Source: Syntrophaceae bacterium (GTDB taxonomy: Bacteria; Desulfobacterota; Syntrophia; Syntrophales; PHBD01). From it: a stretch of DNA of 64,000 nucleotides. The stretch covers positions 62,001-126,000 of the forward strand of contig JABLXX010000008.1 in assembly GCA_013177825.1 (NCBI GenBank), read 5' to 3'. The notes below the pieces were generated by a model. It saw only the letters and a program-made list of their open reading frames with translations. It had not been told where the DNA came from and did not search any database. The first letter of the stretch is position 1; each line of letters opens with the position of its first letter. This document shows positions 1 to 64,000 of the stretch, in pieces. The position numbers and the translations under genes are program-made.

Positions 1-2
1 AT

Positions 3-1418
3 CTGCCGGAGATCCTGGACTCCGTCTCGGACGCCGTCGTTATCGTCGACGTCGAACCTGAGCCCCACCTCGTTCTGATCAACAAGCTGGCCTGTGAAAT
101 CCTCAAAATTAAGGCGGAAGACTGGCTCGGGAAATCGCGGAGCGAGTATATCGGCGGGCTCATAGACCGGTCTCTCATCAACGACAGCCTTCGGGAAGGC
201 AAAGAGACCATGGGCCTCATCCATACAAAAGACGGCGTGGAGGTGCTGTCGAGAACCCGCCCCGTTTTCGACGCCAACGGGAAACTGAAATTTGCCATCG
301 TAACGACGATGACCCTGAAGGAGCTCTTCGGCCTCAAGTCAAAACTGGAAAAGGAGCGCTACGAAAAAGAGAAATACCGCCAGGAGGTCGAGCACCTCCG
401 CCGGTATGTTATGGCGGCGAACGATCACATTTTTCAGCGGGAGGGGACGAAAAGCCAGATCGAGTTTGTGAAAAAGGTTGCGCCCGTGGACTGCACGGTC
501 CTGATCATGGGGGAGTCCGGGGTCGGCAAGGAAGTGCTGGCCAAGACGATCCACACCAACAGTCCCCGGGCGGATATGCCTTTTGTCCCCGTCAGCATAC
601 CGGCCATTCCCGAGAATCTGCTGGAGGCGGAGCTGTTCGGATACGAGGAAGGCGCTTTTACCGGATCGAGGCGGGGGGGAAAAACGGGCCTGTTCGAGAT
701 GGCCCAGGGAGGGACACTGTTTCTGGATGAAGTGGGCGACATTCCTCCCGTTACACAGGTCAAGATTCTGCGGGCCATCGACAATGGTGAAATCATCCGG
801 GTCGGCGGGACGAAAAGCATAAAACTGGATGTGCGGATCATTTCGGCGACCAACAAGAACATGGCGGAGGAAGTGAAGGAGGGCCGGTTCCGCGGCGATC
901 TCTTTTACCGACTCAATGTCGTTCCTTTCATCATCCATCCTCTCCGCGAGCGGAGGGAAATCATCATCCCCCTGAGCGTGGAATTTCTGAAAGTGAATAA
1001 TCTGAAATACGGATTCGACAAGAAAATCACGGAAGAAGCCCTTGAGGAGCTCAGGAGGCATTCCTGGCCGGGAAACATCCGCGAACTGAAAAACGTCGTC
1101 GAGCGGCTGACCATCATGAGCGACAGTCAGGTCATCACCGATTCAAACGTCCGGGAGATTCTTTCCACCACGGAAGAAGGACAGGGTGTGCTTCTGGGCC
1201 TCAACAAGTATCCCGCTGTGCCCGAGGCATCGCCGGGCGTCGTCTCCATCATGAGCGAATACGAATCCTACGAGCAGTCCAGGATCCTCGAAGCCCTCAA
1301 GCAGGCGGGCGGCAGCAGGACCAAGGCGGCCAGGATTCTGAACATCTCTCGCACCAAGCTGTATCAGAAGCTGAAAAAAAACTCTTCCTCCATCGAGCCG
1401 GCCAAACGGACGTCCTGA
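3..1418 (+). CDS. Sigma-54-dependent transcriptional activator, 5' end outside window
   Basis: An enhancer-binding protein that would remodel sigma-54 RNA polymerase. The reading frame is open from base 3, so the start lies before the window; the internal ATG at 210 is not the start. The first ~110 visible residues look like a PAS sensor domain (ILDSVSDAVVIVDV) followed by a short coiled linker. The AAA+ domain has Walker A GESGVGKE, Walker B LFLDEVGD and the sigma-54 contact loop as GAFTGS instead of the usual GAFTGA. A Fis-type helix-turn-helix (GGSRTKAARILNISRTKLY) ends the protein. There is no receiver domain in the visible part, so it probably senses a small ligand or redox signal through PAS. 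The target genes are not evident; the next gene starts 141 bases downstream. Confidence 0.93.
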   Translation: MPEILDSVSDAVVIVDVEPEPHLVLINKLACEILKIKAEDWLGKSRSEYIGGLIDRSLINDSLREGKETMGLIHTKDGVEVLSRTRPVFDANGKLKFAIVTTMTLKELFGLKSKLEKERYEKEKYRQEVEHLRRYVMAANDHIFQREGTKSQIEFVKKVAPVDCTVLIMGESGVGKEVLAKTIHTNSPRADMPFVPVSIPAIPENLLEAELFGYEEGAFTGSRRGGKTGLFEMAQGGTLFLDEVGDIPPVTQVKILRAIDNGEIIRVGGTKSIKLDVRIISATNKNMAEEVKEGRFRGDLFYRLNVVPFIIHPLRERREIIIPLSVEFLKVNNLKYGFDKKITEEALEELRRHSWPGNIRELKNVVERLTIMSDSQVITDSNVREILSTTEEGQGVLLGLNKYPAVPEASPGVVSIMSEYESYEQSRILEALKQAGGSRTKAARILNISRTKLYQKLKKNSSSIEPAKRTS

Positions 1419-1559
1419 CCATATCCGCCGGAAGCACTGCACCGGCGCGGAGTCTCGAATGTTGTGGCCAGTAAATCGTTGACGGACAAGATGTTCTTGC
1501 CCTATGCTTCTCCGGCGATAAGGCAGCTTTTTGCCATAGCTTGCGGAAAGGAGGGTAAA

Positions 1560-2057
1560 ATGCGTCGTTATACTTTTTTGGCGATATGCCTCTTCGTTCT
1601 GGGCGTCTTCTTGATGAACGCCGCGGTGGCCGCGCAGAAGGCAATGAGCGTTCAGGTCAAGGAGAGCCAGTTGAGGGCGACACCGTCCCATCTTGGTAAA
1701 ATCGTGGCCAAGGTATCCTACGGTGACCGGGTGACGGTGATCGAGGAGCAGGGCGACTGGAAAAAAGTGTCGCTCAACAGAAAAGCGCAGGGATGGATTC
1801 ACAACTCGGCCCTGTCGACCAAGCAGATTGCCCTGAGGGCCGGCAGCAGCGGCGGCTCCTCCGTTTCCGGTGGCGAGATCGCCCTCGCCGGCAAGGGGTT
1901 CAACAAAGAAGTGGAAGCCCAGTACCGCCAGAACAACAAAAATCTCGATTACGCCTGGATCAACCGCATGGAGACCTACAGTGTATCTCCGAGGCAGATG
2001 GACGATTTTATCAAAGTCGGTCGTCTGACCCCCGACGCTGAAGGAGGCAAGCCATGA
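1560..2057 (+). CDS. Exported bacterial SH3-domain protein
   Basis: A 165-residue protein with an N-terminal signal peptide (MRRYTFLAICLFVLGVFLM, likely cleaved near AVAAQ) and one SH3b-like domain at about residues 30-80 (VKESQLRATPSHLGKIVAK, then YGDRVTVIEEQGDWKKV and GWIHNSAL). SH3b domains usually bind peptidoglycan or peptides in the periplasm. The ATG at 1560 is chosen because GGAGGG lies just upstream and the signal peptide follows directly; the frame is open further upstream to 1464. Its end overlaps the start of the M48 protease gene by four bases (ATGA), so the two are very likely co-translated and may act together at the cell wall. The C-terminal ~70 residues are not recognised. 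Confidence 0.85.
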   Translation: MRRYTFLAICLFVLGVFLMNAAVAAQKAMSVQVKESQLRATPSHLGKIVAKVSYGDRVTVIEEQGDWKKVSLNRKAQGWIHNSALSTKQIALRAGSSGGSSVSGGEIALAGKGFNKEVEAQYRQNNKNLDYAWINRMETYSVSPRQMDDFIKVGRLTPDAEGGKP

Positions 2058-2968
2058 AGAACCTCATTTGGCGGACAGCGTCGATCTCCCTGATATTCCT
2101 CTTTTTCATCGGTTGCGCGGGGATGGATGCGGTAACCGGTGTGGCCACGGACGTGGGCGTGGCAACGGGGACGATCAGCAAGCAGCAGGGGCAGTCGATC
2201 AAGAAAAGCACGAAGGCCGTGGCGAAAAGCCTGGAGGAGTTTACGCCGGAACAGGAATACTATATCGGACGGACCGTCGGTGCGGTTGTGCTCGACAAGT
2301 ACAGGCCTCTGTCGAATACAAGGGCCAACACCTATCTCAACATCCTGGGCCAGACGCTGTCGCAGTTTTCGGATACGCCGGAACTCTTCGCCGGTTACCA
2401 TTTCCTGGTGCTCGACTCCGACGATATCAATGCCTTTGCCACGCCGGGCGGACACGTTTTCATCACCCGAGGCCTGATCCGCTGCTGCAAATCGGAAGAC
2501 GCGCTGGCGGCCGTCGTGGCGCATGAGATCGGCCACATCCAGCTCCGGCACGGCATGAAGGCCATCGAAAAGGCGCGGACGACGGAAGCCCTCACCATCC
2601 TGGCGCAGGAGGGGGCGAAATCCTTCGGCTCCCGGGAAGTCGCCCAGCTGACGACCGCCTTTGGCGGCGTGATATCCGACATCACCAACACCATGATCAA
2701 CAACGGCTATTCCCGAGCCTACGAATACCAGGCCGACGCGGCGGCGGTGACCATTCTCCGGCGGGCGGGCTATAGTCCCGGCGCACTCCGGGAGATGCTG
2801 GAGGTCATGGCCAGACAGATCAAGCCCGGCGGAACCGATTTTGCCAAGACGCATCCGTCACCGGAAAATCGGATTGCCGAGTTGAAGGATGGCGGAAAGC
2901 CTTTTTCCGCGGACGAAACGCCGAACGCCCGAAAATCCAGATTTGCCAAGGCAATGAGCCGTCTGTAG
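2054..2968 (+). CDS. M48-family metalloprotease lipoprotein
   Basis: A periplasmic zinc protease of the M48 (Ste24/HtpX/LoiP/BepA-like) family, 304 residues. It begins with a lipoprotein signal (LIFLFFIGCAG, Cys about residue 21). The zinc motif HEIGH is at residues 157-161 and the third ligand is the Glu of YEYQADAAAV at about residue 224. The C-terminal KTHPSPENRIAEL is the usual end of the family domain. Homologues trim outer-membrane proteins or take part in envelope quality control. Its start overlaps the SH3 gene, and the cyclase gene follows after 10 bases, so the three look like one operon. No odd residues were seen in the catalytic site. Confidence 0.93.
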   Translation: MKNLIWRTASISLIFLFFIGCAGMDAVTGVATDVGVATGTISKQQGQSIKKSTKAVAKSLEEFTPEQEYYIGRTVGAVVLDKYRPLSNTRANTYLNILGQTLSQFSDTPELFAGYHFLVLDSDDINAFATPGGHVFITRGLIRCCKSEDALAAVVAHEIGHIQLRHGMKAIEKARTTEALTILAQEGAKSFGSREVAQLTTAFGGVISDITNTMINNGYSRAYEYQADAAAVTILRRAGYSPGALREMLEVMARQIKPGGTDFAKTHPSPENRIAELKDGGKPFSADETPNARKSRFAKAMSRL

Positions 2969-2978
2969 GATCCGGGAA

Positions 2979-5126
2979 ATGTCTTTCGGAGAATTGCTCC
3001 GGCGCAGCAAGCTTGTACAGGGAATTGCGGCGGGCGTCATCGGCGCCCTGACTGCCTTTCTCCTTTTCTTCCCGGGCTGGCTTGACCGCTGGGAGGCGAA
3101 GACGTGGGACTGGCGGGTCAACCTGCTGGCCGGCCCGTCGCCCGCCACTCCGAAGATCCGGCTGATCCTGCTCGACCAGAACAGCCTGGACTGGGCCAAG
3201 AACGAAAACGGCCTGTCCTGGCCGTGGCCGCGCGAGGTGTACGGCGCGATCGTCCAGTTCTGCCGGCGAACGGGCGTGCGTTCGCTGGCTTTCGACGTTC
3301 TCTTTACGGAACCTTCCAAATACGGCGTGGCGGACGATCAGGCCTTCGCCTCCGCAATCGGCGGCTTCAGGCACTTTGTCGGGTCCGTCTTTCTAAGCCG
3401 GACGGGGGGCAGCGAGAAAAGCTGGCCAGCCTTCGCCTCCACGCCGGGACTGAACATCCGGGGACTCGATCCATGGCTGGCTGAGACCGGACACGCCGCC
3501 TTTCCCCGGGCGACCTTTCCCGTACCGGAGATATCGTCCGCTTCCGGCATCCTGGCCAATGTACAGCACGATCCGGATTTCGACGCCGTCTATCGCCGGG
3601 CGGCGCTGTTCGAGGTTTTTGACGGCAAGGCCCTGCCTTCGCTTGCCCTGGCGAGTTACCTGATATCCCACCCGGGAACCCCTATGGCCATTTCTCCGGG
3701 ACGCCTCCGGGTCGGGGACCGTGAAATCCCCATCGACGCCAGGGGAAAAGCGATCCTCAATTTCCGCGGTCCCTCGGGAACCCACAAGGCCTACAACGCC
3801 GCAGCGGTCATCCAGAGCGAACTGAGGCTTCAGAACGGGGAAAAACCCGTCATCGAAAACCTGGAAGAATTCAAGGACGCCTACGTCCTGTTCGGCTTTT
3901 CAGCCCCCGGCCTTTTCGATCTTCGCCCTACTCCCGTCTCCGGCGTCTATCCCGGCGTTGAGATCTCCGCCACGATGCTCGACAACCTGCTGGCCGGCGA
4001 TTTCATGCGGCCTGTCTCCACGGTCACGGTGGTCGTCCTGACCTTGCTCGTCGCCCTTCTGGCGGGCATGGCGACCTCTTCGGCGTCCGGCATCGCGAGA
4101 AGCATCCTGGTCTATGCCCTCTTCATCTGCGCCCCCGTGATCCTTTGTGTCGTTGCCTACCGGATGGGACTCTGGCTGCCGCTGATGGTTCAGATGGCTG
4201 CCGTCGTCGTCACGCTTTTCAGCGCGGGCCTGATTTATTACACCACCGAAGGACGCCAGAAGGTTTTCATCAAAAACGCCTTCAAGCAGTACCTGAGCCC
4301 GGAGGTGATCGAGCAGATCATCGCGCACCCCGACCGCCTGAAGCTGGGCGGCGAGCGGCGCATGCTCTCCATCTTCTTCTCGGACCTGGAAGGGTTCACC
4401 ACCATCTCGGAAGGCCTGGATCCGGAGGCGCTCACGAATCTGCTCAACGTGTACCTGTCGGCCATGACCGACATTATCCACGAGGAAGGCGGCACCGTGG
4501 ATAAATACGAGGGCGACGCGATCATCGCCTTCTGGAACGCGCCGCTCGAACAGCCGGATCACGCCGTCCGCTGTGTCCGGGCCGCGCTCCGCTGCCAGGC
4601 CAAACTGGCGGAAATGCGGCCGGGCTTCAAGAAAAGCATGGGCAAGGACCTGAGAATGCGCATCGGCATCAACAGCGGATTTGCCGTCGTGGGCAACATG
4701 GGCTCCAGCACCCGCTTCGACTACACGATGATCGGGGACGCCGTGAACCTGGCGGCCCGCCTGGAAGGAATCAACAAGCAGTTCGGAACCTACACGATGA
4801 TCTCGCAGACCACGAACGAGGAGATGGCCGGCGCCTTCCCGGTGCGGGAAATTTCCCGGGTCGCCGTGGTCGGCCGCCGCGAGCCCGTAGTGGTTTATGA
4901 ACCGTACCTGCCGGGGGCCCCCGATGAACGGAAGCAATCGCTTCCGGCCCGCTTCTCGGAAGCACTTGCCCTCTTCTACAAAGGTGAGTTTGAGAGTGCC
5001 AAGGCAGGGTTTTCCAGCCTCGAACAGGATGACGCCGTATCGCGCGCCTATGTCCGGAAATGCGGCGAACTTATGGAAAAACCGCCGGAAGACTGGAACG
5101 GTGTCTGGGTGATCACGTCGAAATGA
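2979..5126 (+). CDS. CHASE2-domain class III adenylate cyclase
   Basis: A 715-residue membrane nucleotide cyclase. A transmembrane helix near residues 15-33 is followed by a CHASE2 extracellular sensor (~35-340; IRLILLDQNSLDW, LAFDVLFTEPS), three closely spaced membrane helices (~345-430) and a cytoplasmic class III cyclase domain. The metal-binding aspartates are D469 in FFSDLEGFT and D513 in YEGDAI; Lys in VDKYEGDAI and Asp in YTMIGDAVNLAARLEG fit ATP as substrate. The domain order matches bacterial CHASE2 adenylate cyclases. It is third in a probable operon with the SH3 and M48 genes, so extracytoplasmic stress sensing is plausible but inferred. The C-terminal ~80 residues look like a short helical repeat region. 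Confidence 0.93.
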   Translation: MSFGELLRRSKLVQGIAAGVIGALTAFLLFFPGWLDRWEAKTWDWRVNLLAGPSPATPKIRLILLDQNSLDWAKNENGLSWPWPREVYGAIVQFCRRTGVRSLAFDVLFTEPSKYGVADDQAFASAIGGFRHFVGSVFLSRTGGSEKSWPAFASTPGLNIRGLDPWLAETGHAAFPRATFPVPEISSASGILANVQHDPDFDAVYRRAALFEVFDGKALPSLALASYLISHPGTPMAISPGRLRVGDREIPIDARGKAILNFRGPSGTHKAYNAAAVIQSELRLQNGEKPVIENLEEFKDAYVLFGFSAPGLFDLRPTPVSGVYPGVEISATMLDNLLAGDFMRPVSTVTVVVLTLLVALLAGMATSSASGIARSILVYALFICAPVILCVVAYRMGLWLPLMVQMAAVVVTLFSAGLIYYTTEGRQKVFIKNAFKQYLSPEVIEQIIAHPDRLKLGGERRMLSIFFSDLEGFTTISEGLDPEALTNLLNVYLSAMTDIIHEEGGTVDKYEGDAIIAFWNAPLEQPDHAVRCVRAALRCQAKLAEMRPGFKKSMGKDLRMRIGINSGFAVVGNMGSSTRFDYTMIGDAVNLAARLEGINKQFGTYTMISQTTNEEMAGAFPVREISRVAVVGRREPVVVYEPYLPGAPDERKQSLPARFSEALALFYKGEFESAKAGFSSLEQDDAVSRAYVRKCGELMEKPPEDWNGVWVITSK

Positions 5127-5198
5127 CAGCCCTGCCCCGGCTATCTTCCACGCCCGCCGGATGGAACCGTCCCGAACGATGCCTGTGCCGGATTGAGA

Positions 5199-5230
5199 GA
5201 AACCCCGCCTCCCTCGGGAAGCGGGGTTTC
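5199..5230. terminator. Hairpin between convergent genes
   Basis: A perfect 10-bp inverted repeat, GAAACCCCGC / GCGGGGTTTC, with a 12-nt loop lies between the cyclase gene (+) and the rhodanese gene (-). It can serve both strands. The poly-T tract after it is weak, so it may be only partly effective. The same GAAACCCC-type stem recurs at 22839 and 47186. Confidence 0.6.
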
Positions 5231-5364
5231 CATGCGTTCGCCCTCCGGCCGCGGCGGAGCCGATTTCCGTAAAGCACAGCCCCTGCCTGAACGCCCGCCT
5301 GTATTGCCGGTTACATCAACTTCTTCGGTCCATGATCCCGTCGTTCTTCAACCCGGCTCCATCA

Positions 5365-6288
5365 TCAGGGCTCAACCTTTGCGTTCGGGTCTTTAGACCA
5401 CTCCTGCATGGAGCCGTCGTAGTTCCGGGCATTCCTGTATCCGAGCACTTCATGCAGAATGAACCACCAGGCGCTGGCCACCCGTCCCGTGTCGCAGTAT
5501 ACGATGATCTCACGGGAGAGATCGCTTCCGACCACGCCGGACGCCATATTTTTCAGCTGCGGCGTGTCTTTGAACGTATAGCAGCATGTTTCAAGATGTT
5601 CGCCCGGCGGATACTTGTCGAAGACCTGTGCGGTCGGGAGATTGACCGCTCCCGCGATTCTTCCTGCCTTCGGGACGAAGGGAAGCTTGTTCTTGCCATT
5701 GAAGAAGTCCGGCTCCCGTACATCCACAATCAGGGCCTTGCCCATCCGGCTCGCCACGTAATCTTTTGTAGCCAAGAGGTTTTTGTTGAATTTTCCCTTG
5801 TAAGGCTTTGCCTTGGGTCTAACAAAATCCGCCGACAGGGGCCGTTTTTCCCGGATGCTCCACTTGGTGTACCCTCCGTTCAGGACACCAACGGTCTCGA
5901 CCCCGGCATACTTGAGGGTCCAGGCAACCCGGGCTGTGTTGACCCGGTCAGGACCCGATTCCGTTATGCCGGCGACGACAACCACCGAATCGGGGCTGAT
6001 GCCCGCGGAACTCAACGCATCGACGAGTTCGTCATCCGGGGGGATCTGGTTGTCGAGGTCGCCCCTTTTCGTCGCCCACATCCCGTAGAACGCGCTGATT
6101 GCACCTGGAATGTGGCCCGACCGATAGTCTTCAACCTTGCGTATATCGAGGATGATCAAATTCGGATTTCCGAGATTCTGCTGGAGCCAGTCGGTCGACA
6201 CCATCGGGGAAAACGCCTGGGCAAACGCCGCCAGGGGCAGCAAGAGGAAGACGATTACGACAACGGGCACAAATGCGCGCTTTTTCAT
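5365..6288 (-). CDS. Exported tandem-rhodanese sulfurtransferase
   Basis: A thiosulfate/mercaptopyruvate sulfurtransferase-like protein, about 307 residues. A signal peptide (MKKRAFVPVVVIVFLLLPL) precedes two rhodanese domains. The first (~25-150) lacks a catalytic Cys, as is usual for the structural half. The second (~165-300) has the loop CDTGRVAS, with Cys as the sulfur carrier. AAGGAGG precedes a doubled ATG (6291, 6288); 6288 has the better spacing. Export suggests periplasmic sulfur transfer or cyanide/thiosulfate metabolism. It is transcribed alone, convergent with the cyclase gene. The active-site loop starts CD rather than CR, so substrate preference cannot be read from it. Confidence 0.92.
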   Translation of the reverse strand: MKKRAFVPVVVIVFLLLPLAAFAQAFSPMVSTDWLQQNLGNPNLIILDIRKVEDYRSGHIPGAISAFYGMWATKRGDLDNQIPPDDELVDALSSAGISPDSVVVVAGITESGPDRVNTARVAWTLKYAGVETVGVLNGGYTKWSIREKRPLSADFVRPKAKPYKGKFNKNLLATKDYVASRMGKALIVDVREPDFFNGKNKLPFVPKAGRIAGAVNLPTAQVFDKYPPGEHLETCCYTFKDTPQLKNMASGVVGSDLSREIIVYCDTGRVASAWWFILHEVLGYRNARNYDGSMQEWSKDPNAKVEP

Positions 6289-6503
6289 CATGGCCTCCTT
6301 CCTGTTTGAGGGGATTGTGTCCGGACAGGGATTTACGATCAACTCGAAAACCGTTTTTTACCCGTTAATCTTTTGTTTCCAATTCTTTACTTTTGCCGCT
6401 GCAGTTCTCAGCGATGCGTGTCGCCCCGTCTCTTCCCCGACGACAAAAGCGTCTGCCGGGTTTTGACAACGTGTGTATACTTCTCTGCGTATCACGCGTC
6501 CTT

Positions 6504-6899
6504 TCAGGGGGTCACCTCAATGGTGCATCCGCCGCCGTCGATCCATTCCCGGGCGGTTTTGTAAGACTTCCCTGCCCTCGCCCTGTAACAGGCGTTGCTG
6601 CACATGTCGGCCACCTGCGTCACGGTCTTTTCGACCAGCGCGTCCGGCGCGTCGCCCGGCTTCTGCTGCCGGAGAGCCCCTTTTGTCTCCGGAGAAGTCA
6701 GGACCTTTGCGATTTCCGTGCAGGTCTTCATCGTCGCCGCCGCGGTCGCCTGACATTGAGCGATGATTTCAAAGACCGCCTGGCAGGCTTGCGTTCTCAG
6801 GTCCTGTGGGCTGTTCTCCGCACGGACAGGCGTGGGGCACAACAGAATCAGAAGGACGAAAAGCTTCACGGCATAGGCATTTTGCAATCGCTTCTTCAT
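6504..6899 (-). CDS. Small exported cysteine-containing protein, unknown function
   Basis: A 131-residue protein that I do not recognise. GAGGAGG sits at good distance from the ATG at 6899, and an N-terminal signal peptide (LFVLLILLCPTPVRAENS) supports export. The mature part contains at least six cysteines in a mostly helical sequence (CQATAAATMKTCTEIAKVL; VADMCSNACYRARAG; GGGCTIEVTP), which suggests disulfides in the periplasm. It stands alone between the rhodanese and EcsC-like genes on the same strand. The ribosome site, signal sequence and cysteine spacing make it a real gene; the function is open. Confidence 0.7.
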   Translation of the reverse strand: MKKRLQNAYAVKLFVLLILLCPTPVRAENSPQDLRTQACQAVFEIIAQCQATAAATMKTCTEIAKVLTSPETKGALRQQKPGDAPDALVEKTVTQVADMCSNACYRARAGKSYKTAREWIDGGGCTIEVTP

Positions 6900-7059
6900 C
6901 GATTCTCCTCCTCTGAAAGTCCGATTTTCCTCAGAGTATCAACGCCAAGGCATTGTTTCGACGCAGATCACGGGGTCCCGGTGGAAAAGATTTCCATGTC
7001 CGCGATTCCTTTTCCGCTTTCAGGTCATAGACAGAAAGAGGGCAGATTTGTAATCCGGC

Positions 7060-7854
7060 TTATGGTTTCGATCCGCGTTGATTCATCTTTTCATAGCTTA
7101 TCTCAACACGGTCCGTCCCGTATTTTCTCTCCAGGCTCCGGATGATGAAATGGCCCCTGGCCACGTTCTGAAAGTGGTCGATGAAAATCGTGTTGATCAG
7201 GGCGCCCCCGGCTGCGCCGATGATCGGCACGGCGGAGGCGGCGACCTTCTGCGATACCGTAACTCCAAACCTGGAGGTAAGGGTGGCGATCAGCCGGATC
7301 AGCGCCGGCGCCCCTTCTTCGGCAATCCCCTTCTCGACGATATACTTTGCCGCTTCCGACACCTGCTTCGCCAGAAGCGTCTTCACGGCATAGTATCCGC
7401 TTTCCGTTGAGTCGTCTTTCCCGGCCCCCCCCCCCAGTGCAAAGACCTCCAGGCAGGCCAGCCTTGTCTCCACAAGCCGGACGTCCTCGCCTTCGCTCTG
7501 TGCAATGTCGGCAATGGAGCGAAACATGATGACGGTCGTGGCGGGCAGCTCGATCGCCAGGGCGGGAAGCCCGAAGGCGCCTCCGATCCCTCCGGAAGCG
7601 ACCGCGAGAATTTTGTGGAGCGTGTCTCTGGATGCCTTCCTCCCGCCGCGGTCGATGGTTTTGACCGCAACGTCGAGGGCGTGGCTTAACGATTTTCGGG
7701 TGATTGCCTGAATGGCGCCCATCCATTTCGGAGGCAGATGGTCGAATGCTTTCTCGAAGGGCATCCCGATGACATTGGTCAGCCTGGCGGCGAGACCGGG
7801 ATTTTCGAGAAGGTCTATTGCGTATCTCAGGCGGCGACTATCTTCCGGCGTCAT
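7060..7854 (-). CDS. EcsC-family protein
   Basis: A 264-residue member of the EcsC family (named after a Bacillus protein encoded beside an ABC transporter; biochemical role unknown). Family features are the central stretch GGIGGAFGLPALAIELPATT and the C-terminal glycine-rich membrane-like segment (AASAVPIIGAAGGALINTIF). GGAAGG lies five bases before the ATG at 7854; the GTG two codons earlier is less likely. The coding strand carries an uninterrupted run of eleven G (7425-7435) encoding a Gly-rich turn, a spot where slippage could switch the gene off. The stop is 200 bases from the small exported protein gene. Confidence 0.82.
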   Translation of the reverse strand: MTPEDSRRLRYAIDLLENPGLAARLTNVIGMPFEKAFDHLPPKWMGAIQAITRKSLSHALDVAVKTIDRGGRKASRDTLHKILAVASGGIGGAFGLPALAIELPATTVIMFRSIADIAQSEGEDVRLVETRLACLEVFALGGGAGKDDSTESGYYAVKTLLAKQVSEAAKYIVEKGIAEEGAPALIRLIATLTSRFGVTVSQKVAASAVPIIGAAGGALINTIFIDHFQNVARGHFIIRSLERKYGTDRVEISYEKMNQRGSKP

Positions 7855-7899
7855 GATCACCTTCCTTCCACCCGAAGATAAACCAGATTCAGCCGGAAG

Positions 7900-8973
7900 T
7901 CATCCCTCCAGTCGCACACTGCCGAGAAACACGATAAATTTCTGGAGCAGATCCCTGTCGAAGCATCGCCTCATTCCCAGATCGCGATCATCCTGCTCCT
8001 GCTCGTCCTTCCTTCCCTCCTCCTCCTCCGGCGCTCCTATCATGATCCTCACCGCCTTCATGGGCGGCGTGGGATCCTTGTAAGGCCTGCGCGACGTCAT
8101 GGCGTCGAACACGTCGACAATCCTGAGCACACGGGCCAGGGTGTTTATGTTCGTCCCCTCCAGGCTCATGGGATACCCGCCGCCCTGGAAATCCTCATGG
8201 TGATGCAGCACTGCCTTTTTGACGAACATGGGGACGTCCGTATCGATCAGCATGGCCAGGCCGTTGAGGGGATGGCGTTTCATGATTTCCCACTCCACCT
8301 CGTCGAGGGGACCGTTTTTTGAAAGTATTTCGTGAGAGACAAAGGCTTTTCCGATATCGTGCATCAGGGCGCCGACGCCACACTGACGCAGTATTTCCAT
8401 TTTTTGGGTCTCATCGAATGCCTGATACCCCGGAACGACCTGCTCCAGAATACCCTGGTTATGCTGCAGGAACGCCACGGTAAACCAGAAGACCTTGGTG
8501 GCGTGTTCATATGTCTGGTAGTCATGCCCGATCATTTTCGCCAAAGCGTTGATGGATCTTGCTTCCCTGATGAATTTCAGGGAGTTTTCAATCAAATGCT
8601 TCGTCCGCAGGAGATCGGAGTCACCCATTGTACCCAACCCGTAGGACGTTTCAAAGGCGCCCTTGACGACATTGGTGGAAACCCGGGTGAATATCTCCGC
8701 CTTCTGTTCATCCGGCGTCGATTGATTCTCAAGAATATTACCCAGATTGGTTTCAAGATACTGTTCGTATTTGAAATGTTCATCGAGGTTGACAAACACC
8801 TCTTTGGTCTCGTTCTCGGAAAGCCGGTCAAGCTGTTCCGAGCTGACGTTGTTGCCTTTCAGCGCCCAGAGGACATATTTCCCCTGCGCCGTGAGGACGT
8901 AAATGCTGAAATCCGGCAACGTTCCGGGGATGATCGCACCCGGAGGGATGGCCATGTACCTGCCTTTGTTCAT
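7900..8973 (-). CDS. HD-GYP domain protein (putative c-di-GMP phosphodiesterase)
   Basis: A 357-residue protein with an N-terminal ~100-residue region resembling the DUF3391-type domain found before HD-GYP domains, then an HD-GYP domain (~135-320). Key motifs are MHDIGK (HD pair), HHEDFQGGGYP (GYP signature with an extra G) and the DVFDAMTSRRPYK motif typical of the family. Such enzymes open cyclic di-GMP. The C-terminus is short and very acidic (EEEEGRKDEQEQDD). Two starts are possible, 8973 and 8955 (MAIPPG, better Shine-Dalgarno AAGGCAGG). It lies 39 bases upstream of the EcsC-like gene on the same strand, so the two may be co-transcribed. Confidence 0.9.
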   Translation of the reverse strand: MNKGRYMAIPPGAIIPGTLPDFSIYVLTAQGKYVLWALKGNNVSSEQLDRLSENETKEVFVNLDEHFKYEQYLETNLGNILENQSTPDEQKAEIFTRVSTNVVKGAFETSYGLGTMGDSDLLRTKHLIENSLKFIREARSINALAKMIGHDYQTYEHATKVFWFTVAFLQHNQGILEQVVPGYQAFDETQKMEILRQCGVGALMHDIGKAFVSHEILSKNGPLDEVEWEIMKRHPLNGLAMLIDTDVPMFVKKAVLHHHEDFQGGGYPMSLEGTNINTLARVLRIVDVFDAMTSRRPYKDPTPPMKAVRIMIGAPEEEEGRKDEQEQDDRDLGMRRCFDRDLLQKFIVFLGSVRLEG

Positions 8974-9240
8974 GGGACACGCTCTTCTCTCTTTGCCCTT
9001 TTCACATAAATGAAGGAAATTCGAAAGGTTGAATTATCCTGATTGATCCACGCTCATCTGCGCCAAGCATCGTACGTGAACCGATTCAATCTTATATTCG
9101 GCATTTTTCACGAATATCTGTAACAGACCTCATGGGAACAGAACAAGAGACTCGTGAGGAATAGGTCTATAAACTCAATGCGATGAAGAAGATAAGAGCA
9201 TCCTGGCTTTCTCTGCTCTTCCTTGAAGAGCGGAGGACGA

Positions 9241-10227
9241 TCATGGGGCGAACGACATGCTTAAGCCCCATGATAAGCCGCTGAATACATTTGATTTAAC
9301 GTAGGATATCCCGATACCTGCCCAGCCGAGCATCCACCGGCCTTTCATATCTCCCACCACGAGACGGCCGCCCAGCGTGTATACGGCACTGCTGTCCAGC
9401 CCTGCGCGAAGATCATCTCCCAAGATACCGGCGGAAACGGAATATCCCGTATGCAGGGGAAAGCCGAACATTTTCAGGGGCAGCCTGACGTCCAGGTCGG
9501 CATTGTTATCCCAGTACGATGAGTTGCCTGAAATCCTGATATAATTGGATGATGTTGCAATATCCCTGGTCTTGAACCAGCTGTAACGGGAGGTTAGAGT
9601 CAGTATCCATTTTTCCGCAAATTTCTTCTTATATTGAACATCCACGGACGGGACAAACGATACGGTGTCGACATACCAGTCGACAAGATGCCTGTCGTAT
9701 TGTCGCTTCAACTCGATCCCTGCCGGCGTAACCGCGTGGAACGAGCTTTTTGTCTGCGAATAGATCATACCAAAGGTCGGGCCGATACTGAACGTGTCCG
9801 TCAGAAGAATTCTGACTCCTGCCTCGATTCCTATTGCGTAGGAGGCATATTTTTCATCATTGCCGACCAGCAGGGGGGTGTCTGAAAAATTGTTTTTGGC
9901 CTCGGAATATCCTATGCATCCGCCAAGAAGCGGAAGCCATCTCAGCCCGGTATCGCCAATCGGTTTTGGTTCGCCTGGAGTTCCACGTCCTCCGAATTTC
10001 GTGATGCTCAACGTCGATCCGTTCGTGTCGAAGTTATAGAATCCACCTGAAATCCCGTCTTCACCGTCCAGAATGGCAACGGTTTCGACCCTGGTGCCCA
10101 CCATCTTGTTGAAATTGTCCAGTTGTGACTGAAGCACGGGAGCAGCAGCCGGAACAGGCAAGACGAGAGAAAAGAAGGCCACCGGAACGAGAAGGCAGAC
10201 GATCAGGAATATCCGGGTAATCTTCAT
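9241..10227 (-). CDS. Exported outer-membrane beta-barrel-like protein
   Basis: A 328-residue protein with a signal peptide (MKITRIFLIVCLLVPVAFF, cleavage near VPAAAP). The mature chain shows alternating beta strands with aromatic ends (GIEAGVRILLTDTFSIGPTF; KWILTLTSRYSWFKTRD; GYSVSAGILGDDL) and ends in SWGLSMSFAP, a terminal strand closing near Phe, as in outer-membrane barrels. The start at 10227 is preferred because it begins the signal peptide, although the ribosome site is weak; an in-frame ATG at 10242 and a longer frame to 10326 exist. No closer family was recognised. It is followed at 267 bases by the HD-GYP gene and is probably a separate transcript. Confidence 0.7.
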   Translation of the reverse strand: MKITRIFLIVCLLVPVAFFSLVLPVPAAAPVLQSQLDNFNKMVGTRVETVAILDGEDGISGGFYNFDTNGSTLSITKFGGRGTPGEPKPIGDTGLRWLPLLGGCIGYSEAKNNFSDTPLLVGNDEKYASYAIGIEAGVRILLTDTFSIGPTFGMIYSQTKSSFHAVTPAGIELKRQYDRHLVDWYVDTVSFVPSVDVQYKKKFAEKWILTLTSRYSWFKTRDIATSSNYIRISGNSSYWDNNADLDVRLPLKMFGFPLHTGYSVSAGILGDDLRAGLDSSAVYTLGGRLVVGDMKGRWMLGWAGIGISYVKSNVFSGLSWGLSMSFAP

Positions 10228-10372
10228 TTTTTTCCAAATCATGAAAGGGATTTGGCGAAGGTAACGGCAGGCCCCCCGTGACTGACCGCGGGATGCCACT
10301 TTGGAACACAAGACCGGTTGCTTCACCGGTACCGATTCGTTGTATCGATGAAGGCCGTTGAATCATGATAAA

Positions 10373-10400
10373 AAGGCAGGATCATTTCTGATCCTGCCTT
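10373..10400 (-). terminator. Strong intrinsic terminator (minus strand)
   Basis: A perfect 12-bp stem (AAGGCAGGATCA / TGATCCTGCCTT) closes a GAAA tetraloop on the minus strand and is followed by a run of five T. It lies 15 bases after the stop of the small lipoprotein gene and ends the transcript coming from the thaumatin-like gene cluster. Confidence 0.9.
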
Positions 10401-10414
10401 CCAGGGACTTCCCG

Positions 10415-10687
10415 TCACTTCACGCGGAATGCGCCGGACGGGATCTTGTCTTCAGGCGCATAGACATAGCCCCTTATTTCCATGCATTCGCGGAGTCTCT
10501 GGTTTATCATGTCCGTGTTGCCGGCCTGGCCCATGTCCCTGCTGTAAGTCACGGCGGCCTCTTCGCACTCGAACTTGTCGACCTTCGCCGCACGCATGTC
10601 TTTTCTGGTGTTGTACCAGTACATGCTTTGCGGTGCGCAGCCCGACACGATAAACACCAGGATCAACAGGATGGTCAGTTTTTTCAT
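10415..10687 (-). CDS. Small lipoprotein sharing a Cys module with the upstream thaumatin-like protein
   Basis: A 90-residue lipoprotein with signal MKKLTILLILVFIVSGCAP (Cys 17). GGAGGAGGTG lies at normal distance from the ATG. The body contains FECEEAAVTYSRDMGQAGN, then DMINQRLRECMEIRGY. The same pattern (F-D/E-C, AA, MG-x-x-GN-x-D, L-x-E-C) occurs near the N-terminus of the protein encoded just upstream at 10734-13028. The two genes are 46 bases apart on one strand and a terminator follows, so they form an operon. The module is not one I can name; two conserved cysteines about 27 residues apart suggest a disulfide-held hairpin. Function unknown. Confidence 0.8.
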   Translation of the reverse strand: MKKLTILLILVFIVSGCAPQSMYWYNTRKDMRAAKVDKFECEEAAVTYSRDMGQAGNTDMINQRLRECMEIRGYVYAPEDKIPSGAFRVK

Positions 10688-10733
10688 ATCGTGAGCACCT
10701 CCTCCATGGTTGTATTGTTCGCCGCTGCAGTTG

Positions 10734-13028
10734 TCATTTACAGCCTTCAGCCGGTACGCCTGGATGAAGCTCGTTCCTGGATTTTCCCCATCCCATTACG
10801 GCACTCGACGCCGCAGACGAGCACTGGGGTTGCGTGACACCGGAATCCAGGTTCAAGAAGCCGTTGGAATACTTGGCCTGGCAGGTCATTGTCTTCGTGG
10901 CATCTGAGCAGGTCGTGGTCATCCTGACCGTATCGCCTTCTTTCAGAAACAGTTCGATCGGGTTGGGGCCTGCATACGCTGTCTCGGCATTGTTGTTGAT
11001 GCTGACGCGGGTCTTGAAGTCACTTCCGGCATAAATAATGAACTTCGAGACCCCCTCCTGCTTCGGTGTGCAGGCCGACGGGTTCGGTCGTGCAAAACCG
11101 AGCTGGCGGACGTTGCCGGTGCTCCAGATGATGCTGCAATTGTTGTCTTTGCAGGCTGGACTGCTGTCGTCATCCGGTTTGAGTCCGATTGCCGGATCAT
11201 ACGTTGCCTTGCAGGAGACCTGTGTAAGACTGTCGCATTCGTTGTTGATGATCAGCTTGTAACCGGCGTCCAGATAGAGGTCGATCTCTTTCGTGTCTAC
11301 ATTGAACGCAAAGGTCTGCTTGGCCGAATCCGGAGAGGTGATCACAACCGATCCGGATGTCTTGCTCGTCAGGAATTTGAATTTCCGTCCGGTCTGTCCG
11401 TCCGGTTTGCATACCGACGGGTCGGGCGGGCCTAGCTGGAGGGCTCCCTTGGCGTAGACGAATCCGCTCAGGGGGTCGGCACAGTCGGGATTGTCCTTCG
11501 AGGGATTCAGCTTCCCAGTTGTGGCGTCATAGATGGTTTTACAGATAATCATCTGTTTCGGATCCTGGGGAAGGTACGAGGTGATTGTAACCTGATCCTT
11601 ATCCTTCAGGGCTTTCAGTATGGAATGGTCTCCAAAGATATCAACGGCCTTCCCGTCGTTCACAGCGATTTTGCCTTTCACGCTCTTGTCCGGATTGATG
11701 GAGAATGCATATGCATCGCCGTTGGTGCTCCGGGGGCGTGGCCCGATTGTGATAAGGAAGGATTGACCCGCCTTGCTGGCGCAGCTCGTCAGGCTGTCGT
11801 CGTCATGGTATTGCCAGGTGTAGGCCTTGGGGATGCGATCGTGGATGGCCGTCACGTACGGCTTGTACCGATCGGGCCAGCCCGAGCACGAGGGAACGGA
11901 TTTCTTGCCCAGGGGATCGCAAACGCGCTGATTCAAGGCAAGTTTGTCCTCTGTTCCGTTCTTGAGAATGTATGGATTGAATGGAGAGCAGCCACTGGAG
12001 TTGATCGTGACCTTCGTACCATCCGGACTCGTCAGGGTATAGCTGTTCTCACACCGAGGAAGCGTGATTTTGGCATTCTGCTCGGCCGTGCACTGATTGC
12101 CGCAGCCGCAGATCTTGTCGGCGGGCGATGCGCACTTTGCCGCGAGGGTGTAATAGTCCTGTTCGTAAAGATACCCCGGGTTGTCATACCGATACTGCAT
12201 ATAGGGGCCAAGACAGACGCCGTTGACGGTCGGCCAGGGGCATCCCGGCAGTTGTCCGACGGCGAGGATCTGGCACTTTTCCGGGTCTGTCGCGGGATCG
12301 CAGTTCTCCTTCTTCGATCCCCCCAGGAGCCCGCAGTTCGGGTCGTTCGACTGGATCATGACCGGGAAGTTGTAGCCGTCGACATAACTGACGTCATACC
12401 AGGTGACACCCAGCGGCGACTTGACCGGATCGATATTGGAATCGAAATTGAACTCCGCGAGCGAAGACGGTTCGGCGCCGACGGTACACGCCATCTTGCC
12501 GCATGTTTTTCCTGCCTCGCAGCAGTTCCCTTCCCGGCACTGACCGGTCGTGGTATCGCATCCGGCGCGAAAGATGAAGCGGCCGTTGAAATGCCTGTCC
12601 ACGCACATGCTTCTTATCCCGTTCGGATTCAGCTGCCAGTTTGTCCAACCGTCGGGAGACGCCATGCCGCTCGATGCCGTTGCATCCCAGTATCCGATCC
12701 AGACGGTCTCGTCGCTGCCGTTTTTGAACGATATGGAGTATTTGCCGTCTTTCGTGCAAGGATCTTCGTCGTCCTTTGCAACGACCGGCTTCGCGGTCTT
12801 TGACTGGGGTGTGGCTACTTCGAGGCACTCCTTCAGGTGCTGATCGTACAAATCCTGATTACCAGATTTGCCCATATTCTTGGTGAACGCCGCCGCTTTC
12901 TGCTGGCAGTCGAAAAGGATCTTGCGCGTAGCCATCGTGTCGGTCTCCGCAAGTGCGGCAACCGGTAAAAGCATCAGATAAAGCAGAATCAGCATCATCG
13001 CTACACGAGGGGACTTCTTTACCGGCAT
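10734..13028 (-). CDS. Secreted thaumatin-like protein with C-terminal Cys repeats
   Basis: A 764-residue exported protein. Signal peptide 1-27 (cleavage ALAE); Cys module ~38-70 shared with the lipoprotein at 10415; thaumatin-like domain ~95-430; three related ~100-residue beta repeats from ~435 to the end, each carrying a CxxxY-type element (CKTIYD, CKATYD, CQAKYS) and paired cysteines. Thaumatin signatures are GRFIFRAGC (R154), SLAEF (E192), YDVSYVDGYNFPV (D217) and AYTWQYHDDDSLTSC near 402-416, with about 20 cysteines in between. In eukaryotes the acidic cleft of this fold binds beta-glucans; a carbohydrate-binding or wall-directed role here is inferred. GGAGG precedes the ATG well. It is first of two genes in an operon with the lipoprotein. 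Confidence 0.85.
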   Translation of the reverse strand: MPVKKSPRVAMMLILLYLMLLPVAALAETDTMATRKILFDCQQKAAAFTKNMGKSGNQDLYDQHLKECLEVATPQSKTAKPVVAKDDEDPCTKDGKYSISFKNGSDETVWIGYWDATASSGMASPDGWTNWQLNPNGIRSMCVDRHFNGRFIFRAGCDTTTGQCREGNCCEAGKTCGKMACTVGAEPSSLAEFNFDSNIDPVKSPLGVTWYDVSYVDGYNFPVMIQSNDPNCGLLGGSKKENCDPATDPEKCQILAVGQLPGCPWPTVNGVCLGPYMQYRYDNPGYLYEQDYYTLAAKCASPADKICGCGNQCTAEQNAKITLPRCENSYTLTSPDGTKVTINSSGCSPFNPYILKNGTEDKLALNQRVCDPLGKKSVPSCSGWPDRYKPYVTAIHDRIPKAYTWQYHDDDSLTSCASKAGQSFLITIGPRPRSTNGDAYAFSINPDKSVKGKIAVNDGKAVDIFGDHSILKALKDKDQVTITSYLPQDPKQMIICKTIYDATTGKLNPSKDNPDCADPLSGFVYAKGALQLGPPDPSVCKPDGQTGRKFKFLTSKTSGSVVITSPDSAKQTFAFNVDTKEIDLYLDAGYKLIINNECDSLTQVSCKATYDPAIGLKPDDDSSPACKDNNCSIIWSTGNVRQLGFARPNPSACTPKQEGVSKFIIYAGSDFKTRVSINNNAETAYAGPNPIELFLKEGDTVRMTTTCSDATKTMTCQAKYSNGFLNLDSGVTQPQCSSAASSAVMGWGKSRNELHPGVPAEGCK

Positions 13029-13274
13029 GTTGCTTCCTCCTTTGCTGTTTCAATATGGGTCAGTTTCATATACGGATGAAATCATTTATGATTATCCCCC
13101 GCCCGAATATGATAAGGTCGTACTTCCCATCGCTGAATGCCTGGCAGCGGCCATGCAGGAAACGGCTTCGACCATTCAATAGGGTTTGGCAGTGCAACCA
13201 TGAATGGAGCCCTGCTCTTACAAAAAGAAGCGAGATCCCGGGCCATGGAAGAGTCTCTTGCCACGTCGCCCGCC

Positions 13275-15167
13275 TTATTTCGTGATGAGCCTGAAAGGCG
13301 GCGGCGGTGTAAATTCGCCCGGTTTGACGGAGACCTTCGCGGTATAAAGTTCGCAACCGTCAGCGTGAATGGCCAGGGTATAATCTCCGGCAGGAAGATC
13401 AAAGAATACAAAGCCGTTCCGGGAGAGATAATCCTTCGACGAAAGAAACGTCTTCAGCACTTCCTTTTCGCTCATGCCGTCCGAAGGGATGAGCGAGCGC
13501 CTGATCCCCATTCCTTCAAGGGTGACGGAGCGGACTTTGTGTTTCCCGGACAGTTCCAGAAAGTATCCCCAGTAGCTGTCGGCAGCCCCGGCAGCGGCCG
13601 TAATGATACCGGCAACCATGCCCTGGGGGATCAGGGTGTAACGGACATCGGTGATCTTCCCGGCATTGATGGACACGGGAAGATTTGCCGGCTCGGATTT
13701 GAAACCCAGCGCGCAGAGGGTCGCTTCGTAATCGCCGGGCAGGATCGCCCCGGTTTCCTGCCTCAGCGTCGAAGGATTCAGCTTGAATTGCGTTTCCTGG
13801 GCGTCTCCTTTCGCGGGTACGAGTACCAGCGACATCTGCAGGGGGATCGTCGTATCCGGTGGGCGAAAGCTGTGCCGGACATCGACATATCCGCGGGAGG
13901 AGGTCATGTTCTTCTTGATGTTGGCTTCCGTCGATTCCGCGATTGCCTCGTACTGTTGAAAGACTTCAGGACTGCTGAGAATGCTGATGTGATCTTCGTT
14001 GAAGCCCATTACCTTCAGTGCATCGGCCTGTGCTCTCGGGTCGAGCATGCTTTCCAGCGTCACGGTGTTGTCGTTGTTCTCACGAAAAAGACTCCCCCCA
14101 CCCTTGTGACCGAAGAAGAGGTAATATCGGATATGGTCGGGGATTTTCCTGGAAAAGACATGGCGGATGAAATCGCTGTTCGGCTCCATGTCTTTCCAGC
14201 TGGGGATGACAGCGGGAGAGTTTTCTACGCCGGTTTTCGCTCTTTTTTCACCGTTCCAGGGCGTCGAGATCGAGAGGAAGAGCTTCACGCTCCGGTTGTG
14301 CAGATCCTTCTCGATCAGGGCCGACCGGGAAACCAGGCCGCCCATGCTGTGAGCCACGACGAACAATTGATCGAAATTGTATTTCCCGTAGAGATCGTAC
14401 AGCTTCTTTCTCAGGAAAAAAGATGTCGTTTCAAGCCGGGCCCCCGAAGGATAATGAAATATCCAGGGCTGATAACGGGAACGGTCCAGGGCCTTTAGGA
14501 AATACTTCCAGTCCTGCGGGGAACCCGCTGCGCCATGGACAAAAAGCACCGGTATTTTTTGGGGATTGTAAGGTTCAAGAAAATATATGCTGCAGCCGGT
14601 ATATTGAAACGAATCCAGGGGCTCCCAGAACGCCTTCTCTCCCTGTTCCGCGGAGAAGGAGGGATCGTCCAGATCGGCGAGTGCGCCTGCCGACGTTGAA
14701 TGCTTTCTCTTTCCGCCGGAATATAATGTCAGGGGACCGGCGAACGGAGGAACATGCTGTGCACCATCCGGTGAGATCTCGAAGTCGAGTCCCCATGCGA
14801 CTCCTCCTGCCTGAGGTGAGAGGGGGGCTCCCTTTCCATAATGACCCGCCCATTCTCCCGGATCATAGGCATAATTGCCGTTGGCGTCTTCGAATGCAAA
14901 AATCCGGTATCGCCCCTGCCGAACGAGGAGTTCGTAAGGCCCGGGCTCCGACAGCACGGTGTAATCGCCGACGGAAAGGCGGCCGTCGTCCATGCTGTAG
15001 GCGATTGCGAAGACTGGTTTTGTGATGGGGGATCTGCTGACGATTTCACCGAAAAGGAGGGAAGAATCTTTCGAAAACTGAACATCCTCCCTTACCTTCA
15101 CGAGCGCACAGCCGCTTAAAAAACAAGCGGTTAAAAGAATCGCCAGTGTACATCCGAATCGCCTCAT
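13275..15167 (-). CDS. Large lipoprotein alpha/beta hydrolase
   Basis: A 630-residue lipoprotein with signal MRRFGCTLAILLTACFLSGC. After an N-terminal ~190-residue beta-rich region (GRYRIFAFEDANGNYAYDPG) comes an alpha/beta hydrolase domain: oxyanion strand IPVLFVHGAAGSPQDW and nucleophile elbow AHSMGG. A C-terminal ~200-residue part has two beta-sandwich-like segments (LPAGDYTLAIHADGCELYTA). The fold suggests a lipase or esterase tethered to the envelope. The frame is open to 15248, but the ATG at 15167 starts a proper lipobox. The ribosome site is weak. It lies 246 bases upstream of the thaumatin-like gene on the same strand. Confidence 0.85.
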   Translation of the reverse strand: MRRFGCTLAILLTACFLSGCALVKVREDVQFSKDSSLLFGEIVSRSPITKPVFAIAYSMDDGRLSVGDYTVLSEPGPYELLVRQGRYRIFAFEDANGNYAYDPGEWAGHYGKGAPLSPQAGGVAWGLDFEISPDGAQHVPPFAGPLTLYSGGKRKHSTSAGALADLDDPSFSAEQGEKAFWEPLDSFQYTGCSIYFLEPYNPQKIPVLFVHGAAGSPQDWKYFLKALDRSRYQPWIFHYPSGARLETTSFFLRKKLYDLYGKYNFDQLFVVAHSMGGLVSRSALIEKDLHNRSVKLFLSISTPWNGEKRAKTGVENSPAVIPSWKDMEPNSDFIRHVFSRKIPDHIRYYLFFGHKGGGSLFRENNDNTVTLESMLDPRAQADALKVMGFNEDHISILSSPEVFQQYEAIAESTEANIKKNMTSSRGYVDVRHSFRPPDTTIPLQMSLVLVPAKGDAQETQFKLNPSTLRQETGAILPGDYEATLCALGFKSEPANLPVSINAGKITDVRYTLIPQGMVAGIITAAAGAADSYWGYFLELSGKHKVRSVTLEGMGIRRSLIPSDGMSEKEVLKTFLSSKDYLSRNGFVFFDLPAGDYTLAIHADGCELYTAKVSVKPGEFTPPPPFRLITK

Positions 15168-15561
15168 TCGAAGACCCAATAGACGTAGTTCACAGCATTC
15201 ACATGAAAAATCAATTCGCACGGGCACTGCTGCCTTCAGTAAAAGCATGCTTAAGCATAATAAATGCCAAGACGGCCAATGACCTGATCAGCCATTTGTG
15301 ATCGAATGACTGGAACATGCGAGCGACAGGACAACACGTGGAGACCGGAACCGATTAGACTCCAACTTGTCTTTATCACTTACGTAATTACAACAGGAGC
15401 GGGCAGGGGACGACTCAGGCGAGATAATGACGATCACAGATTATCTGTGTAATCGCACGAATTTGACCGACCGCAACGTCAACGAAATGACTGCGTCAAG
15501 ATCGGGACGTTAACGGATTTTGTTGAAGAGATAAGCCAAAGGTAACGGATACCCGTTGTCA
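15168..15561. other. Intergenic stretch with a palindrome
   Basis: No convincing gene here. The only structure I see is a 7-1-7 palindrome, CACAGAT-T-ATCTGTG, at 15435-15449, between the DsrE gene stop and the hydrolase gene start; it could be an operator or part of a hairpin. A promoter for the hydrolase gene should lie in this stretch but I could not fix it. Confidence 0.35.
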
Positions 15562-15903
15562 CTAGAATGTCAGTATGTGTTCGCCTTTCTTGATATAATC
15601 CGTCAAAGGCATCCCCATATATTTCACTTCGATCCCAAGATTCTCAAGAGAGCTTGAAACGCCATATTGATCTGAACACGCTTTACAGGCTTCCAGTTTA
15701 ATCCCTTCCGCTTTCATTTCAGCGATCTTCTGTTGCAATTCGGCATCCTCACTCAGCAATTTCGATGAAGGGCCCCAGACGATTAACGTGACGGCATCCC
15801 ACCACTTTTTCTTCTTTGCATTCAAGGTATACATAAACACCATTTTCGTCGCGACTTCCCTATCCCCGCTTGTCCAGAGAACGACCAATGAATCATTGTT
15901 CAT
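15562..15903 (-). CDS. DsrE/DsrF-like family protein
   Basis: A 113-residue protein of the DsrE/F/YchN-like fold (LVVLWTSGDREVATKMVFMY at the start; VTLIVWGPSSKLL as the second strand; a cysteine pair in LEACKACSDQYGV). Members carry sulfur on a cysteine in tRNA thiolation or dissimilatory sulfur metabolism, while many stand-alone copies in anaerobes have no known role. A clear GAGGAGG precedes the ATG. The nitroreductase gene lies 38 bases upstream, so co-transcription is likely. Nothing in the context (no dsr or tus genes) fixes the function. Confidence 0.85.
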   Translation of the reverse strand: MNNDSLVVLWTSGDREVATKMVFMYTLNAKKKKWWDAVTLIVWGPSSKLLSEDAELQQKIAEMKAEGIKLEACKACSDQYGVSSSLENLGIEVKYMGMPLTDYIKKGEHILTF

Positions 15904-15941
15904 CCTGATACCTCCTCGGGTCTTTAATATTAGGTGTTTGC

Positions 15942-16544
15942 TCAGATTGTCTTCAGGACCAACTTGTCCAGAGCAAGGCGCGGCCTTGCCCTGGGTGACT
16001 GATCGGGATGACCCACCGGCAAAAGCACCACCGGGTGGACGTTCTCATCCAGTGCCAACTCCATCTTTACTTTCTTGCGATCGAACCTTCCAAGCCAGCA
16101 ACTGCCCAGCCCCAGATCGACGGCCTTCAGAACGATGTGCTCCACGGCGATCGCCACATTCATGGCAAGGTAGGCCTTGACCGCTTCCTCGTCCATGGCG
16201 GGGCTGACGGCGGCCGGGTCATTCATGTCGATATCCACCCCCTCGAAGACGCCTTCCTTCAGCAGTTCTCCGATACGCCCCTCCCTTGCCGCCATGGCCG
16301 TCAGGTCGGCGCAGCACACAAAGACAACCGCTGCCTTGACGATGAACTTGTAGGGCGTACACCGGCCGAGGGCCTCCTTCGCGGCAGCCGATTGTGCGAC
16401 GACGAAGCGCGCGGGCTGGACGTTTGACCCCGAAGGGGCAAGCCTGGCGGCATCCAGGAGCAGGCGGACGGTATCAGCCGATATATCCTCGTCCCTGAAT
16501 TTTCGTATGCTCCTCCGTGATGCGATAACGTCTGACAGTTCCAC
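15942..16544 (-). CDS. Nitroreductase-family flavoprotein
   Basis: A 200-residue FMN-dependent oxidoreductase. The N-terminal SRRSIRKFRDEDI and AARLAPSGSNVQPARFVV are the FMN and dimer-interface motifs of the family, and LGLGSCWLGRFDRKKV is the C-terminal conserved loop. These enzymes reduce nitro, quinone or enone groups with NAD(P)H. Translation starts at GTG 16544, with GGGAGGTG five bases before it. It sits between the HAD gene (36 bases upstream) and the DsrE gene on one strand, which suggests an operon, though the substrates of the three do not obviously connect. Confidence 0.92.
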   Translation of the reverse strand: MELSDVIASRRSIRKFRDEDISADTVRLLLDAARLAPSGSNVQPARFVVAQSAAAKEALGRCTPYKFIVKAAVVFVCCADLTAMAAREGRIGELLKEGVFEGVDIDMNDPAAVSPAMDEEAVKAYLAMNVAIAVEHIVLKAVDLGLGSCWLGRFDRKKVKMELALDENVHPVVLLPVGHPDQSPRARPRLALDKLVLKTI

Positions 16545-16580
16545 TGTGGCACCTCCCGTGTTCGGATCATAACGGAATGC

Positions 16581-17300
16581 CTATTCTCTGCCCGTTCCGA
16601 GAAACCACTTCCCGAACTCGACCAGGGTCCCTCTCGCAGGAGTATCAACGGCCTTCCTCGATTCAGTCGCATTATTGACCCAGTAAACCTGCAGACCGGC
16701 CTTCATCGCAGGCGCCATGTCGTTGCCCCAATCGTCGCCCACCATGATGCATTCTTCCGGACGCCGTCCGATGAGTCCGACAATCTCCCGGTAATAATTG
16801 GGATTCGGTTTGGCAGAGTGCATCGTTTCGTAAGATGTGACCAGCTTGAAAGGAAAATCGGAGACATCAGCCCATTCCATCCGCTGCCGGATCGCCGTCT
16901 CGGGAAAGATTGGATTCGTGGCGATGACCACGTCACACCCTGTATCGAGAGCAGCCTGGATGGCCGCGCGGGCCGAAGGGTTGGGACGGGTGAGCGATCG
17001 GAGAGTGCCATACGGCTTCGCATAGAATTCGTCGAAGAGATGCATCATTTCTTCCGCCGTCCGTCCGACCCTCGGGAAGAAATGATCGATGAACACCTGC
17101 CGGTTCGTCAGAGCAGGGTCAGCGTTTTGAATCATCGCAGAGGTTGCATGAAAGAGCGCGGACACGAATTCCTTCGGGGGAACCAGATGTGCCATATGCG
17201 GGGTCAGCAATCCAAAATACTCTCTCACAAAACGGTGCATGTCGTTTTCCAGGAGCGTGTCGTCCAGATCGAACAGAACCGCACGAATCGTTTTGCTCAC
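16581..17300 (-). CDS. HAD-superfamily hydrolase
   Basis: A 239-residue phosphatase-like protein. Motif I is FDLDDTLLEND, motif II lies in VVIATNP, and motif IV is VGDDWGNDM; a helical cap lies between. This fits HAD subfamily IA, whose members hydrolyse nucleotides, sugar phosphates or glycolate phosphate. The start is GTG at 17300 (the ribosome site is weak, AAGG). The substrate cannot be read from sequence. It is probably first in a minus-strand group with the nitroreductase and DsrE genes. Confidence 0.9.
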   Translation of the reverse strand: MSKTIRAVLFDLDDTLLENDMHRFVREYFGLLTPHMAHLVPPKEFVSALFHATSAMIQNADPALTNRQVFIDHFFPRVGRTAEEMMHLFDEFYAKPYGTLRSLTRPNPSARAAIQAALDTGCDVVIATNPIFPETAIRQRMEWADVSDFPFKLVTSYETMHSAKPNPNYYREIVGLIGRRPEECIMVGDDWGNDMAPAMKAGLQVYWVNNATESRKAVDTPARGTLVEFGKWFLGTGRE

Positions 17301-17343
17301 GGCAGGAAGCCTTTTCTTCTATCTTACGGATGATCCATTCCGG

Positions 17344-17541
17344 TTAGACTGTTTTCCTGATTCCCAGCATTTTATAGAGCGGGCAGTGTCCCGAGGCTAC
17401 GCTCGAGAGAAGCATGCCGGCAAGGACGGCAAGGACGAGACCCGTGATTCCCGTCACCCACCCCGCGATATTGGCGACAATGAAAAGAACCGCGATCAAG
17501 AGCCGAACGATCCTGTCGATGGTACCCACGTTTCGATCCAT
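17344..17541 (-). CDS. YgaP-like membrane protein (DUF2892)
   Basis: A 65-residue membrane protein. MDRNVGTIDRIVRLLIAVLF is the DUF2892/YgaP transmembrane signature, followed by a second membrane helix and CPLYKMLGI at the end. In E. coli the same module is fused to a rhodanese domain; here it is free. GGGGAAGG at the right distance supports the ATG at 17541 over the longer frame to 17595. It lies between the HAD gene and the LOG gene. The conserved Cys may take part in sulfur transfer, but no evidence here shows it. Confidence 0.85.
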   Translation of the reverse strand: MDRNVGTIDRIVRLLIAVLFIVANIAGWVTGITGLVLAVLAGMLLSSVASGHCPLYKMLGIRKTV

Positions 17542-17654
17542 GTGCAATCCTTCCCCCGGCGTTGCCGGATATTCCATTTTTGCCCGACAAGACACGGTTG
17601 TATAAGCCCGGCGATCGCCATTGGAGAGCGTGGCGATTCCTACCGCTTCTCCAA

Positions 17655-18686
17655 TTAGAAACTGTTGATGACCTGGATCATCTGCCGGAGCCGGCCGTAA
17701 TCGCGCCTGTTGAATTCGAAGGCGATGCGCGGGTACTCCAGGTCCGATCCATCCTCCCGCTCTTCGGGCGTCGGCTCGATCCGCTGCACCCTCCCCCGGC
17801 TGATGATGTCCTGGAAGTCGATGTTGAGCCCGTCGATTGCATGATCGGTAGGAGCGAATTCCATCCGGATGACAAGGAGGTCTTTCACGAACCGCATGGA
17901 GTGGAAATTGCGGTAGAAGCGGGTGATGGTTCTAACCGCGGCTTCCACGTCGTCCACCATCTCGTAAAGCTCGAAATCATCCCGGGAAATGAACTGGTTT
18001 CTCAGCAGATGTTCACGGATATGTTTGTCCCAGGTTTTCCAGTAGGTCCCTCCCGGCCGATCGATCAGAACCAGCGGCATGAGGCGGCTCTTCCCTGTCT
18101 GCATCAACGTGATGGCTTCATAGCATTCGTCCAGGGTGCCGAAGCCGCCGGGGAAAAGGACGATGGCATCGGAATGGCGCATAAACGTCAGTTTTCGAGT
18201 GAAGAAGTATTTGAAGGTGATGAGCTTGCTGTCTCTTTCGATAACGGGATTGGCATTCTGTTCCCAGGGAAGACGGATGTTGGCGCCAAAGCTTTTTTCG
18301 CTGCCGGCGCCCTCGTGTCCGGCCTGCATGATGCCGGGACCGGCGCCGGTGATGACCATCCAGCCCTCCTCGGCAATGCGCCGCGCAAACTCAACGGCCT
18401 GCCGATACTCCGGTTTGCTCGGTTGGGTTCGAGCGGACCCGAACAGAGTCACCTTGCGCGTATCGGCATAGGGGGCAAACAGTTTGAAGGCGTAGCGCAG
18501 TTCCCGGATCGCCGTTTGAACGACGCGAACATCACCACGGTGCTCCACGTCCGTGAGGAGCTTCAGGGCACTTTCGACGATATCGGCCACCAGGTCCGAG
18601 TTGTATCCGCCACCTTGAAGATCGATCAGTTCCTGAATCCGCTTCTTCAGTTCCGGAGCCCCCGGGCTTCGATTTCTTTTTCCCAT
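17655..18686 (-). CDS. LOG-family (lysine-decarboxylase-like Rossmann) protein
   Basis: A 343-residue member of the LOG/TIGR00730-type family. The nucleotide-binding site is VTLFGSAR and GAGPGIMQAGHEGA, and the signature PGGFGTLDE is intact. Plant and bacterial LOG enzymes release cytokinin-type bases from nucleotide monophosphates; many bacterial members act as AMP/IMP nucleosidases. This one is longer than the ~190-residue core, with ~80 extra residues before the fold and ~90 after, as in a known long subgroup. AGGAACAG precedes the ATG. The SppA-like gene is 87 bases upstream on the same strand. Confidence 0.9.
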   Translation of the reverse strand: MGKRNRSPGAPELKKRIQELIDLQGGGYNSDLVADIVESALKLLTDVEHRGDVRVVQTAIRELRYAFKLFAPYADTRKVTLFGSARTQPSKPEYRQAVEFARRIAEEGWMVITGAGPGIMQAGHEGAGSEKSFGANIRLPWEQNANPVIERDSKLITFKYFFTRKLTFMRHSDAIVLFPGGFGTLDECYEAITLMQTGKSRLMPLVLIDRPGGTYWKTWDKHIREHLLRNQFISRDDFELYEMVDDVEAAVRTITRFYRNFHSMRFVKDLLVIRMEFAPTDHAIDGLNIDFQDIISRGRVQRIEPTPEEREDGSDLEYPRIAFEFNRRDYGRLRQMIQVINSF

Positions 18687-18773
18687 ATCTGTTCCTGACT
18701 TGTCTTTCTCTCAACGAGCGGCATTGCAAATTGTTTGCGGGCATATGCTGCGAACGCCGCTTCCTGTGCGCGG

Positions 18774-19760
18774 TTACCGTTCCCCCCCAATCGCCCCCGG
18801 CCAGAGGTAGTAGAATCCCGTCGTCAGGTTCAGGATCTCCGGCAGCTCGACGTTGATCAAGGAAAGCTTTGACCCTCCGGCCGCGGCCGTCGCGATGTTG
18901 TAGAGATTGTCGTCGGGATACTCTTCGCGGCGATACACCACGACCCGGGCGTCATCCGGCAGGCCGGCCAGCTTTTTCGTTTCTTTCACGGCATCGCTCA
19001 GGTAGCCGATCCGGTCGATCATGCCCGCTTTCAGTGCCTCCTCGGCCAGGAAGATCCGGGCCGTGGACATATCCGCCAGCGCCTGCGGATCCAGTTTGCG
19101 GTGCTTCCTGACCAGCGAAACGAAGCGATCTCCGAGGCGGTCGACGGTCGCCTGAAGGAGTTTCTGCTCTTCCGCCGTACTCTCCCGGAAGGGTGAGCCC
19201 ATGTCCTTGTTCTTTCCGAACTTCTGCACATCCACGCCCAGGCCGATCTTTCCCATCAGTCCCATGGCTTTGGGCTGGATGAAAATGACGCCCACCGAAC
19301 CCGTCAAGGTGGTCGGATGCGCCATGATCAAGTCGGCCGGCAAGGACAGGTAGTATCCGCCTGAGGTTGCCATATCCATCATGGCGGAGACGACCTTCGC
19401 CGACGTCCTTTGCTTGTAGGCCGATATCTCGTGATACAGGATGTCACTGGCTGTGATGGTGCCTCCCGGCGTGTTGACCTTGAACAGGACCGCCTTGATG
19501 CGCTTGTCCTTCTCGGCCTTCCTCAACTGGGAGACAACCTCCTGGACCAGGCTCGGATTGCTGGTGATCAGGCCCTCTCTGGGACTGTCGGAAATCAGCC
19601 CCCTGACGGGGATCAGCAGGATCTTGTCCGCGCCGGCACCTTCGATGGTGAACTCCTTCAGGGGATCCTTCGCGTCCGGGAAAAGCTTGACCTGGGGGCC
19701 CACACAGGCAGTGAGCAGAACCAGGGCCAGCAGGGCCGCAATGAGATAAAATCGTTTCAT
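18774..19760 (-). CDS. S49-family signal peptide peptidase lipoprotein (SppA-like)
   Basis: A 328-residue serine protease of the SppA family. It has a lipoprotein signal ending LLTAC19 instead of a plain membrane anchor. The nucleophile is S133 in MDMATSGGYYLS and the general base is probably K185 in FGKNKDMGSPFR, the usual Ser/Lys dyad; NTPGG and TGSVGVI are also conserved. It would degrade cleaved signal peptides or other membrane peptides on the periplasmic side. AAGGAGG stands before the ATG. It is one catalytic domain long, so an oligomer is expected. The lipobox form is less common than a membrane-anchored one. Confidence 0.9.
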   Translation of the reverse strand: MKRFYLIAALLALVLLTACVGPQVKLFPDAKDPLKEFTIEGAGADKILLIPVRGLISDSPREGLITSNPSLVQEVVSQLRKAEKDKRIKAVLFKVNTPGGTITASDILYHEISAYKQRTSAKVVSAMMDMATSGGYYLSLPADLIMAHPTTLTGSVGVIFIQPKAMGLMGKIGLGVDVQKFGKNKDMGSPFRESTAEEQKLLQATVDRLGDRFVSLVRKHRKLDPQALADMSTARIFLAEEALKAGMIDRIGYLSDAVKETKKLAGLPDDARVVVYRREEYPDDNLYNIATAAAGGSKLSLINVELPEILNLTTGFYYLWPGAIGGER

Positions 19761-19903
19761 TTCATCCTCCTTTTCGAGTGATCTTGCGCAGGCAGCGGCC
19801 CCCCGTCGGGGCCCGTCGCCTGCCCATGCTTTTTTCTGGCCTGCTCTTCTGAAATGATCTAGGTTGTGCCCGTGTTTGCAGACCCTGTCACCGGAGTATA
19901 GGA

Positions 19904-20527
19904 TTGTTAAAGCATATTATCGAAGCTGCTGTCATCTTCATTGTTGTCATCGACCCGATCGGCACCGTTCCTCTTTTTCTGACCGCTACCCAGGGCAGAA
20001 CCGCCATCGAACAGCGACGCATCGCCGCCAAGGCCATTGTCATCTCGGCCGTTATCCTCATCTTCTTCATCGCCCTGGGACAAATCCTTTTCGACTATCT
20101 GGGCATCGGGCTTCATGCATTCCGCGTTGCCGGCGGCCTCGTGCTTCTCCTGGTCTCGCTGAGGATGATTCTGGCGGCGGAGGTGGAGGGTATCCACCTG
20201 GATGAAAAAGACAAAAGCAGGCCGCCGGCGGGCGATCCCGCAGTCTTTCCCATCGCCATGCCCTATATCGCCGGGCCGGGAACGATCATGGCCGTCGTCC
20301 TGCAGACCGACAACGATCTTTATGCGCCGCAGGAACAGGCCGTGATTGCGTGCGTACTTCTGGCGGCCCTTGCCCTTACCTGGCTGACGCTGCTGAGCGC
20401 CTCGTTCTTTCAGAAATGGCTGGGGAAAACGGGCATCGACGTCGTGACGCGCGTCATGGGGGTGATCCTGGCCGCCCTGGCCGTCCAGACCATCCTGATG
20501 GGCATCAGCGGGTATTTCAAGATATAG
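19904..20527 (+). CDS. MarC-family integral membrane protein
   Basis: A 207-residue membrane protein with six predicted helices. FIVVIDPIGTVPLFL near the N-terminus and PIAMPYIAGPGTIMAVV in the middle are MarC (UPF0056) signatures. The family was once linked to multiple antibiotic resistance, but its transport role is unproven. The start is TTG at 19904, with GGAG seven bases upstream; no ATG fits. It is divergent from the SppA-like gene, with about 140 bases between them for both promoters. Confidence 0.88.
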   Translation: MLKHIIEAAVIFIVVIDPIGTVPLFLTATQGRTAIEQRRIAAKAIVISAVILIFFIALGQILFDYLGIGLHAFRVAGGLVLLLVSLRMILAAEVEGIHLDEKDKSRPPAGDPAVFPIAMPYIAGPGTIMAVVLQTDNDLYAPQEQAVIACVLLAALALTWLTLLSASFFQKWLGKTGIDVVTRVMGVILAALAVQTILMGISGYFKI

Positions 20528-20964
20528 CTCTGCCGGGAGCCGTTCATTCTTCCTTTCTCTCCCCTGCCCCGGTCATGCGTTTGAGATTGATCTCGCAAAC
20601 AAAATGAGATCCTTTCGTCGAGATCCCGTTTAACCCTGGGGAATCAGGACCGCAGGGTGAATCCGGACCGGTTGCCGGTCCAATCCGTACCGCCCATCCA
20701 TCCTCCGGGATACATTCAGCTAACTCCAGACACAGCAGGCCGTATTCCTACTGAAAAGGCCGCGGTGGATGAATATCAGCCGGATCAGAGGGAATTGCCC
20801 GGACACCACCCCATGAAACGGAATCGGGGATGACCCCCTAAGCCGCCATTATCAAAAGGATCATGATAACGGTAAACATGAACCGCCCGCACAGGGAGTC
20901 TGGCAGATTCATTGCTTGCATCTTTATCGGGTAAATTCCCCACATCTGAAAAAGGAGCCGTTTC
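20528..20964. other. Intergenic region, no gene recognised
   Basis: About 440 bases between marC-like and acyl-CoA dehydrogenase genes. No frame with a ribosome site or family motif was seen. GGACCGGTTGCCGGTCC at about 20672-20688 is a short inverted repeat. The right end holds AAAGGAG for the next gene. Confidence 0.4.
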
Positions 20965-22113
20965 ATGGATTACAACGTTTTTCATCCGGAGCATCAGCAA
21001 TTCAGGGAGCAGATTCGGCGTTTTCTGGCAGACAGGGTGACGCCGTATGCGGAGGAATGGGCAAGGGAGCGCCGGATTCCACGGGAGGTCTGGCAGGAAA
21101 TGGGACGTCTGGGTTTCCTTGGATTCTGCTATGACCCGGCGTACGGAGGCTCCGGAGCGGATGAGCTGTACCGCGTCGTGCTGAACGAGGAGATGGCCCG
21201 CAGCGGCGCCGGCGGCTTCTGTCTCGCCGTGACCGGCCATAACGACATGTCCACGACGTACATCAATCTCCTGGGCTCCCACGAGCAGAAACAAAAGTGG
21301 CTGGCCCCCTGCATCGCCGGTGAAAAGGTCTGCGCCATCGCCGTCACCGAGCCCGGCGCCGGCTCCGACGTGTCAGGGCTGACGACGCGGGCGGAGCGCG
21401 TCGGCGACCGCTACCTGATCAACGGCCAGAAGACGTTCATCACCAACGGGCATTACGGAGACGTTCTCGTCACGGCGGTCAAAACGGACATGAAGGCCAA
21501 TCCGCCCCACAAGGGAATTTCGCTGTTCGTCGTCGAGAAGGGAACGCCCGGAATCACGTCGCGCAAGCTTGAAAAGATCGGGGCGCATGCCTCCGACACG
21601 GCGGAGATCTTCTTCGATCAGGTGGAAGTGCCCGCGGAAAATCTCCTCGGCGCCGAGGGACACGGATTCTACGCGATCATGGCTAATTTCCAGATGGAGC
21701 GGCTGGCTATCGGGGTGCTGTGCGTGGCGACAGCCCAGCACATACTGGACAAGGTCCTGGATCACGTCCGTCAGAGGGTGGCATTCGGGAAGCCCATCGC
21801 AAAATTCCAGGTGGTCCGGCACAAACTGGCGGACATGGCAACGGCGATCGAGCTGAACCGCGCCCTGGCGTACCAGTGCGCCCTTCAGTATTCAAAGGGG
21901 GCCGACGTAACAAAGGAAATCTCCATGCTGAAGGCCTCCGCAGCGGAAATGGTCAACCGGATCGCCTACGATGCCACCCAGTTGTACGGCGGATACGGTT
22001 TCATGGCCGAATACGAAGTGGCGCGCCTGTACACGGATCTGCGGCCGGTCAGCATCGCCGGAGGAACCACGGAGATCATGAAGGACATCATCGGCCGCCT
22101 GATGGGCCTGTAA
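20965..22113 (+). CDS. Acyl-CoA dehydrogenase
   Basis: A 382-residue FAD-dependent dehydrogenase that makes the first double bond in acyl-CoA breakdown. Family motifs are AVTEPGAGSDVSG and GQKTFITNG for FAD and substrate, and LYGGYGFMAEYEVAR near the end. The base position used by MCAD/SCAD (the Glu of EGT) is Gly here (AGGTTEIM). A Glu in FQMERLAIG (E245) sits where LCAD and isovaleryl-CoA dehydrogenase carry theirs, so this enzyme is probably of that type. AAGGAG precedes the ATG well. It is a single-gene unit with a hairpin right after the stop. An electron-transfer flavoprotein is not in the window. Confidence 0.93.
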   Translation: MDYNVFHPEHQQFREQIRRFLADRVTPYAEEWARERRIPREVWQEMGRLGFLGFCYDPAYGGSGADELYRVVLNEEMARSGAGGFCLAVTGHNDMSTTYINLLGSHEQKQKWLAPCIAGEKVCAIAVTEPGAGSDVSGLTTRAERVGDRYLINGQKTFITNGHYGDVLVTAVKTDMKANPPHKGISLFVVEKGTPGITSRKLEKIGAHASDTAEIFFDQVEVPAENLLGAEGHGFYAIMANFQMERLAIGVLCVATAQHILDKVLDHVRQRVAFGKPIAKFQVVRHKLADMATAIELNRALAYQCALQYSKGADVTKEISMLKASAAEMVNRIAYDATQLYGGYGFMAEYEVARLYTDLRPVSIAGGTTEIMKDIIGRLMGL

Positions 22114-22119
22114 CGGGAT

Positions 22120-22161
22120 GGGAAAAAGGGGAGTCCACCTGCCTCCCCCCTCGGTTTTCCC
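22120..22161 (+). terminator. Hairpin after acyl-CoA dehydrogenase gene
   Basis: GGGAAAAAGGGGAG pairs with the CTCCCCCC/TTTTCCC segment across a short loop, seven bases after the stop. There is no clear T-run afterwards, so termination strength is uncertain. Confidence 0.55.
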
Positions 22162-22339
22162 TTCCATCATCCGGCTGCCTCTGCCCGCCGCCGCTTGCCT
22201 CCCCTTCCCCATGCACCGGCCATGGCCGGCTCGGGCCCAAGCCCCACAGCGCCCCGCCAATACGATCAAAATTCATGCTCTTTTCGAACTCCTTATGGTA
22301 AAAGGTTCCTGACCAATACAACCGAGGAGGGAGGCAGCC

Positions 22340-22579
22340 ATGGACGTTCGGGATATGAAAGGCAATCCGGGAATGTGGGAAAAATTGTCGTGGGCGGATC
22401 TGAGCAGCAAAGAAAAAGAACTCTGGACTCTCCTCGGCTGGGAGGCGGACAAATGGGACAGAAATGAAGCGCCGCCAAGCACGGATAAATTTTGGAAAGA
22501 CTTGAATTATCAGGAACGAACGGCCGCAGAGGGCCTCGGCTTCACGGAGAAGATATGGAATGGTTTTGAAGACGAATAA
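22340..22579 (+). CDS. Trp-repeat microprotein, unknown function
   Basis: A 79-residue acidic protein with no signal peptide. GGAGGGAGGC lies just before the ATG. It is built of repeats of about 21-24 residues with the pattern W-x-x-L-x(4)-E-x(3)-x-LG-[WF]-x(4)-W: WADLSSKEKELWTLLGW and then FWKDLNYQERTAAEGLGF. Similar W..L...E..AA..LGY...W units are known to me from larger eukaryotic and some bacterial proteins; no function is established. Each unit would form a short helical hairpin with a Trp core. The 3' end overlaps the open frame of the next small ORF, whose likely GTG start is 14 bases past this stop, so the two are probably co-transcribed. Confidence 0.7.
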   Translation: MDVRDMKGNPGMWEKLSWADLSSKEKELWTLLGWEADKWDRNEAPPSTDKFWKDLNYQERTAAEGLGFTEKIWNGFEDE

Positions 22580-22592
22580 CGAGGAGAGAACC

Positions 22593-22748
22593 GTGTTACG
22601 CCGAAACGAAATCATCACCGTAATCCTGGCCGTGGTCACGCCGAGCCTGTTTTTCACCGATCCGGCCTTCGCTGAACTTTCATGCAGCGATGTCAACCGC
22701 GACAATCCGGCTTATCATGAAAAGATTGTGAATATCTCAGTGAAATAG
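22593..22748 (+). CDS. Tiny exported protein, possibly truncated by an in-frame TAG
   Basis: A 51-codon frame starting at GTG 22593 after GAGGAGAG. It has a clear signal peptide (ITVILAVVTPSLFFTDPAFA) followed by only ~20 mature residues with one Cys. After the TAG at 22746 the same frame continues for 23 more codons (starting MYYAEHVNDADRYDAC) to a TGA at 22818. This could be a gene broken by a nonsense change, a very small peptide, or a readthrough product. The family is not recognised. A terminator follows at 22839. Confidence 0.5.
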   Translation: MLRRNEIITVILAVVTPSLFFTDPAFAELSCSDVNRDNPAYHEKIVNISVK

Positions 22749-22838
22749 ATGTATTATGCGGAACACGTGAATGATGCTGACAGATATGACGCCTGCCTAA
22801 CCCTGCCATTGTGGTGACTAACATGGGCCGATGAATAA

Positions 22839-22869
22839 AAACCCCGCTTCCCGGACAGGTGCGGGGTTT
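22839..22869. terminator. GC-rich hairpin terminator
   Basis: AAACCCCGC pairs perfectly with GCGGGGTTT around a 13-nt loop, and the + strand continues CATTTAT. It closes the microprotein pair and separates it from the histidine kinase gene. Confidence 0.7.
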
Positions 22870-22983
22870 CATTTATGTCGAAAAAGCATACGCAGCAATG
22901 GAGCATGCTGCACTTCATAGATTGATGCGGACATACCATTTCACTGGCGGCAAAATTCCGCATGGATGGGGGGATGGCCGGAA

Positions 22984-25887
22984 ATGAAACACAGATTTAT
23001 TCTGGCGGCGATCATTATCACTGTTGGACTCAGCATCTATTTCTTCGCTTCATTTTATAACGATGCCAAACAGGAAGCGATTAAGAACGTCAATAACGAA
23101 CAATTCATTCAAGCCAGGCATGCCGCACATGCAATAGAAGACTTTTTTGACAATTGGACACGCATCTTTGTTTCAATGTCAAAAGCAAGGTCCATTGTAG
23201 ATTTCGATGAGACGGGCAAGAAATACTTTGAATTCCTATATGAAGCTAGTTCTCATAAAATTCGAGCGATTACTCGTGTGGATGCGGAAGGAAAGATTGT
23301 CTATACCTATCCGTTCAATGCTGCCGTCATCGGAAGAAATATTTCCCGGCAGAAGCATATCCGCGAGATTATGACCACCCACAAGCCTGTTATCAGCGAT
23401 GTATTCTTCGCCGTGCAGGGGTATGACACCGTTGCTCTCCATGTGCCCATTCTGCACAACAACACGTACAAGGGTTCGATCGGCATAACCATCAATTTCC
23501 AGGCACTGGCAAAACGCTACCTGGAGGACATAAAAATCGGGAATTCCGGTTATGCCTGGATGATCAGCAGGGACGGGACGGAGCTCTACTGTCCCGTCCC
23601 CGGGCACACGGGGCATTCCGTATTTGAGAACTGCAAGGATTTTCCCTCCATCCTGATCATGGCGGAGGACATGCTCAAAGGCCTTCAGGGGTCGACCACC
23701 TACACGTTTGATAAAATCCGCGGGAGTCAGGTGGAAAACGTAACGAAGCATGCCGTCTACATGCCCATCAAACTCGGGAATACATTCTGGTCCATTGTCG
23801 TCGCCTCGTCGGAAGACGAAATCATCGCCTCCCTGGAGGATTTCCGGAACAAGCTTTTCGTGGTCATCGGCCTGCTGCTGCTCGGCGGCATTCTGTTTTC
23901 CTATTACGGATTGAGGGCCTGGTTCTTCTTAGAGGAAGAAAAGAAGCGGCATCGTGCCGAAGAGGCATTGCGGGAGAGCGAAGACAAGTACCGCAGCCTG
24001 GCGGAAACGGCGAGCGATTTGATACTCACCATCGATTTCAATGGAATCATCACCTATGCCAATCGGGCAACGATACAACTGGCCGGGGGAAGGAACATTG
24101 TCGGGATGCGGGTGACGGACCTGATCCCCCCGGATACCCTGGCACCGCAAATGGAAATGCTGCGGGAACGAAGCCAGGGATATGAAGGAGTCCGGTCCTA
24201 TGAATGGACACTCCCCTTACCCGACCAGGCCCCCACCTCCATGTCGCTGGAGATCAAATCAGCCCTGTTGATCGATCAGGGAAAACCGTCGGGAGTCCTG
24301 ATCACGGCAAGGGACATTACGGCCCGCAAGCGAGCGGAGGAAGCGCTCCGGCAGAGCGAGAGAAACTTCCGGAATCTGACGGAGGCATCCACGGTCGGGA
24401 TTTCAATTACCGACGGAGAACGCTTCCTGTATTGCAATCCCGAGGTTCTGAGAATGTCGGGATACAGCGAAGAGGAATACTACTCCAAGCCGATCTGGGA
24501 TTTTGTCACCCCGGAGTCGCGGGATCTCATCATGCATCGGGGCAAGGATCGACTGGCAGGCAAAACGGTCCCCGCCAGTTATGAAATCCAGGTTCTGACC
24601 AAAGACGGCGGCATCAGGTGGGCGGAAGTCGGAGCGGCAACCATCGAATACAACGGCAAACCGGCTATTGTCTTTACCCAATACGACATCACGGACCGGA
24701 AAAACGCCGAGGCGGAACGAGAAGCCCTCCAGATGCGGCTGAACAGCGCCCGGAAGATGGAGGCACTCGGGCAGCTGGCCGGTGGAGTAGCCCATGACCT
24801 GAACAACATTCTGGGAATCATGAGCGGGTATTCGGAATTGCTGCTGCTGGAAATTCCGGAGGGGCAGCGGGCAAGGGAACATGTTGAGAAAATATTAAAG
24901 TCCACGGAGAAGGGGGCCAACATAATCCAGGACCTTCTCACCCTGGCCAGGCGCGGGGTGACCACCTCGGATGTGATCAATCTCAACAACATCGTCTCCG
25001 ATTTTCTCAAGACCCCGGTGTTCGAGAATGTGAAATTCTATCATCCCCGAGTGACCTTCAAGACAGAGTGCCAGGATCATCTGCTTAATATAAAAGGTTC
25101 CTCCGTCCATCTGGAAAAGACTTTGATGAACCTTGTCTCCAATGCCGCGGAATCCATTTCCGGGGAAGGAGAAGTCCTCATCAGAACGGAGAACCGTTAC
25201 GTCGACAAGGCAATCAAGGGCTATGATGAGGTTCGGGAGGGCGATTATGTCGTCCTGAGCGTATCCGATACGGGGCTGGGCATCCTTCCGGAGGATCGGG
25301 ATAAAATATTCGAACCCTTTTATACAAGGAAGAAGATGGGCAGAAGTGGGACCGGGTTGGGACTGGCGATCGTCTGGGGAACGGTAAAAGACCACAACGG
25401 GTATATTGATGTACGGAGCAAAATTGGAGAAGGAACCACGTTTACCCTTTACTTCCCGGTAACGCGGGAGGAGATGACCTCAACCCGGCAGTCAATTCCC
25501 ATGGAACGGTATATGGGGAACGGAGAATCGGTTCTGGTCGTCGATGACATTGCGGAACAGAGAGATATCGCCGCCGGGTTGCTTGCAAAGCTGGGGTATG
25601 AGGTATACACGGTGTCCAGCGGTGAAGCGGCGCTGACATACCTCGAGGGCAACAAGGCCGACATCCTGGTTCTGGACATGATCATGGATCCGGGCATAGA
25701 CGGCCTGGAGACCTACCAGAGGATTATCAGGATCAACCCGAAACAGAAGGCGATCATCGTCAGCGGATTTTCCGAGACGGATCGCGTCAGGGCGGCCCAG
25801 CAGCTGGGAGCGGGCGCTTACGTCAGGAAGCCCTATGTACTGGAACAGATCGGCCTCGCCATCCGGGACGAACTGGCCCGTTCATGA
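22984..25887 (+). CDS. Membrane hybrid sensor histidine kinase (Cache-PAS-PAS-HisKA-HATPase-REC)
   Basis: A 967-residue kinase. A transmembrane helix (~4-23) and a second one (~290-310) enclose a double-Cache extracellular sensor. Two PAS domains follow (~335-450 and ~455-575), then HisKA with H604 in GGVAHDLNN, an HATPase with SNAAESI (N box), DTGLGI and GTGLGLAIVWG, and a C-terminal receiver with phospho-acceptor D898 in VLDMIMD. GVAHDLNN is typical of kinases whose receiver is fused at the end. The start at 22984 begins the membrane helix; an ATG at 22966 is also possible. No response regulator lies next to it, so the output is unknown. Small-molecule sensing by Cache is inferred. Confidence 0.93.
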   Translation: MKHRFILAAIIITVGLSIYFFASFYNDAKQEAIKNVNNEQFIQARHAAHAIEDFFDNWTRIFVSMSKARSIVDFDETGKKYFEFLYEASSHKIRAITRVDAEGKIVYTYPFNAAVIGRNISRQKHIREIMTTHKPVISDVFFAVQGYDTVALHVPILHNNTYKGSIGITINFQALAKRYLEDIKIGNSGYAWMISRDGTELYCPVPGHTGHSVFENCKDFPSILIMAEDMLKGLQGSTTYTFDKIRGSQVENVTKHAVYMPIKLGNTFWSIVVASSEDEIIASLEDFRNKLFVVIGLLLLGGILFSYYGLRAWFFLEEEKKRHRAEEALRESEDKYRSLAETASDLILTIDFNGIITYANRATIQLAGGRNIVGMRVTDLIPPDTLAPQMEMLRERSQGYEGVRSYEWTLPLPDQAPTSMSLEIKSALLIDQGKPSGVLITARDITARKRAEEALRQSERNFRNLTEASTVGISITDGERFLYCNPEVLRMSGYSEEEYYSKPIWDFVTPESRDLIMHRGKDRLAGKTVPASYEIQVLTKDGGIRWAEVGAATIEYNGKPAIVFTQYDITDRKNAEAEREALQMRLNSARKMEALGQLAGGVAHDLNNILGIMSGYSELLLLEIPEGQRAREHVEKILKSTEKGANIIQDLLTLARRGVTTSDVINLNNIVSDFLKTPVFENVKFYHPRVTFKTECQDHLLNIKGSSVHLEKTLMNLVSNAAESISGEGEVLIRTENRYVDKAIKGYDEVREGDYVVLSVSDTGLGILPEDRDKIFEPFYTRKKMGRSGTGLGLAIVWGTVKDHNGYIDVRSKIGEGTTFTLYFPVTREEMTSTRQSIPMERYMGNGESVLVVDDIAEQRDIAAGLLAKLGYEVYTVSSGEAALTYLEGNKADILVLDMIMDPGIDGLETYQRIIRINPKQKAIIVSGFSETDRVRAAQQLGAGAYVRKPYVLEQIGLAIRDELARS

Positions 25888-26157
25888 GGTTTTCCGACCC
25901 CTTTTCCCATTTCACTCCGTTCCGGACAACTCAGATCCCACGGAGTTTGACGCTGATTTCTCCGGAAATTGCGGCCACGGTCATGAGAAAAGCGCCGCTG
26001 AGCGGATCTTCCATCGCGCAGATAATCGGAGAGGGGCAGCGGGAGGGAATACAGGATGAATGAGCAGGCCGGGGAGCCCGAGATGCACCGTCGGTATTCA
26101 GACTTCTATGCCTGCGAGTTCTTCATCGCGCGCTGCACCTGACGGCTTCGACCTGTC

Positions 26158-26784
26158 TCATATCTTTTCGATGGTGAGCTTTGTAACTCCTTTTTGGACG
26201 AAGCCGAGTTGCTTGGCCATCGCATAGGAAACGTCAACATCCCGACCCTTGATGTACGGTCCACGATCGTTCACAATTCCTTCGGCAACCCTTCCGTTAT
26301 CAGGATTGGAGAGCCGCACTTTCGTTCCTATCGGCAATGTTTTATGGGCCAGGGTGTTTTTATGCATATCGAAACGTTGTCCACTGGCCGTTTTCTTATT
26401 GTGATGCTCCGCCCCATACCAACTGGCAGTCACTTCCCCGCTCACTTTGGGTTGAACGGTTTGTACAGTTTGGGCGGCTTGGGATGAAGAAGAATTTATG
26501 ATTAATTTCTGGCCGATCCTGATCATATTTGGATTCGACAAGCCGTTATCCCTGGCTATCTGATAAGGATTCATCTTGTATGTTTTTCCGATATTCCAAA
26601 GATTGTCCCCCTTCTTGACAATGTATTCAACCGGCTTGTTGCCGACCGGAGCCGTTGTTGCCGACTCCTGTCCCATGGCGGTCTTCAATTCAGCTGAAAA
26701 TGATTTTGACTCTTTCCGGCCGGAAGTTTGGGTCTTGGTTCCATTGAGATCCTGTACACGATTACCGGTGGGTTTTATTTCCAT
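26158..26784 (-). CDS. LysM-RlpA-like double-psi beta-barrel protein without signal peptide
   Basis: A 208-residue protein with one LysM domain (~52-97; YIVKKGDNLWNIGKTYKMNP) and a C-terminal RlpA-type double-psi beta-barrel (~115-207; ASWYGAEHHNKKTASGQRFD and VNDRGPYIKGRDVDVS). RlpA proteins are lytic transglycosylases or septal-ring binders acting on denuded glycan. The Asp of GRDVDVS and the His of MHKNTLAHKTLP are the expected active-site positions. The N-terminus (MEIKPTGNRVQDLNGTKTQ) is polar and has no Sec signal or lipobox, which is unusual; it may leave by another route, for example flagellar-type export. GGGAGGG precedes the ATG at a long distance (12). Monocistronic by position. 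Confidence 0.85.
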   Translation of the reverse strand: MEIKPTGNRVQDLNGTKTQTSGRKESKSFSAELKTAMGQESATTAPVGNKPVEYIVKKGDNLWNIGKTYKMNPYQIARDNGLSNPNMIRIGQKLIINSSSSQAAQTVQTVQPKVSGEVTASWYGAEHHNKKTASGQRFDMHKNTLAHKTLPIGTKVRLSNPDNGRVAEGIVNDRGPYIKGRDVDVSYAMAKQLGFVQKGVTKLTIEKI

Positions 26785-27244
26785 AACTTCGTGGCCCTCC
26801 CTCTCTAAACCTGAATTTGTGTCAAAACAATGACTCCCGTCAATCCCATGCTAATGCCTGTTCTTATATTCTTTAGCGAAATAGATTAGTTGCGTTGTTC
26901 GTCAAAAAAGGGACGTCCTTTGCTGCTCCATTATATTGCAATGGTGATGCCATCCCCCAGCTTCCCGCAGAAACACGGTCTGCTTCCGAATCCAGACATG
27001 ATCGGTATGGAAATCAATAGGTTGGGATTGAACGAAGGATCGTTGATGCTTGGTCGGGATGAGTACGAGGAAGGAGCACCGTGTTTCCTGAAGGATCCGC
27101 GGCGGAAAAGGGAATCCGGTTTGGGCAGAATATGCTATATCGCTGCCCGCAGGAACCTGCATTCATTGATTATGGATCGGCAGATTCAATGCTTTTACAG
27201 TCAGCATAGATACAATTCGTGTATTTTCAGCATCCGGTGACGTC
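26785..27244. other. Intergenic region, no gene recognised
   Basis: About 460 bases between divergently transcribed LysM-RlpA and rsgA genes. Frames are open on both strands here, but none has a family motif or a convincing ribosome site. It should hold both promoters; I could not place them. Confidence 0.4.
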
Positions 27245-28306
27245 ATGAACATGAAATTGAGCGACCTGGGTTTTGACGAGTGGTTTGAGCCGCATATGGG
27301 CGAAATCCATGAGGAAGGTACGGGCATTGCGCGCATATCGGCAGTGGATCGCGGTGGATACCTGATCAGAAATGAATCGGGAGAAGTCCCGGCTGAACTC
27401 AGGGGGAAGCTTTCCTGGCAAATCGAACGTTCCGTCGACCTGCCATGTGTCGGAGATTGGGTAACGGTGCAATACTACGACCATGGTACTGCGGCAATCA
27501 TCCACAGGATCTTTCCACGGAAGACGTTCCTGCGCCGTAAAACCGCAGGCGACCAGGTCGACTTTCAGATGATTGCGGCCAACATCGATACGGCTTTCAT
27601 TGTTCAATCATGCCATTTTGACTTCAATCCCCGACGTCTGGACCGATATCTGGTCATGGCGGCGGACGGGCATGTCGAACCGATCGTTGTTCTCACAAAG
27701 ACGGACCTGATCGCCCGGAATGAATTGGAAGAGAAAATCGCGATCGTCCGCTCCGTCTCCCAGGCGCAAGTGCTCGCCCTCAGTAACATCAGCGGCGACG
27801 GGATGGAGCCGTTTCAGCAGACACTCTGCTCCGGAAGAACCTATTGCCTGCTTGGGTCATCCGGTGTCGGGAAAACGACCCTGATCAATCGCCTCCTTGG
27901 CCGGGAAGCTCTTCATACGAAGGCCGTCAGCGGTACGGGAGAAGGCACCCACACGACCTCCCGCCGCCAGCTTGTCGTTCTTCCCGAAGGTGCGATGTTG
28001 ATTGACACGCCGGGCATGCGGGAGCTTGGCCTTCTCGGGGCCGCCGAGGGAGTCGGCATCGGGTTTGAAGACCTTGTCCGTCTTGCCGCGAATTGCCGCT
28101 ATACCGACTGCAGCCATGCAAACGAGCCCGGATGTGCCGTCAGGGCGGCGGTCGAAAACGGCGAATTGAGCCATGATCGCTATTCCAATTATATCAAGCT
28201 GAAGAAAGAGACGGAGTACCACGACATGTCCTATCTGGATAAACGGAAGAAGGACAGGGCCTTCGGACGTTTCATCAAATCGGTCAAGAAACAGATGAAG
28301 GATTAA
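27245..28306 (+). CDS. rsgA: Small-ribosomal-subunit GTPase RsgA
   Basis: A 353-residue circularly permuted GTPase that checks 30S subunit maturation. An OB-like N-terminal part is followed by G4 (TKTD 151-154), then G1 (GSSGVGKTT ~204-212) and G3 (DTPG 254-257): the G4-before-G1 order is diagnostic. A zinc knuckle at the end uses C284, C289, H291 and C297 (CRYTDCSHANEPGC), as in RsgA/YjeQ. The length is normal. The first codons are ATG AAC ATG with a weak ribosome site, so the start could be two codons later. It is a stand-alone gene. Confidence 0.96.
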   Translation: MNMKLSDLGFDEWFEPHMGEIHEEGTGIARISAVDRGGYLIRNESGEVPAELRGKLSWQIERSVDLPCVGDWVTVQYYDHGTAAIIHRIFPRKTFLRRKTAGDQVDFQMIAANIDTAFIVQSCHFDFNPRRLDRYLVMAADGHVEPIVVLTKTDLIARNELEEKIAIVRSVSQAQVLALSNISGDGMEPFQQTLCSGRTYCLLGSSGVGKTTLINRLLGREALHTKAVSGTGEGTHTTSRRQLVVLPEGAMLIDTPGMRELGLLGAAEGVGIGFEDLVRLAANCRYTDCSHANEPGCAVRAAVENGELSHDRYSNYIKLKKETEYHDMSYLDKRKKDRAFGRFIKSVKKQMKD

Positions 28307-28570
28307 AATGCAATCACCCGGGAATGGATGGAGCCGACTCCTTATTCCGATGTGACATGAAAGAATGCCGATCGTTACATGGTCCGGAAGCCGATACGGT
28401 TCGCGTTTCGCTTCATATGAATCGGCGACGGAAATCCCTTCATTCAACTGGCGCCGAACATTCCTGTACGGTATGAGAAGGGCACGGGAGTACAAAAGGC
28501 AAACCTCCGCTTCACCCAACCGACAAGGCAACGAGCACGAGAACAGCAAACGGACAAAGAGGAACGGCCG

Positions 28571-29926
28571 ATGGCGGATCTTCATTTCTCACAGGAATTT
28601 ACCGATTCGCTGATGAATGCAGTCAGTGACGGTGTGACAGCCATCGATCGGGATCTCTGCATCATTTACCAGAATGAAATCATTCGGCGTCAATACGGCT
28701 CCTGTCTCGGCGAAAAATGCTTCGCCGCCTACCGTGGCCGTGTCGAGCCATGCGAGGACTGTCTCATCCAGGATGTATTGAAGGACGGCAAACCGCGCAG
28801 CGGAGTGCGTGATATCCGGCTGCCGGACGGAAACGTTCTGATCGTTGAATTCAAGTCGCTGCCGCTTTCCGATGCGGACGGCAACATTGTCGGCGCAGTG
28901 GAGGCGGTCAGGGACGTTACGCAGCACGTCCGTCTCGCGGATGAATTCAGTGTGCTGCGGCGGGAGATGGTGCGCAGGGCGCAGTTTGAAAACATTGTCA
29001 CCCAGTCCAAAAAGATGAAGGCCGTTTTCCGGCTGATCGAACGGGTGGCGGCGACGACAAGCTCCATCATGATCTATGGAGAATCCGGGACCGGCAAGGA
29101 ACTGGTCGCCCGGGCGATCTTCGCCAATTCCAACCGCCGGGATAAACCCTTCGTGTCCCTGAATTGCGGCGCCATTCCTGAGAATCTCCTGGAATCCGAA
29201 CTGTTCGGCCATGTGAAGGGAGCCTTCACCGGCGCGGTCCGGGATCACATCGGATTGATCGAAACGGCGGATCAGGGCACCCTGTTTCTCGACGAGATCG
29301 CGGAACTGCGCGCGCCCCTGCAAGCGAAACTCCTGCGGTTCCTGCAGGAGGGGGAAACCCGTCGCGTCGGTGAGAATCGAGTGCGGAAGTTTAACGTGCG
29401 CATCATCGCGGCGACGAACCGCAACCTGGAACAGGCGGTTCGCGAAGGCACATTTCGGGAAGATCTTTTCTTCCGGCTGAACGTGATCCCGATCTCCCTC
29501 CCCCCTTTGAGAGAGCGCCCGGAGGACGTCCCCCTGCTCGCCAGCCACTTTCTGCAGCGTCTGTGCGAAGAACACGGACGCAAAGTAAGCAGCTTCGAGC
29601 CGCAGGCGCTCAAGGTACTCCTGGAATATCCGTGGCCGGGGAATGTACGCGAGCTGGAAAACGCGATCGAATACGCGATTCACCTGACGGATGACGACGA
29701 GCCGATCAAGGTAGCTCAAATCCCTGGCATCATTGCCGGGAAACCCGGTGCGGCGGACGACGTACTGTTGCCGCTGTCACTGGAAGGCTATACCAGGCAC
29801 ATGATCCTGTCCCTCCAGGCTGCACATACCGAAGAGGAAATCGCCGCCACATTGGGAATCAGCCGCAAGAACCTGTGGGAAAAACGAAAAAGGCTGGGCA
29901 TCCCGCGAGCCGCTTCTTCCCGCTGA
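28571..29926 (+). CDS. PAS-containing sigma-54 activator with cysteine-rich sensor
   Basis: A 451-residue enhancer-binding protein. The PAS domain (~10-125) carries two cysteine pairs, GSCLGEKC and EPCEDC, a pattern seen in PAS domains of anaerobes and suited to redox or metal sensing (inference). The AAA+ part has GESGTGKE, an intact GAFTGA loop and LFLDEIAE; the C-terminus is a Fis-type helix-turn-helix (EEEIAATLGISRKNLWEKR). GAGGAACG precedes the ATG. Two copies of GTTACCAAnCGTAAC lie right after its stop and a sigma-54 promoter after those, so its target is almost certainly the operon at 30166. Confidence 0.95.
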   Translation: MADLHFSQEFTDSLMNAVSDGVTAIDRDLCIIYQNEIIRRQYGSCLGEKCFAAYRGRVEPCEDCLIQDVLKDGKPRSGVRDIRLPDGNVLIVEFKSLPLSDADGNIVGAVEAVRDVTQHVRLADEFSVLRREMVRRAQFENIVTQSKKMKAVFRLIERVAATTSSIMIYGESGTGKELVARAIFANSNRRDKPFVSLNCGAIPENLLESELFGHVKGAFTGAVRDHIGLIETADQGTLFLDEIAELRAPLQAKLLRFLQEGETRRVGENRVRKFNVRIIAATNRNLEQAVREGTFREDLFFRLNVIPISLPPLRERPEDVPLLASHFLQRLCEEHGRKVSSFEPQALKVLLEYPWPGNVRELENAIEYAIHLTDDDEPIKVAQIPGIIAGKPGAADDVLLPLSLEGYTRHMILSLQAAHTEEEIAATLGISRKNLWEKRKRLGIPRAASSR

Positions 29927-29948
29927 GCCCCTGTCTCCCCTACCCCCC

Positions 29949-29997
29949 GTTACCAACCGTAACACCCTGCTTCCGACAATTCGTTACCAATCGTAAC
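29949..29997 (+). promoter_or_regulatory. Paired enhancer-like palindromes for the sigma-54 activator
   Basis: GTTACCAACCGTAAC at 29949-29963 and GTTACCAATCGTAAC at 29983-29997 are two near-identical inverted repeats (arms GTTAC/GTAAC), 34 bases apart, just over three turns of the helix. They lie 110-158 bases upstream of a -24/-12 promoter, the usual place for an activator site. A related GTTGTTAC is at about 30060. Confidence 0.85.
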
Positions 29998-30039
29998 GTG
30001 CTGCACATGACGTGACGCCGCGCCCTCCCGACGCATTGC

Positions 30040-30056
30040 ATATATTCTCAATATAT
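30040..30056. promoter_or_regulatory. AT-rich palindrome between enhancer sites and promoter
   Basis: ATATATT-CTC-AATATAT is a perfect 7-bp inverted repeat lying between the paired palindromes and the sigma-54 promoter. Its AT content and position would fit a bending site (IHF-like role), which is an inference. Confidence 0.4.
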
Positions 30057-30106
30057 ACGTGTTGTTACAAAGCTTGGTTGACCTCTCCCAAGTGGAGACC
30101 GGGCCA

Positions 30107-30122
30107 TGGCATGGGAAGTGCT
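30107..30122 (+). promoter_or_regulatory. Sigma-54 (-24/-12) promoter
   Basis: TGGCATGGGAAGTGCT has the invariant GG and GC ten bases apart and matches TGGCAC-n5-TTGC closely. It lies 44 bases before the ATG of the AhpD-like gene and downstream of the paired palindromes. Confidence 0.88.
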
Positions 30123-30165
30123 CTCTCCGGGTTCTAAATAAATTCGGAAAGGAGTCACAAGAACC

Positions 30166-30705
30166 ATGGAAAAGACAGAACGCGTCATGAGCGACGGAGA
30201 GAAAATCCTGGTCGCCCTGGGGGCGGCAATCGGCGGAGGCTGCGAGAAATGCGCAGAAAATCTATTCCGGATTGCCGATGGACAAGGAGTAACCGCCGAG
30301 GAGCTGATGTCGGCATGCCGGATCGGATTCGAGGCCAAATCGGAAGCCGTCCGGTCCATGAAAGACCGGCTTGCCGGGATCCTGAAAGGAAACGGGGCCT
30401 CTTGTGATGAAAGCCGGAAGATGGACGTGCAGAAGCTCGCGGCCATGATTCGTGCTGCCGCATTTGCCGCGGCGAACGCGGCGCCGGACGCCACCGGGGA
30501 ACTGAAGCAGGCTTTCAAACAGGGAGCGGGCAAAGGGGATTTCAGGATGTGCCTCTCCATCGTCAAGACAATCCGCGAAAAGGCGGCCTCGTTTTCCGAC
30601 CAGGACATTCTGGAAAAAATGGGCAACCTCATGAGCGACGGGCGGAGAGTCGACAAGGAAGCCGGAAGCGCATGCTGCACGGGCGCCTCCTGCGGATGCA
30701 ATTGA
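30166..30705 (+). CDS. AhpD-like (carboxymuconolactone decarboxylase-fold) Cys-rich protein
   Basis: A 179-residue protein. The first half has the AhpD-type pattern ALGAAIGGGCEKCAENLFR with a CxxC pair (C26, C29), followed by GVTAEELMSACRIGFEAKSE. The second half is helical, with AAFAAANAAPDATGELKQAF. It ends in a cysteine cluster, SACCTGASCGCN, that could bind a metal or act as a redox tail. CMD/AhpD-fold proteins reduce or protect against peroxide, or shuttle electrons. It is the first gene of the sigma-54 operon, so its expression answers to the Cys-PAS activator. AAAGGAG is 12 bases before the ATG. Substrate unknown. Confidence 0.75.
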   Translation: MEKTERVMSDGEKILVALGAAIGGGCEKCAENLFRIADGQGVTAEELMSACRIGFEAKSEAVRSMKDRLAGILKGNGASCDESRKMDVQKLAAMIRAAAFAAANAAPDATGELKQAFKQGAGKGDFRMCLSIVKTIREKAASFSDQDILEKMGNLMSDGRRVDKEAGSACCTGASCGCN

Positions 30706-30715
30706 GGTGCGAGCC

Positions 30716-31018
30716 ATGGATCGATCAAACGGGAAGGAAAGAAGCGCTTGTTTTTCCGGTACTGGAGACCGGGCAGATCATAGGGAATGGTGCCGCCGGT
30801 CCAGGCTGGGCATCCTGTTCATCATTATCGGGACACTGTGGCTGATGGCAGGTGTCGGCTGGATTGCCGGCGACCTGTTCTGCCCGCTGATGCTGATCAT
30901 CGTCGGGCTGTGGATCTGCATAACGTCCGTAATGTCGAAAAATAAGAATGTGTTACAAGGTACTATCTTGACAGGCATCAAAAAGAGCGATCAGCCAACC
31001 GGAAAGGAGGCAACATGA
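30716..31018 (+). CDS. Small two-helix membrane protein
   Basis: A 100-residue protein with a charged ~38-residue N-terminus and two membrane helices (LGILFIIIGTLWLMAGVGWI and PLMLIIVGLWICITSV), like the LiaF/DUF5668 membrane module. GAGGTG stands six bases before the ATG at 30716. It begins 11 bases after the AhpD-like gene and its stop overlaps the methyltransferase start (ATGA), so it is the second gene of the sigma-54 operon. Function unknown. Confidence 0.7.
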   Translation: MDRSNGKERSACFSGTGDRADHREWCRRSRLGILFIIIGTLWLMAGVGWIAGDLFCPLMLIIVGLWICITSVMSKNKNVLQGTILTGIKKSDQPTGKEAT

Positions 31019-31509
31019 TTTCGTCCCGTATGCCCTGGTGGAAAGGCGCCCGCGGCGAGTGGTACGTAGTCGGGCAGGTCGCACTGTTTTTGCTGGTCGC
31101 ATTCGGCCCGAGAAACTGGCCGGCGTGGCCTGCCTGGTCATATCCGTATGTACAGGTTGGGCTCGTCATGGGCGGCATTCTGCTGCCGGCGGGCTTTCTC
31201 CTGATTGCCACCGGCATGCTGAAACTGGGGAAAAACATCGCGGCCGTGCCATGCCCCAAAGACGGCGCGACTCTGATTGTGAGCGGCCCGTATTCGCTTG
31301 TGCGCCACCCCATGTACGGGGGCGTAATCATCATGGCCTTTGGGTGGGCATTCTTCATCCAGGGTAGCCTTACGATTCTTTATGCGCTGATTCTGTTTCT
31401 GTTTCTTGATCTCAAGGCACGGCGGGAAGAACTGTGGCTGCAGGATGCGTTCTGCGGCTACGAGGAATATCAAAGGCATGTCAAGAAACTGATTCCGTAT
31501 CTGTACTGA
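31015..31509 (+). CDS. Isoprenylcysteine carboxyl methyltransferase-like membrane protein
   Basis: A 164-residue integral membrane methyltransferase of the ICMT/PEMT group. The C-terminal half has SGPYSLVRHPMYGG, the SAM-binding signature, and ends with the E-E-Y motif (FCGYEEYQRHVKKLIPYLY). Four membrane helices are predicted. Such enzymes methylate lipids, isoprenoid cysteines or small thiols. It is translationally coupled to the small membrane protein (4-base overlap) and is the last gene of the sigma-54 operon. Substrate unknown; a role together with the Cys-rich AhpD-like protein is possible. Confidence 0.88.
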   Translation: MISSRMPWWKGARGEWYVVGQVALFLLVAFGPRNWPAWPAWSYPYVQVGLVMGGILLPAGFLLIATGMLKLGKNIAAVPCPKDGATLIVSGPYSLVRHPMYGGVIIMAFGWAFFIQGSLTILYALILFLFLDLKARREELWLQDAFCGYEEYQRHVKKLIPYLY

Positions 31510-31765
31510 CATCGGCCCGTTGACCAGAACACCGCCTGGAACCGGCAAGTTGTTCATCTCGCGATCGAACATGCCATCGGCATTCGGGCGCGGCGCCTCC
31601 AGGCGGGCGTTGTGCCTTGATTTTCTATAATCACCGGCCTGGCATGCCAAAAGTGGAGAACGGCATTTCTGCCGGATGCGTTTTGTCTGTCACACCCGCC
31701 CGGAATTTTCGTATAAGAGGCAGGAGAGAAATCCCCCTCCCGGGGGCAGCAAACAGGAACAGTCG

Positions 31766-32656
31766 ATGAAACCGTTCTTCAATCCATTCAGAGAAACCGT
31801 CGGCGACGATCCCGCGGAGACGGAGCTGATATCCCGCTCCCTCCAGGGCGACCGGCGCGCCCTGGAGGCGCTCATCCTGCGGCACCAGTCCTGGATCTAC
31901 AACATCGCCCTCCGGATGGTGTACGACCGCGCGGCGGCGGAGGACGTCACGCAGGAGGTCCTGATCAAGGTCATCACGAAGCTGGGCACCTTCGATCCGA
32001 CCAAGGCCTCGTTCCGAACCTGGCTGTACCGCCTCGTCGTCAACCACATCATCAACGCGAAGCGCAGCCGGAACGAGGCCGCCATGGAGGAGGCCCTGCG
32101 GGGGGATGGATACGACCGCTTCATCGAGCGGCTTCCGGACCGGCGGCTTACCGCCCAGCCCGGCGCGGAGATCTACCAGGAGGAGGTCAAGATGGCCTGC
32201 GTCCAGTGCCTGCTCTTTTCCCTCAGCCGACGGGAGCGGATGATCTTCCTCCTCGGGGTCGTCTTCGGCGTGCCGGACACTGTGGGCAGCGAGATCTGCG
32301 ACGTCTCCCGGGCGAATTTCCGCAAGATCCTCTCCCGGGCACGCGCCAGGATCCACTCCTTCTTCCAGGACCGGTGCAGCCTCCTGGACGAGAAGAACCC
32401 CTGCCGCTGCGCCTATTTTCTCAACCCCCTCGTCCGGAGCGGCCTGATCGACACCGAGGACCTCCTCATCCGGCGGGATTCCCACGGCACCATCGCGGAG
32501 ACCGTCACCGGCGCGGTCCGGCAGATCGAGGCATCCTACGGGGAGTTCCTCTCCCTCTTCCGCAGCCAGCCGTTTCTCAAGGCTCCCGACATGGTCCGCT
32601 GGCTTCGGGATCTGCTCAACCACGAAGACATCAAACCGATATTCCAGATCGCCTGA
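31766..32656 (+). CDS. ECF-like sigma-70 factor with cysteine-containing C-terminal extension
   Basis: A 296-residue sigma factor. Region 2 (LILRHQSWIYNIALRMVYD, then AAEDVTQEVLIKVITKL and FRTWLYRLVVNHI) and region 4 (LSRRERMIFLLGVVFG, with DVSRANFRKILSRARARI) are clear. About 100 residues follow region 4, starting with CSLLDEKNPCRCAYF, a cysteine cluster that could sense redox or metal. No anti-sigma gene is adjacent, so the extension may control activity. The ATG at 31766 is preferred over the longer frame at 31676. The DUF3795 gene begins 13 bases after it, likely the same transcript. Confidence 0.88.
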   Translation: MKPFFNPFRETVGDDPAETELISRSLQGDRRALEALILRHQSWIYNIALRMVYDRAAAEDVTQEVLIKVITKLGTFDPTKASFRTWLYRLVVNHIINAKRSRNEAAMEEALRGDGYDRFIERLPDRRLTAQPGAEIYQEEVKMACVQCLLFSLSRRERMIFLLGVVFGVPDTVGSEICDVSRANFRKILSRARARIHSFFQDRCSLLDEKNPCRCAYFLNPLVRSGLIDTEDLLIRRDSHGTIAETVTGAVRQIEASYGEFLSLFRSQPFLKAPDMVRWLRDLLNHEDIKPIFQIA

Positions 32657-32669
32657 CAGGAGGACAACC

Positions 32670-33116
32670 ATGTACAACAAGGAACTGATTTCCCCGTGCG
32701 GACTCTACTGCGGCGTGTGCGGCATCCACAAGGCGGGCGTCGATAACGACGAAGCGCTGAAGGAGAAGCTGGCGAAGCTCTACGGAGTCGACTCCCCGGC
32801 CAAGATCCAGTGCGCCGGCTGCCGCTCCGAGGAACCTTTCTTTTTCTGCCGGGTCTGCACCATCAAGTCGTGCGCCGAGGAGAAGAGCTTCGAGGGATGC
32901 CACGAGTGCGAGAGCTTCCCCTGCGAGAAGATCCAGGGCTTCCCCTACCCGGAAGCAAAGGGAAACATGCTGCGCGCTGTCCCGCGCTGGCGGGAGCTGG
33001 GCACCGATGCCTGGGTGAAGGAGGAGGAAGAGCGCTTCCGCTGCAAATCCTGCGGCACCGACTCCTTCCGGGGCGCGAGGAAGTGCCGGCATTGCGGGAC
33101 CGTCTTTGCCTTCTGA
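32670..33116 (+). CDS. DUF3795 cysteine-rich protein
   Basis: A 148-residue protein of the DUF3795 type. It opens with ISPCGLYCGVCGIHKAG, has CAGCRSEEPFFFCRVCTIKSC and CHECESFPCEKI in the middle, and ends with a two-knuckle zinc ribbon (FRCKSCGTDSF and RKCRHCGTVF). It has at least 16 cysteines, which suggests zinc or iron-sulfur binding. The biochemical role of the family is unknown. AGGAGG precedes the ATG and the sigma-factor gene is 13 bases upstream, so the two are an operon and possibly functionally linked. Confidence 0.88.
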   Translation: MYNKELISPCGLYCGVCGIHKAGVDNDEALKEKLAKLYGVDSPAKIQCAGCRSEEPFFFCRVCTIKSCAEEKSFEGCHECESFPCEKIQGFPYPEAKGNMLRAVPRWRELGTDAWVKEEEERFRCKSCGTDSFRGARKCRHCGTVFAF

Positions 33117-33154
33117 GGAGAGGGTGAAGGGCGGGCATTCCCTAGCTTGGAGTT

Positions 33155-33867
33155 TTACCGATACCGTTCTGGATCAGCTATCTTCTCTATACTTTTGATG
33201 AGCCGTGGTAACCTGGCCTGGCTTGCCTGATCGGTGGGCAGATGTCCCGGGAGGGCATCTCTGAATGCAGACGTGTCCAAAAACGACCGAAACATATGTG
33301 ACAAGAATCTCTTGAGATCTTCCGGAGAATTTCTGATCTCAGCCACAATTTCAGGTCGTCCATCCAATAGCGTTACGATGTCTTCCATGTCATGACTGGC
33401 CATGTAATCGTCCCCACCGCGTCCTTTGAAAGCCTCAATTTTTGTAGCCAGGGAAAATGGTGCCTTCAGGAGGTTAATCGATAATCCCTCTTTGAGCTCA
33501 ACCTGAATTGCATTCTGAATGGCTGGAAGATACCAGATGTTTGAAAATCCTAAGATATCCTCATCAGTCGGCATTACATCGACTTTAATTTCATCGATCA
33601 ACCAACGGCAGACAGGGGCACCTTCACTCATATCTTGTTTGAACCCCTTCTCCCGAAGTTCTTCCTCAAGCCGATAGTAATCCATTCGTGATGCAACTTC
33701 GACAATGACATCGACATCTTGCGTGGCCCGGACGTCAGGCATGGCGGGATCGGAAATAACAGCCCTGTTGCACAACCACCGGCGAAAACGACCCTATCCT
33801 TGATCTCTCCAAATCGCTGCGCCACATGAATGATCAGGCGCTTGTTGACATCCCTGCTTCGAATCAT
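33155..33867 (-). pseudogene. AbiEii-like nucleotidyltransferase toxin gene, frameshifted
   Basis: The N-terminal part (ATG at 33867: MIRSRDVNKRLIIHVAQRFG to VVFAGGCATGLL) and the remainder (SDPAMPDVRATQDVDVIVEV to the stop at 33155) lie in different frames. They join at about 33755, where one base is missing relative to the continuous reading. Reassembled, it is a ~235-residue nucleotidyltransferase: GG, then DVDV, then VDVMP, and KIEAFKGRGGDDYMASHDMEDI as in AbiEii. It is the toxin half of an AbiE-type system that modifies nucleic acids or tRNA. The partner gene is directly upstream with a 4-base overlap. The frameshift may be real or a sequencing error; there is no homopolymer longer than three at the site. 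Confidence 0.8.
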
Positions 33868-34376
33868 GACGTCCCCAGGCGTACCTTTAGTTCCTCGGAG
33901 GCAATTTCACGTTCCCGGGTTCTTCCGTCACGAATGACATCAACGATGACCAGCAATTCATAAAGAACGGGATCTTTTAACGCAGCTTTCGGAACAGACT
34001 TATAGAGCGGTGAGAATTCATAACCTCGGGTCCCGCCGTCCGGATCCGGCCAAACCGGGGGTGGTTCATCCCGCTGGATAATTAAATCCCTGAAGGGTGG
34101 TGCCGCATATCCCGTGGGGACCCCCCGGGTCAAGCCACCGCGATCGGGCGGAAAAGCGTACTTCACACCGTGTATCAGAAATTCTTCCAACGATTGTTTT
34201 AGAGGTCGTCCACTATCCAAGCCCATTAAACGGGCGGCTGCTGCACGTTTGATTCCGGCATGAACTTCCGAGGAGCTCATAAAAAGATCGTTGGCCAGCA
34301 ACGAGTATGACCACTGGTTTTGGCCAAGGGCGACCAGTTTCAACAAAATGTAAATATCTTGCGGTTTGAGATTCAT
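33864..34376 (-). CDS. AbiEi-like winged-helix partner (likely antitoxin/repressor)
   Basis: A 170-residue protein. The N-terminus (DIYILLKLVALGQNQWSYSL, then LFMSSSEVHAGIKRAAAARL) is a winged helix. The C-terminal ~90 residues include a Pro-rich linker (PPPVWPDPDGGTRGYEFSPL), as in partners found beside AbiEii-like nucleotidyltransferases. It overlaps the toxin gene by four bases. The second ATG (34376) has AGGG at seven bases. A perfect palindrome at 34388-34404 sits just upstream of the start, as expected for autoregulation. No enzyme motif was seen. Confidence 0.75.
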   Translation of the reverse strand: MNLKPQDIYILLKLVALGQNQWSYSLLANDLFMSSSEVHAGIKRAAAARLMGLDSGRPLKQSLEEFLIHGVKYAFPPDRGGLTRGVPTGYAAPPFRDLIIQRDEPPPVWPDPDGGTRGYEFSPLYKSVPKAALKDPVLYELLVIVDVIRDGRTREREIASEELKVRLGTS

Positions 34377-34387
34377 GACCATACCCT

Positions 34388-34404
34388 ATTCGCGATTCGC
34401 GAAT
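34388..34404. promoter_or_regulatory. Candidate operator of the AbiE-like pair
   Basis: ATTCGCG-ATT-CGCGAAT is a perfect 7-3-7 palindrome starting 12 bases before the ATG of the winged-helix gene. Its position fits repression of the operon by its own antitoxin. Confidence 0.7.
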
Positions 34405-35004
34405 GGCGCAAGCATTTTTTGTATACATTCCACCGGATCTTCATAAGCGAGCCGTGCCAGAACCGCTGAGCAGTATTTTAAAGTGGCGATCAAAAAAACG
34501 GGGGATGACATGCGCGTCCCCCGCCGTCACTACATCTTTGCCATGCCCCCATTGATGACCAACCGCATGGATGCCCACCCAAGAATCCAGACCTCATAAT
34601 ATGCTAACAATAATAATGCTTTACATTATGCCACAAATTTGTTTTTCATTTTAGCACTACTGCATGAACAGCAGTACGACATAAGAAGGGCGACAATCCT
34701 TCGGGTTCCAATTCATTCCGTTTCCAGCCTCCCGCACCTCACCTCTGCCGCCGCATCGATTGGCTCCATACCATCGGGCTATTCGTTCTGTAGGGCTTCT
34801 ATCGGCAACCATACCATCCAGCCATCGGACGCATTTACCGGAAAAAGCTTCCAGAGAAACCCGCTCACAGAAAGAATCTGAACCACAGGGATAACTCATG
34901 CCAAGTTGTTTTCAGCCGTAGTGACGAGGCAAAACAACAGGGTGCCACAGATCGTCTTCTTCAAATTATGTCCCGTTCATGCAGAGCAGAAAGGAGGTTC
35001 CAAA
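34405..35004. other. Non-coding stretch with minus-strand terminator
   Basis: GGGGGA / TCCCCC (34500-34522) followed on the minus strand by a run of seven T (34492-34498) is a good intrinsic terminator for a transcript coming from the right, but no minus-strand gene is obvious there. Small frames at 34657-34899 have no ribosome site or family motif. The stretch may be the scar of a lost gene. Confidence 0.45.
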
Positions 35005-35304
35005 ATGGTTATCGTCGGCATCATGTCGTTCCCGCCGGAACAATCGAAAGAAATTGGCAAGCGTTTCCTGGCGTTCCCACCCCTTCCCCCATACATGACA
35101 CTCAAAGGACCCTATATCACCCACGAAGTCGGGGCAGGAATCAAGACGGTCACCATCTACGAGTTTGATCAATCCAAGACGCGGGAGGCAATTGAATTTG
35201 TTTCCAATCGTTATACGACATTCTACGGCGTACCGGGCTATACCTGCTCCCATACTGCATGGCTCGAGGCTACCGAAGCCCTGAAGATGATCGGTCTGGC
35301 GTAA
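35005..35304 (+). CDS. Small conserved-looking protein, unknown function
   Basis: A 99-residue soluble protein. AAAGGAGG lies seven bases before the ATG at 35005, so the longer frame from 34906 is not used. The sequence alternates short strands and helices (MVIVGIMSFPPEQSKEIGKR; TLKGPYITHEVGAGIKTVTI; YEFDQSKTREAIEFVSNRY), which fits a small ferredoxin-like fold. I do not recognise a named family. The next gene 80 bases on encodes another small protein that may have the same fold, so they may work as a pair. Confidence 0.65.
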   Translation: MVIVGIMSFPPEQSKEIGKRFLAFPPLPPYMTLKGPYITHEVGAGIKTVTIYEFDQSKTREAIEFVSNRYTTFYGVPGYTCSHTAWLEATEALKMIGLA

Positions 35305-35385
35305 TTGGCCCATCCTGACGGTGCGCGCGCTGGAGAGGACATCCGGATGAACAGATAAAAAGCCTAGAAAAAGGAGTGAATGAAC

Positions 35386-35661
35386 ATGGCTAAATTCCTG
35401 GTTGTGCACCCTGTCGGTAAAGACCTGACCCTGGAGGCCGTCACTCCGGTTGCCAAGGCCATCAAAGCCAGTCTTTCCAAGGACGCCTATTGGATCAAGA
35501 CCAGCTATGCCCGGGAGGCAGGCAACCTCTACTGCGAGTGGGATGCCAAAGATGCCGACTCGATCCGCGACCTCTTTGCCAAAGTAGCCCCGGGTTTTCC
35601 GACATCAGACATCATAAAGCTGGATGACGCGTTCCACGTCTTCTCGGAAATCTTCCGGTAA
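35386..35661 (+). CDS. DUF4242/SCO4226-like small ferredoxin-fold protein
   Basis: A 91-residue protein resembling the DUF4242 group (SCO4226-type; one member binds nickel). The core is AYWIKTSYAREAGNLYCEWD followed by DADSIRDLFAKVAPGFP. AAGGAG lies at good distance from the ATG at 35386; an ATG two codons earlier is closer than usual. It is probably co-transcribed with the gene at 35005. The role is unknown; a metal or small-ligand carrier is possible. Confidence 0.65.
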   Translation: MAKFLVVHPVGKDLTLEAVTPVAKAIKASLSKDAYWIKTSYAREAGNLYCEWDAKDADSIRDLFAKVAPGFPTSDIIKLDDAFHVFSEIFR

Positions 35662-35764
35662 ACAAGGGATGGGGTAACTTCAACGGGGGGAAAAGGGAGC
35701 TGATCCCTTTTTCCCTTCTGCAGTCGAAAAGGCCTGTGTGATAGATTGAAAGGAGTAACAAGAT

Positions 35765-36295
35765 ATGTCCGGTCCATTCATGCCCAAACCAAATAAATTC
35801 AACTTGTTTCTATTTGCTTTTTTAATCGCCATAGGTTGCGCAATAGATGCAACCGCCCAGAATCATAACGAATGGATATCTTCCGAAGTAAGTCGCAACC
35901 TGCCAGGTCAAGAAGACGTATCCGGCAAGACATATTTTTCAAATCAGTTTGGTATGAAGGAAGGAACATTTAAAGCAAGTTACCGTTCTATTTTTGATAA
36001 AAGAAACAAAGTGTCCGGAAAATTTATCGTCGCAAAATTCCGTTATATTTATGACGATCCTATAGGGGAAAAAGGTTCATCGATTGATCCTTTGCATAAT
36101 GAGTCTATCTCAACCGTAATGCTGGATTGCAGTAATAATTTCGTTGCAACTCTTAAGTCTGTGTATCTGTTAAATGGCAAGACGGTTTCAGAAAATATAA
36201 TCCCCGATGAAGATATAGAAATGAAGCAGATAAATATGTTAAATACCACCGTCGGCGATTTATGTGCTTATGCAAAAAAACAAGGTGCTTGGTGA
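35765..36295 (+). CDS. Exported protein, possible surface-adhesin-E-like domain
   Basis: A 176-residue protein with a signal peptide (FNLFLFAFLIAIGCAIDATA). The mature part is beta-rich with two conserved-looking cysteines (VMLDCSNNFVATLKS and VGDLCAYAKK), the layout of small surface-adhesin-E-like domains. This match is tentative. AAAGGAG is nine bases before the ATG. Codon usage and AT content differ clearly from the genes before 35 kb, which suggests recent transfer. It has no partner gene nearby. Confidence 0.55.
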   Translation: MSGPFMPKPNKFNLFLFAFLIAIGCAIDATAQNHNEWISSEVSRNLPGQEDVSGKTYFSNQFGMKEGTFKASYRSIFDKRNKVSGKFIVAKFRYIYDDPIGEKGSSIDPLHNESISTVMLDCSNNFVATLKSVYLLNGKTVSENIIPDEDIEMKQINMLNTTVGDLCAYAKKQGAW

Positions 36296-36544
36296 TTATT
36301 TGTCCGGTTAAAATAATTCCAGTAATAAAATAGGTATGAATTGAAAGGGATTCAGGGGGAAAAGCTCGGATCAGCTTTCACTCATCTCGATATAATGACC
36401 ATTCCGGGTAAGCTTTCCTTTTTTTAACGGCTTCTCAGGTTGACAAATACTGCGGTATTCGGGTTTATATACCGGTCCGTCTGAACAGGATCAGGCAGCA
36501 TGCGGCCTTGTGTCAAGGCCGGGGTTCAGGATAAAGGAGGATCT

Positions 36545-37540
36545 ATGATTACACGCAATCTTGGGAAATCAGCGATTTCCGTATCGGCCATCGGATTGGG
36601 CTGCATGGGTCTCTCCGAGTTTTACGGGCCGCCCGCGCAGGAGAAGGAAGCCATTTATTTACTCCACGGGGCGGTAGACCTGGGAGTGACCCACTTTGAC
36701 ACCGCGGAGATCTACGGCCAGGGGCGCAACGAGCAATTGCTGGGCAAGGCCTTTGCCGGGCGCTGGGAGAAAATCGTGCTGGCCACCAAGTTCGGGCCCC
36801 AGAGGGATCCGGCCACGGGTGCCTTTCTGGGAGTGGACGGCTCCCCGGCCAATGTCCGCAGCTCCTGCGAAAAGAGCCTTCGGCGACTGGGCACGGACAG
36901 GATCGACCTGTACTATCTCCACCGGGTGGATCCATCGACGCCGATCGAGGAAACGGTGGGAGAGATGGCGAAGCTGGTTCAAGAGGGCAAAATCGGGGCG
37001 GTCGGGTTGTCGGAGGCCTCGGCCGAGACGATCAAGCGGGCCAACGCCGTTTATCCCGTTGCCGCCCTTCAGACCGAGTATTCGATTTTCAGCCGGGATG
37101 TCGAGCGGGACATCCTTCCCACGTGCAAGGAGCTGAACATCAGTCTGGTCGCTTACTCACCCCTGGGCCGGGGAATGCTGACGGGCCGCTATACCTCGAC
37201 CGGCGAGTTGCCCACCGGCGAGACGGATTACCGGGCCCAGATGCAGCCCCGATTCCAGCCGGGCAATATCGAGGCCAACCTCAAACTGGTGGAGGCCATC
37301 AAGGAAGTGGCCAAGAGAACGGGATGCGCCGCGGCGCAGGTTGCCCTAGCCTGGGTGCTCGGCCAGGGGGATCATGTTGTCGCCATTCCCGGCACCACCA
37401 GGCTCGCCAATCTGGAGACCAATCTGGGGGCGCTTGACTGCCGGCTGACCGATGAAGACCGGGGGGTGCTCGACAAGCTGGCCGACAAGGTCCTGGGGGA
37501 TCGGTACTCCCCTGGAGAGATGGCGGGGGTCAACCGATGA
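36545..37540 (+). CDS. Aldo/keto reductase
   Basis: A 331-residue NADPH-dependent oxidoreductase. The active-site residues are D and Y in FDTAEIYGQGRNE, K in VLATKFG and H in YYLHRVD, the full AKR tetrad. The GLSEAS and YSPLGRGMLTG motifs match AKR13-like (YakC) enzymes that reduce aldehydes such as methylglyoxal. AAAGGAGG precedes the ATG at 36545; the frame starting at 36500 is not used. GC content is high again compared with its left neighbour. Monocistronic. Confidence 0.95.
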   Translation: MITRNLGKSAISVSAIGLGCMGLSEFYGPPAQEKEAIYLLHGAVDLGVTHFDTAEIYGQGRNEQLLGKAFAGRWEKIVLATKFGPQRDPATGAFLGVDGSPANVRSSCEKSLRRLGTDRIDLYYLHRVDPSTPIEETVGEMAKLVQEGKIGAVGLSEASAETIKRANAVYPVAALQTEYSIFSRDVERDILPTCKELNISLVAYSPLGRGMLTGRYTSTGELPTGETDYRAQMQPRFQPGNIEANLKLVEAIKEVAKRTGCAAAQVALAWVLGQGDHVVAIPGTTRLANLETNLGALDCRLTDEDRGVLDKLADKVLGDRYSPGEMAGVNR

Positions 37541-37893
37541 GCGTTCCGTGAGGGGCCGTTTTACGTTGCTGTAAGACGAAGTTCGGTTGACACCTTTTGT
37601 AAAGATGGTAACAGAAGATTTCTTCCTGAAAGAGAGTACGACGTGATTTTCAGGGGAATGCTCGCTTTCAAACGGCATTCTTTTTTTCTGTTGCCATCTT
37701 TCCCACATTTTACCAACATGTCTTTTGGTCCATATTAGCACAAAACACCAAATGGCGTAATTTCTATATGTTAATTTTTTAGGCGTAATATCCTCTTTTT
37801 TATTTTCCGTGATATTTTGTAGCAAACACAAAATATCGGGAAAGACCAAATTGGTATATTGATTGTTAGCGATAAATCAGAAACGGAGAAGAA
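37541..37893. other. AT-rich intergenic region with 10-bp inverted repeat
   Basis: About 350 bases; base composition falls sharply toward the GNAT gene. GATATTTTGT-AGCAAAC-ACAAAATATC (37811-37837) is a perfect 10-bp inverted repeat 56 bases before the ATG and may be an operator or the trace of a mobile element. No gene is seen. Confidence 0.5.
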
Positions 37894-38430
37894 ATGAAAA
37901 TTCGAGAAGCAACCGATTCAGACTTCAGTGATGTATTTTTAGTTGAGAAAGATGCGTTTGGATATGACAAAGAGGCAAATCTCGTAAAAGATCTATTAAG
38001 TGATTCGAGTGCAAAACCTCTATATTCTTTCCTTGCTTTCAATAACGATAGAGCTGTAGGGCATATTTTGTTTACATCGGCACGCATCGAAGGCGAACAT
38101 AATGGCTTATCTATATCGCTCTTAGCTCCTTTAGCGGTACTCCCTGATTTTCAAAAACAAGGTGTAGGGGGTAAGCTCATCGCGCATGGATTACAGCACT
38201 TAACAAACTCTGGCGTTGATTTAGTCTTTGTGCTTGGGCACCCTGGTTATTATCCCCGTTATGGTTTCAAGCCTGCCGGTGTTCAGGGATTTGAAGCCCC
38301 TTATCCAATCCCAGAAGAGCATGCTAATGCATGGATGGTTCAGGAATTACGCCCAGGGGTGATAGGTAGCGTATCTGGTAAAGTTAAATGCGCGGATATG
38401 TTGAATAAACCTGAACATTGGCGAGAATAG
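37894..38430 (+). CDS. GNAT-family N-acetyltransferase
   Basis: A 178-residue acetyltransferase. The CoA-binding motif is VLPDFQKQGVGGKLI (Q/RxxGxG/A as QKQGVGG) and the C-terminal half has LVFVLGHPGYYPRYGFKPA, as in YhbS-like members. It may acetylate a small molecule or a protein. GGAGAAGAA precedes the ATG. The gene is AT-rich and stands alone between higher-GC genes, which suggests transfer. No integron attachment site could be shown next to it. Confidence 0.9.
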   Translation: MKIREATDSDFSDVFLVEKDAFGYDKEANLVKDLLSDSSAKPLYSFLAFNNDRAVGHILFTSARIEGEHNGLSISLLAPLAVLPDFQKQGVGGKLIAHGLQHLTNSGVDLVFVLGHPGYYPRYGFKPAGVQGFEAPYPIPEEHANAWMVQELRPGVIGSVSGKVKCADMLNKPEHWRE

Positions 38431-38676
38431 AGGTGTCCTTGCGGGATCATCTATTGGTTTGAATGGAGCCCTGAAGAGATCGATCCCAGCCCTCTAAATT
38501 CGCTGGTCAACAGTTGCAACGGCCATCATTTGGCTTCGTTGCACATCCTTCTTCCCGATCGGATTGTCGTCTGTCGTTGCGCTTCCTACCCCCACCCGAC
38601 GTTAAAGCTGAGCGGAAGCCAAAGGCCCCTTGCCTTGGCTCTCCGCTTGAACCAAGGCTTCGGCATCGCTGCAACA

Positions 38677-39384
38677 TTAGCGGACAGCCCACCCCCCGCA
38701 GATCGGGAACACCTGGCCAACAAAGCAATCGGCAGCGTCACTGCAAAGGTAAGCCGCAAATTCGGCGTCCTCCCTTGCGGAGACAAGGCGGCCCAGTGGA
38801 ACCTCGCGTTTCAAGCGTTCCTGAAAGCGAGGATTTTGCTGAACCTCTTCCGGGAAGTAAGTCGGGTTGTCCACGAAGTTCTGCGCGATGGCATTGACCT
38901 GGATATTGTGCTGGGCAAGCTCGACGCCGACCGCCTGCACGTAGGCGAGTTGCGCACCCCGGGCGGCGCTGTAGGTAGACGCCCGTCGTATGCCGCGAAG
39001 CGCAGAGGCGCTTCCAATCACCAGGATCTTGCCACGGCCTCGAGCAATCATTCCGGGAACGATTGCCCGAACAAGCCTGGGCAGCGGATCAACCATAACG
39101 GCGAAGGTTTGCCGCCATTCGACATCTGTTACCTCCGCAGCGGGCGTGCTCGGTGCCGGAATGGCAAGATTTGCGACAAGGACGTCAATTGCTCCCGAGG
39201 TGGCGACAAGATTCTCAACTGCACCCGGATCTGACAGAAGAGCCTCACTGGCAACAACTTCCGCGCCGCGTTCCGTGAGGACCTGGCAGAGCATGGGCCC
39301 CATGAAATCCCCAGCCTGCGTTACGAGAATTCGTTTGCCTTGAAGTATTCCCGCTCGTTCTTTGTTTGTCTCGCCGAATTCCAT
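38677..39384 (-). CDS. Putative halohydrin dehalogenase (SDR-derived)
   Basis: A 235-residue SDR-fold protein lacking the cofactor Gly motif. In its place is T-x4-F-x-G (T22, F27, G29 in TQAGDFMG), and the catalytic set is S125-x12-Y138-x3-R142 (GSASALRGIRRASTYSAAR), with Arg where SDRs have Lys. Those two motifs define halohydrin dehalogenases, which turn vicinal haloalcohols into epoxides and halide and need no NAD(P). NFVDNPTYFP also fits the halide-pocket loop. GGAGGT lies before the ATG at 39384; the earlier TTG codon is less likely. Neighbours do not show a halo-organic pathway, so the natural substrate is unknown. Confidence 0.85.
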   Translation of the reverse strand: MEFGETNKERAGILQGKRILVTQAGDFMGPMLCQVLTERGAEVVASEALLSDPGAVENLVATSGAIDVLVANLAIPAPSTPAAEVTDVEWRQTFAVMVDPLPRLVRAIVPGMIARGRGKILVIGSASALRGIRRASTYSAARGAQLAYVQAVGVELAQHNIQVNAIAQNFVDNPTYFPEEVQQNPRFQERLKREVPLGRLVSAREDAEFAAYLCSDAADCFVGQVFPICGGWAVR

Positions 39385-39662
39385 ACGGACCTCCAAAGCG
39401 TGTATTCCATTCTTCGCCCGTGAAAAAACGTTATTGCAAGCCGTTCAAAAAAGAAAGCCGGTTGTTCAAAAGGAACTGCCGCCGCTCAACACACACTGCC
39501 CGACCACATCAAAAACCCCTGTTTTTAATGCAGCATACGCCTTGACGGGAAAAGTCATCCCTCCTATACTCCGAACCGCCAACAGCAGTACCTTATCATC
39601 GAAAATAAAACGCACTGTCCGATATGAATCGTTCGGACGGGATTGATAAAGGAGATATACGC

Positions 39663-40418
39663 ATGGACATGTTGAGGTTCTTTAACATCATTCATCTAGA
39701 GCACATTCTCTTAAACCCGATGAGTCTTGAGAAACTGGAACAGCTGATCACACTTCTGACTCTGAAACCCGAGGCACGCGTGCTTGATATCGCCACTGGA
39801 AAGGGCGAGTTTCTCATCCGGCTTGCAGAGCGGAACCGGCAAATGACAGGGACAGGAGTTGATCTCTCTCCCTACTTCATTGCCGATGTCAAAAAGAAGC
39901 ATCAGGAACGTGTTCCGGATGCCCAACTCCATTTCCTGGAGATGGACGGGGCCGAGTATGTCCCGGAGACCTTGCAGAGCTTTGATCTGGCAGCCTGCAT
40001 CGGTGCGAGCTGGATTTTTGGCGGGCATCGAGGGACGCTGAGCGCGCTGCAGAAGATGGCAGCCCCGGAAAGCTGGATCGTTGTGGGAGAGCCGTACTGG
40101 CGGCATGAGCCGGAACAGGAGTATTTAGAAGCGATCGAAATGGCACGGAGCGACCTCGGAACACATGATCAGAATGCAGATGCCGGGCGAGACCTCGGAT
40201 TGGAGCTGGTCTACACGCTCGTGAGCAGCCAGGATGACTGGGATCGATATGAAGGGTTGCAGTGGTATGCCGCGGAAACCTGGGCGAGTGATCATCGGGA
40301 CGATCCGGATGTGGAGACCGTGCTGAAGCGAGTGCGAGAGAGTAAGACCGCGTATCTGCGGTGGGGACGGGAAACGCTGGGTTGGGCGATTTATGTGTTC
40401 AAGAAGGGAGGGGTATAG
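39663..40418 (+). CDS. Class I SAM-dependent methyltransferase
   Basis: A 251-residue methyltransferase. Motif I is VLDIATGKGEFLIRLAE, the acidic end of the second strand is TGVDLSPYF, and motif IV is FDLAACIGASWIFGG. It belongs to the small-molecule type; the acceptor is unknown. AAGGAG at eight bases supports the ATG at 39663. It is divergent from the halohydrin dehalogenase gene, with ~280 bases between. Confidence 0.93.
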   Translation: MDMLRFFNIIHLEHILLNPMSLEKLEQLITLLTLKPEARVLDIATGKGEFLIRLAERNRQMTGTGVDLSPYFIADVKKKHQERVPDAQLHFLEMDGAEYVPETLQSFDLAACIGASWIFGGHRGTLSALQKMAAPESWIVVGEPYWRHEPEQEYLEAIEMARSDLGTHDQNADAGRDLGLELVYTLVSSQDDWDRYEGLQWYAAETWASDHRDDPDVETVLKRVRESKTAYLRWGRETLGWAIYVFKKGGV

Positions 40419-40547
40419 CTCCTTTCTTGTCGGCTGACGCGCCTTATCGGGCATGCCTACGACTCCTGTACTCCAAACCGTCAACAGAAGTATCTTGTGA
40501 GTGATCGAACCAAAGAAAAGAATTAATGAAATGGAGGACGCTGTAAG

Positions 40548-41681
40548 ATGAACTATTCTTTCTTCAGGAAGAATGCAGAAAAAGTCAGGCAGGCGATGCA
40601 GAAAGAGGGAATCGATGTGTTGATCCTGACGCATCAGCAAAAGTACTCCTATGTCGCCGGAACGTTCCACAACGACTTCAACCTCGGGAACTGCCTGTTC
40701 GTGTGGGCAAAGGAAGAGCCCACGCTCCTCGTCTCGCTTGCGGAGATGGGCAGGCTCATGACGGAGGGGTACATCAAGGACATTCGCTTCTGGATGCCCG
40801 CGTATGCCGGTATCGAGCCCATCAGCTTTCTGGACACGGCTGTCACGATCCTTCGTGAGCGCGAATGCCACAACAAGGTGATTGCCGTGGAAATGCCGTC
40901 CATTGCCTACCTGATGTACGACCACCTCGCCAAAAATCTGCCCGATGCAACCATCGTGGATGGCGAAAAGATGATCAACGACGTCATGATGAAAAAGGAT
41001 GAAGAGGAGCTGGCGTTGATTCGCCGAGCCTGCGGCATCGCCGATGCGGGCACCAGCAAAATCCTTGAAAACGTGCGGGTCGGAGTTACCGAGGCGGAGC
41101 TGATCGGCCATGCCGAGCTTGAAATGCGGAGGCTGGGCGCCTCCTATTACTACACGCCGAACCAGTGCCTCTTTACATCCCAGATGGGCTACGGCGATCA
41201 CCTGCCGACCGACAGGATTCTCGTAAACGGAGACCGGATCTATTACGATCTGCATCCCGTCTGGGATGAATACCGCACGGACAGCTTCCGGACGCTGGCG
41301 TTTGGGAAACAGTCAAAGGATTACATGAAGATGGTCGATTTTATCAGGCCGGTCATCGAGGAATTGAACGGGATGTTTGTGCCCGGTGCGAGCACCAAGG
41401 AAATCGAGAAATGGTATATCAGCCGTCTCGCAGAGGGAGGCTATCCGGATTTCGGATCCGTTCCTCTCGGGCACGGCATCGGCACAGGCCATCTGCCTCC
41501 GACGTTTTGCCATGACGACGACTACATCCTTGAAGAAAACGTCATGATCGTTCCCTGTGCGCATATCTACGATTTCAAGACCAATTGCGGTGTCTTCGCC
41601 CTGGAATACGTCGTTTGCGTGAAACCCGGAAAAGCGGAGGTCTTTACGAAATACCCGCTGGATTTGATTACCATCGAATAG
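40548..41681 (+). CDS. M24-family (creatinase/aminopeptidase-fold) protein with a changed metal ligand
   Basis: A 377-residue pita-bread-fold protein. The N-terminal creatinase-type domain (~1-145) is followed by the M24 catalytic domain. Expected ligands are present as D in YYDLHPV, D in YRTDSFRT, H in LGHGIGTGH and the final E in FALEYVVCV. The usual first Glu (in IEPG) is not there: the segment reads NVMIVPCAHIY. With one ligand lost it may be a lyase or hydrolase rather than a prolidase. It follows the methyltransferase gene by 129 bases on the same strand. Confidence 0.88.
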   Translation: MNYSFFRKNAEKVRQAMQKEGIDVLILTHQQKYSYVAGTFHNDFNLGNCLFVWAKEEPTLLVSLAEMGRLMTEGYIKDIRFWMPAYAGIEPISFLDTAVTILRERECHNKVIAVEMPSIAYLMYDHLAKNLPDATIVDGEKMINDVMMKKDEEELALIRRACGIADAGTSKILENVRVGVTEAELIGHAELEMRRLGASYYYTPNQCLFTSQMGYGDHLPTDRILVNGDRIYYDLHPVWDEYRTDSFRTLAFGKQSKDYMKMVDFIRPVIEELNGMFVPGASTKEIEKWYISRLAEGGYPDFGSVPLGHGIGTGHLPPTFCHDDDYILEENVMIVPCAHIYDFKTNCGVFALEYVVCVKPGKAEVFTKYPLDLITIE

Positions 41682-42216
41682 AATGATTCAGCCCCACCGC
41701 CCATGCAGGACAAGCTTCTGCATGGGCGAATCCATTCCGGGGTCATAACACCTTACATTTCCTGCATCAATTCTTGGAAAGAGGTGTTGTGTCCCCGGAA
41801 AATCCTTCTGCGCAGGCCCTTCCCTTCCAGTGAAAGTCCTCTTTCGTCCCCTTGTGGCACCGGAGCTTGTCCAAGTCCACCAGTGCGAAAGCCCCGTCAG
41901 CTTCTGCGGACATCACGATTTTCGCCGTCTTTCAATCAGCGGGATCATGAACAGGAGGCCATCTATAAGGGTGCAAAGCATGACAAATCTTGTGACAAAT
42001 ATTGTGACATCATTCATCATGCACATTGACTCATCAGTCTGTATTCATGCATTATTCTTGTGACAATTTCTCTGACATTTCTCTTGACGCCAAGGTCATG
42101 CCATGCTACGCATTCCCTGCCGGGCGGAACATGTTAGCTCAACATCTTGTGTGACAAATATCGAAGGCGTTTCACCTTAACATATTATTTTCATACAGAA
42201 TAATGGTGACAAAAAC
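41682..42216. other. Intergenic region with TGTGACA repeats upstream of fic
   Basis: The heptamer TGTGACA occurs at 41991-41997, 42003-42009, 42059-42065 and 42150-42156, and GGTGACA at 42206-42212, with further TGACA copies between. All are on the + strand and within 230 bases of the fic start. A cluster of direct repeats next to a Fic gene is likely a regulator-binding array. The left half of the region shows nothing. Confidence 0.55.
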
Positions 42217-43356
42217 ATGGACGAAAACAGTGTCAGGAAAGTCATGACGTTCAAATCGGGCAATTTCGCATTCAGCTCGAAATATGATGCTCAAAAAATT
42301 AACCCTCTGATACTGGAGGGAAGAATGTCATATGAAGCAATCGCCGATCTGCCGATTCTGCCTGAATGGTCAACCTATCTGGAAGAGGAATTGATCCGCA
42401 GGTCGATATTCAGCACGGCTGCCATCGAAGGCAATCCCTTAAAAGAAGAGGAAGTTGGAATAATTATAAAAGATACAGGGAATGATGGAAAGGCCAGCCA
42501 AGTTGAAAAGGAAATAATCAACCTGAAAAATGCGTATGCCTATGTGAAAAAACACGATGCATCAGGCGATGCCGCTCAAATATCGGAAGTTACCATCAGA
42601 GACCTTCATAAAATCATAACGGATGGGCTCGATTATCAGGATAACGTCCCAGGCAATTACAGAAACCACGTGGTGAAAGTCGGCGACAATGAACATGGTG
42701 GAATATACACGCCGCCAAAGTGTTTGCCCGATATACAAAACTTAATGAAGGAATTCATCGCATGGATCAACTCGGATCAAATCATGCAATTGGATACGCT
42801 TGTGAGAGCCGCATTGGCCCACTATCACTTAGGGTTGATTCATCCTTTTGGAAATGGCAACGGAAGGACCATTCGGATTGTTGAGGCTATTATAATTAGG
42901 AAATCCGGCATTAAATACGTTCCAACCATGCTTTCAAATTACTACTACCGAAATATCCATCATTATTATTCAGCTTTTTCCATGGCCAGAAAAAACGTCG
43001 GTAATGACATATCGGCCTTTCTTACATTCGTGATGAATGGAGTTATTGAATCGCTTGCTGAAATCAAGCGTAACGTAACATTCATGATTAAATTTCTCGT
43101 CATGAGGGATTACTATTCTTCTCTCAGGTCCAGTAAAATCATCACCCAGAGACAGCATGACCTGTTAACGATCATGCTGGATACCTTCAAGAGTGTATCC
43201 TTAAAGGATCTTTTCTCTGTTTCCCCATATAACGCACTATATCGGAATGTGAGCGAAAGAACGGCCAGGAGAGACTTAAGTAAGTTGGTAGAGATGTCCC
43301 TTATGAAGCAAGAAGATGACGGCTCTTATAATCTGAATATTAGAACGCTCGGATAG
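42217..43356 (+). CDS. Fic-domain protein (class II)
   Basis: A 379-residue protein that would transfer AMP (or another nucleotide part) to target proteins. The Fic motif HPFGNGNGRT is intact (H209). An inhibitory helix motif T67-AAI-E71-G is present near the N-terminus, so it autoinhibits as class II Fic proteins do. The C-terminal ~80 residues form a winged helix (RTARRDLSKLVEMSLMKQE), so it may regulate its own gene, perhaps at the TGTGACA repeats. It is AT-rich. It is convergent with the FRG gene, with ~100 bases between. Confidence 0.93.
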   Translation: MDENSVRKVMTFKSGNFAFSSKYDAQKINPLILEGRMSYEAIADLPILPEWSTYLEEELIRRSIFSTAAIEGNPLKEEEVGIIIKDTGNDGKASQVEKEIINLKNAYAYVKKHDASGDAAQISEVTIRDLHKIITDGLDYQDNVPGNYRNHVVKVGDNEHGGIYTPPKCLPDIQNLMKEFIAWINSDQIMQLDTLVRAALAHYHLGLIHPFGNGNGRTIRIVEAIIIRKSGIKYVPTMLSNYYYRNIHHYYSAFSMARKNVGNDISAFLTFVMNGVIESLAEIKRNVTFMIKFLVMRDYYSSLRSSKIITQRQHDLLTIMLDTFKSVSLKDLFSVSPYNALYRNVSERTARRDLSKLVEMSLMKQEDDGSYNLNIRTLG

Positions 43357-43458
43357 AGGATTTAACGATGTCATCTACTGGCTTACGTCTTGCTCTTATC
43401 ATTAATAAATCGTCAAGATTCAAGCTACTGCAAATTTCATTTTATAGTAACATAATTG

Positions 43459-44286
43459 TCAGCATATTTTTTCCAATAGTTTAATATTATGCATAACTTC
43501 GTATCTAAGTGAACGACAAAATCCTTCCAAACCAGGGAAAAGCGATTTTGTTGTTATATTCATTCTCTGAAGTCTTATATTTCCTTCTAAACGTAATGAC
43601 GATGGTATAATAATTTTTTTGCATGCTATTCTCTTAAGATTGTAATGCTTTAGAATTTCATTAAATGTTTCATAGTTATTACTTGGCACTAAAAAAAGCC
43701 CTTGCTGTGCTAATATTCTTTCAGTTTTTAGTGAAGGGTCAAAAGGAATAATGAAAGACCTATCTCCTTTACGATTAGCGAATACTTCTTTAGCGAAATC
43801 TTCTCCAGAGAAATATTCTTCGTCAAACTCTTTTAATATTTTGTGATTGAATGCAAAAACACAACAATCAGTGCTGCCCTTTTCTAGGGCGAAATACATT
43901 GCAATATAGGGCGATAGCGTCACATCAAGGAGCCTTGTCGGGGTACCATAATGCTGCATTATCGCATTCCATTCTAGACGATTTGTGTGTTTATCATTTA
44001 TTTCTGGGAGAGAATGTTTTAAATATAGATGTGCTGTTGATTGAAACTTTTCAAGAAGTATCTCCTCCCTTCTATCTTTAACTAGTTTTTGCCTTTTCCC
44101 TTTTTTCTTTTCAATTAAATCCTCTACTTCTTCCAGCATTCTGTATAAAGATGTTTTAAGTTCAAAAGAAGCATCATAATGGCCACGAAAGACCCATGTT
44201 CTAAAATCTAGTTCTCTTACTGCTTCGTCAAAGTCTTCCCATTTACAAATTTTAATTTCTTCATAACCTGATGATTTTTTTATCAT
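43459..44286 (-). CDS. FRG-domain protein
   Basis: A 275-residue protein with an FRG domain: WVFRGHYDASFELKTSLYRM near the N-terminus and MQHYGTPTRLLDVTLSPYIA in the middle, then AMYFALEKGS. The domain is named for the Phe-Arg-Gly seen at 33-35. It occurs in conflict or defence-type loci and has no proven reaction. There is no membrane segment. The KAP NTPase gene ends 61 bases upstream on the same strand, so the two form an operon and likely act together. AT-rich (~35% GC by eye). Confidence 0.88.
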   Translation of the reverse strand: MIKKSSGYEEIKICKWEDFDEAVRELDFRTWVFRGHYDASFELKTSLYRMLEEVEDLIEKKKGKRQKLVKDRREEILLEKFQSTAHLYLKHSLPEINDKHTNRLEWNAIMQHYGTPTRLLDVTLSPYIAMYFALEKGSTDCCVFAFNHKILKEFDEEYFSGEDFAKEVFANRKGDRSFIIPFDPSLKTERILAQQGLFLVPSNNYETFNEILKHYNLKRIACKKIIIPSSLRLEGNIRLQRMNITTKSLFPGLEGFCRSLRYEVMHNIKLLEKIC

Positions 44287-44347
44287 TATTATTTATCCTC
44301 AAGTAATTATACATTCTCAACAGCTGTTTATCGATCGTATCTTGTCG

Positions 44348-47059
44348 TCAACTGTCTCCTGTTGTATGTTTTGTGCTCATTTGATTTGATAAAACACTCT
44401 GAACATACTCGATATAATTCCTCTCTCTTTCATTAAATATTGAAGTATCAATTGTATTGGATAATATTTGATCTAGAATATCTCTTTTTTTTCCAAATAG
44501 GTCTTGTAATCTTTTCTCATTAATTGAATATGTTAATTCACCTCTGCCTGTGTTCAACTCATCGCAGATTAATGGTACTAACTGGGGAATAATAATCCGA
44601 CTATTTATTTTTGCTGATTCTAAGATAGTATTGACAAGCCAGTCCCATTCTGACGCATTAAATCCACTGCCACCATATTTTGTTTGACTAAAAAATATCA
44701 TCAAGTGATAAATACTATAAATATACACTTCATCAAGGGCTTTAATAAACACATTTAAATCTGATTCGTAACATTTCCTTGCTGCCTCAACAAATCTCTT
44801 ACGTAAGCTTATATGGATATTTGTTATATCAATATCGGTGCGGCTTCCTTTTGACCAATAATAGTACAACGAATTTGCGAGTCTTAGGCTAATAGGTAAA
44901 GCTTTTTCAATTTCTACAAGAATCCATTCATAATGATTTTTGGATGGATTATCCAATGATAGTCTCCATAATTCAAAAAAACCAAGATAACTATCAACAT
45001 CGAAGTTGCTATTTTTTGAATTCCTTATATTTTCGAATACTTCACTAGCCAATTCTCTAATATTGCCACCATCCAACAAATTTCCAAAATGCTCTATTTT
45101 TCGTGCAAAGCCATCTATATTAAATATTGCTTCAGAAAGATTAAGATTTTGATAAATGATTGTGCTTTTATTCTCTTTCCATGATTGAACTGCATGTAAA
45201 ATTGTCTGATCACGTAGTTCATCCATCGCTACCTCTTCTCTGTTTAACCTAACCCAGTAATCTGTGGGATCTGATTGTAGAACACCTTGGGGCACATTGT
45301 CTTGATAAAAATCATCTTCATTCCACCCTGGAAACAAGTAAATAATCAAATGCTTGAGCATTATTTTGTTCCAATCACACTGAATCTTTTCCCATTCCTT
45401 GTCTAGTACTTCGCGATTTTCTCCTTGTCTTTTCCTAGTGAATTCAGATGTGCTATCAGTATTAAAAGATCGAAGTAATCCGATATTTTGATTTATAAAC
45501 GAAAAGGCTTCGGGTGCAATTGTATATATTACTCTAGTTACAAATAAATCATCAAAATCAATTTCACCATGTAGGGATTGCCATGATTGTAACGAATGAC
45601 GTAATGTCGTTTTCAACATCCTAGGATTGTTGAGTAGTTTAGAAACCACAATTACAGGAGAATTCACTTCGCCGAACAAAGATGAGTGTTGGTACTCCCT
45701 GTGAGTCTTTTTAATTCCAAGATGTTGATCTCTCATTTCTCTCCTACGACAATCGATATCGCTCTCTATATAATCATCAATACATATATTTCTGAAATAT
45801 TTTATACAATCTAATACCTCGTTTCTTGCTAAAGCTGGGATGAACTCAATATGCTCACACACCCTAAACAATGAATTATTTTTGATACTACTTTGACTAA
45901 TAGCTAAAACAAAAGAAATATTATCGAGATCCTTTAAATTATCAAGAAGAGAGGTTATTTGTTCTATATAATTAGAACTCATTACATTGCGGTCAAGATC
46001 TTCTAAGAATATTACAACTCTCATACCGATACATGTAAGAACAAGATCCATTTTCCGAAGAATTTCTAGGGGCTCTTTCGCTTGATTTGACAATATAGCG
46101 ATTGATCTTAGCCATGAATATCCAGTATTTGATAGAGCATGTCGGTAGTCAGTTGGAATATATGATAGCCCTAGGCAATCTACTTTTGTTGACATTTCAA
46201 CTAATACACTTTGTAATATATGTTCTATAGCCGCATTTCTCTGTAATCCCCATCCACGAACATTACAGAACATTATATTCTCTTTATTAAAATAGTTTAT
46301 ATCAGAGCTTTGCGATCGCAAGTCTTCTTCAACCATGTTAATAATGCTACTCTTACCACATCCATATGAACCAACAATAGCAATTGTCTTTAAATTATTA
46401 TCTTGGAGCATTCTACTGATCCGTTTCGCAAATACCGATAAGCCAAAGATGTCTTCAGTGGATGTATTTATGGGTGTCTCTTTATTAATCCAACGAATGA
46501 AAGCAGGCTTATCATGAAGTATTGATCTATAATTATTCAGTAAATGCGAATTATAAATATTTTCAATACTCATAGATACTAATTTTTTGTGTGAAAAGAG
46601 CTTATCTAAAAAGCATGCCGTAATAATTCCAGGAACAAAAGAAATAATTGATGATCCTATTACGAACCATTCGAATGTGTATGTTTTCCAAAATATTGTT
46701 CTTCCCCAATAGTAAAGAATGCCTCCCAAAAATGCAAAGCACCATGTAGGTGGGTATAAAAACCTTATTTTAAATGACTTAAATATTTCTTTCGATAATA
46801 ATCGAAACCCACCGAGACGAATTATCACATACCATATTATAATTACTGACAAGAATTCGATAATGATTAAGGAAACAGAAAAAATATTAAAGGTCTCTGA
46901 TCGAGGAAACAAATTATATAGCTGTCTTGTCAATGTACCTATAAATGGATTTAAACTAATGAATAAAAGAGCCGTAATTACACTTAATACTATAAGATCT
47001 GCCCACCGTTTTATAATCAAAGTGTTTTGTCGAGACTCCAACCTAAGTTTCTTATTCAT
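44348..47059 (-). CDS. Membrane KAP-family P-loop NTPase
   Basis: A 903-residue protein. Four membrane helices lie in the first ~155 residues (~20-40, 57-80, 105-118, 131-151). The KAP NTPase domain has Walker A GSYGCGKSS (230-238) and Walker B VVIFLEDLDRN (~348-358), with RGW soon after the P-loop and ISFVLAISQS as sensor strand. The C-terminal ~500 residues are helical with no known domain. KAP proteins (named after Kidins220/ARMS and PifA) are known from membrane scaffolds and phage exclusion; PifA blocks T7. AT-rich. It is first of two genes with the FRG protein. Confidence 0.9.
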   Translation of the reverse strand: MNKKLRLESRQNTLIIKRWADLIVLSVITALLFISLNPFIGTLTRQLYNLFPRSETFNIFSVSLIIIEFLSVIIIWYVIIRLGGFRLLSKEIFKSFKIRFLYPPTWCFAFLGGILYYWGRTIFWKTYTFEWFVIGSSIISFVPGIITACFLDKLFSHKKLVSMSIENIYNSHLLNNYRSILHDKPAFIRWINKETPINTSTEDIFGLSVFAKRISRMLQDNNLKTIAIVGSYGCGKSSIINMVEEDLRSQSSDINYFNKENIMFCNVRGWGLQRNAAIEHILQSVLVEMSTKVDCLGLSYIPTDYRHALSNTGYSWLRSIAILSNQAKEPLEILRKMDLVLTCIGMRVVIFLEDLDRNVMSSNYIEQITSLLDNLKDLDNISFVLAISQSSIKNNSLFRVCEHIEFIPALARNEVLDCIKYFRNICIDDYIESDIDCRRREMRDQHLGIKKTHREYQHSSLFGEVNSPVIVVSKLLNNPRMLKTTLRHSLQSWQSLHGEIDFDDLFVTRVIYTIAPEAFSFINQNIGLLRSFNTDSTSEFTRKRQGENREVLDKEWEKIQCDWNKIMLKHLIIYLFPGWNEDDFYQDNVPQGVLQSDPTDYWVRLNREEVAMDELRDQTILHAVQSWKENKSTIIYQNLNLSEAIFNIDGFARKIEHFGNLLDGGNIRELASEVFENIRNSKNSNFDVDSYLGFFELWRLSLDNPSKNHYEWILVEIEKALPISLRLANSLYYYWSKGSRTDIDITNIHISLRKRFVEAARKCYESDLNVFIKALDEVYIYSIYHLMIFFSQTKYGGSGFNASEWDWLVNTILESAKINSRIIIPQLVPLICDELNTGRGELTYSINEKRLQDLFGKKRDILDQILSNTIDTSIFNERERNYIEYVQSVLSNQMSTKHTTGDS

Positions 47060-47185
47060 TTCCTAAATATCAACTCCCTACTTTATTCTTGACGTCTTCA
47101 ATCTTCAAAAATAGTACACTATTCAAGTTATTGTAGCTGATGTTGCTCACCGATGATAAATTGAAATATAGTTAATTTCAACGAT

Positions 47186-47320
47186 GAAACCCCACCTCTC
47201 ATCCAAGAAGTGGGGTTTCGTTTTGTCAGCTCATCTTTCTGTACCGGTTCTGCTGAAACGGTTTATGGATCTGGAACGTGTATCTTCCGGTCTTTCTGCT
47301 CCTGTGGTTCCACAAATTTG
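47186..47320 (-). ncRNA. Candidate structured small RNA or leader, copy A
   Basis: About 135 nt on the minus strand from just past a near-consensus -10 (TATAGT, 47327-47332) to a terminator-like hairpin (GAAACCCCAC / GTGGGGTTTC, 47186-47219). It folds into a 6-bp stem TGGAAC/GTTCCA around a loop with ACAGGAG and GAAGAT, then an ACCG/CGGT hairpin, then the terminator. The same elements occur in copy B at 55849. It lies after the acyl-CoA dehydrogenase gene stop and 127 bases before the KAP gene, so it is either a free RNA or the leader of the KAP operon. Confidence 0.6.
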
Positions 47321-47326
47321 GGGCAC

Positions 47327-47354
47327 ACTATATCGCCTGAAACGGAGAAGTCAA
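47327..47354 (-). promoter_or_regulatory. Sigma-70-type promoter of RNA copy A
   Basis: Minus strand TTGACT (47349-47354), a 16-base spacer and TATAGT (47327-47332). The spacer ends in CGA, which also ends that of copy B. Confidence 0.65.
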
Positions 47355-47553
47355 GCGTTTTGAGCGGCAACCTGATAATATCATGCTATTTCTAACCATA
47401 ACCATATAGGGATTCGCTTTATTAATTTGATTGAAATAATACCGGATTCAGCCTGTGGGAGTAGGAAGTAAGAAGATCAAGGACTGAGCCGACAGTTAGA
47501 ACGCTTTTGTCGGCCCAGCCCTTCAGGCAGGCTTCTGATCCTGGCTTCTTTAA

Positions 47554-49419
47554 CTAAACCGCAAACCCCTCGTCCGGGATGTCGATCGGGGAGAGGTCTT
47601 CGCTTTTGATGGCCTTCATGCCGGCGGCTACTTCCGGGAGGATGTGCTTGATGAAGTACCGGCAGGCGGCGATTTTCCCAGTGTAGAAGGCCGCTTCCGA
47701 GTCTTCCGAAGAAAGCGCTTTAAGAGCCGCCTTGTCGTCCGCATCGACTCCCTTCTGCGCGCAAATCTTCTCCAGAGTCTCCCGGGCCACGCGGGCCTGC
47801 CAGAGCAGGAGCCATCCGAAGACGGCCTTTCCCATCATGGTGAGGAACGTGTAGGCGTTCGAGACGGGGATCATGAATTTCCCGCTGGAGGCGCTGCCCG
47901 CGAAGAACATGCCGGCCTCGGCCAGGGTGTTGGCGGCCTCCTGCACGTCGGCGGCCAGGTCTCCCACCCCTTTTGCCGTAGCGCACTCCTGGATCGTCTT
48001 CTGCATCTCCCCCAGGAGCTTCATGAAATATAGGCCCTTCTTCATGCCGAGCTTCCGCCCCACCAGGTCGAGGGCCTGGATGCCGTTGGCGCCCTCGTAG
48101 ATGGAGGTCGGCTTCACATCGCGCAGGAACTGCTCGACGGGATACTCGTTGCAGCAGCCGTACCCGCCGTAGACCTGGATGGCCGTCTCGCAGACCCGGA
48201 AGGCCAGGTCCGAGCAGTAGGCCTTGCAGACGGGTGTCAGCACCTCGATGATGCCGCGATAGGTGTCTTTCACGGCGGGGTCGGCGGTGCTCTCCATGAC
48301 GTCGACGCACCAGGCCGTGTAATAGGAGAGCGCCCGCATACCTTCCACATGGGCCTTCATCCACAGGAGCATCCGCCGGACGTCGGGATGGCGGATGATC
48401 GGCACCCTCGGGGCCAGGGGGTTTTTCATCTCCTCCAATGCGGACCCCTGGAGGCGCTCCTTGGCATAGGCGAGGGCGTGCAGGTAGGCGATGGAGGCGC
48501 TGCCCAGGGACTCGACGGCCACGAAGATCCGGGCCTCGTTCATCATCTGGAACATGATCCGGATCCCCTGCCGCTCCTCCCCCAGGAGCTCGGCGTAGCA
48601 GGCCCCGTTCTCGCCGAAGCTCATCTGGCAGGTGGCGCTCCCGTTCAGGCCGATCTTATGCTCGATGCCGGGGATGGTGTAGTCGTTTCGCCTCCCCAGG
48701 GAGCCGTCTTCGTTGACGAGGAACTTGGGCACCAGGAAGATGGAGATGCCCTCCGTCCCCGCGGGATCGCCCTCGATCCGCGCCAGCACGGGGCTGATGA
48801 CGTTTTCCGTCAGGTCCTGGTCCCCGCCGGTGATGAACTGCTTCGTCCCTTCCAGGAGGAACGTGCCATCGGGCTGCCGGATGGCCTTCGTCCGAATGTT
48901 GCTGAGGTCGGTCCCGGCGCCGGGCTCCGTCAGGCACATGTTGCCGCCCCACACGCATTCATACATCTTGTCCATGTACTTCCGCTTCTGGGCTTCCGTT
49001 CCATACGCCTCGATCAGGTGGGCGGCCCCGGCGGTCAGGAAGGCGTAGCCGACGAGGCTGAAGTTGTGCATGAACCACTCCTCGGTCATCATGCCGATGA
49101 TGAGGGGGAATCCCTGCCCGCCGGCCTCGGGGGACACGCTGACGGTCGTCCAGCCGCCTTCCCGGAAGATGCGGAAGCTGCGGTGGAAGCACTTCGGAAC
49201 GAGGACGTTGCCGTTCTCGACACGGCACCCCTCCCGGTCGCCCTCGACCAGGACCGGGAAGACGACCTCCTCCGCCATCTTCCTCGCCCCGTCGAGGACC
49301 ATGTCGCACATGTCGCGGGAATAGTCGCCGAAGTGCTCCATCTTGAACAGCTCCTCAATCTTGAGCATTTCATACATCACGAATTTCTGGTCTCTTTCGT
49401 CGCATATCAGGCTGCCCAT
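47554..49419 (-). CDS. Long-type acyl-CoA dehydrogenase (C-terminal extension)
   Basis: A 621-residue dehydrogenase of the long class with a C-terminal ~150-residue domain, as in DmdC or AidB-like enzymes. FAD and substrate motifs are CLTEPGAGTDLSN and GTKQFITGGDQD; the base is the Glu of SIYEGANGIQ, at the classic position. VYGGYGCCNEYPVEQFLRD is the flavin loop. It would oxidise an acyl- or aryl-CoA. AAGGAG lies 11 bases before the ATG. It follows the acyl-CoA ligase gene by 53 bases and ends the first fatty-acid operon. Confidence 0.94.
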   Translation of the reverse strand: MGSLICDERDQKFVMYEMLKIEELFKMEHFGDYSRDMCDMVLDGARKMAEEVVFPVLVEGDREGCRVENGNVLVPKCFHRSFRIFREGGWTTVSVSPEAGGQGFPLIIGMMTEEWFMHNFSLVGYAFLTAGAAHLIEAYGTEAQKRKYMDKMYECVWGGNMCLTEPGAGTDLSNIRTKAIRQPDGTFLLEGTKQFITGGDQDLTENVISPVLARIEGDPAGTEGISIFLVPKFLVNEDGSLGRRNDYTIPGIEHKIGLNGSATCQMSFGENGACYAELLGEERQGIRIMFQMMNEARIFVAVESLGSASIAYLHALAYAKERLQGSALEEMKNPLAPRVPIIRHPDVRRMLLWMKAHVEGMRALSYYTAWCVDVMESTADPAVKDTYRGIIEVLTPVCKAYCSDLAFRVCETAIQVYGGYGCCNEYPVEQFLRDVKPTSIYEGANGIQALDLVGRKLGMKKGLYFMKLLGEMQKTIQECATAKGVGDLAADVQEAANTLAEAGMFFAGSASSGKFMIPVSNAYTFLTMMGKAVFGWLLLWQARVARETLEKICAQKGVDADDKAALKALSSEDSEAAFYTGKIAACRYFIKHILPEVAAGMKAIKSEDLSPIDIPDEGFAV

Positions 49420-49472
49420 CGTCTTTGATTCTCCTTGTTTTTTTCGTTCTGGAAGGTCCTGGTCGATCCGCC

Positions 49473-51149
49473 CTACATCATGGTCCTCAGCTCCCGCTTG
49501 AGGATCTTGCCGACCCCGCTCAGGGGAAGCTGGTCCATGAACTGGATGACCTTCGGCACCTTGTACGGCGCCACGTTCTCCTTCAGGAAGTTCAGGATCT
49601 TCTCCTTCTCGGCCTCGCTCTTCTCGATGCCGGGCTTCAGCATGACCGCCAGGGCGACGCGCTCGGACCCCGGGCGCTCCGGGTCGGGGATGCCGATGGC
49701 CGCGGCCATCTCGACGTCGGGATGCAGGGCCAGCAGATCGTCCAGCTCCCGGGTGAAGACCTTGAAGCCGGAGACGATGACCATGTCCTTCACGCGGTCG
49801 ACGATGTAGAAATACCCGTCCTCGTCCATGGTCGCGATGTCTCCCGTGTATATCCAGCCGTCCCGGAGGGTGCGGGCGGTTTCTTCCGGATTCATGTAGT
49901 AGCCCGTCATGATCTGGGGGCCGCGGATGATGATTTCCCCCGGCTCACCCGGCTTTGCGAGCTGTCCCGTCTCGGGATCGACGAGCTTGAACTCCGTGTC
50001 TGACATGGGGATGCCGATGGAGGAGGGCTTCTTCTTCCCGTAGCGGGGATTGAAGCAGGTGACCATCGATTCGGTCATCCCGTAGAGCTCGATCAGCTTG
50101 TTCTCCCCGACGATGTTCTCCAGCTCCCGGATCTTCTCTCCCGGGAACGGGGCCGCCACGCTCAGGCAGAACTTCAGGCCGCTCATGTCGACCTTCCTGA
50201 ACTCGGGATTCTTGATGAGCTCGAAATAGACCGTGGGAACGTGAGTCATGAACGTGGGCCTGTAAGCCTTCAGCGCCTGGATCATGAAATTGGAGTCCCG
50301 GGGATTGGGCACGCAGACCTGCGTGACGCCCGAGGTGATCGAGACGCCGCCTAAGGTCAGGCCGGCGATGTGGAACAGGGGGAAGGCCGACAGGGCGATA
50401 TCGTCGGGCCGGATGTCGATCCACGTCAGGAGCTGCTGGCGGTTGTACATGTAGCTGCGCTGGGTCAGGACGGCACCCCTGGACTGGCCCGTGGTCCCGC
50501 CGGTGTACATCATGAAGATGGTGTCGTCCATGGTGCGCCGGACGGCCACCGGGTCGGCCGGCATCGAATCGACGGCCTCCATGAACCGGACGACCGTCTT
50601 GCCCGGCAGGGGGCCGATCGGCGCCGTGGGGATCTTCTTCAGGAGCTTCCCCAGCACCTTCTTCACGCCGGGCAGGAAATCGGCGACCTCCGTGACGAGG
50701 ACGCTCTTGAACGGGGCCTTGTCGGCCACCTCCGCGACCTTGTCGAACAGGAGGTCCACGGTGATCACGGCCTTGGCCCGCGAATCGTTCAGGTGGTGCT
50801 CCATCTCGTGGGGCGTCAGGAGCGGGCTCAGGCCCGTGGAGACGCAGCCCGCCTTCTGCACGGCGATGATGGCGATGAAATGGGCCGGGAGGTTCGGCAG
50901 GTGAAGGCCCACGACGTCGTCGGGCTTCAGGCCGATCTTCTGGAAATACCGGGCGAGACGGTTGGACAGGAGGTCGATCTCGCGATAGGTGATGGATTTC
51001 CCCATGTAATGCAGGGCCGTCTTGTCCGGGTACCGGTCGGCCACGACCCTGAACTGCTCTGCGAATGTCCTGTTCTCGTACGGGAGCTCCGGCGGGACAT
51101 TCCTGTCATAACTCCTCAACCATGGCTTTTCCGCGTAAACATCACTCAT
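49473..51149 (-). CDS. Long-chain acyl-CoA ligase (AMP-forming)
   Basis: A 558-residue ANL-superfamily enzyme that activates a carboxylic acid with ATP and CoA. The phosphate loop is YTGGTTGQSRGAVLT, then YGMTES, YTGD, and near the end the catalytic Lys of SGVGKILKRELR. The second ATG (51149) has AAGGAGG six bases upstream; the first ATG directly abuts it. Substrate chain length is inferred from the overall type only. It lies between the enoyl-CoA hydratase gene and the dehydrogenase gene in one operon. Confidence 0.95.
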   Translation of the reverse strand: MSDVYAEKPWLRSYDRNVPPELPYENRTFAEQFRVVADRYPDKTALHYMGKSITYREIDLLSNRLARYFQKIGLKPDDVVGLHLPNLPAHFIAIIAVQKAGCVSTGLSPLLTPHEMEHHLNDSRAKAVITVDLLFDKVAEVADKAPFKSVLVTEVADFLPGVKKVLGKLLKKIPTAPIGPLPGKTVVRFMEAVDSMPADPVAVRRTMDDTIFMMYTGGTTGQSRGAVLTQRSYMYNRQQLLTWIDIRPDDIALSAFPLFHIAGLTLGGVSITSGVTQVCVPNPRDSNFMIQALKAYRPTFMTHVPTVYFELIKNPEFRKVDMSGLKFCLSVAAPFPGEKIRELENIVGENKLIELYGMTESMVTCFNPRYGKKKPSSIGIPMSDTEFKLVDPETGQLAKPGEPGEIIIRGPQIMTGYYMNPEETARTLRDGWIYTGDIATMDEDGYFYIVDRVKDMVIVSGFKVFTRELDDLLALHPDVEMAAAIGIPDPERPGSERVALAVMLKPGIEKSEAEKEKILNFLKENVAPYKVPKVIQFMDQLPLSGVGKILKRELRTMM

Positions 51150-51244
51150 AGACATCCTCCTTCAAAATGTTCATGGCAATGCCCGGCGGACGAAAACAAC
51201 TCTGTCTTCGTTCGACGCTCGCTGTATACGTTATCGATCTGGGA

Positions 51245-52012
51245 TTATTTTTTGCTCCTTGACTGGATGAATTTGATCACGGCCTCCTGGTGCTCGGTGC
51301 TCCGGATCCGCTCCGTCTGCCTCTCGGCCTCCCAGGCGAGGACCTCCTCCAGGGACATGTCGTGGCTCTTGTCCAGCCCATTCTTGATCAGGGACATGGC
51401 GGTGGGGGCTTTCTGCGCCAGCGTCTCGGCCAGCGCGGTAACCGCGCCGTCGAGCTCCTCGTCCGGCAGGGACTTGTAGATCAGGCCGATCGAGGCGGCG
51501 TCCCGGCCGCTGAGCCTGTCCCCCAGCATGGCCAGCTCCCGGGCCTTGGCCAGCCCGACCAGCCGGGGCAGGAAATACGTCCCTCCCAGGTCCGTCATCA
51601 GCCCGATGTGAATGAACGGCTGGATGAACTTCGCCTCGTGGGCGGCTAGGACGAAGTCGCCGGACAGGGCGAGGTTGGCGCCGCCACCCACGGCCATCCC
51701 CCTCACCTTGCTGATGACGGGCTGCCTCAACTCCCGGACGGTCTGCACCCAGCGGCCGAGGCGCTTCATGATCTCGTGCAGGTCGTCGTGGCTCAGCGAG
51801 TAGTTCCGCGGCGAGAGCTCCGCCCCCGACGAGAAGTTGCCGCCGGCGCCCTGCAGGACGAGCACGTTCACCTCCTCGTCCCTGCCGATGCGGTCGAGGG
51901 CGTCCTGGAAGTCGCCGAGCATCTCTTCGCTGAAGGCGTTCATCACGTCGGGACGGTTCAGGGTCAGGGTGCAGATACGGTTCCGGACATCGACAAGGAC
52001 GGTCTTTTCCAT
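51245..52012 (-). CDS. Enoyl-CoA hydratase/isomerase family protein
   Basis: A 255-residue crotonase-fold enzyme. The oxyanion loops are GNFSSGAELS and GMAVGGGANLAL. The usual first catalytic Glu position reads KFIQPFIHIG, and the second reads TDLGGTYFLPRLVG, with Asp; this pattern is nearer PaaG-type isomerases/hydratases than classic crotonase. It would act on an enoyl-CoA made by the dehydrogenase encoded in the same operon. It is the first gene after a shared control region with the divergent TetR gene. Confidence 0.92.
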   Translation of the reverse strand: MEKTVLVDVRNRICTLTLNRPDVMNAFSEEMLGDFQDALDRIGRDEEVNVLVLQGAGGNFSSGAELSPRNYSLSHDDLHEIMKRLGRWVQTVRELRQPVISKVRGMAVGGGANLALSGDFVLAAHEAKFIQPFIHIGLMTDLGGTYFLPRLVGLAKARELAMLGDRLSGRDAASIGLIYKSLPDEELDGAVTALAETLAQKAPTAMSLIKNGLDKSHDMSLEEVLAWEAERQTERIRSTEHQEAVIKFIQSRSKK

Positions 52013-52066
52013 GGGATCTCCCCCCTTTTTGAAATGAATGGACAGTCCGGCCTGCTGAAATGCAGA

Positions 52067-52095
52067 TTGACAGGCGTGTAACCAGTGGTTACAGT
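52067..52095 (+). promoter_or_regulatory. tetR promoter with embedded operator
   Basis: TTGACA (52067-52072), 17 bases, TACAGT (52090-52095) on the + strand. The spacer and -10 contain the perfect palindrome GTAACCA-G-TGGTTAC (52078-52092). A repressor bound there would block polymerase, so this is probably the TetR protein's own site and may also act on the divergent acyl-CoA operon. Confidence 0.85.
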
Positions 52096-52260
52096 AGAGA
52101 ACACGCGACAGGAAAGCAAGCCTTTTTCATCACCGGAAGCCGTCTTTTCCGGGATTCATGACGGGGAACGATTCCTTCCCGGTGGACAAATCGTCCGTCG
52201 TCGCGATATCTTGACAGCGGTTTTGTTTCCCGACGGCACGGCCGGGAAGAAAGGAACCCC

Positions 52261-52872
52261 ATGGAAGAGAACGCCACGTTTGCCGATCTCAAGAGCGAGG
52301 CGATCCTCGCCCGCCGGGAGCTGATTGTCGAGGCCGCGGAGCGCGTGTTCGCCGTCAAGCCGTTCCACAAGGTGAGCATCCGGGACATCGCCCAGGAGGC
52401 GGGCATCTCGCACGCCTTGATCTACCGGTATTTCCCGGACCAGCAGTCGATCTTCGTGGAGGCCTTCATCCGGGGCGCCGAGGAAATCGGCGGGGTCATC
52501 GAGCGGCTCATCGACGAGAGCGAGACGCCGGACATCGCGAAGATCAGCGACGCCTTTCTCTCCTACTGCATCGACAACGACCAGTACCTGAGAATGCTGA
52601 CCCACTTCATGCTCGACGGCGAGCTTTCCCCGGAAAAAGTCGAGAAGATCAACGCGGCGGAGCGCCGGTTCTTCGACCAGTTCGACAGGCTCTTCCGTAA
52701 GATGAAGAAACCGGAGCCCGTGCGGCCCCTGTCCCATGCCTTCTTTGCGGCCCTGAACGGGGTCCTGATCACCTTCCGGAACTACCCCGGCCGCACGCCC
52801 GACGAAGTGAAACAGCACATGCTGAACGTCGGCCGGATGATCGACCTTGGTTTCAGCAATATCCGGACATGA
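52261..52872 (+). CDS. TetR-family transcriptional regulator
   Basis: A 203-residue repressor. The helix-turn-helix is VSIRDIAQEAGISHALIYRY, and the C-terminal domain would bind a ligand, possibly an acyl-CoA. It is divergent from the enoyl-CoA hydratase - ligase - dehydrogenase operon. A perfect palindrome inside its own promoter (52078-52092) suggests control of both directions. GGAA just before the ATG at 52261 is a short ribosome site. Confidence 0.94.
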   Translation: MEENATFADLKSEAILARRELIVEAAERVFAVKPFHKVSIRDIAQEAGISHALIYRYFPDQQSIFVEAFIRGAEEIGGVIERLIDESETPDIAKISDAFLSYCIDNDQYLRMLTHFMLDGELSPEKVEKINAAERRFFDQFDRLFRKMKKPEPVRPLSHAFFAALNGVLITFRNYPGRTPDEVKQHMLNVGRMIDLGFSNIRT

Positions 52873-53041
52873 GCACGGAAGGCTTCAAATAGGAAGGATT
52901 GGGAAGGAAGGACTAACCGTCAATTCCTGCGTCTGTGACGGGATGGCGTTCGGGATGCCGCACGAGCAGGACAATCAGGCTTATTGAAGAGGATAGAATC
53001 GGCACCATATTCATTCCTTATGAACGATCCCCGCACAGCGG

Positions 53042-53845
53042 TTATCGGAGGTCAGCCTTTACCATTTTCGAAACGAGATCATCAACCGCGGCCCGCAGTG
53101 AATAAGAGGCCTCTTTATACATATTGCTGGAATATTCTTTCTTTATGTCCTTGAATTTGTTGCGGACCTCTCCACTCCACACAATTCGATCAGACTTCAG
53201 ATCCATCAGCTTGATGTCCGTAAGAGCCGTATTCCCTTCAATTTTAAATGATAGTGCGTTATTTTGATCGGCCACAATGGCACCAGCAATCGCTCCGGCC
53301 ACTGCACCGCCGATGGCGCCTCCGACAACGCCACCGACGACGCCTATCATCAGGGCGGTCCCAGAGCTACCGGTATTTTCCAGCGCTTTATAAAAACCAT
53401 AGAAATGCTTGATCTTTCCCATCAATACGTAATCATATTCTTTTCCCAAGTCGGATTTATCTTTTTTCGAATAATCCGCAACAGACACATCGACAAATTC
53501 CGTTTTTATGAATAGTTTTTTCTCTCTTACCTGATCCGCTATTGATCGTGACAATTGTTGCGCAACATTATAAACTTTCTTTTCTCCTCTCTTATTTAAG
53601 TAAGCCCATTCTTCCGTATAAAAATTGGCGTCTTCGATCAGGTTCTCTAATCTCGATTTGGCATATCTTTCGATATCAGGTCTTACATCATCAAAGACAA
53701 TGACAGCCACTTTCTTATCTATGGTGATAAATTCCTTTTGATTTAAAATGGGAGCCTGAACCGTGCCTTGATCGGACGCGAACGATAATTGGACTGTCAT
53801 CAGGACAACCAGCAAAGAAGATAATATGGTGTTTTTTCGTCCCAT
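53042..53845 (-). CDS. Exported glycine-zipper protein
   Basis: A 267-residue exported protein with a signal peptide (ILSSLLVVLMTVQLSFASD). A glycine zipper with about eight GxxxG steps lies near residues 170-195 (GVVGGVVGGAIGGAVAGAIA), a segment that can insert in the outer membrane. The rest is mixed alpha/beta, and the N-terminal part (KVAVIVFDDVRPDIERYAKS) resembles CsgG-like or LpoB-like strands. It starts three bases before the end of the next gene upstream, so it is in the same operon as the lipoproteins at 53849 and 54398. Function unknown. Confidence 0.7.
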   Translation of the reverse strand: MGRKNTILSSLLVVLMTVQLSFASDQGTVQAPILNQKEFITIDKKVAVIVFDDVRPDIERYAKSRLENLIEDANFYTEEWAYLNKRGEKKVYNVAQQLSRSIADQVREKKLFIKTEFVDVSVADYSKKDKSDLGKEYDYVLMGKIKHFYGFYKALENTGSSGTALMIGVVGGVVGGAIGGAVAGAIAGAIVADQNNALSFKIEGNTALTDIKLMDLKSDRIVWSGEVRNKFKDIKKEYSSNMYKEASYSLRAAVDDLVSKMVKADLR

Positions 53846-53848
53846 GAT

Positions 53849-54343
53849 TCAGTCTTCTCCCATCTTCACTGTTTCTTTCTGCCCTCCTATCATAAACCAC
53901 ACTTGATCGAATAATTTATCCTCGTAATAAACCTCTATTTTCCATTTTCCCTGTTTTGCTTGTGCGGCACTGCCCTTGATCAGCAACTCTGCTATGATCG
54001 CCTCCGAAATCCAGAAACTTTTTATTTCTTGTTCCTTGTAAATGCTTTTGTCGGGGGCAAACCATTTGGCCGTCATGGTTGGAGGTGAGAAGAAACTGCT
54101 TGCAATAAACTCACACCACCATACGGCTTTTTCTTCCGATGGATCGAAGAAATTCTTTATCCCGGTGAGTTTCAACGGTCCCGGTAAAATAATATTCCCC
54201 TGCGGGATCGCCGACGTGGCCATGCCGGAGTCTCTTATTCTTGAATCCTGAGCGGAATTGCCTCGCGGAAACGTTGCGCATCCATTCATGACCGTGAAAC
54301 CGACAATCATGCCGATTAAGATGAACATTCTGAGAGTTTTCAT
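53849..54343 (-). CDS. Lipoprotein, unknown function
   Basis: A 164-residue lipoprotein (MKTLRMFILIGMIVGFTVMNGC, lipobox MNGC). The mature part is beta-rich with aromatic residues (MTAKWFAPDKSIYKEQEIKS; KWKIEVYYEDKLFDQVWFMI). The family is not recognised. It lies between the glycine-zipper gene (3 bases) and the beta-propeller lipoprotein gene (54 bases) on one strand, so it probably belongs to an envelope operon. Confidence 0.7.
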   Translation of the reverse strand: MKTLRMFILIGMIVGFTVMNGCATFPRGNSAQDSRIRDSGMATSAIPQGNIILPGPLKLTGIKNFFDPSEEKAVWWCEFIASSFFSPPTMTAKWFAPDKSIYKEQEIKSFWISEAIIAELLIKGSAAQAKQGKWKIEVYYEDKLFDQVWFMIGGQKETVKMGED

Positions 54344-54397
54344 GTCGGCCCTTCCTGATGAATTTTGTGGACAATGGATCCCTCTTATCCGGTTTCA

Positions 54398-55831
54398 TCA
54401 CGGAGAACGATTGATTCCAAGATCCCGGACTTGCAATATCTTCTTTTCAATTTTCATGGCGTGCAACTCGACCGGCTTCGGAGTGATGGCTGCATTTTCT
54501 TCTGAAAGTTGAAACGGGCTTTGAGAAACCTTTTGCTTCAATGAGTCGGGGCGGGCATCCTTCAGGGGGTTCCAAAGCAGAAGATAAAAATTTGTTGTTT
54601 CCTTCGATAAATCGTAATCACTGAACAGGAAATACCTGCCCTGCGATTTCACCGCCGACCTTACTCCAACGGTTGGCTTCTCCGGCGATATGCATGATTT
54701 TTCATTGCCATCCTCATCAATCAGGAAAGCAAAGTAATTTACTGGTTTCTTGTAACCTATAAGATAGCCCCATACACCGTCACCAGTGACTCCGGCGATG
54801 AGAAACTGTTGATCGTATGCGCTCACGATGACCCTTGGATAAGTGATCTTGTTCATGTTGTACTGGCGGCTCCACAAGATGTTCCCCTGGGACGTGAACC
54901 TGGATACCCCCGCATTGGCCTGTCCACTTCCCGTTATGCTCACAACATTTGCAACGGTGGCGATAATCCTTCCTTTATTGTCGATCACTAAGCTTTGCGG
55001 CCAGATACGCTTCGTATCCGGGCTTTTGAGAGTTTTCGCCCATATTGGCTTCCCTTCGAAATCTGTAAGGAATAAACCGAATTTCTCCGTTGCACTGAAA
55101 AGAACGGCCAAGTTTCGATCCTGGGTTTCCGTTACCCGGAATTGATCCATTACTGATCCAGTTGAAAGATGATAACAGTTTGCCCAAAGCAGATCGCCTT
55201 TTTCAGACAACTTAAAAAGCAATGGGCCGCCTTTATTTTTATCCTTACATCGGGGAGAACTACCGGAAAAGATATATCCTTTATCGGCGGTTTGAACGGC
55301 ATTGTTGAGATGGAAATCAAATCCACTCATATAGTAATCAATAACCGTAGCCCATTGGATGTCGCCCGTGGAGTCGGTCTTGATGATCAGGGGATACTGC
55401 TGTTTGTCCGTTGATTTGAGAGGAGTAAAAAGCATGCTCTTGCTCAAGCCTACGAGGAGAAATCCGCCATCCGAGGCGGCAACGGCGAAAAGTGCACCAT
55501 CCGCACCACTGCCATCGTACGTTTTCGCCCAGATAACCTTCTGGTCCGCTGAAATCTTCACAGCCAGGTAGTCCATAGACCAGCCGAAACTTCGCACGGT
55601 ATCACCGAAGAGCAGACAGGCTCCTTCTTCCGTGCAGGCAATGCTCATCCCGGAATCAATCCCGTTTCCGCCATAGAGGAACGCTTGAACGCTTTGATCC
55701 GGTTGACCCGGAGCCGAAGCCGACAGCGATTTCTGACGAATGCTATCGCTTCCCGGAGGAAGCGTCGTCGCACACCCGAGAAACAGCAGGAGAGCGATGG
55801 ACCAGGTAAACATGGCGTAGAATCGTCTCAT
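54398..55831 (-). CDS. Lipoprotein with beta-propeller-like repeats
   Basis: A 477-residue lipoprotein with signal FTWSIALLLFLGC. The mature chain repeats a pattern like ADQKVIWAKTYDGSGADGAL and GNILWSRQYN ('W-A/S-K/R-x-Y') at about seven places, as in propeller blades of the PQQ or SBBP type. AAGGA is two bases before the ATG at 55831; a second ATG at 55846 would also fit. An intrinsic terminator with eight T ends only 17 bases before the start, so the transcript from RNA copy B may be controlled at that point. It is first of three envelope genes. Confidence 0.72.
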   Translation of the reverse strand: MRRFYAMFTWSIALLLFLGCATTLPPGSDSIRQKSLSASAPGQPDQSVQAFLYGGNGIDSGMSIACTEEGACLLFGDTVRSFGWSMDYLAVKISADQKVIWAKTYDGSGADGALFAVAASDGGFLLVGLSKSMLFTPLKSTDKQQYPLIIKTDSTGDIQWATVIDYYMSGFDFHLNNAVQTADKGYIFSGSSPRCKDKNKGGPLLFKLSEKGDLLWANCYHLSTGSVMDQFRVTETQDRNLAVLFSATEKFGLFLTDFEGKPIWAKTLKSPDTKRIWPQSLVIDNKGRIIATVANVVSITGSGQANAGVSRFTSQGNILWSRQYNMNKITYPRVIVSAYDQQFLIAGVTGDGVWGYLIGYKKPVNYFAFLIDEDGNEKSCISPEKPTVGVRSAVKSQGRYFLFSDYDLSKETTNFYLLLWNPLKDARPDSLKQKVSQSPFQLSEENAAITPKPVELHAMKIEKKILQVRDLGINRSP

Positions 55832-55848
55832 TTCCTTGCCTTTCATGT

Positions 55849-55980
55849 AAAAAAAACCCGCCTTCCTTGAAAGAAGCCGGGGTTGAATTGGTAGGTTCGT
55901 TGTTTTTCATACCGTTGCCTCAGAAACGGTTCACGATTCCTGGAAATCTTCTATTTAACTCCTGTCATTCCCAAAAAATT
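55849..55980 (-). ncRNA. Candidate structured small RNA or leader, copy B
   Basis: About 130 nt on the minus strand from ~55980 to a terminator with eight T (55849-55884). It shares with copy A the loop motifs ACAGGAG and GAAGAT, the TTCCAG block and AACCGTTTC. Stem 1 is TGGGAAT/ATTTCCA here and TGGAAC/GTTCCA in copy A, so pairing is kept while bases change; stem 2 is ACCGTT/AACGGT. The terminator is 17 bases before the lipoprotein start, so this may be an attenuator leader of that gene or a free RNA. Confidence 0.65.
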
Positions 55981-55985
55981 GCGTC

Positions 55986-56013
55986 ACTATATCGTCCGAG
56001 GCGGAATTGTCAA
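55986..56013 (-). promoter_or_regulatory. Sigma-70-type promoter of RNA copy B
   Basis: Minus strand TTGACA (56008-56013), 16 bases, TATAGT (55986-55991), a near-consensus promoter. It is the closest match to consensus I found on the minus strand. Confidence 0.75.
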
Positions 56014-56166
56014 GTCTATTTACGACAACATCTCAATATTATGTACTTTTTGAATAATGATGCGCTGGATTCATGCTAAAAAGGCAGGGCCGGGTGCTCC
56101 GCTTGGAAATTTCACGGAACACCCGGAGTGGGGGGATACTGTTTTAATGCTTCTGGGGGGCTGTTC

Positions 56167-57312
56167 TCAAAGACCCATCATCCGCCCGACGATGACCTTC
56201 ATGACCTCCGTCGTGCCGGCGAAGATGGGGATCACGCGCACGTCCCGGGCGAAGCGGCAGATGGGGTATTCCTCCATGTAGCCGTAACCGCCGTGGAGCT
56301 GAACACAGTGGTAGGCCACCCGGTTGGCCATCTCGGGGATCCAGTATTTGGCCATGGATACCTGCTTCACGATGTCCTTCTTGGCGAGGAAGTCGCTGAT
56401 CAGCGAATTCAGGAACGTCCGGCCGATCTCGATCTCCGTGGCCATCTCCACGATCTTGAAGGTGTTGTGCTGGAAGGAGCTGACGGGCTTCCCGAAGATC
56501 GTCCGCTCCTTGCAGTATTTGACCGTCATGTCCAGCATGGCCTCGGCCATGGCCTGGGCGATGATGCTCACCACCAGTCGCTCTCCCTGGAGCTTCTGCA
56601 TCAGGTAGTAGAACCCCTGCCCTTCCTTCCCCAGGAGGTTCCCGACGGGCACGCGGCAGTCCTCGAAGTTCAGCTCCGCCGTGTCCTGGCTGTGGAAGCC
56701 CATCTTCTTCAGCTTCCGGCCGCGGGTGAAGCCGGGGGTGCCGTCCTCCACGCAGATCAGGCTGATGCCCTTGAAGGGCGGATCGGCCTTCGTGTCCGTC
56801 TTGGCCGCCACGATGACGAGGTCGCAGTGGATGCCGATGGAGATGAAGGTCTTCGCCCCGTTGATGACGTAGTGGTCGCCGTCCCGGACGGCGGTGGTGC
56901 GGATCGAGGCCAGATCCGAGCCGGTGCCCGGCTCCGTCATGGCGACGGCGGTGATGATGTCGCCGGAGGCGCAGCCGGGGAGCCATTTCTGCTTCTGCTC
57001 CTCGTTGCCGAAGGTGTGGATGTAGGGAACGATGATGTCGCTGTGGAGCCCCGCCAGGAGGCCGTGGGCGCCGATGTAGGACAGCTCCTCGTTGATGATG
57101 ACGGAATATTCGAATCCGCCGCCGGCGCCGCCGTACTCCTCTTCCAGCCACGGGCAGAGGAAGCCGTTCTCGCCCATTTTCTTCCACACCACCTTGGGGA
57201 CGATGCCGACTTCTTCCCATTCCTCAAGGTAGGGGATGACCTCTTTCGCGAGGAATTTCTTGAAGCTGTCCCTGAACACCTGATGCTCTTCCTGAAAAAT
57301 CGTCTCTGCCAT
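56167..57312 (-). CDS. Acyl-CoA dehydrogenase
   Basis: A 381-residue dehydrogenase. The motifs are AMTEPGTGSDLAS, NGAKTFISIG and LHGGYGYMEEYPICRFARD. The classic Glu position is Ala (IFAGTTEVM); Glu 244 in QGERLVV is in the LCAD/isovaleryl-type place. The ATG at 57312 has GAAAGGGG six bases upstream; the frame runs open further but is not used. It follows the thiolase gene by 97 bases and ends the second acyl-CoA operon. It is the same length and type as the protein at 20965. Confidence 0.93.
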   Translation of the reverse strand: MAETIFQEEHQVFRDSFKKFLAKEVIPYLEEWEEVGIVPKVVWKKMGENGFLCPWLEEEYGGAGGGFEYSVIINEELSYIGAHGLLAGLHSDIIVPYIHTFGNEEQKQKWLPGCASGDIITAVAMTEPGTGSDLASIRTTAVRDGDHYVINGAKTFISIGIHCDLVIVAAKTDTKADPPFKGISLICVEDGTPGFTRGRKLKKMGFHSQDTAELNFEDCRVPVGNLLGKEGQGFYYLMQKLQGERLVVSIIAQAMAEAMLDMTVKYCKERTIFGKPVSSFQHNTFKIVEMATEIEIGRTFLNSLISDFLAKKDIVKQVSMAKYWIPEMANRVAYHCVQLHGGYGYMEEYPICRFARDVRVIPIFAGTTEVMKVIVGRMMGL

Positions 57313-57409
57313 TCGAAACCCCTTTCCTGATGAGATGACTCCGGAATGAAAGAACGGCCGTCGTTGCCGCGGCCCCCGGCATTCCCAGGGACCGCGTGCC
57401 CGGGGATGC

Positions 57410-58627
<1,218 letters not shown>

Positions 58628-58667
58628 TCTGATCTCTCCTTTTTAATCGCTGAAACACCCCTTGCTG

Positions 58668-59441
58668 CTATTTCGCGGCCATCCGGATCGCGCCGTCCAG
58701 GCGGATCACCTCGCCGTTCAGCATCGGATTCTCGATGATCTGCCGGCACAGCATGGCGAACTCCGAGGGCTCGCCCAGACGCCGCGGGAAAGGAACCATC
58801 GCCCCCAGCGCGTCGCGGGCGGCCTGCGGCAGGATTGCCAGCATCGGCGTGTTGAAGAGCCCCGGGGCGATCGTCATGACGCGGACGCCGTAGTCGGCGC
58901 ACTCCCGGGCCAGGGGCAGGGTCATGCCGACGACGCCGGCCTTGGACGCGCTGTAGGCCGGCTGGCCAACCTGGCCGTCGAAGGCCGCGGCGGAGGCCGT
59001 GTTGATGACGACGCCCTTCTCCCCGTCGACTCCCGCCTCGTTCTTGACCATCTGCTCCACGGCCAGGCGGATCACGTTGAAGGTGCCCACCAGGTTGATC
59101 TGCACGACCCGGTTGAAAAACGAGAGCGCCATGGGGCCCTTCTTGGAGAGGAGCTTCGCGGGGTCGCCCACGCCGGCGCAGTTGATGGCCGTGTTGATGC
59201 CGCGGAAGGCGTCCACCGCCTTTGCGACGGAGGCCAGGACACTCTCCTCGCTCGTCACGTCGGTGCTGCAGAAGATGACGCCGGCCCCCAGTTCGGCGAT
59301 CAGCTTTTCCGCCCGGTCCTTCTGCATCGGCAGGTCGAAGATGGCGGCCCTGCCGCCTCCCCCCGCGATCATGCGGACGCACGCTTCCCCCAGTCCCGAC
59401 GCGCCGCCGGTAACCACCGCCTTCACATCTTTCAGGTTCAC
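58668..59441 (-). CDS. SDR-family 3-hydroxyacyl-CoA dehydrogenase-like protein
   Basis: A 257-residue NAD(P)-dependent dehydrogenase. TGGASGLGEA is the cofactor motif, NTASAAAFDGQVGQPAYSASK carries Ser, Tyr and Lys. The FDGQVGQPAYSASKAGV stretch matches type II (HSD17B10-like) 3-hydroxyacyl-CoA dehydrogenases. It would give the 3-ketoacyl-CoA used by the thiolase encoded next. GGAGAGATC precedes the ATG. Second gene of the operon. Confidence 0.92.
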   Translation of the reverse strand: MNLKDVKAVVTGGASGLGEACVRMIAGGGGRAAIFDLPMQKDRAEKLIAELGAGVIFCSTDVTSEESVLASVAKAVDAFRGINTAINCAGVGDPAKLLSKKGPMALSFFNRVVQINLVGTFNVIRLAVEQMVKNEAGVDGEKGVVINTASAAAFDGQVGQPAYSASKAGVVGMTLPLARECADYGVRVMTIAPGLFNTPMLAILPQAARDALGAMVPFPRRLGEPSEFAMLCRQIIENPMLNGEVIRLDGAIRMAAK

Positions 59442-59463
59442 GGATCTCTCCTTTCGTCCCTCT

Positions 59464-60798
59464 TTATTTGGTCATGTAGAAATTCTTCTTCAGGCTGTTT
59501 CTCAGCTCCCCCCGGAGGTCCGGGTGGGCGATCTCGATCAGGGCAAGGCCCCGCTCGCGTCGCGTCTTGTAGCGGATGTCGGCGATGCCGTACTCCGTCA
59601 CGACGTACTGGGCATAGAATCGGGGAACGCTGACGGGCGTGCCGAGGGGCAGCTCCGGAACAATCGCCGAGACGAACGAACCGTCCTTCAGTTTCCGGGA
59701 CGAGTAGAGCATCGTGATGCCCCGGCCGCCCCGGGAGTAGAAGGTGCCCACCATGAAGTCGAGCTGCCCGCCGACGCCGCTCACCATGCGGTGGCCGATT
59801 CCCTCCGAGGCGATCTGGCCGCTCATGTCCACCATCATGGCCATGTTCATGGCGACCATGTTGGGGTGCTGGGCGATGAAGGCGGGGTTGTTGGTGTAGG
59901 AAGACGGGTAGAATTCGCAGACGGGATTCTCGTGGACATAGTCGTACATGGACTGGTCGCCCATGCAGAAGGTCGCCACGGTGACGCCCTTGTGGAAGGG
60001 CTTCTTCGCGTTCGTGACGATGCCCTTTTCCACGAGCTGGGGCAGGCCGATGGGGAACATCTCCGTCAGGACGCCCAGGTCGTGCTTGCCTTCCAGGCCC
60101 GCCACGACGGCCTCCGGGATGGCCCCGATGCCCATCTGGATCGTATCGCCGTCTTTGAGCAGCTCCAGGGCATAATCCCCGATCTTCTTCTCCCGCTCCC
60201 CCGGCGTGGCCCGGCCGACCTTGGGGATGGGGGTCGAGTTCTCCACGAAGACGTCGAACTCGGAGATGTGCATCCAGTTGTCGCCGTAGATCGTCGGCAT
60301 CTGGTCGTTCACCTCGGCGATGGCCAGGCGGAGCTTTCCCTCCTCGCGCCCTCTCCGGATGGCCTCCATGGTGTAGAAGTTCGTGAGGCCGAGGTTGATG
60401 AATCCCTGGGAGTTTGGCGGCGTCGTCATGCAGATGAAGACGTCGGAGCGTTTCGCGTACTTGTCGCCACCCTCGGAGCTCATGAGGGGCAGGTAATCCG
60501 GCAGGCGGGACTCGATGATCTTGCGGCTGGCACCCGTTCCGAAGGACGGGTCGAAGTTGATGTGGCCGTCCAGGCCTTTCATGAACTCGAGATCGTAGAG
60601 CCTCGACGGGCGAACGGCGACGGAATCGCAGATCCGCACCCCTTTCAGCTCTTTCCCCCGGTCCAGGATGGCGTCGAACATGGCCGGGGAACAGGAACCG
60701 ACGGCCAATCCGATCCCCACGAAGTCATTGTTGCGGATCTGCGCGGCCGCACCGGCCAGGCTCGTCGATTTGCGCTTGTACTCCTCCCTCCAGTCCAT
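59464..60798 (-). CDS. Acetyl-CoA hydrolase/CoA-transferase family protein
   Basis: A 444-residue CoA-transferase like 4-hydroxybutyrate or butyrate:acetate CoA-transferases. Typical are GIGAIPEAVVAGLEGK, GVGGQLDFMVG and the active-site region VTEYGIADIRYKTRRERG. It can activate an acid with CoA taken from another acyl-CoA, with no ATP. AAAGGAGG precedes the ATG at 60798; a longer frame to 60936 is not used. It is the first gene of the second acyl-CoA operon (transferase - SDR - thiolase - dehydrogenase). Confidence 0.93.
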   Translation of the reverse strand: MDWREEYKRKSTSLAGAAAQIRNNDFVGIGLAVGSCSPAMFDAILDRGKELKGVRICDSVAVRPSRLYDLEFMKGLDGHINFDPSFGTGASRKIIESRLPDYLPLMSSEGGDKYAKRSDVFICMTTPPNSQGFINLGLTNFYTMEAIRRGREEGKLRLAIAEVNDQMPTIYGDNWMHISEFDVFVENSTPIPKVGRATPGEREKKIGDYALELLKDGDTIQMGIGAIPEAVVAGLEGKHDLGVLTEMFPIGLPQLVEKGIVTNAKKPFHKGVTVATFCMGDQSMYDYVHENPVCEFYPSSYTNNPAFIAQHPNMVAMNMAMMVDMSGQIASEGIGHRMVSGVGGQLDFMVGTFYSRGGRGITMLYSSRKLKDGSFVSAIVPELPLGTPVSVPRFYAQYVVTEYGIADIRYKTRRERGLALIEIAHPDLRGELRNSLKKNFYMTK

Positions 60799-61067
60799 AC
60801 TCCCTCCTTTCGTGTCTGCCCTGTTCCTCCCAAAACAGGGACGTTGAACGGACGACCGCCCCCTTTGCGGTCCCCTGCCTTCCCACGACATGCATGGAAC
60901 GACACGATACAGAGCAAGGGGCGTGCCCTCATACAACCGGGACGCGTTACACTTTGTTATTGATTGATATTTTACTTGGTGAGGCGGTGCTGCATCGTGG
61001 GATCGATGAACCCGTGGTTCACAAATTGAATCAGATGATTCATTTTATGAAGGAATGTTAAGTATTG

Positions 61068-61136
61068 ACCTGCCCCCAGAAACGAGGCCAGTTTTTGTGC
61101 TGGGATTGCGGCATAAGACGGGATCAGGGGGCAGGT
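61068..61136. repeat. Large hairpin with 10-bp arms
   Basis: ACCTGCCCCC (61068-61077) and GGGGGCAGGT (61127-61136) are exact inverted copies around a 49-base interior. GACCTGCCCCC-type ends occur on insertion-sequence remnants, so this could be a short mobile-element relic; that origin is a guess. Confidence 0.5.
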
Positions 61137-61220
61137 TATCTATTTTTTTACATTTAGCACCTACAACTCTTCAGTCCGAGCCTTATCTCATGATCAATGA
61201 TTTCCATCAGAAATATGTAT

Positions 61221-61250
61221 AAAAAAGGCAGAGCCATTTCTACCCCTGCC
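61221..61250 (-). terminator. Intrinsic terminator of the copper ATPase gene
   Basis: On the minus strand, GGCAGGGGTA pairs with TGGCTCTGCC (one mismatch) around GAAA, followed by six T. It lies ~100 bases after the ATPase stop. Confidence 0.82.
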
Positions 61251-61351
61251 CTTTCTTACCTCATTTGCCGATGTATTTTCCTAGAGAAGCTATGAAAAAT
61301 ACGAAGCATCAACGATGTCTACCTTAGAATGGCAATTTGCTTTTTTGTTCC

Positions 61352-63457
61352 TTATCGGGCGACACGCAGAAATCGCGCGTTGATGGCCACAATGACCGTG
61401 CTCAGGGACATGAGGACAGCCCCCATGGCGGGGCTCAGCAGGATTCCGTATTTGTAGAGGACACCCGCTGCCAGCGGAATTGCGAAAGCATTGTAACCCG
61501 TTGCCCAGGCAAGGTTCTGGACCATCTTCCTGTAAGTTGCCCGGGCAAGGCTGATAATGGCCACCGTGTCGAGAGGATTGCTTCTCACGAGGACAATGTC
61601 AGCCGTCTCGACAGCCACATCGGTGCCTGCCCCGATCGCTATCCCCACATCGGCTTGGGCCAAGGCGGGGGCGTCGTTCACTCCATCCCCCGTCATGGCT
61701 ACAATCAGCCCCCGTGACTGGACCTCTTTGATTTTATCTGCCTTTTCCTGGGGCAGTACCTCAGCGAAGTATTCATCCAAGCCGATCTCGTCAGAAACCC
61801 ATTTGGCCACGAGCCTGTTGTCTCCGGTCAGCATCATGCATCGGATTCCCATCTCCTTGAGCTTTGCTATGGTCTCCCTGGATTCAGGCCTGATGATATC
61901 CGCAAGAGCGATGGCGCCCTTCAGCTCTCCGTTCATCACGACAAAAATAACGGTCTTTCCCTGTGCGCTGAGCCTTCCAATCCTTTCATCAGCAACGCTG
62001 ATCCCCTTTTCTCTAAGATAGCCGGGGCTGATGACTTTCACCTCCTTGCCCTCTACGATTCCTTCAGCCCCTCTTCCGGGAATGGCTTTGAAACCTTCAA
62101 CAGAAAAGGTTGCCTTTGAGGAGGAGACAATCCCCTGCGCTATCGGATGCTCCGACCGCGACTCAACGGAAGCGGCATACTTCAGGAGTTCCTCGTCTTT
62201 GATGTCGTGAGAAAAGAGGATCGTGCCAGTGACGCCGAATTTCCCCTGCGTCAGCGTGCCCGTCTTGTCAAATATGATGGCCTGGATGTTCCTGCCCCTT
62301 TCAAATGCCGCCCTGTTTCGTATCAGAAGACCGCTAGCGGCGGCTTGGGCGGTAGAAACGGCAATGACTAGAGGGACGGCGAGGCCTAACGCATGGGGAC
62401 ATGTGATCACCATGACGGTTACCATTCGTTCGAGAGCGAAGGCAAAATCCTGGTGCATAACGGCCAACCATAGGCCGATCGTCACACCTCCTCCCGTCAG
62501 GGCAATGATGGTCAACCAAAGTGCGGCCCGGTTTGCCAAGTCCTGAGTCCTGGACTTGCTCTCCTGGGCTTGCCTGACAAGTTCGATCACCTGGGAAAGG
62601 AAGGAATCCCTGCCTGTTTTCCTGACCTCCACCGTAACGGAGCCTTCACCGTTGATGGAACCCCCTATGACTATTCCTCCCGGTTGTTTGGGTATGGGTT
62701 TTGATTCCCCGGTCAGCATGGCCTCGTTTACCGACGTTGTCCCCTCTATCACCTCGCCGTCTACGGGGACCTTCTCCCCCGGTTTGATCATGACCCGGTC
62801 CCCTGCCTTGAGCTCACCCAGGGAGACATCCCAAGTACTGCCATCGGGCATGACTTTATGTGCATTGGAAGGCATGAGCCTTGCCAGTTCCTCCAGGGCC
62901 ATGGATGCCCCCATGACGGATTTCATCTCGATCCAGTGCCCCAGAAGCATGATGTCGATGAGGGTGGCGAGTTCCCAAAAGAACACTTTTCCTCTCAGAC
63001 CGAATACGACGATGCTGCTGTACACATAGGCCGTCGTGATCGCTACGGCAATCAGGGTCATCATGGCAGGCTGCTTCTTCGCCAATTCCCCAACGAAGCC
63101 TTTCAGAAAAGGGCCGCCGCCGTAAAAGAAAACGAAGGAGGAGAGAAGAAAGAGCACGTACCCGTCCCCTATGAAGGCCAGAACGTGCCTCAACTCGAGA
63201 ACTTGCTGGATTAACGGTGAAAGGGCAAGAATTGGGATGGTGACTGCAAGGGATATCCAGAATCGCATCCGGAAGTCGGCAATCATGTGGGCATGGCCTC
63301 CCTCGTGCTTGTTGCCTGCCCTATGTCCTTGTTCATGGGCACTTTCCACGTGCCCATCGTGCCGATCGTGCTTTTCTTGGCTTCCACCATGCAGTTCTTG
63401 AGACTTTTCTTCGGAATGATGGTGGTCCACATCAGCCTCCTTGTTGGCGGACTTCAT
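61352..63457 (-). CDS. CopB-type copper-exporting P-type ATPase
   Basis: A 701-residue P1B-ATPase. The N-terminal ~57 residues are very His-rich (HHHSEEKSQELHGG), with no CxxC domain. In the membrane part the metal site is CPH (VITCPHALGLAVP), the P1B-3 (CopB) type, moving Cu(I) or Cu(II). TGES (MLTGESKP), DKTGT and GDGVNDAPAL are intact. It would pump copper out of the cytoplasm. No copper-sensing regulator is in the window. The partial cytochrome c gene lies ~220 bases upstream on the same strand, so a shared transcript is possible. Confidence 0.95.
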   Translation of the reverse strand: MKSANKEADVDHHHSEEKSQELHGGSQEKHDRHDGHVESAHEQGHRAGNKHEGGHAHMIADFRMRFWISLAVTIPILALSPLIQQVLELRHVLAFIGDGYVLFLLSSFVFFYGGGPFLKGFVGELAKKQPAMMTLIAVAITTAYVYSSIVVFGLRGKVFFWELATLIDIMLLGHWIEMKSVMGASMALEELARLMPSNAHKVMPDGSTWDVSLGELKAGDRVMIKPGEKVPVDGEVIEGTTSVNEAMLTGESKPIPKQPGGIVIGGSINGEGSVTVEVRKTGRDSFLSQVIELVRQAQESKSRTQDLANRAALWLTIIALTGGGVTIGLWLAVMHQDFAFALERMVTVMVITCPHALGLAVPLVIAVSTAQAAASGLLIRNRAAFERGRNIQAIIFDKTGTLTQGKFGVTGTILFSHDIKDEELLKYAASVESRSEHPIAQGIVSSSKATFSVEGFKAIPGRGAEGIVEGKEVKVISPGYLREKGISVADERIGRLSAQGKTVIFVVMNGELKGAIALADIIRPESRETIAKLKEMGIRCMMLTGDNRLVAKWVSDEIGLDEYFAEVLPQEKADKIKEVQSRGLIVAMTGDGVNDAPALAQADVGIAIGAGTDVAVETADIVLVRSNPLDTVAIISLARATYRKMVQNLAWATGYNAFAIPLAAGVLYKYGILLSPAMGAVLMSLSTVIVAINARFLRVAR

Positions 63458-63677
63458 ACCCCCGACGACAGGTCGATAGATGCTGAAAAATCATGCCGGA
63501 GCAAGCCATGGCGCCTTTTCACCCGAGGCGATGTTCGCTGCACTGGAGAAATATTCCGTGATGCTTATGCCCAAGAAGCAGTCGTCATGACTTCCTACGG
63601 ATTTCTGTTTGTCAAACCCAAAGATACACAGACTTTCATGATCATTGATGGCTTTGGTTAAGGAATATCCGCCTATC

Positions 63678-64000
63678 CTATGGCAGCTTTTTGAGGAAAG
63701 CTATCAAATCAGCCAGATCCTCATTGCTGATGTTCCAGCGAGGCATGTCCGGCTTTAGTTGCGTGCCATCGGGATCCTGCCCCTTGACAACTGCCAACTG
63801 GAATTTTTTAGCGTCAAATTCTTTTTTCAGGACTGACCAGCGAATGTCCTTTGCATCCATAACCTGCATCATGCCCATCCGGTGTATGCCGCCCCGTCCG
63901 TCTGGACCGTGGCATGAAACACAGGCCAATCTCCCTCTCATCATCATCCATCCGCCATAAGAGGGGCCGCCGGTGTAGGCTATTTCCGTGCCCCGGTTGC
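63678..64000 (-). CDS. c-type cytochrome, 5' end outside window
   Basis: About 107 residues are visible, reading in from the right edge (NRGTEIAYTGGPSYGGW) to the stop. One haem site is CVSCH in LACVSCHGPDGRGG, and MPRW near the end probably gives the axial Met. This is a class I monohaem cytochrome of the periplasm or membrane. The internal ATG triplet at 63939-63947 is not the start, because the same frame runs to the edge with cytochrome-like sequence. Its partner oxidase or reductase is outside the window. Confidence 0.88.
   Translation of the reverse strand, partial: NRGTEIAYTGGPSYGGWMMMRGRLACVSCHGPDGRGGIHRMGMMQVMDAKDIRWSVLKKEFDAKKFQLAVVKGQDPDGTQLKPDMPRWNISNEDLADLIAFLKKLP

Follow-up and report, generated by a model that had tools for sequence, protein, structure and literature searches.

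Two minus-strand units (designated u1 and u2) were analysed in a 64,000-nucleotide stretch of Syntrophaceae DNA, referred to here as the window, and judged by their sequences they are real units which are homologous to each other. Their common plan comprises a box, a TTGAC promoter with a 16-bp spacer, a predicted transcript of approximately 130 nt, a hairpin and a terminator. It is put at roughly even odds (probability about 0.5) that u1 and u2 are leader RNAs, acting as transcription attenuators which would be gated by translation initiation on a mini-ORF. The anatomy of the units, their homology within the genus, the spacing of their elements and their position before genes are established.

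Anatomy of the units and their copies in the genus

The positions of u1 and u2 were found to be as given in the initial annotation (Table 1), as were the -35 sequences TTGACT (u1) and TTGACA (u2), the 16-base spacer ending in CGA, the following TATAGTG and, in both units, ACAGGAG, the ACCG...CGGT hairpin and the terminator. Each unit lies 3' of an acyl-CoA dehydrogenase gene and 5' of a minus-strand gene, also as described. The GAAGAT motif is present in u1, u2 and copy a (see below) and is missing from copies b, d and e. Three things were absent from that annotation: a box of approximately 20 bp located 5' of the -35 in 5/6 copies, the start codon 18-19 nt ahead of the terminator in 5/6 copies, and a third unit, built in the same way, on the plus strand (22823-22870).

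Table 1. Features of the three units in the window and of the genes behind them
Feature	Position	Strand	Details and basis
u1, whole unit	47354-47186	-	
u1 upstream box CATGATATTATCAGGTTGCC	47366..47385	-	End 11 bp upstream of -35
u1 promoter TTGACT-16-TATAGT(G)	47326..47354	-	Pattern search and cross-species identity
u1 hairpin ACCG...CGGT	47243..47262	-	Directly 5' of mini-ORF; 27/30 bases identical between species
u1 mini-ORF ATG AGC TGA (MS)	47226..47234	-	Start 19 nt 5' of terminator stem
u1 intrinsic terminator GAAACCCC...GGGGTTTC	47186..47219	-	Folding, cross-species identity, covariation
KAP NTPase, first gene behind u1	44348..47059	-	Partial PifA match in PADLOC
FRG-domain gene, second behind u1	43459..44286	-	PADLOC PDC-S15
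u2, whole unit	56013-55849	-	
u2 upstream box CATAATATTGAGATGTTGTC	56024..56043	-	Box pattern
u2 promoter TTGACA-16-TATAGT(G)	55985..56013	-	Pattern search
u2 hairpin ACCGTT...AACGGT	55911..55930	-	Folding
u2 mini-ORF, 55 codons	55743..55910	-	Start 28 nt before stem
u2 intrinsic terminator	55849..55884	-	Folding
Gene behind u2	54398..55846	-	Lipoprotein-like by eye (LLLFLGCATT); no Pfam family
Third unit mini-ORF ATG GGC CGA TGA	22823..22834	+	Start 19 nt before stem; GGTGA upstream
Third unit terminator AACCCCGC...GCGGGGTTTC	22840..22870	+	
Gene behind third unit: Cache-PAS-histidine kinase-receiver hybrid	22966..25887	+	

The family consists of three copies in the host genome (G000), spread over approximately 38 kb, and three in the one genus-mate genome compared (G001), spread over 29 kb. 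The promoter pattern derived from u1 and u2 matched in 2/149 genomes (G000 and G001, at two places each) and the places in G001 bear the whole unit; this rarity, together with the whole units in G001, indicates that the resemblance of u1 and u2 is more than chance. Copy a was 73% identical to u1 over 154 bases (E = 1.7e-10) and copy e was recovered by a profile built without it (E = 5e-25); the scores that the model gives to u1 and u2 follow by construction and have no proof value. As a DNA query, u1 alone did not recover u2 (cut-off E = 0.001), u2 matched copy a (E = 9.4e-4), and the matches of u2 at E of 0.006 or above were read as chance. The box pattern, with up to three mismatches, was found three times in each of the two genomes, and five of these six places are at RNA copies. 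All 36 bases upstream of the -35 are identical between u1 and its counterpart in the sister species, copy b. Identity between species is 97-100% in the box, promoter and terminator, compared to 73% in the preceding spacer. A further candidate, c (G000:C8:50403-50511), with a promoter-like site and a GGAAACACCGGAAC stretch, scored 23.0 bits compared to 23.2 for an unrelated match; it was rejected and is excluded from every copy count.

Within the genus there are four copies beyond u1 and u2, and a search with the R1 model of a further 153 genomes from the order gave no strong match. In the order, the best weak R1 match (25.4 bits, G062) scored above copy d, a genuine member (24.8 bits); R1 bits are thus not enough on their own to rule out distant members in the order, and copy e was absent from the R1 matches listed. 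When 28 weak R1 loci were rescored with the R2 model they reached at most 14.3 bits, compared to 123-148 bits for the six copies, which R2 contains. As 23 (R1) or 6 (R2) candidates were scored per genome, distant copies may be missed. A pattern scan of genome contigs gave 12 stretches, of which R1 matched two, both from HGW-Deltaproteobacteria-19; R2 matched 0/13 loci from viral pattern scans, and no family match was found in plasmids or phages. At the Rfam gathering score there were no matches in the window, in 20 loci or in four 20-kb stretches, the only rows being weak chance ones. On this sequence evidence the copies are a family of their own, outside known Rfam families.

The terminator stem was found to covary, with four pairs changed on both sides among the six copies. 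The covarying first stem of the initial annotation did not hold up: it is gone in copy b, and in four copies 62.5% of cells pair compared to 63.8% in shuffles (covariation score 0.111 versus 0.127). Folding was better than in shuffles for u1 (z = -3.05) and not for u2 (z = -0.29). No antiterminator structure was backed by covariation; a candidate alternative GGAG/UUCC stem is visible by eye.

The likeness of the loop to CsrA targets had also been pointed out, and RNAs serving as CsrA/RsmA sponges would account for the GGAG found at the same place in 5/6 copies (GGGG in copy e) and for the four GGA of u1. Of these four only the GGAG is shared, the others not being common to the copies in alignments by eye, and PF02599 had no match in G000 (completeness 100) in a search whose control was positive in 3/14 reference genomes, which makes a sponge extremely unlikely.

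Start codons ahead of the terminator

In 5/6 copies (u1, a, b, d and e) a start codon was found 18-19 nt 5' of the terminator stem, and in u2 it lies at -28. A search of 395 genomes of the phylum with the terminator pattern only gave 37 sites, which at positions -22 to -16 have ATG (29 sites), GTG (4) or no start codon (4); for the 19 sites new relative to the family-model list the numbers were 14, 3 and 2. Grouped by upstream sequence, the sites form 23 clusters, 19 with a start codon. It was observed that 30 ATGs fall at these positions, where the remaining 93 positions would predict 2.9 (an ATG background only), while other terminator-like hairpins at the same loci have an ATG in 4/22 cases (29/37 versus 4/22, Fisher P = 9e-6, sites being counted singly and kinship ignored). 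A Shine-Dalgarno-like motif, from a permissive motif list, was present at 31/33 start-bearing sites. The C8 and C35 stretches hold 29 terminator-like hairpins and, beyond those of a, b and d, nine ATGs in the same range, one of which has such a motif.

Of the 33 mini-ORFs, 22 have their stop codon 1-11 nt ahead of the stem and 11 run into it; the idea of a non-stop peptide was dropped because of these 22. No runs of one codon were seen by eye. In u1 and b the Shine-Dalgarno sequence is GGU only and the ORFs have two or three codons (MSR in b, at the spot equivalent to that of u1); the u2 mini-ORF crosses the terminator and enters the next gene out of frame. The sparse Shine-Dalgarno sequence and short ORFs of u1 and b and the -28 start of u2 speak against the attenuator reading, as do the further ATGs of the C8 and C35 stretches. 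A MEELRKP group of putative mini-ORFs is suggestive of peptide selection. The genus family and the units of other families may share no more than a ground plan.

The start codons lie in or next to predicted hairpins whose make differs between subgroups. This would also suit leaders controlled by a ligand or protein in the manner of a riboswitch, the start codon being accessory; such control is considered quite improbable, as there is no Rfam match, no aptamer-like core seen to be conserved across the copies, and too great a variety of genes behind for one metabolite. The initial annotation had offered a new small RNA family or a class of attenuators: the attenuator half is supported due to the fixed spacing between start codon and terminator, plus the genes behind, and free small RNAs are rated lower.

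Genes and synteny behind the units

A co-directional gene follows the terminator in 6/6 copies. A same-strand ORF of at least 90 amino acids was found within 300 nt at 26/37 pattern sites, the other 11 lying partly where the sequence ends, and at the 32 sites with at least 500 nt downstream the longer open frame was on the same strand in 25 and on the other strand in 7. Promoter-like sites scoring at least 9 were found upstream at 20/37 sites and downstream at 7/37; the promoter score exceeded nine in ten shuffles at only 17/37. In a and e the mini-ORF closes with an ATGA that overlaps an in-frame start of the next gene, a start which bears a Shine-Dalgarno motif (these starts were picked by eye and earlier in-frame starts exist), and that of copy d ends 10 nt before the next gene's start. 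Behind copy b the first gene has its first ATG 36 nt past the terminator and an ATG with a Shine-Dalgarno motif at 60 nt; with either start, little room is left for another promoter. In the genus the units are followed by defence genes and by genes for PAS kinases and a sigma-54 activator; elsewhere the genes are more mixed.

Between G000 and G001, synteny at u1/b breaks off at the terminator and picks up again at a Fic gene; the defence genes in the gap differ between the two genomes. The sister genome lacks u2, together with three genes, at the equivalent place. Such breaks would be expected if the RNA gene were chiefly a site of recombination or insertion, with cargo swapped directly behind the terminator. 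This is judged very unlikely: no direct repeat common to both borders was found in a repeat search of three cargo blocks, none of 10 cargo proteins scanned was an integrase, copies d and e are in nearly unbroken synteny, and the promoter and box would be left unexplained.

The retention of the u1/b leader while the gene behind it changed counts against attenuation and suits free-standing small RNAs, in which the terminator would be the true 3' end and an RNA of approximately 130 nt would act in trans, by pairing or on a protein, under a common activator at the box. This is possible, though somewhat unlikely, and may fit u1/b above all, where box, promoter and terminator are so well conserved despite the exchanged gene; the units' own promoter and terminator and the clustering of three copies agree with it. 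Against it, Hfq was found in neither G000 nor G001 (0/2 genomes), no CsrA was found in G000, the tested 5' stem is not conserved, and the fixed distance from start to terminator and the ORFs ending at the next gene's start would remain unexplained.

Known attenuators and the proposed mechanism

In the pyrBI attenuator of E. coli the leader peptide has 44 codons and pausing is sensitive to UTP, whereas most ORFs of the units here have 2-10 codons. The attenuator resembles these units in having a leader ORF that reaches or overlaps an intrinsic terminator, where a close ribosome prevents termination (PMC4824070, excerpt). When a terminator lies 5 bp past a stop codon, its efficiency in E. coli drops from approximately 90% to less than 10%; beyond 27 nt the terminator is free of this effect (same excerpt). 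The Gram-positive resistance-gene attenuators bmrBCD (PMC4191407, excerpt) and vmlR (PMC9226507, excerpt) likewise have a short uORF before a terminator and the regulated gene; in ribosome-mediated attenuators of this kind a stalled ribosome favours the antiterminator, as a general statement in an excerpt of PMC12218461 has it. The genes here differ, being kinases, cyclases, defence genes and others. The DUF1127 uORF of S. meliloti is similar in that transcription of the following gene is controlled by initiation at the uORF, whose RBS lies in a predicted hairpin; it differs in being presumably Rho-dependent, without an intrinsic terminator, in its 29-aa uORF, and in that translation favours termination (PMC12218461, excerpt). 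The Streptococcus fthC uORF motif has a hairpin, a Shine-Dalgarno-like stretch with AUG, a terminator-like stem and a gene, but is known from one gene family in one genus and has an extra stop-codon hairpin between start codon and terminator (PMC11109978, excerpt). In the open-access literature no such leader class in Desulfobacterota was found among the matches listed; other RNA motifs in Geobacter and Desulfobacteraceae have been described (PMC11109978, excerpt).

For the attenuator reading, we infer the transcript, its translation, the direction of control and the signal as follows. Each unit would have its own sigma-70-type promoter behind the common box, which is probably bound by an activator, and a leader of approximately 110-130 nt would end at the intrinsic terminator unless RNA polymerase reads through to the gene behind. 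The start codon would have a Shine-Dalgarno sequence of weak or moderate strength, sit in or beside a hairpin and lie 16-22 nt before the stem in nearly all units (28 in u2); the few codons after it would stop at the base of the stem or extend into it. In a pyrBI-like manner, a ribosome translating the mini-ORF would cover the 5' arm of the terminator and allow readthrough; without translation the terminator would close. Expression of signalling genes, and of accessory or defence genes, would thereby depend on the rate of translation initiation.

A wider proposal, offered tentatively and considered fairly doubtful, is that in several Desulfobacterota families dispersed cassettes of promoter, start-codon hairpin, mini-ORF (mostly 2-10 codons) and terminator tie accessory genes (notably sensor kinases, cyclases and exchangeable defence systems) to translation initiation. 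Gating would occur when ribosomes run short or are blocked, for instance during phage attack, and varied defence systems would stand behind one conserved switch at the u1 site. If true, signalling and defence genes in several families of Desulfobacterota would be preceded by a simple switch that senses translation and has hardly any coding content, and it would become directly testable whether an initiating ribosome alone, at a fixed distance, decides the fate of an intrinsic terminator. Among the defence genes, a DRT system and KAP/FRG would then stand out as candidates for a response of expression to translation arrest.

Two related RNA units and their copies in the genus

When re-read in the window, which spans G000:C8:62001-126000, the units u1 and u2 lay where the initial annotation had placed them and resembled each other as it had described, their alignment sharing TTGAC, CCG, CGATATAGTG, ACAGGAG, AACCGTTTC with CGGTA further on, and a CCCC...TTCT terminator. 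An Rfam search of the window returned no family at threshold and weak rows only. The promoter pattern of the units matched 2 of 149 genomes, at two sites each; these were the host genome (G000) and G001, the sole other genome of the host genus among those searched. Copy a of G001 and u1 share 73% identity in an alignment of 154 bases (E 1.7e-10).

An RNA family model built from four copies (R1) was searched against 155 genomes of the order; its own copies scored 108.7-133.5 bits, by construction, followed by a match in G062 (25.4 bits) and site d in G000 (24.8 bits). Site d was judged real by inspection, as an upstream box (an element of about 20 bp ahead of the -35), a promoter and a terminator are present, and a five-copy nhmmer profile that made use of d picked up a sixth, e, in G001 (E 5e-25). 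With a and b from the promoter pattern, d confirmed and e found, each genome has three known copies (u1, u2 and d in G000; b, a and e in G001). A model from all six (R2) scores them 123-148 bits, again by construction. In the two genomes nothing else exceeded 23.0 bits, 28 of the weak R1 matches of the order reached 14.3 bits at most when rescored, and the best other match over 395 phylum genomes was 23.2 bits. Candidate c of G000, which has the same promoter pattern and the GGAAACACCGGAAC stretch without a clear terminator, was excluded because its 23.0 bits fall below that unrelated best; it may be a decayed copy. In another genus, a locus of G062 (L038, contig C17) carries a promoter, TTGACAATTCCGTTTCAGTCGGTATAGTT, close to that of u1 and u2, spacer included, with no terminator unit after it.

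The covarying first stem proposed initially is not conserved among the copies; the terminator stem is kept, with four pairs changed on both sides. We conclude that u1, u2 and their relatives are a real RNA family.

Locations of the units and associated features
Feature	Location	Strand	Description
u1	window 47354-47186	-	RNA unit
u2	window 56013-55849	-	RNA unit
Third window unit	window 22823-22870	+	mini-ORF MGR at -19, terminator; R2 18.8 bits
Hairpin with ORF MAKM	window 34525	-	terminator-like; ORF starts 19 nt before stem, no clear Shine-Dalgarno motif
Candidate c	G000:C8:50403-50511 (L069, L097)	-	excluded as copy
Box match away from RNA copies	L105, G001:C58:104666-104685		three mismatches
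Genes behind u1	window 43459-47059		KAP NTPase (partial PifA) and FRG gene (PDC-S15), by PADLOC
Genes behind b	G001, L090 10701-15954		DRT system: DnaG-like, RT UG6, nitrilase
u2 block	window, about 52874-56086		u2 with three genes of 482, 164 and 267 aa that match no Pfam family

Conservation and neighbouring genes

Units u1 and b are orthologous: the acyl-CoA dehydrogenase gene that precedes each of them is the same in both genomes (96.3% identical). Identity between them is 72.6% in the spacer before the box, 100% over the 36 bases before the -35, 96.6% in the promoter, 78% in the 5' part of the RNA, 90% in the hairpin, 76.5% in the linker, 97% in the terminator and 28% after it. With up to three mismatches the box matched three times in each genome, five of the six matches being at RNA copies; copy a is without it, and its promoter overlaps the end of the preceding gene.

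Synteny stops at the u1/b terminator and starts again at a Fic gene, and the stretch between, with different defence genes in the two genomes, is a defence-gene exchange site. The u2 block is missing from the corresponding place in G001. No direct repeats were found bracketing the exchanged or u2 blocks. Behind a, e and d lie a GAF-sigma-54 activator, a PAS kinase with receiver and a PAS protein (examined over its first 458 aa), respectively.

A start codon ahead of the terminator

In u1, a, b, d and e an ATG stands 18-19 nt ahead of the C that opens the terminator stem, and in u2 28 nt ahead of the stem. The mini-ORFs so opened stop after 2 or 3 codons in u1 and b, end 10 nt before the next gene's start in d, and in a and e cross the terminator to end in ATGA overlapping the next gene's Shine-Dalgarno-borne start (picked by eye). 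A Cache-PAS hybrid histidine kinase gene with receiver lies about 95 nt behind the third window unit. A 12.5-bit R2 match led to an additional unit in G001, in which GGTGAT precedes the mini-ORF MEELRKPRF at -18 (positions count back from the stem) and a PAS gene follows the terminator at a distance of 36 nt; its peptide resembles MEELRKPHF and MEEFRKPRF of family f30. Among 29 scripted terminator-like hairpins from stretches of contigs C8 and C35, 12 ATGs fell at -22 to -16 against 3.5 expected; three were a, b and d, and one of the other nine had a Shine-Dalgarno-like motif.

R2 matches in other Desulfobacterota, mainly to the terminator, have the same plan. As R2 includes the ATG position, a terminator-only pattern was also searched; derived from known units, it gave 37 sites (18 already found by R2, one terminator counted on both strands) in 14 of 395 genomes (families f30, f40, f53, f59 and f103), none in the host genome and none in the reversed control. 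At -22 to -16, 29 sites had ATG, four GTG and four neither (15, 1 and 2 for sites known from R2; 14, 3 and 2 for the 19 new ones), with 30 ATGs against 2.9 expected. Many sites are related; grouped by upstream sequence into 23 clusters, 19 had a start codon and 17 ATG. Other terminator-like hairpins at the same loci had ATG in 4 of 22 cases (p 9e-6, relatedness of sites ignored). A Shine-Dalgarno-like stretch, by a permissive list, was present in 31 of 33 sites; 22 mini-ORFs stop 1-11 nt short of the stem (MD four times, MVRRF, MVWKFN, MAQRK and others) and 11 extend into it. Promoter-like sites lay upstream in 20 of 37 and downstream in 7 of 37, and 17 of 37 scored above nine in ten shuffles.

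Downstream, the longer open frame was on the same strand in 25 of 32 sites. The Pfam scan covered 19 of 26 downstream ORFs, and 12 reached the cut-off: two cyclases, two PAS proteins, an HTH-plus-N6-methylase protein, a WCX protein, an acyltransferase, a 4Fe-4S protein, a short-chain dehydrogenase, GYD, DUF4384 and DUF6282; the other seven had no match or one below cut-off. Since the families are mixed, signalling is prominent, not universal, behind units elsewhere. In other Desulfobacterota families, chiefly f40 and f30 (L149-L168, L169-L205), dispersed units of closely related sequence (MVRRF, MVWKFN, MD, MEELRKPHF) precede genes that are unrelated to one another, a pattern that would suit spread of the cassette as such.

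The fold predicted for the MEELRKP group pairs UCUUCCA with UGGAGGA around the start codon, with one pair changed on both sides; for MVRRF a four-pair CCUU stem alone is predicted, ahead of the start codon and with no compensated pair. These predictions hint at a hairpin near the start codon in other subgroups.

Possible mode of action

In E. coli, a ribosome at a stop codon less than about 27 nt away represses an intrinsic terminator, and a stop codon 5 bp away lowered efficiency from about 90% to under 10% (PMC4824070). A ribosome on the mini-ORF, at the spacing seen, could likewise repress the terminator. The weak Shine-Dalgarno of u1 and b and the offset start of u2 count against this mechanism; these units could be degenerate or could function as sRNAs.

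Attenuators were surveyed by Naville and Gautheret 2010 (PMC2965389), in whose main text no word begins with Geobacter, Desulf or Syntroph, and PMC11109978 has eight uORF candidates, ilvB and fthC among these. A literature search gave no report of this leader class among the matches listed. Judged from sequence, the family most likely consists of attenuator-type leaders that are unusually compact. Translation of the mini-ORF would then give readthrough and its absence termination, and the signal might be the availability of ribosomes, inhibitors of initiation or any factor that opens the hairpin.
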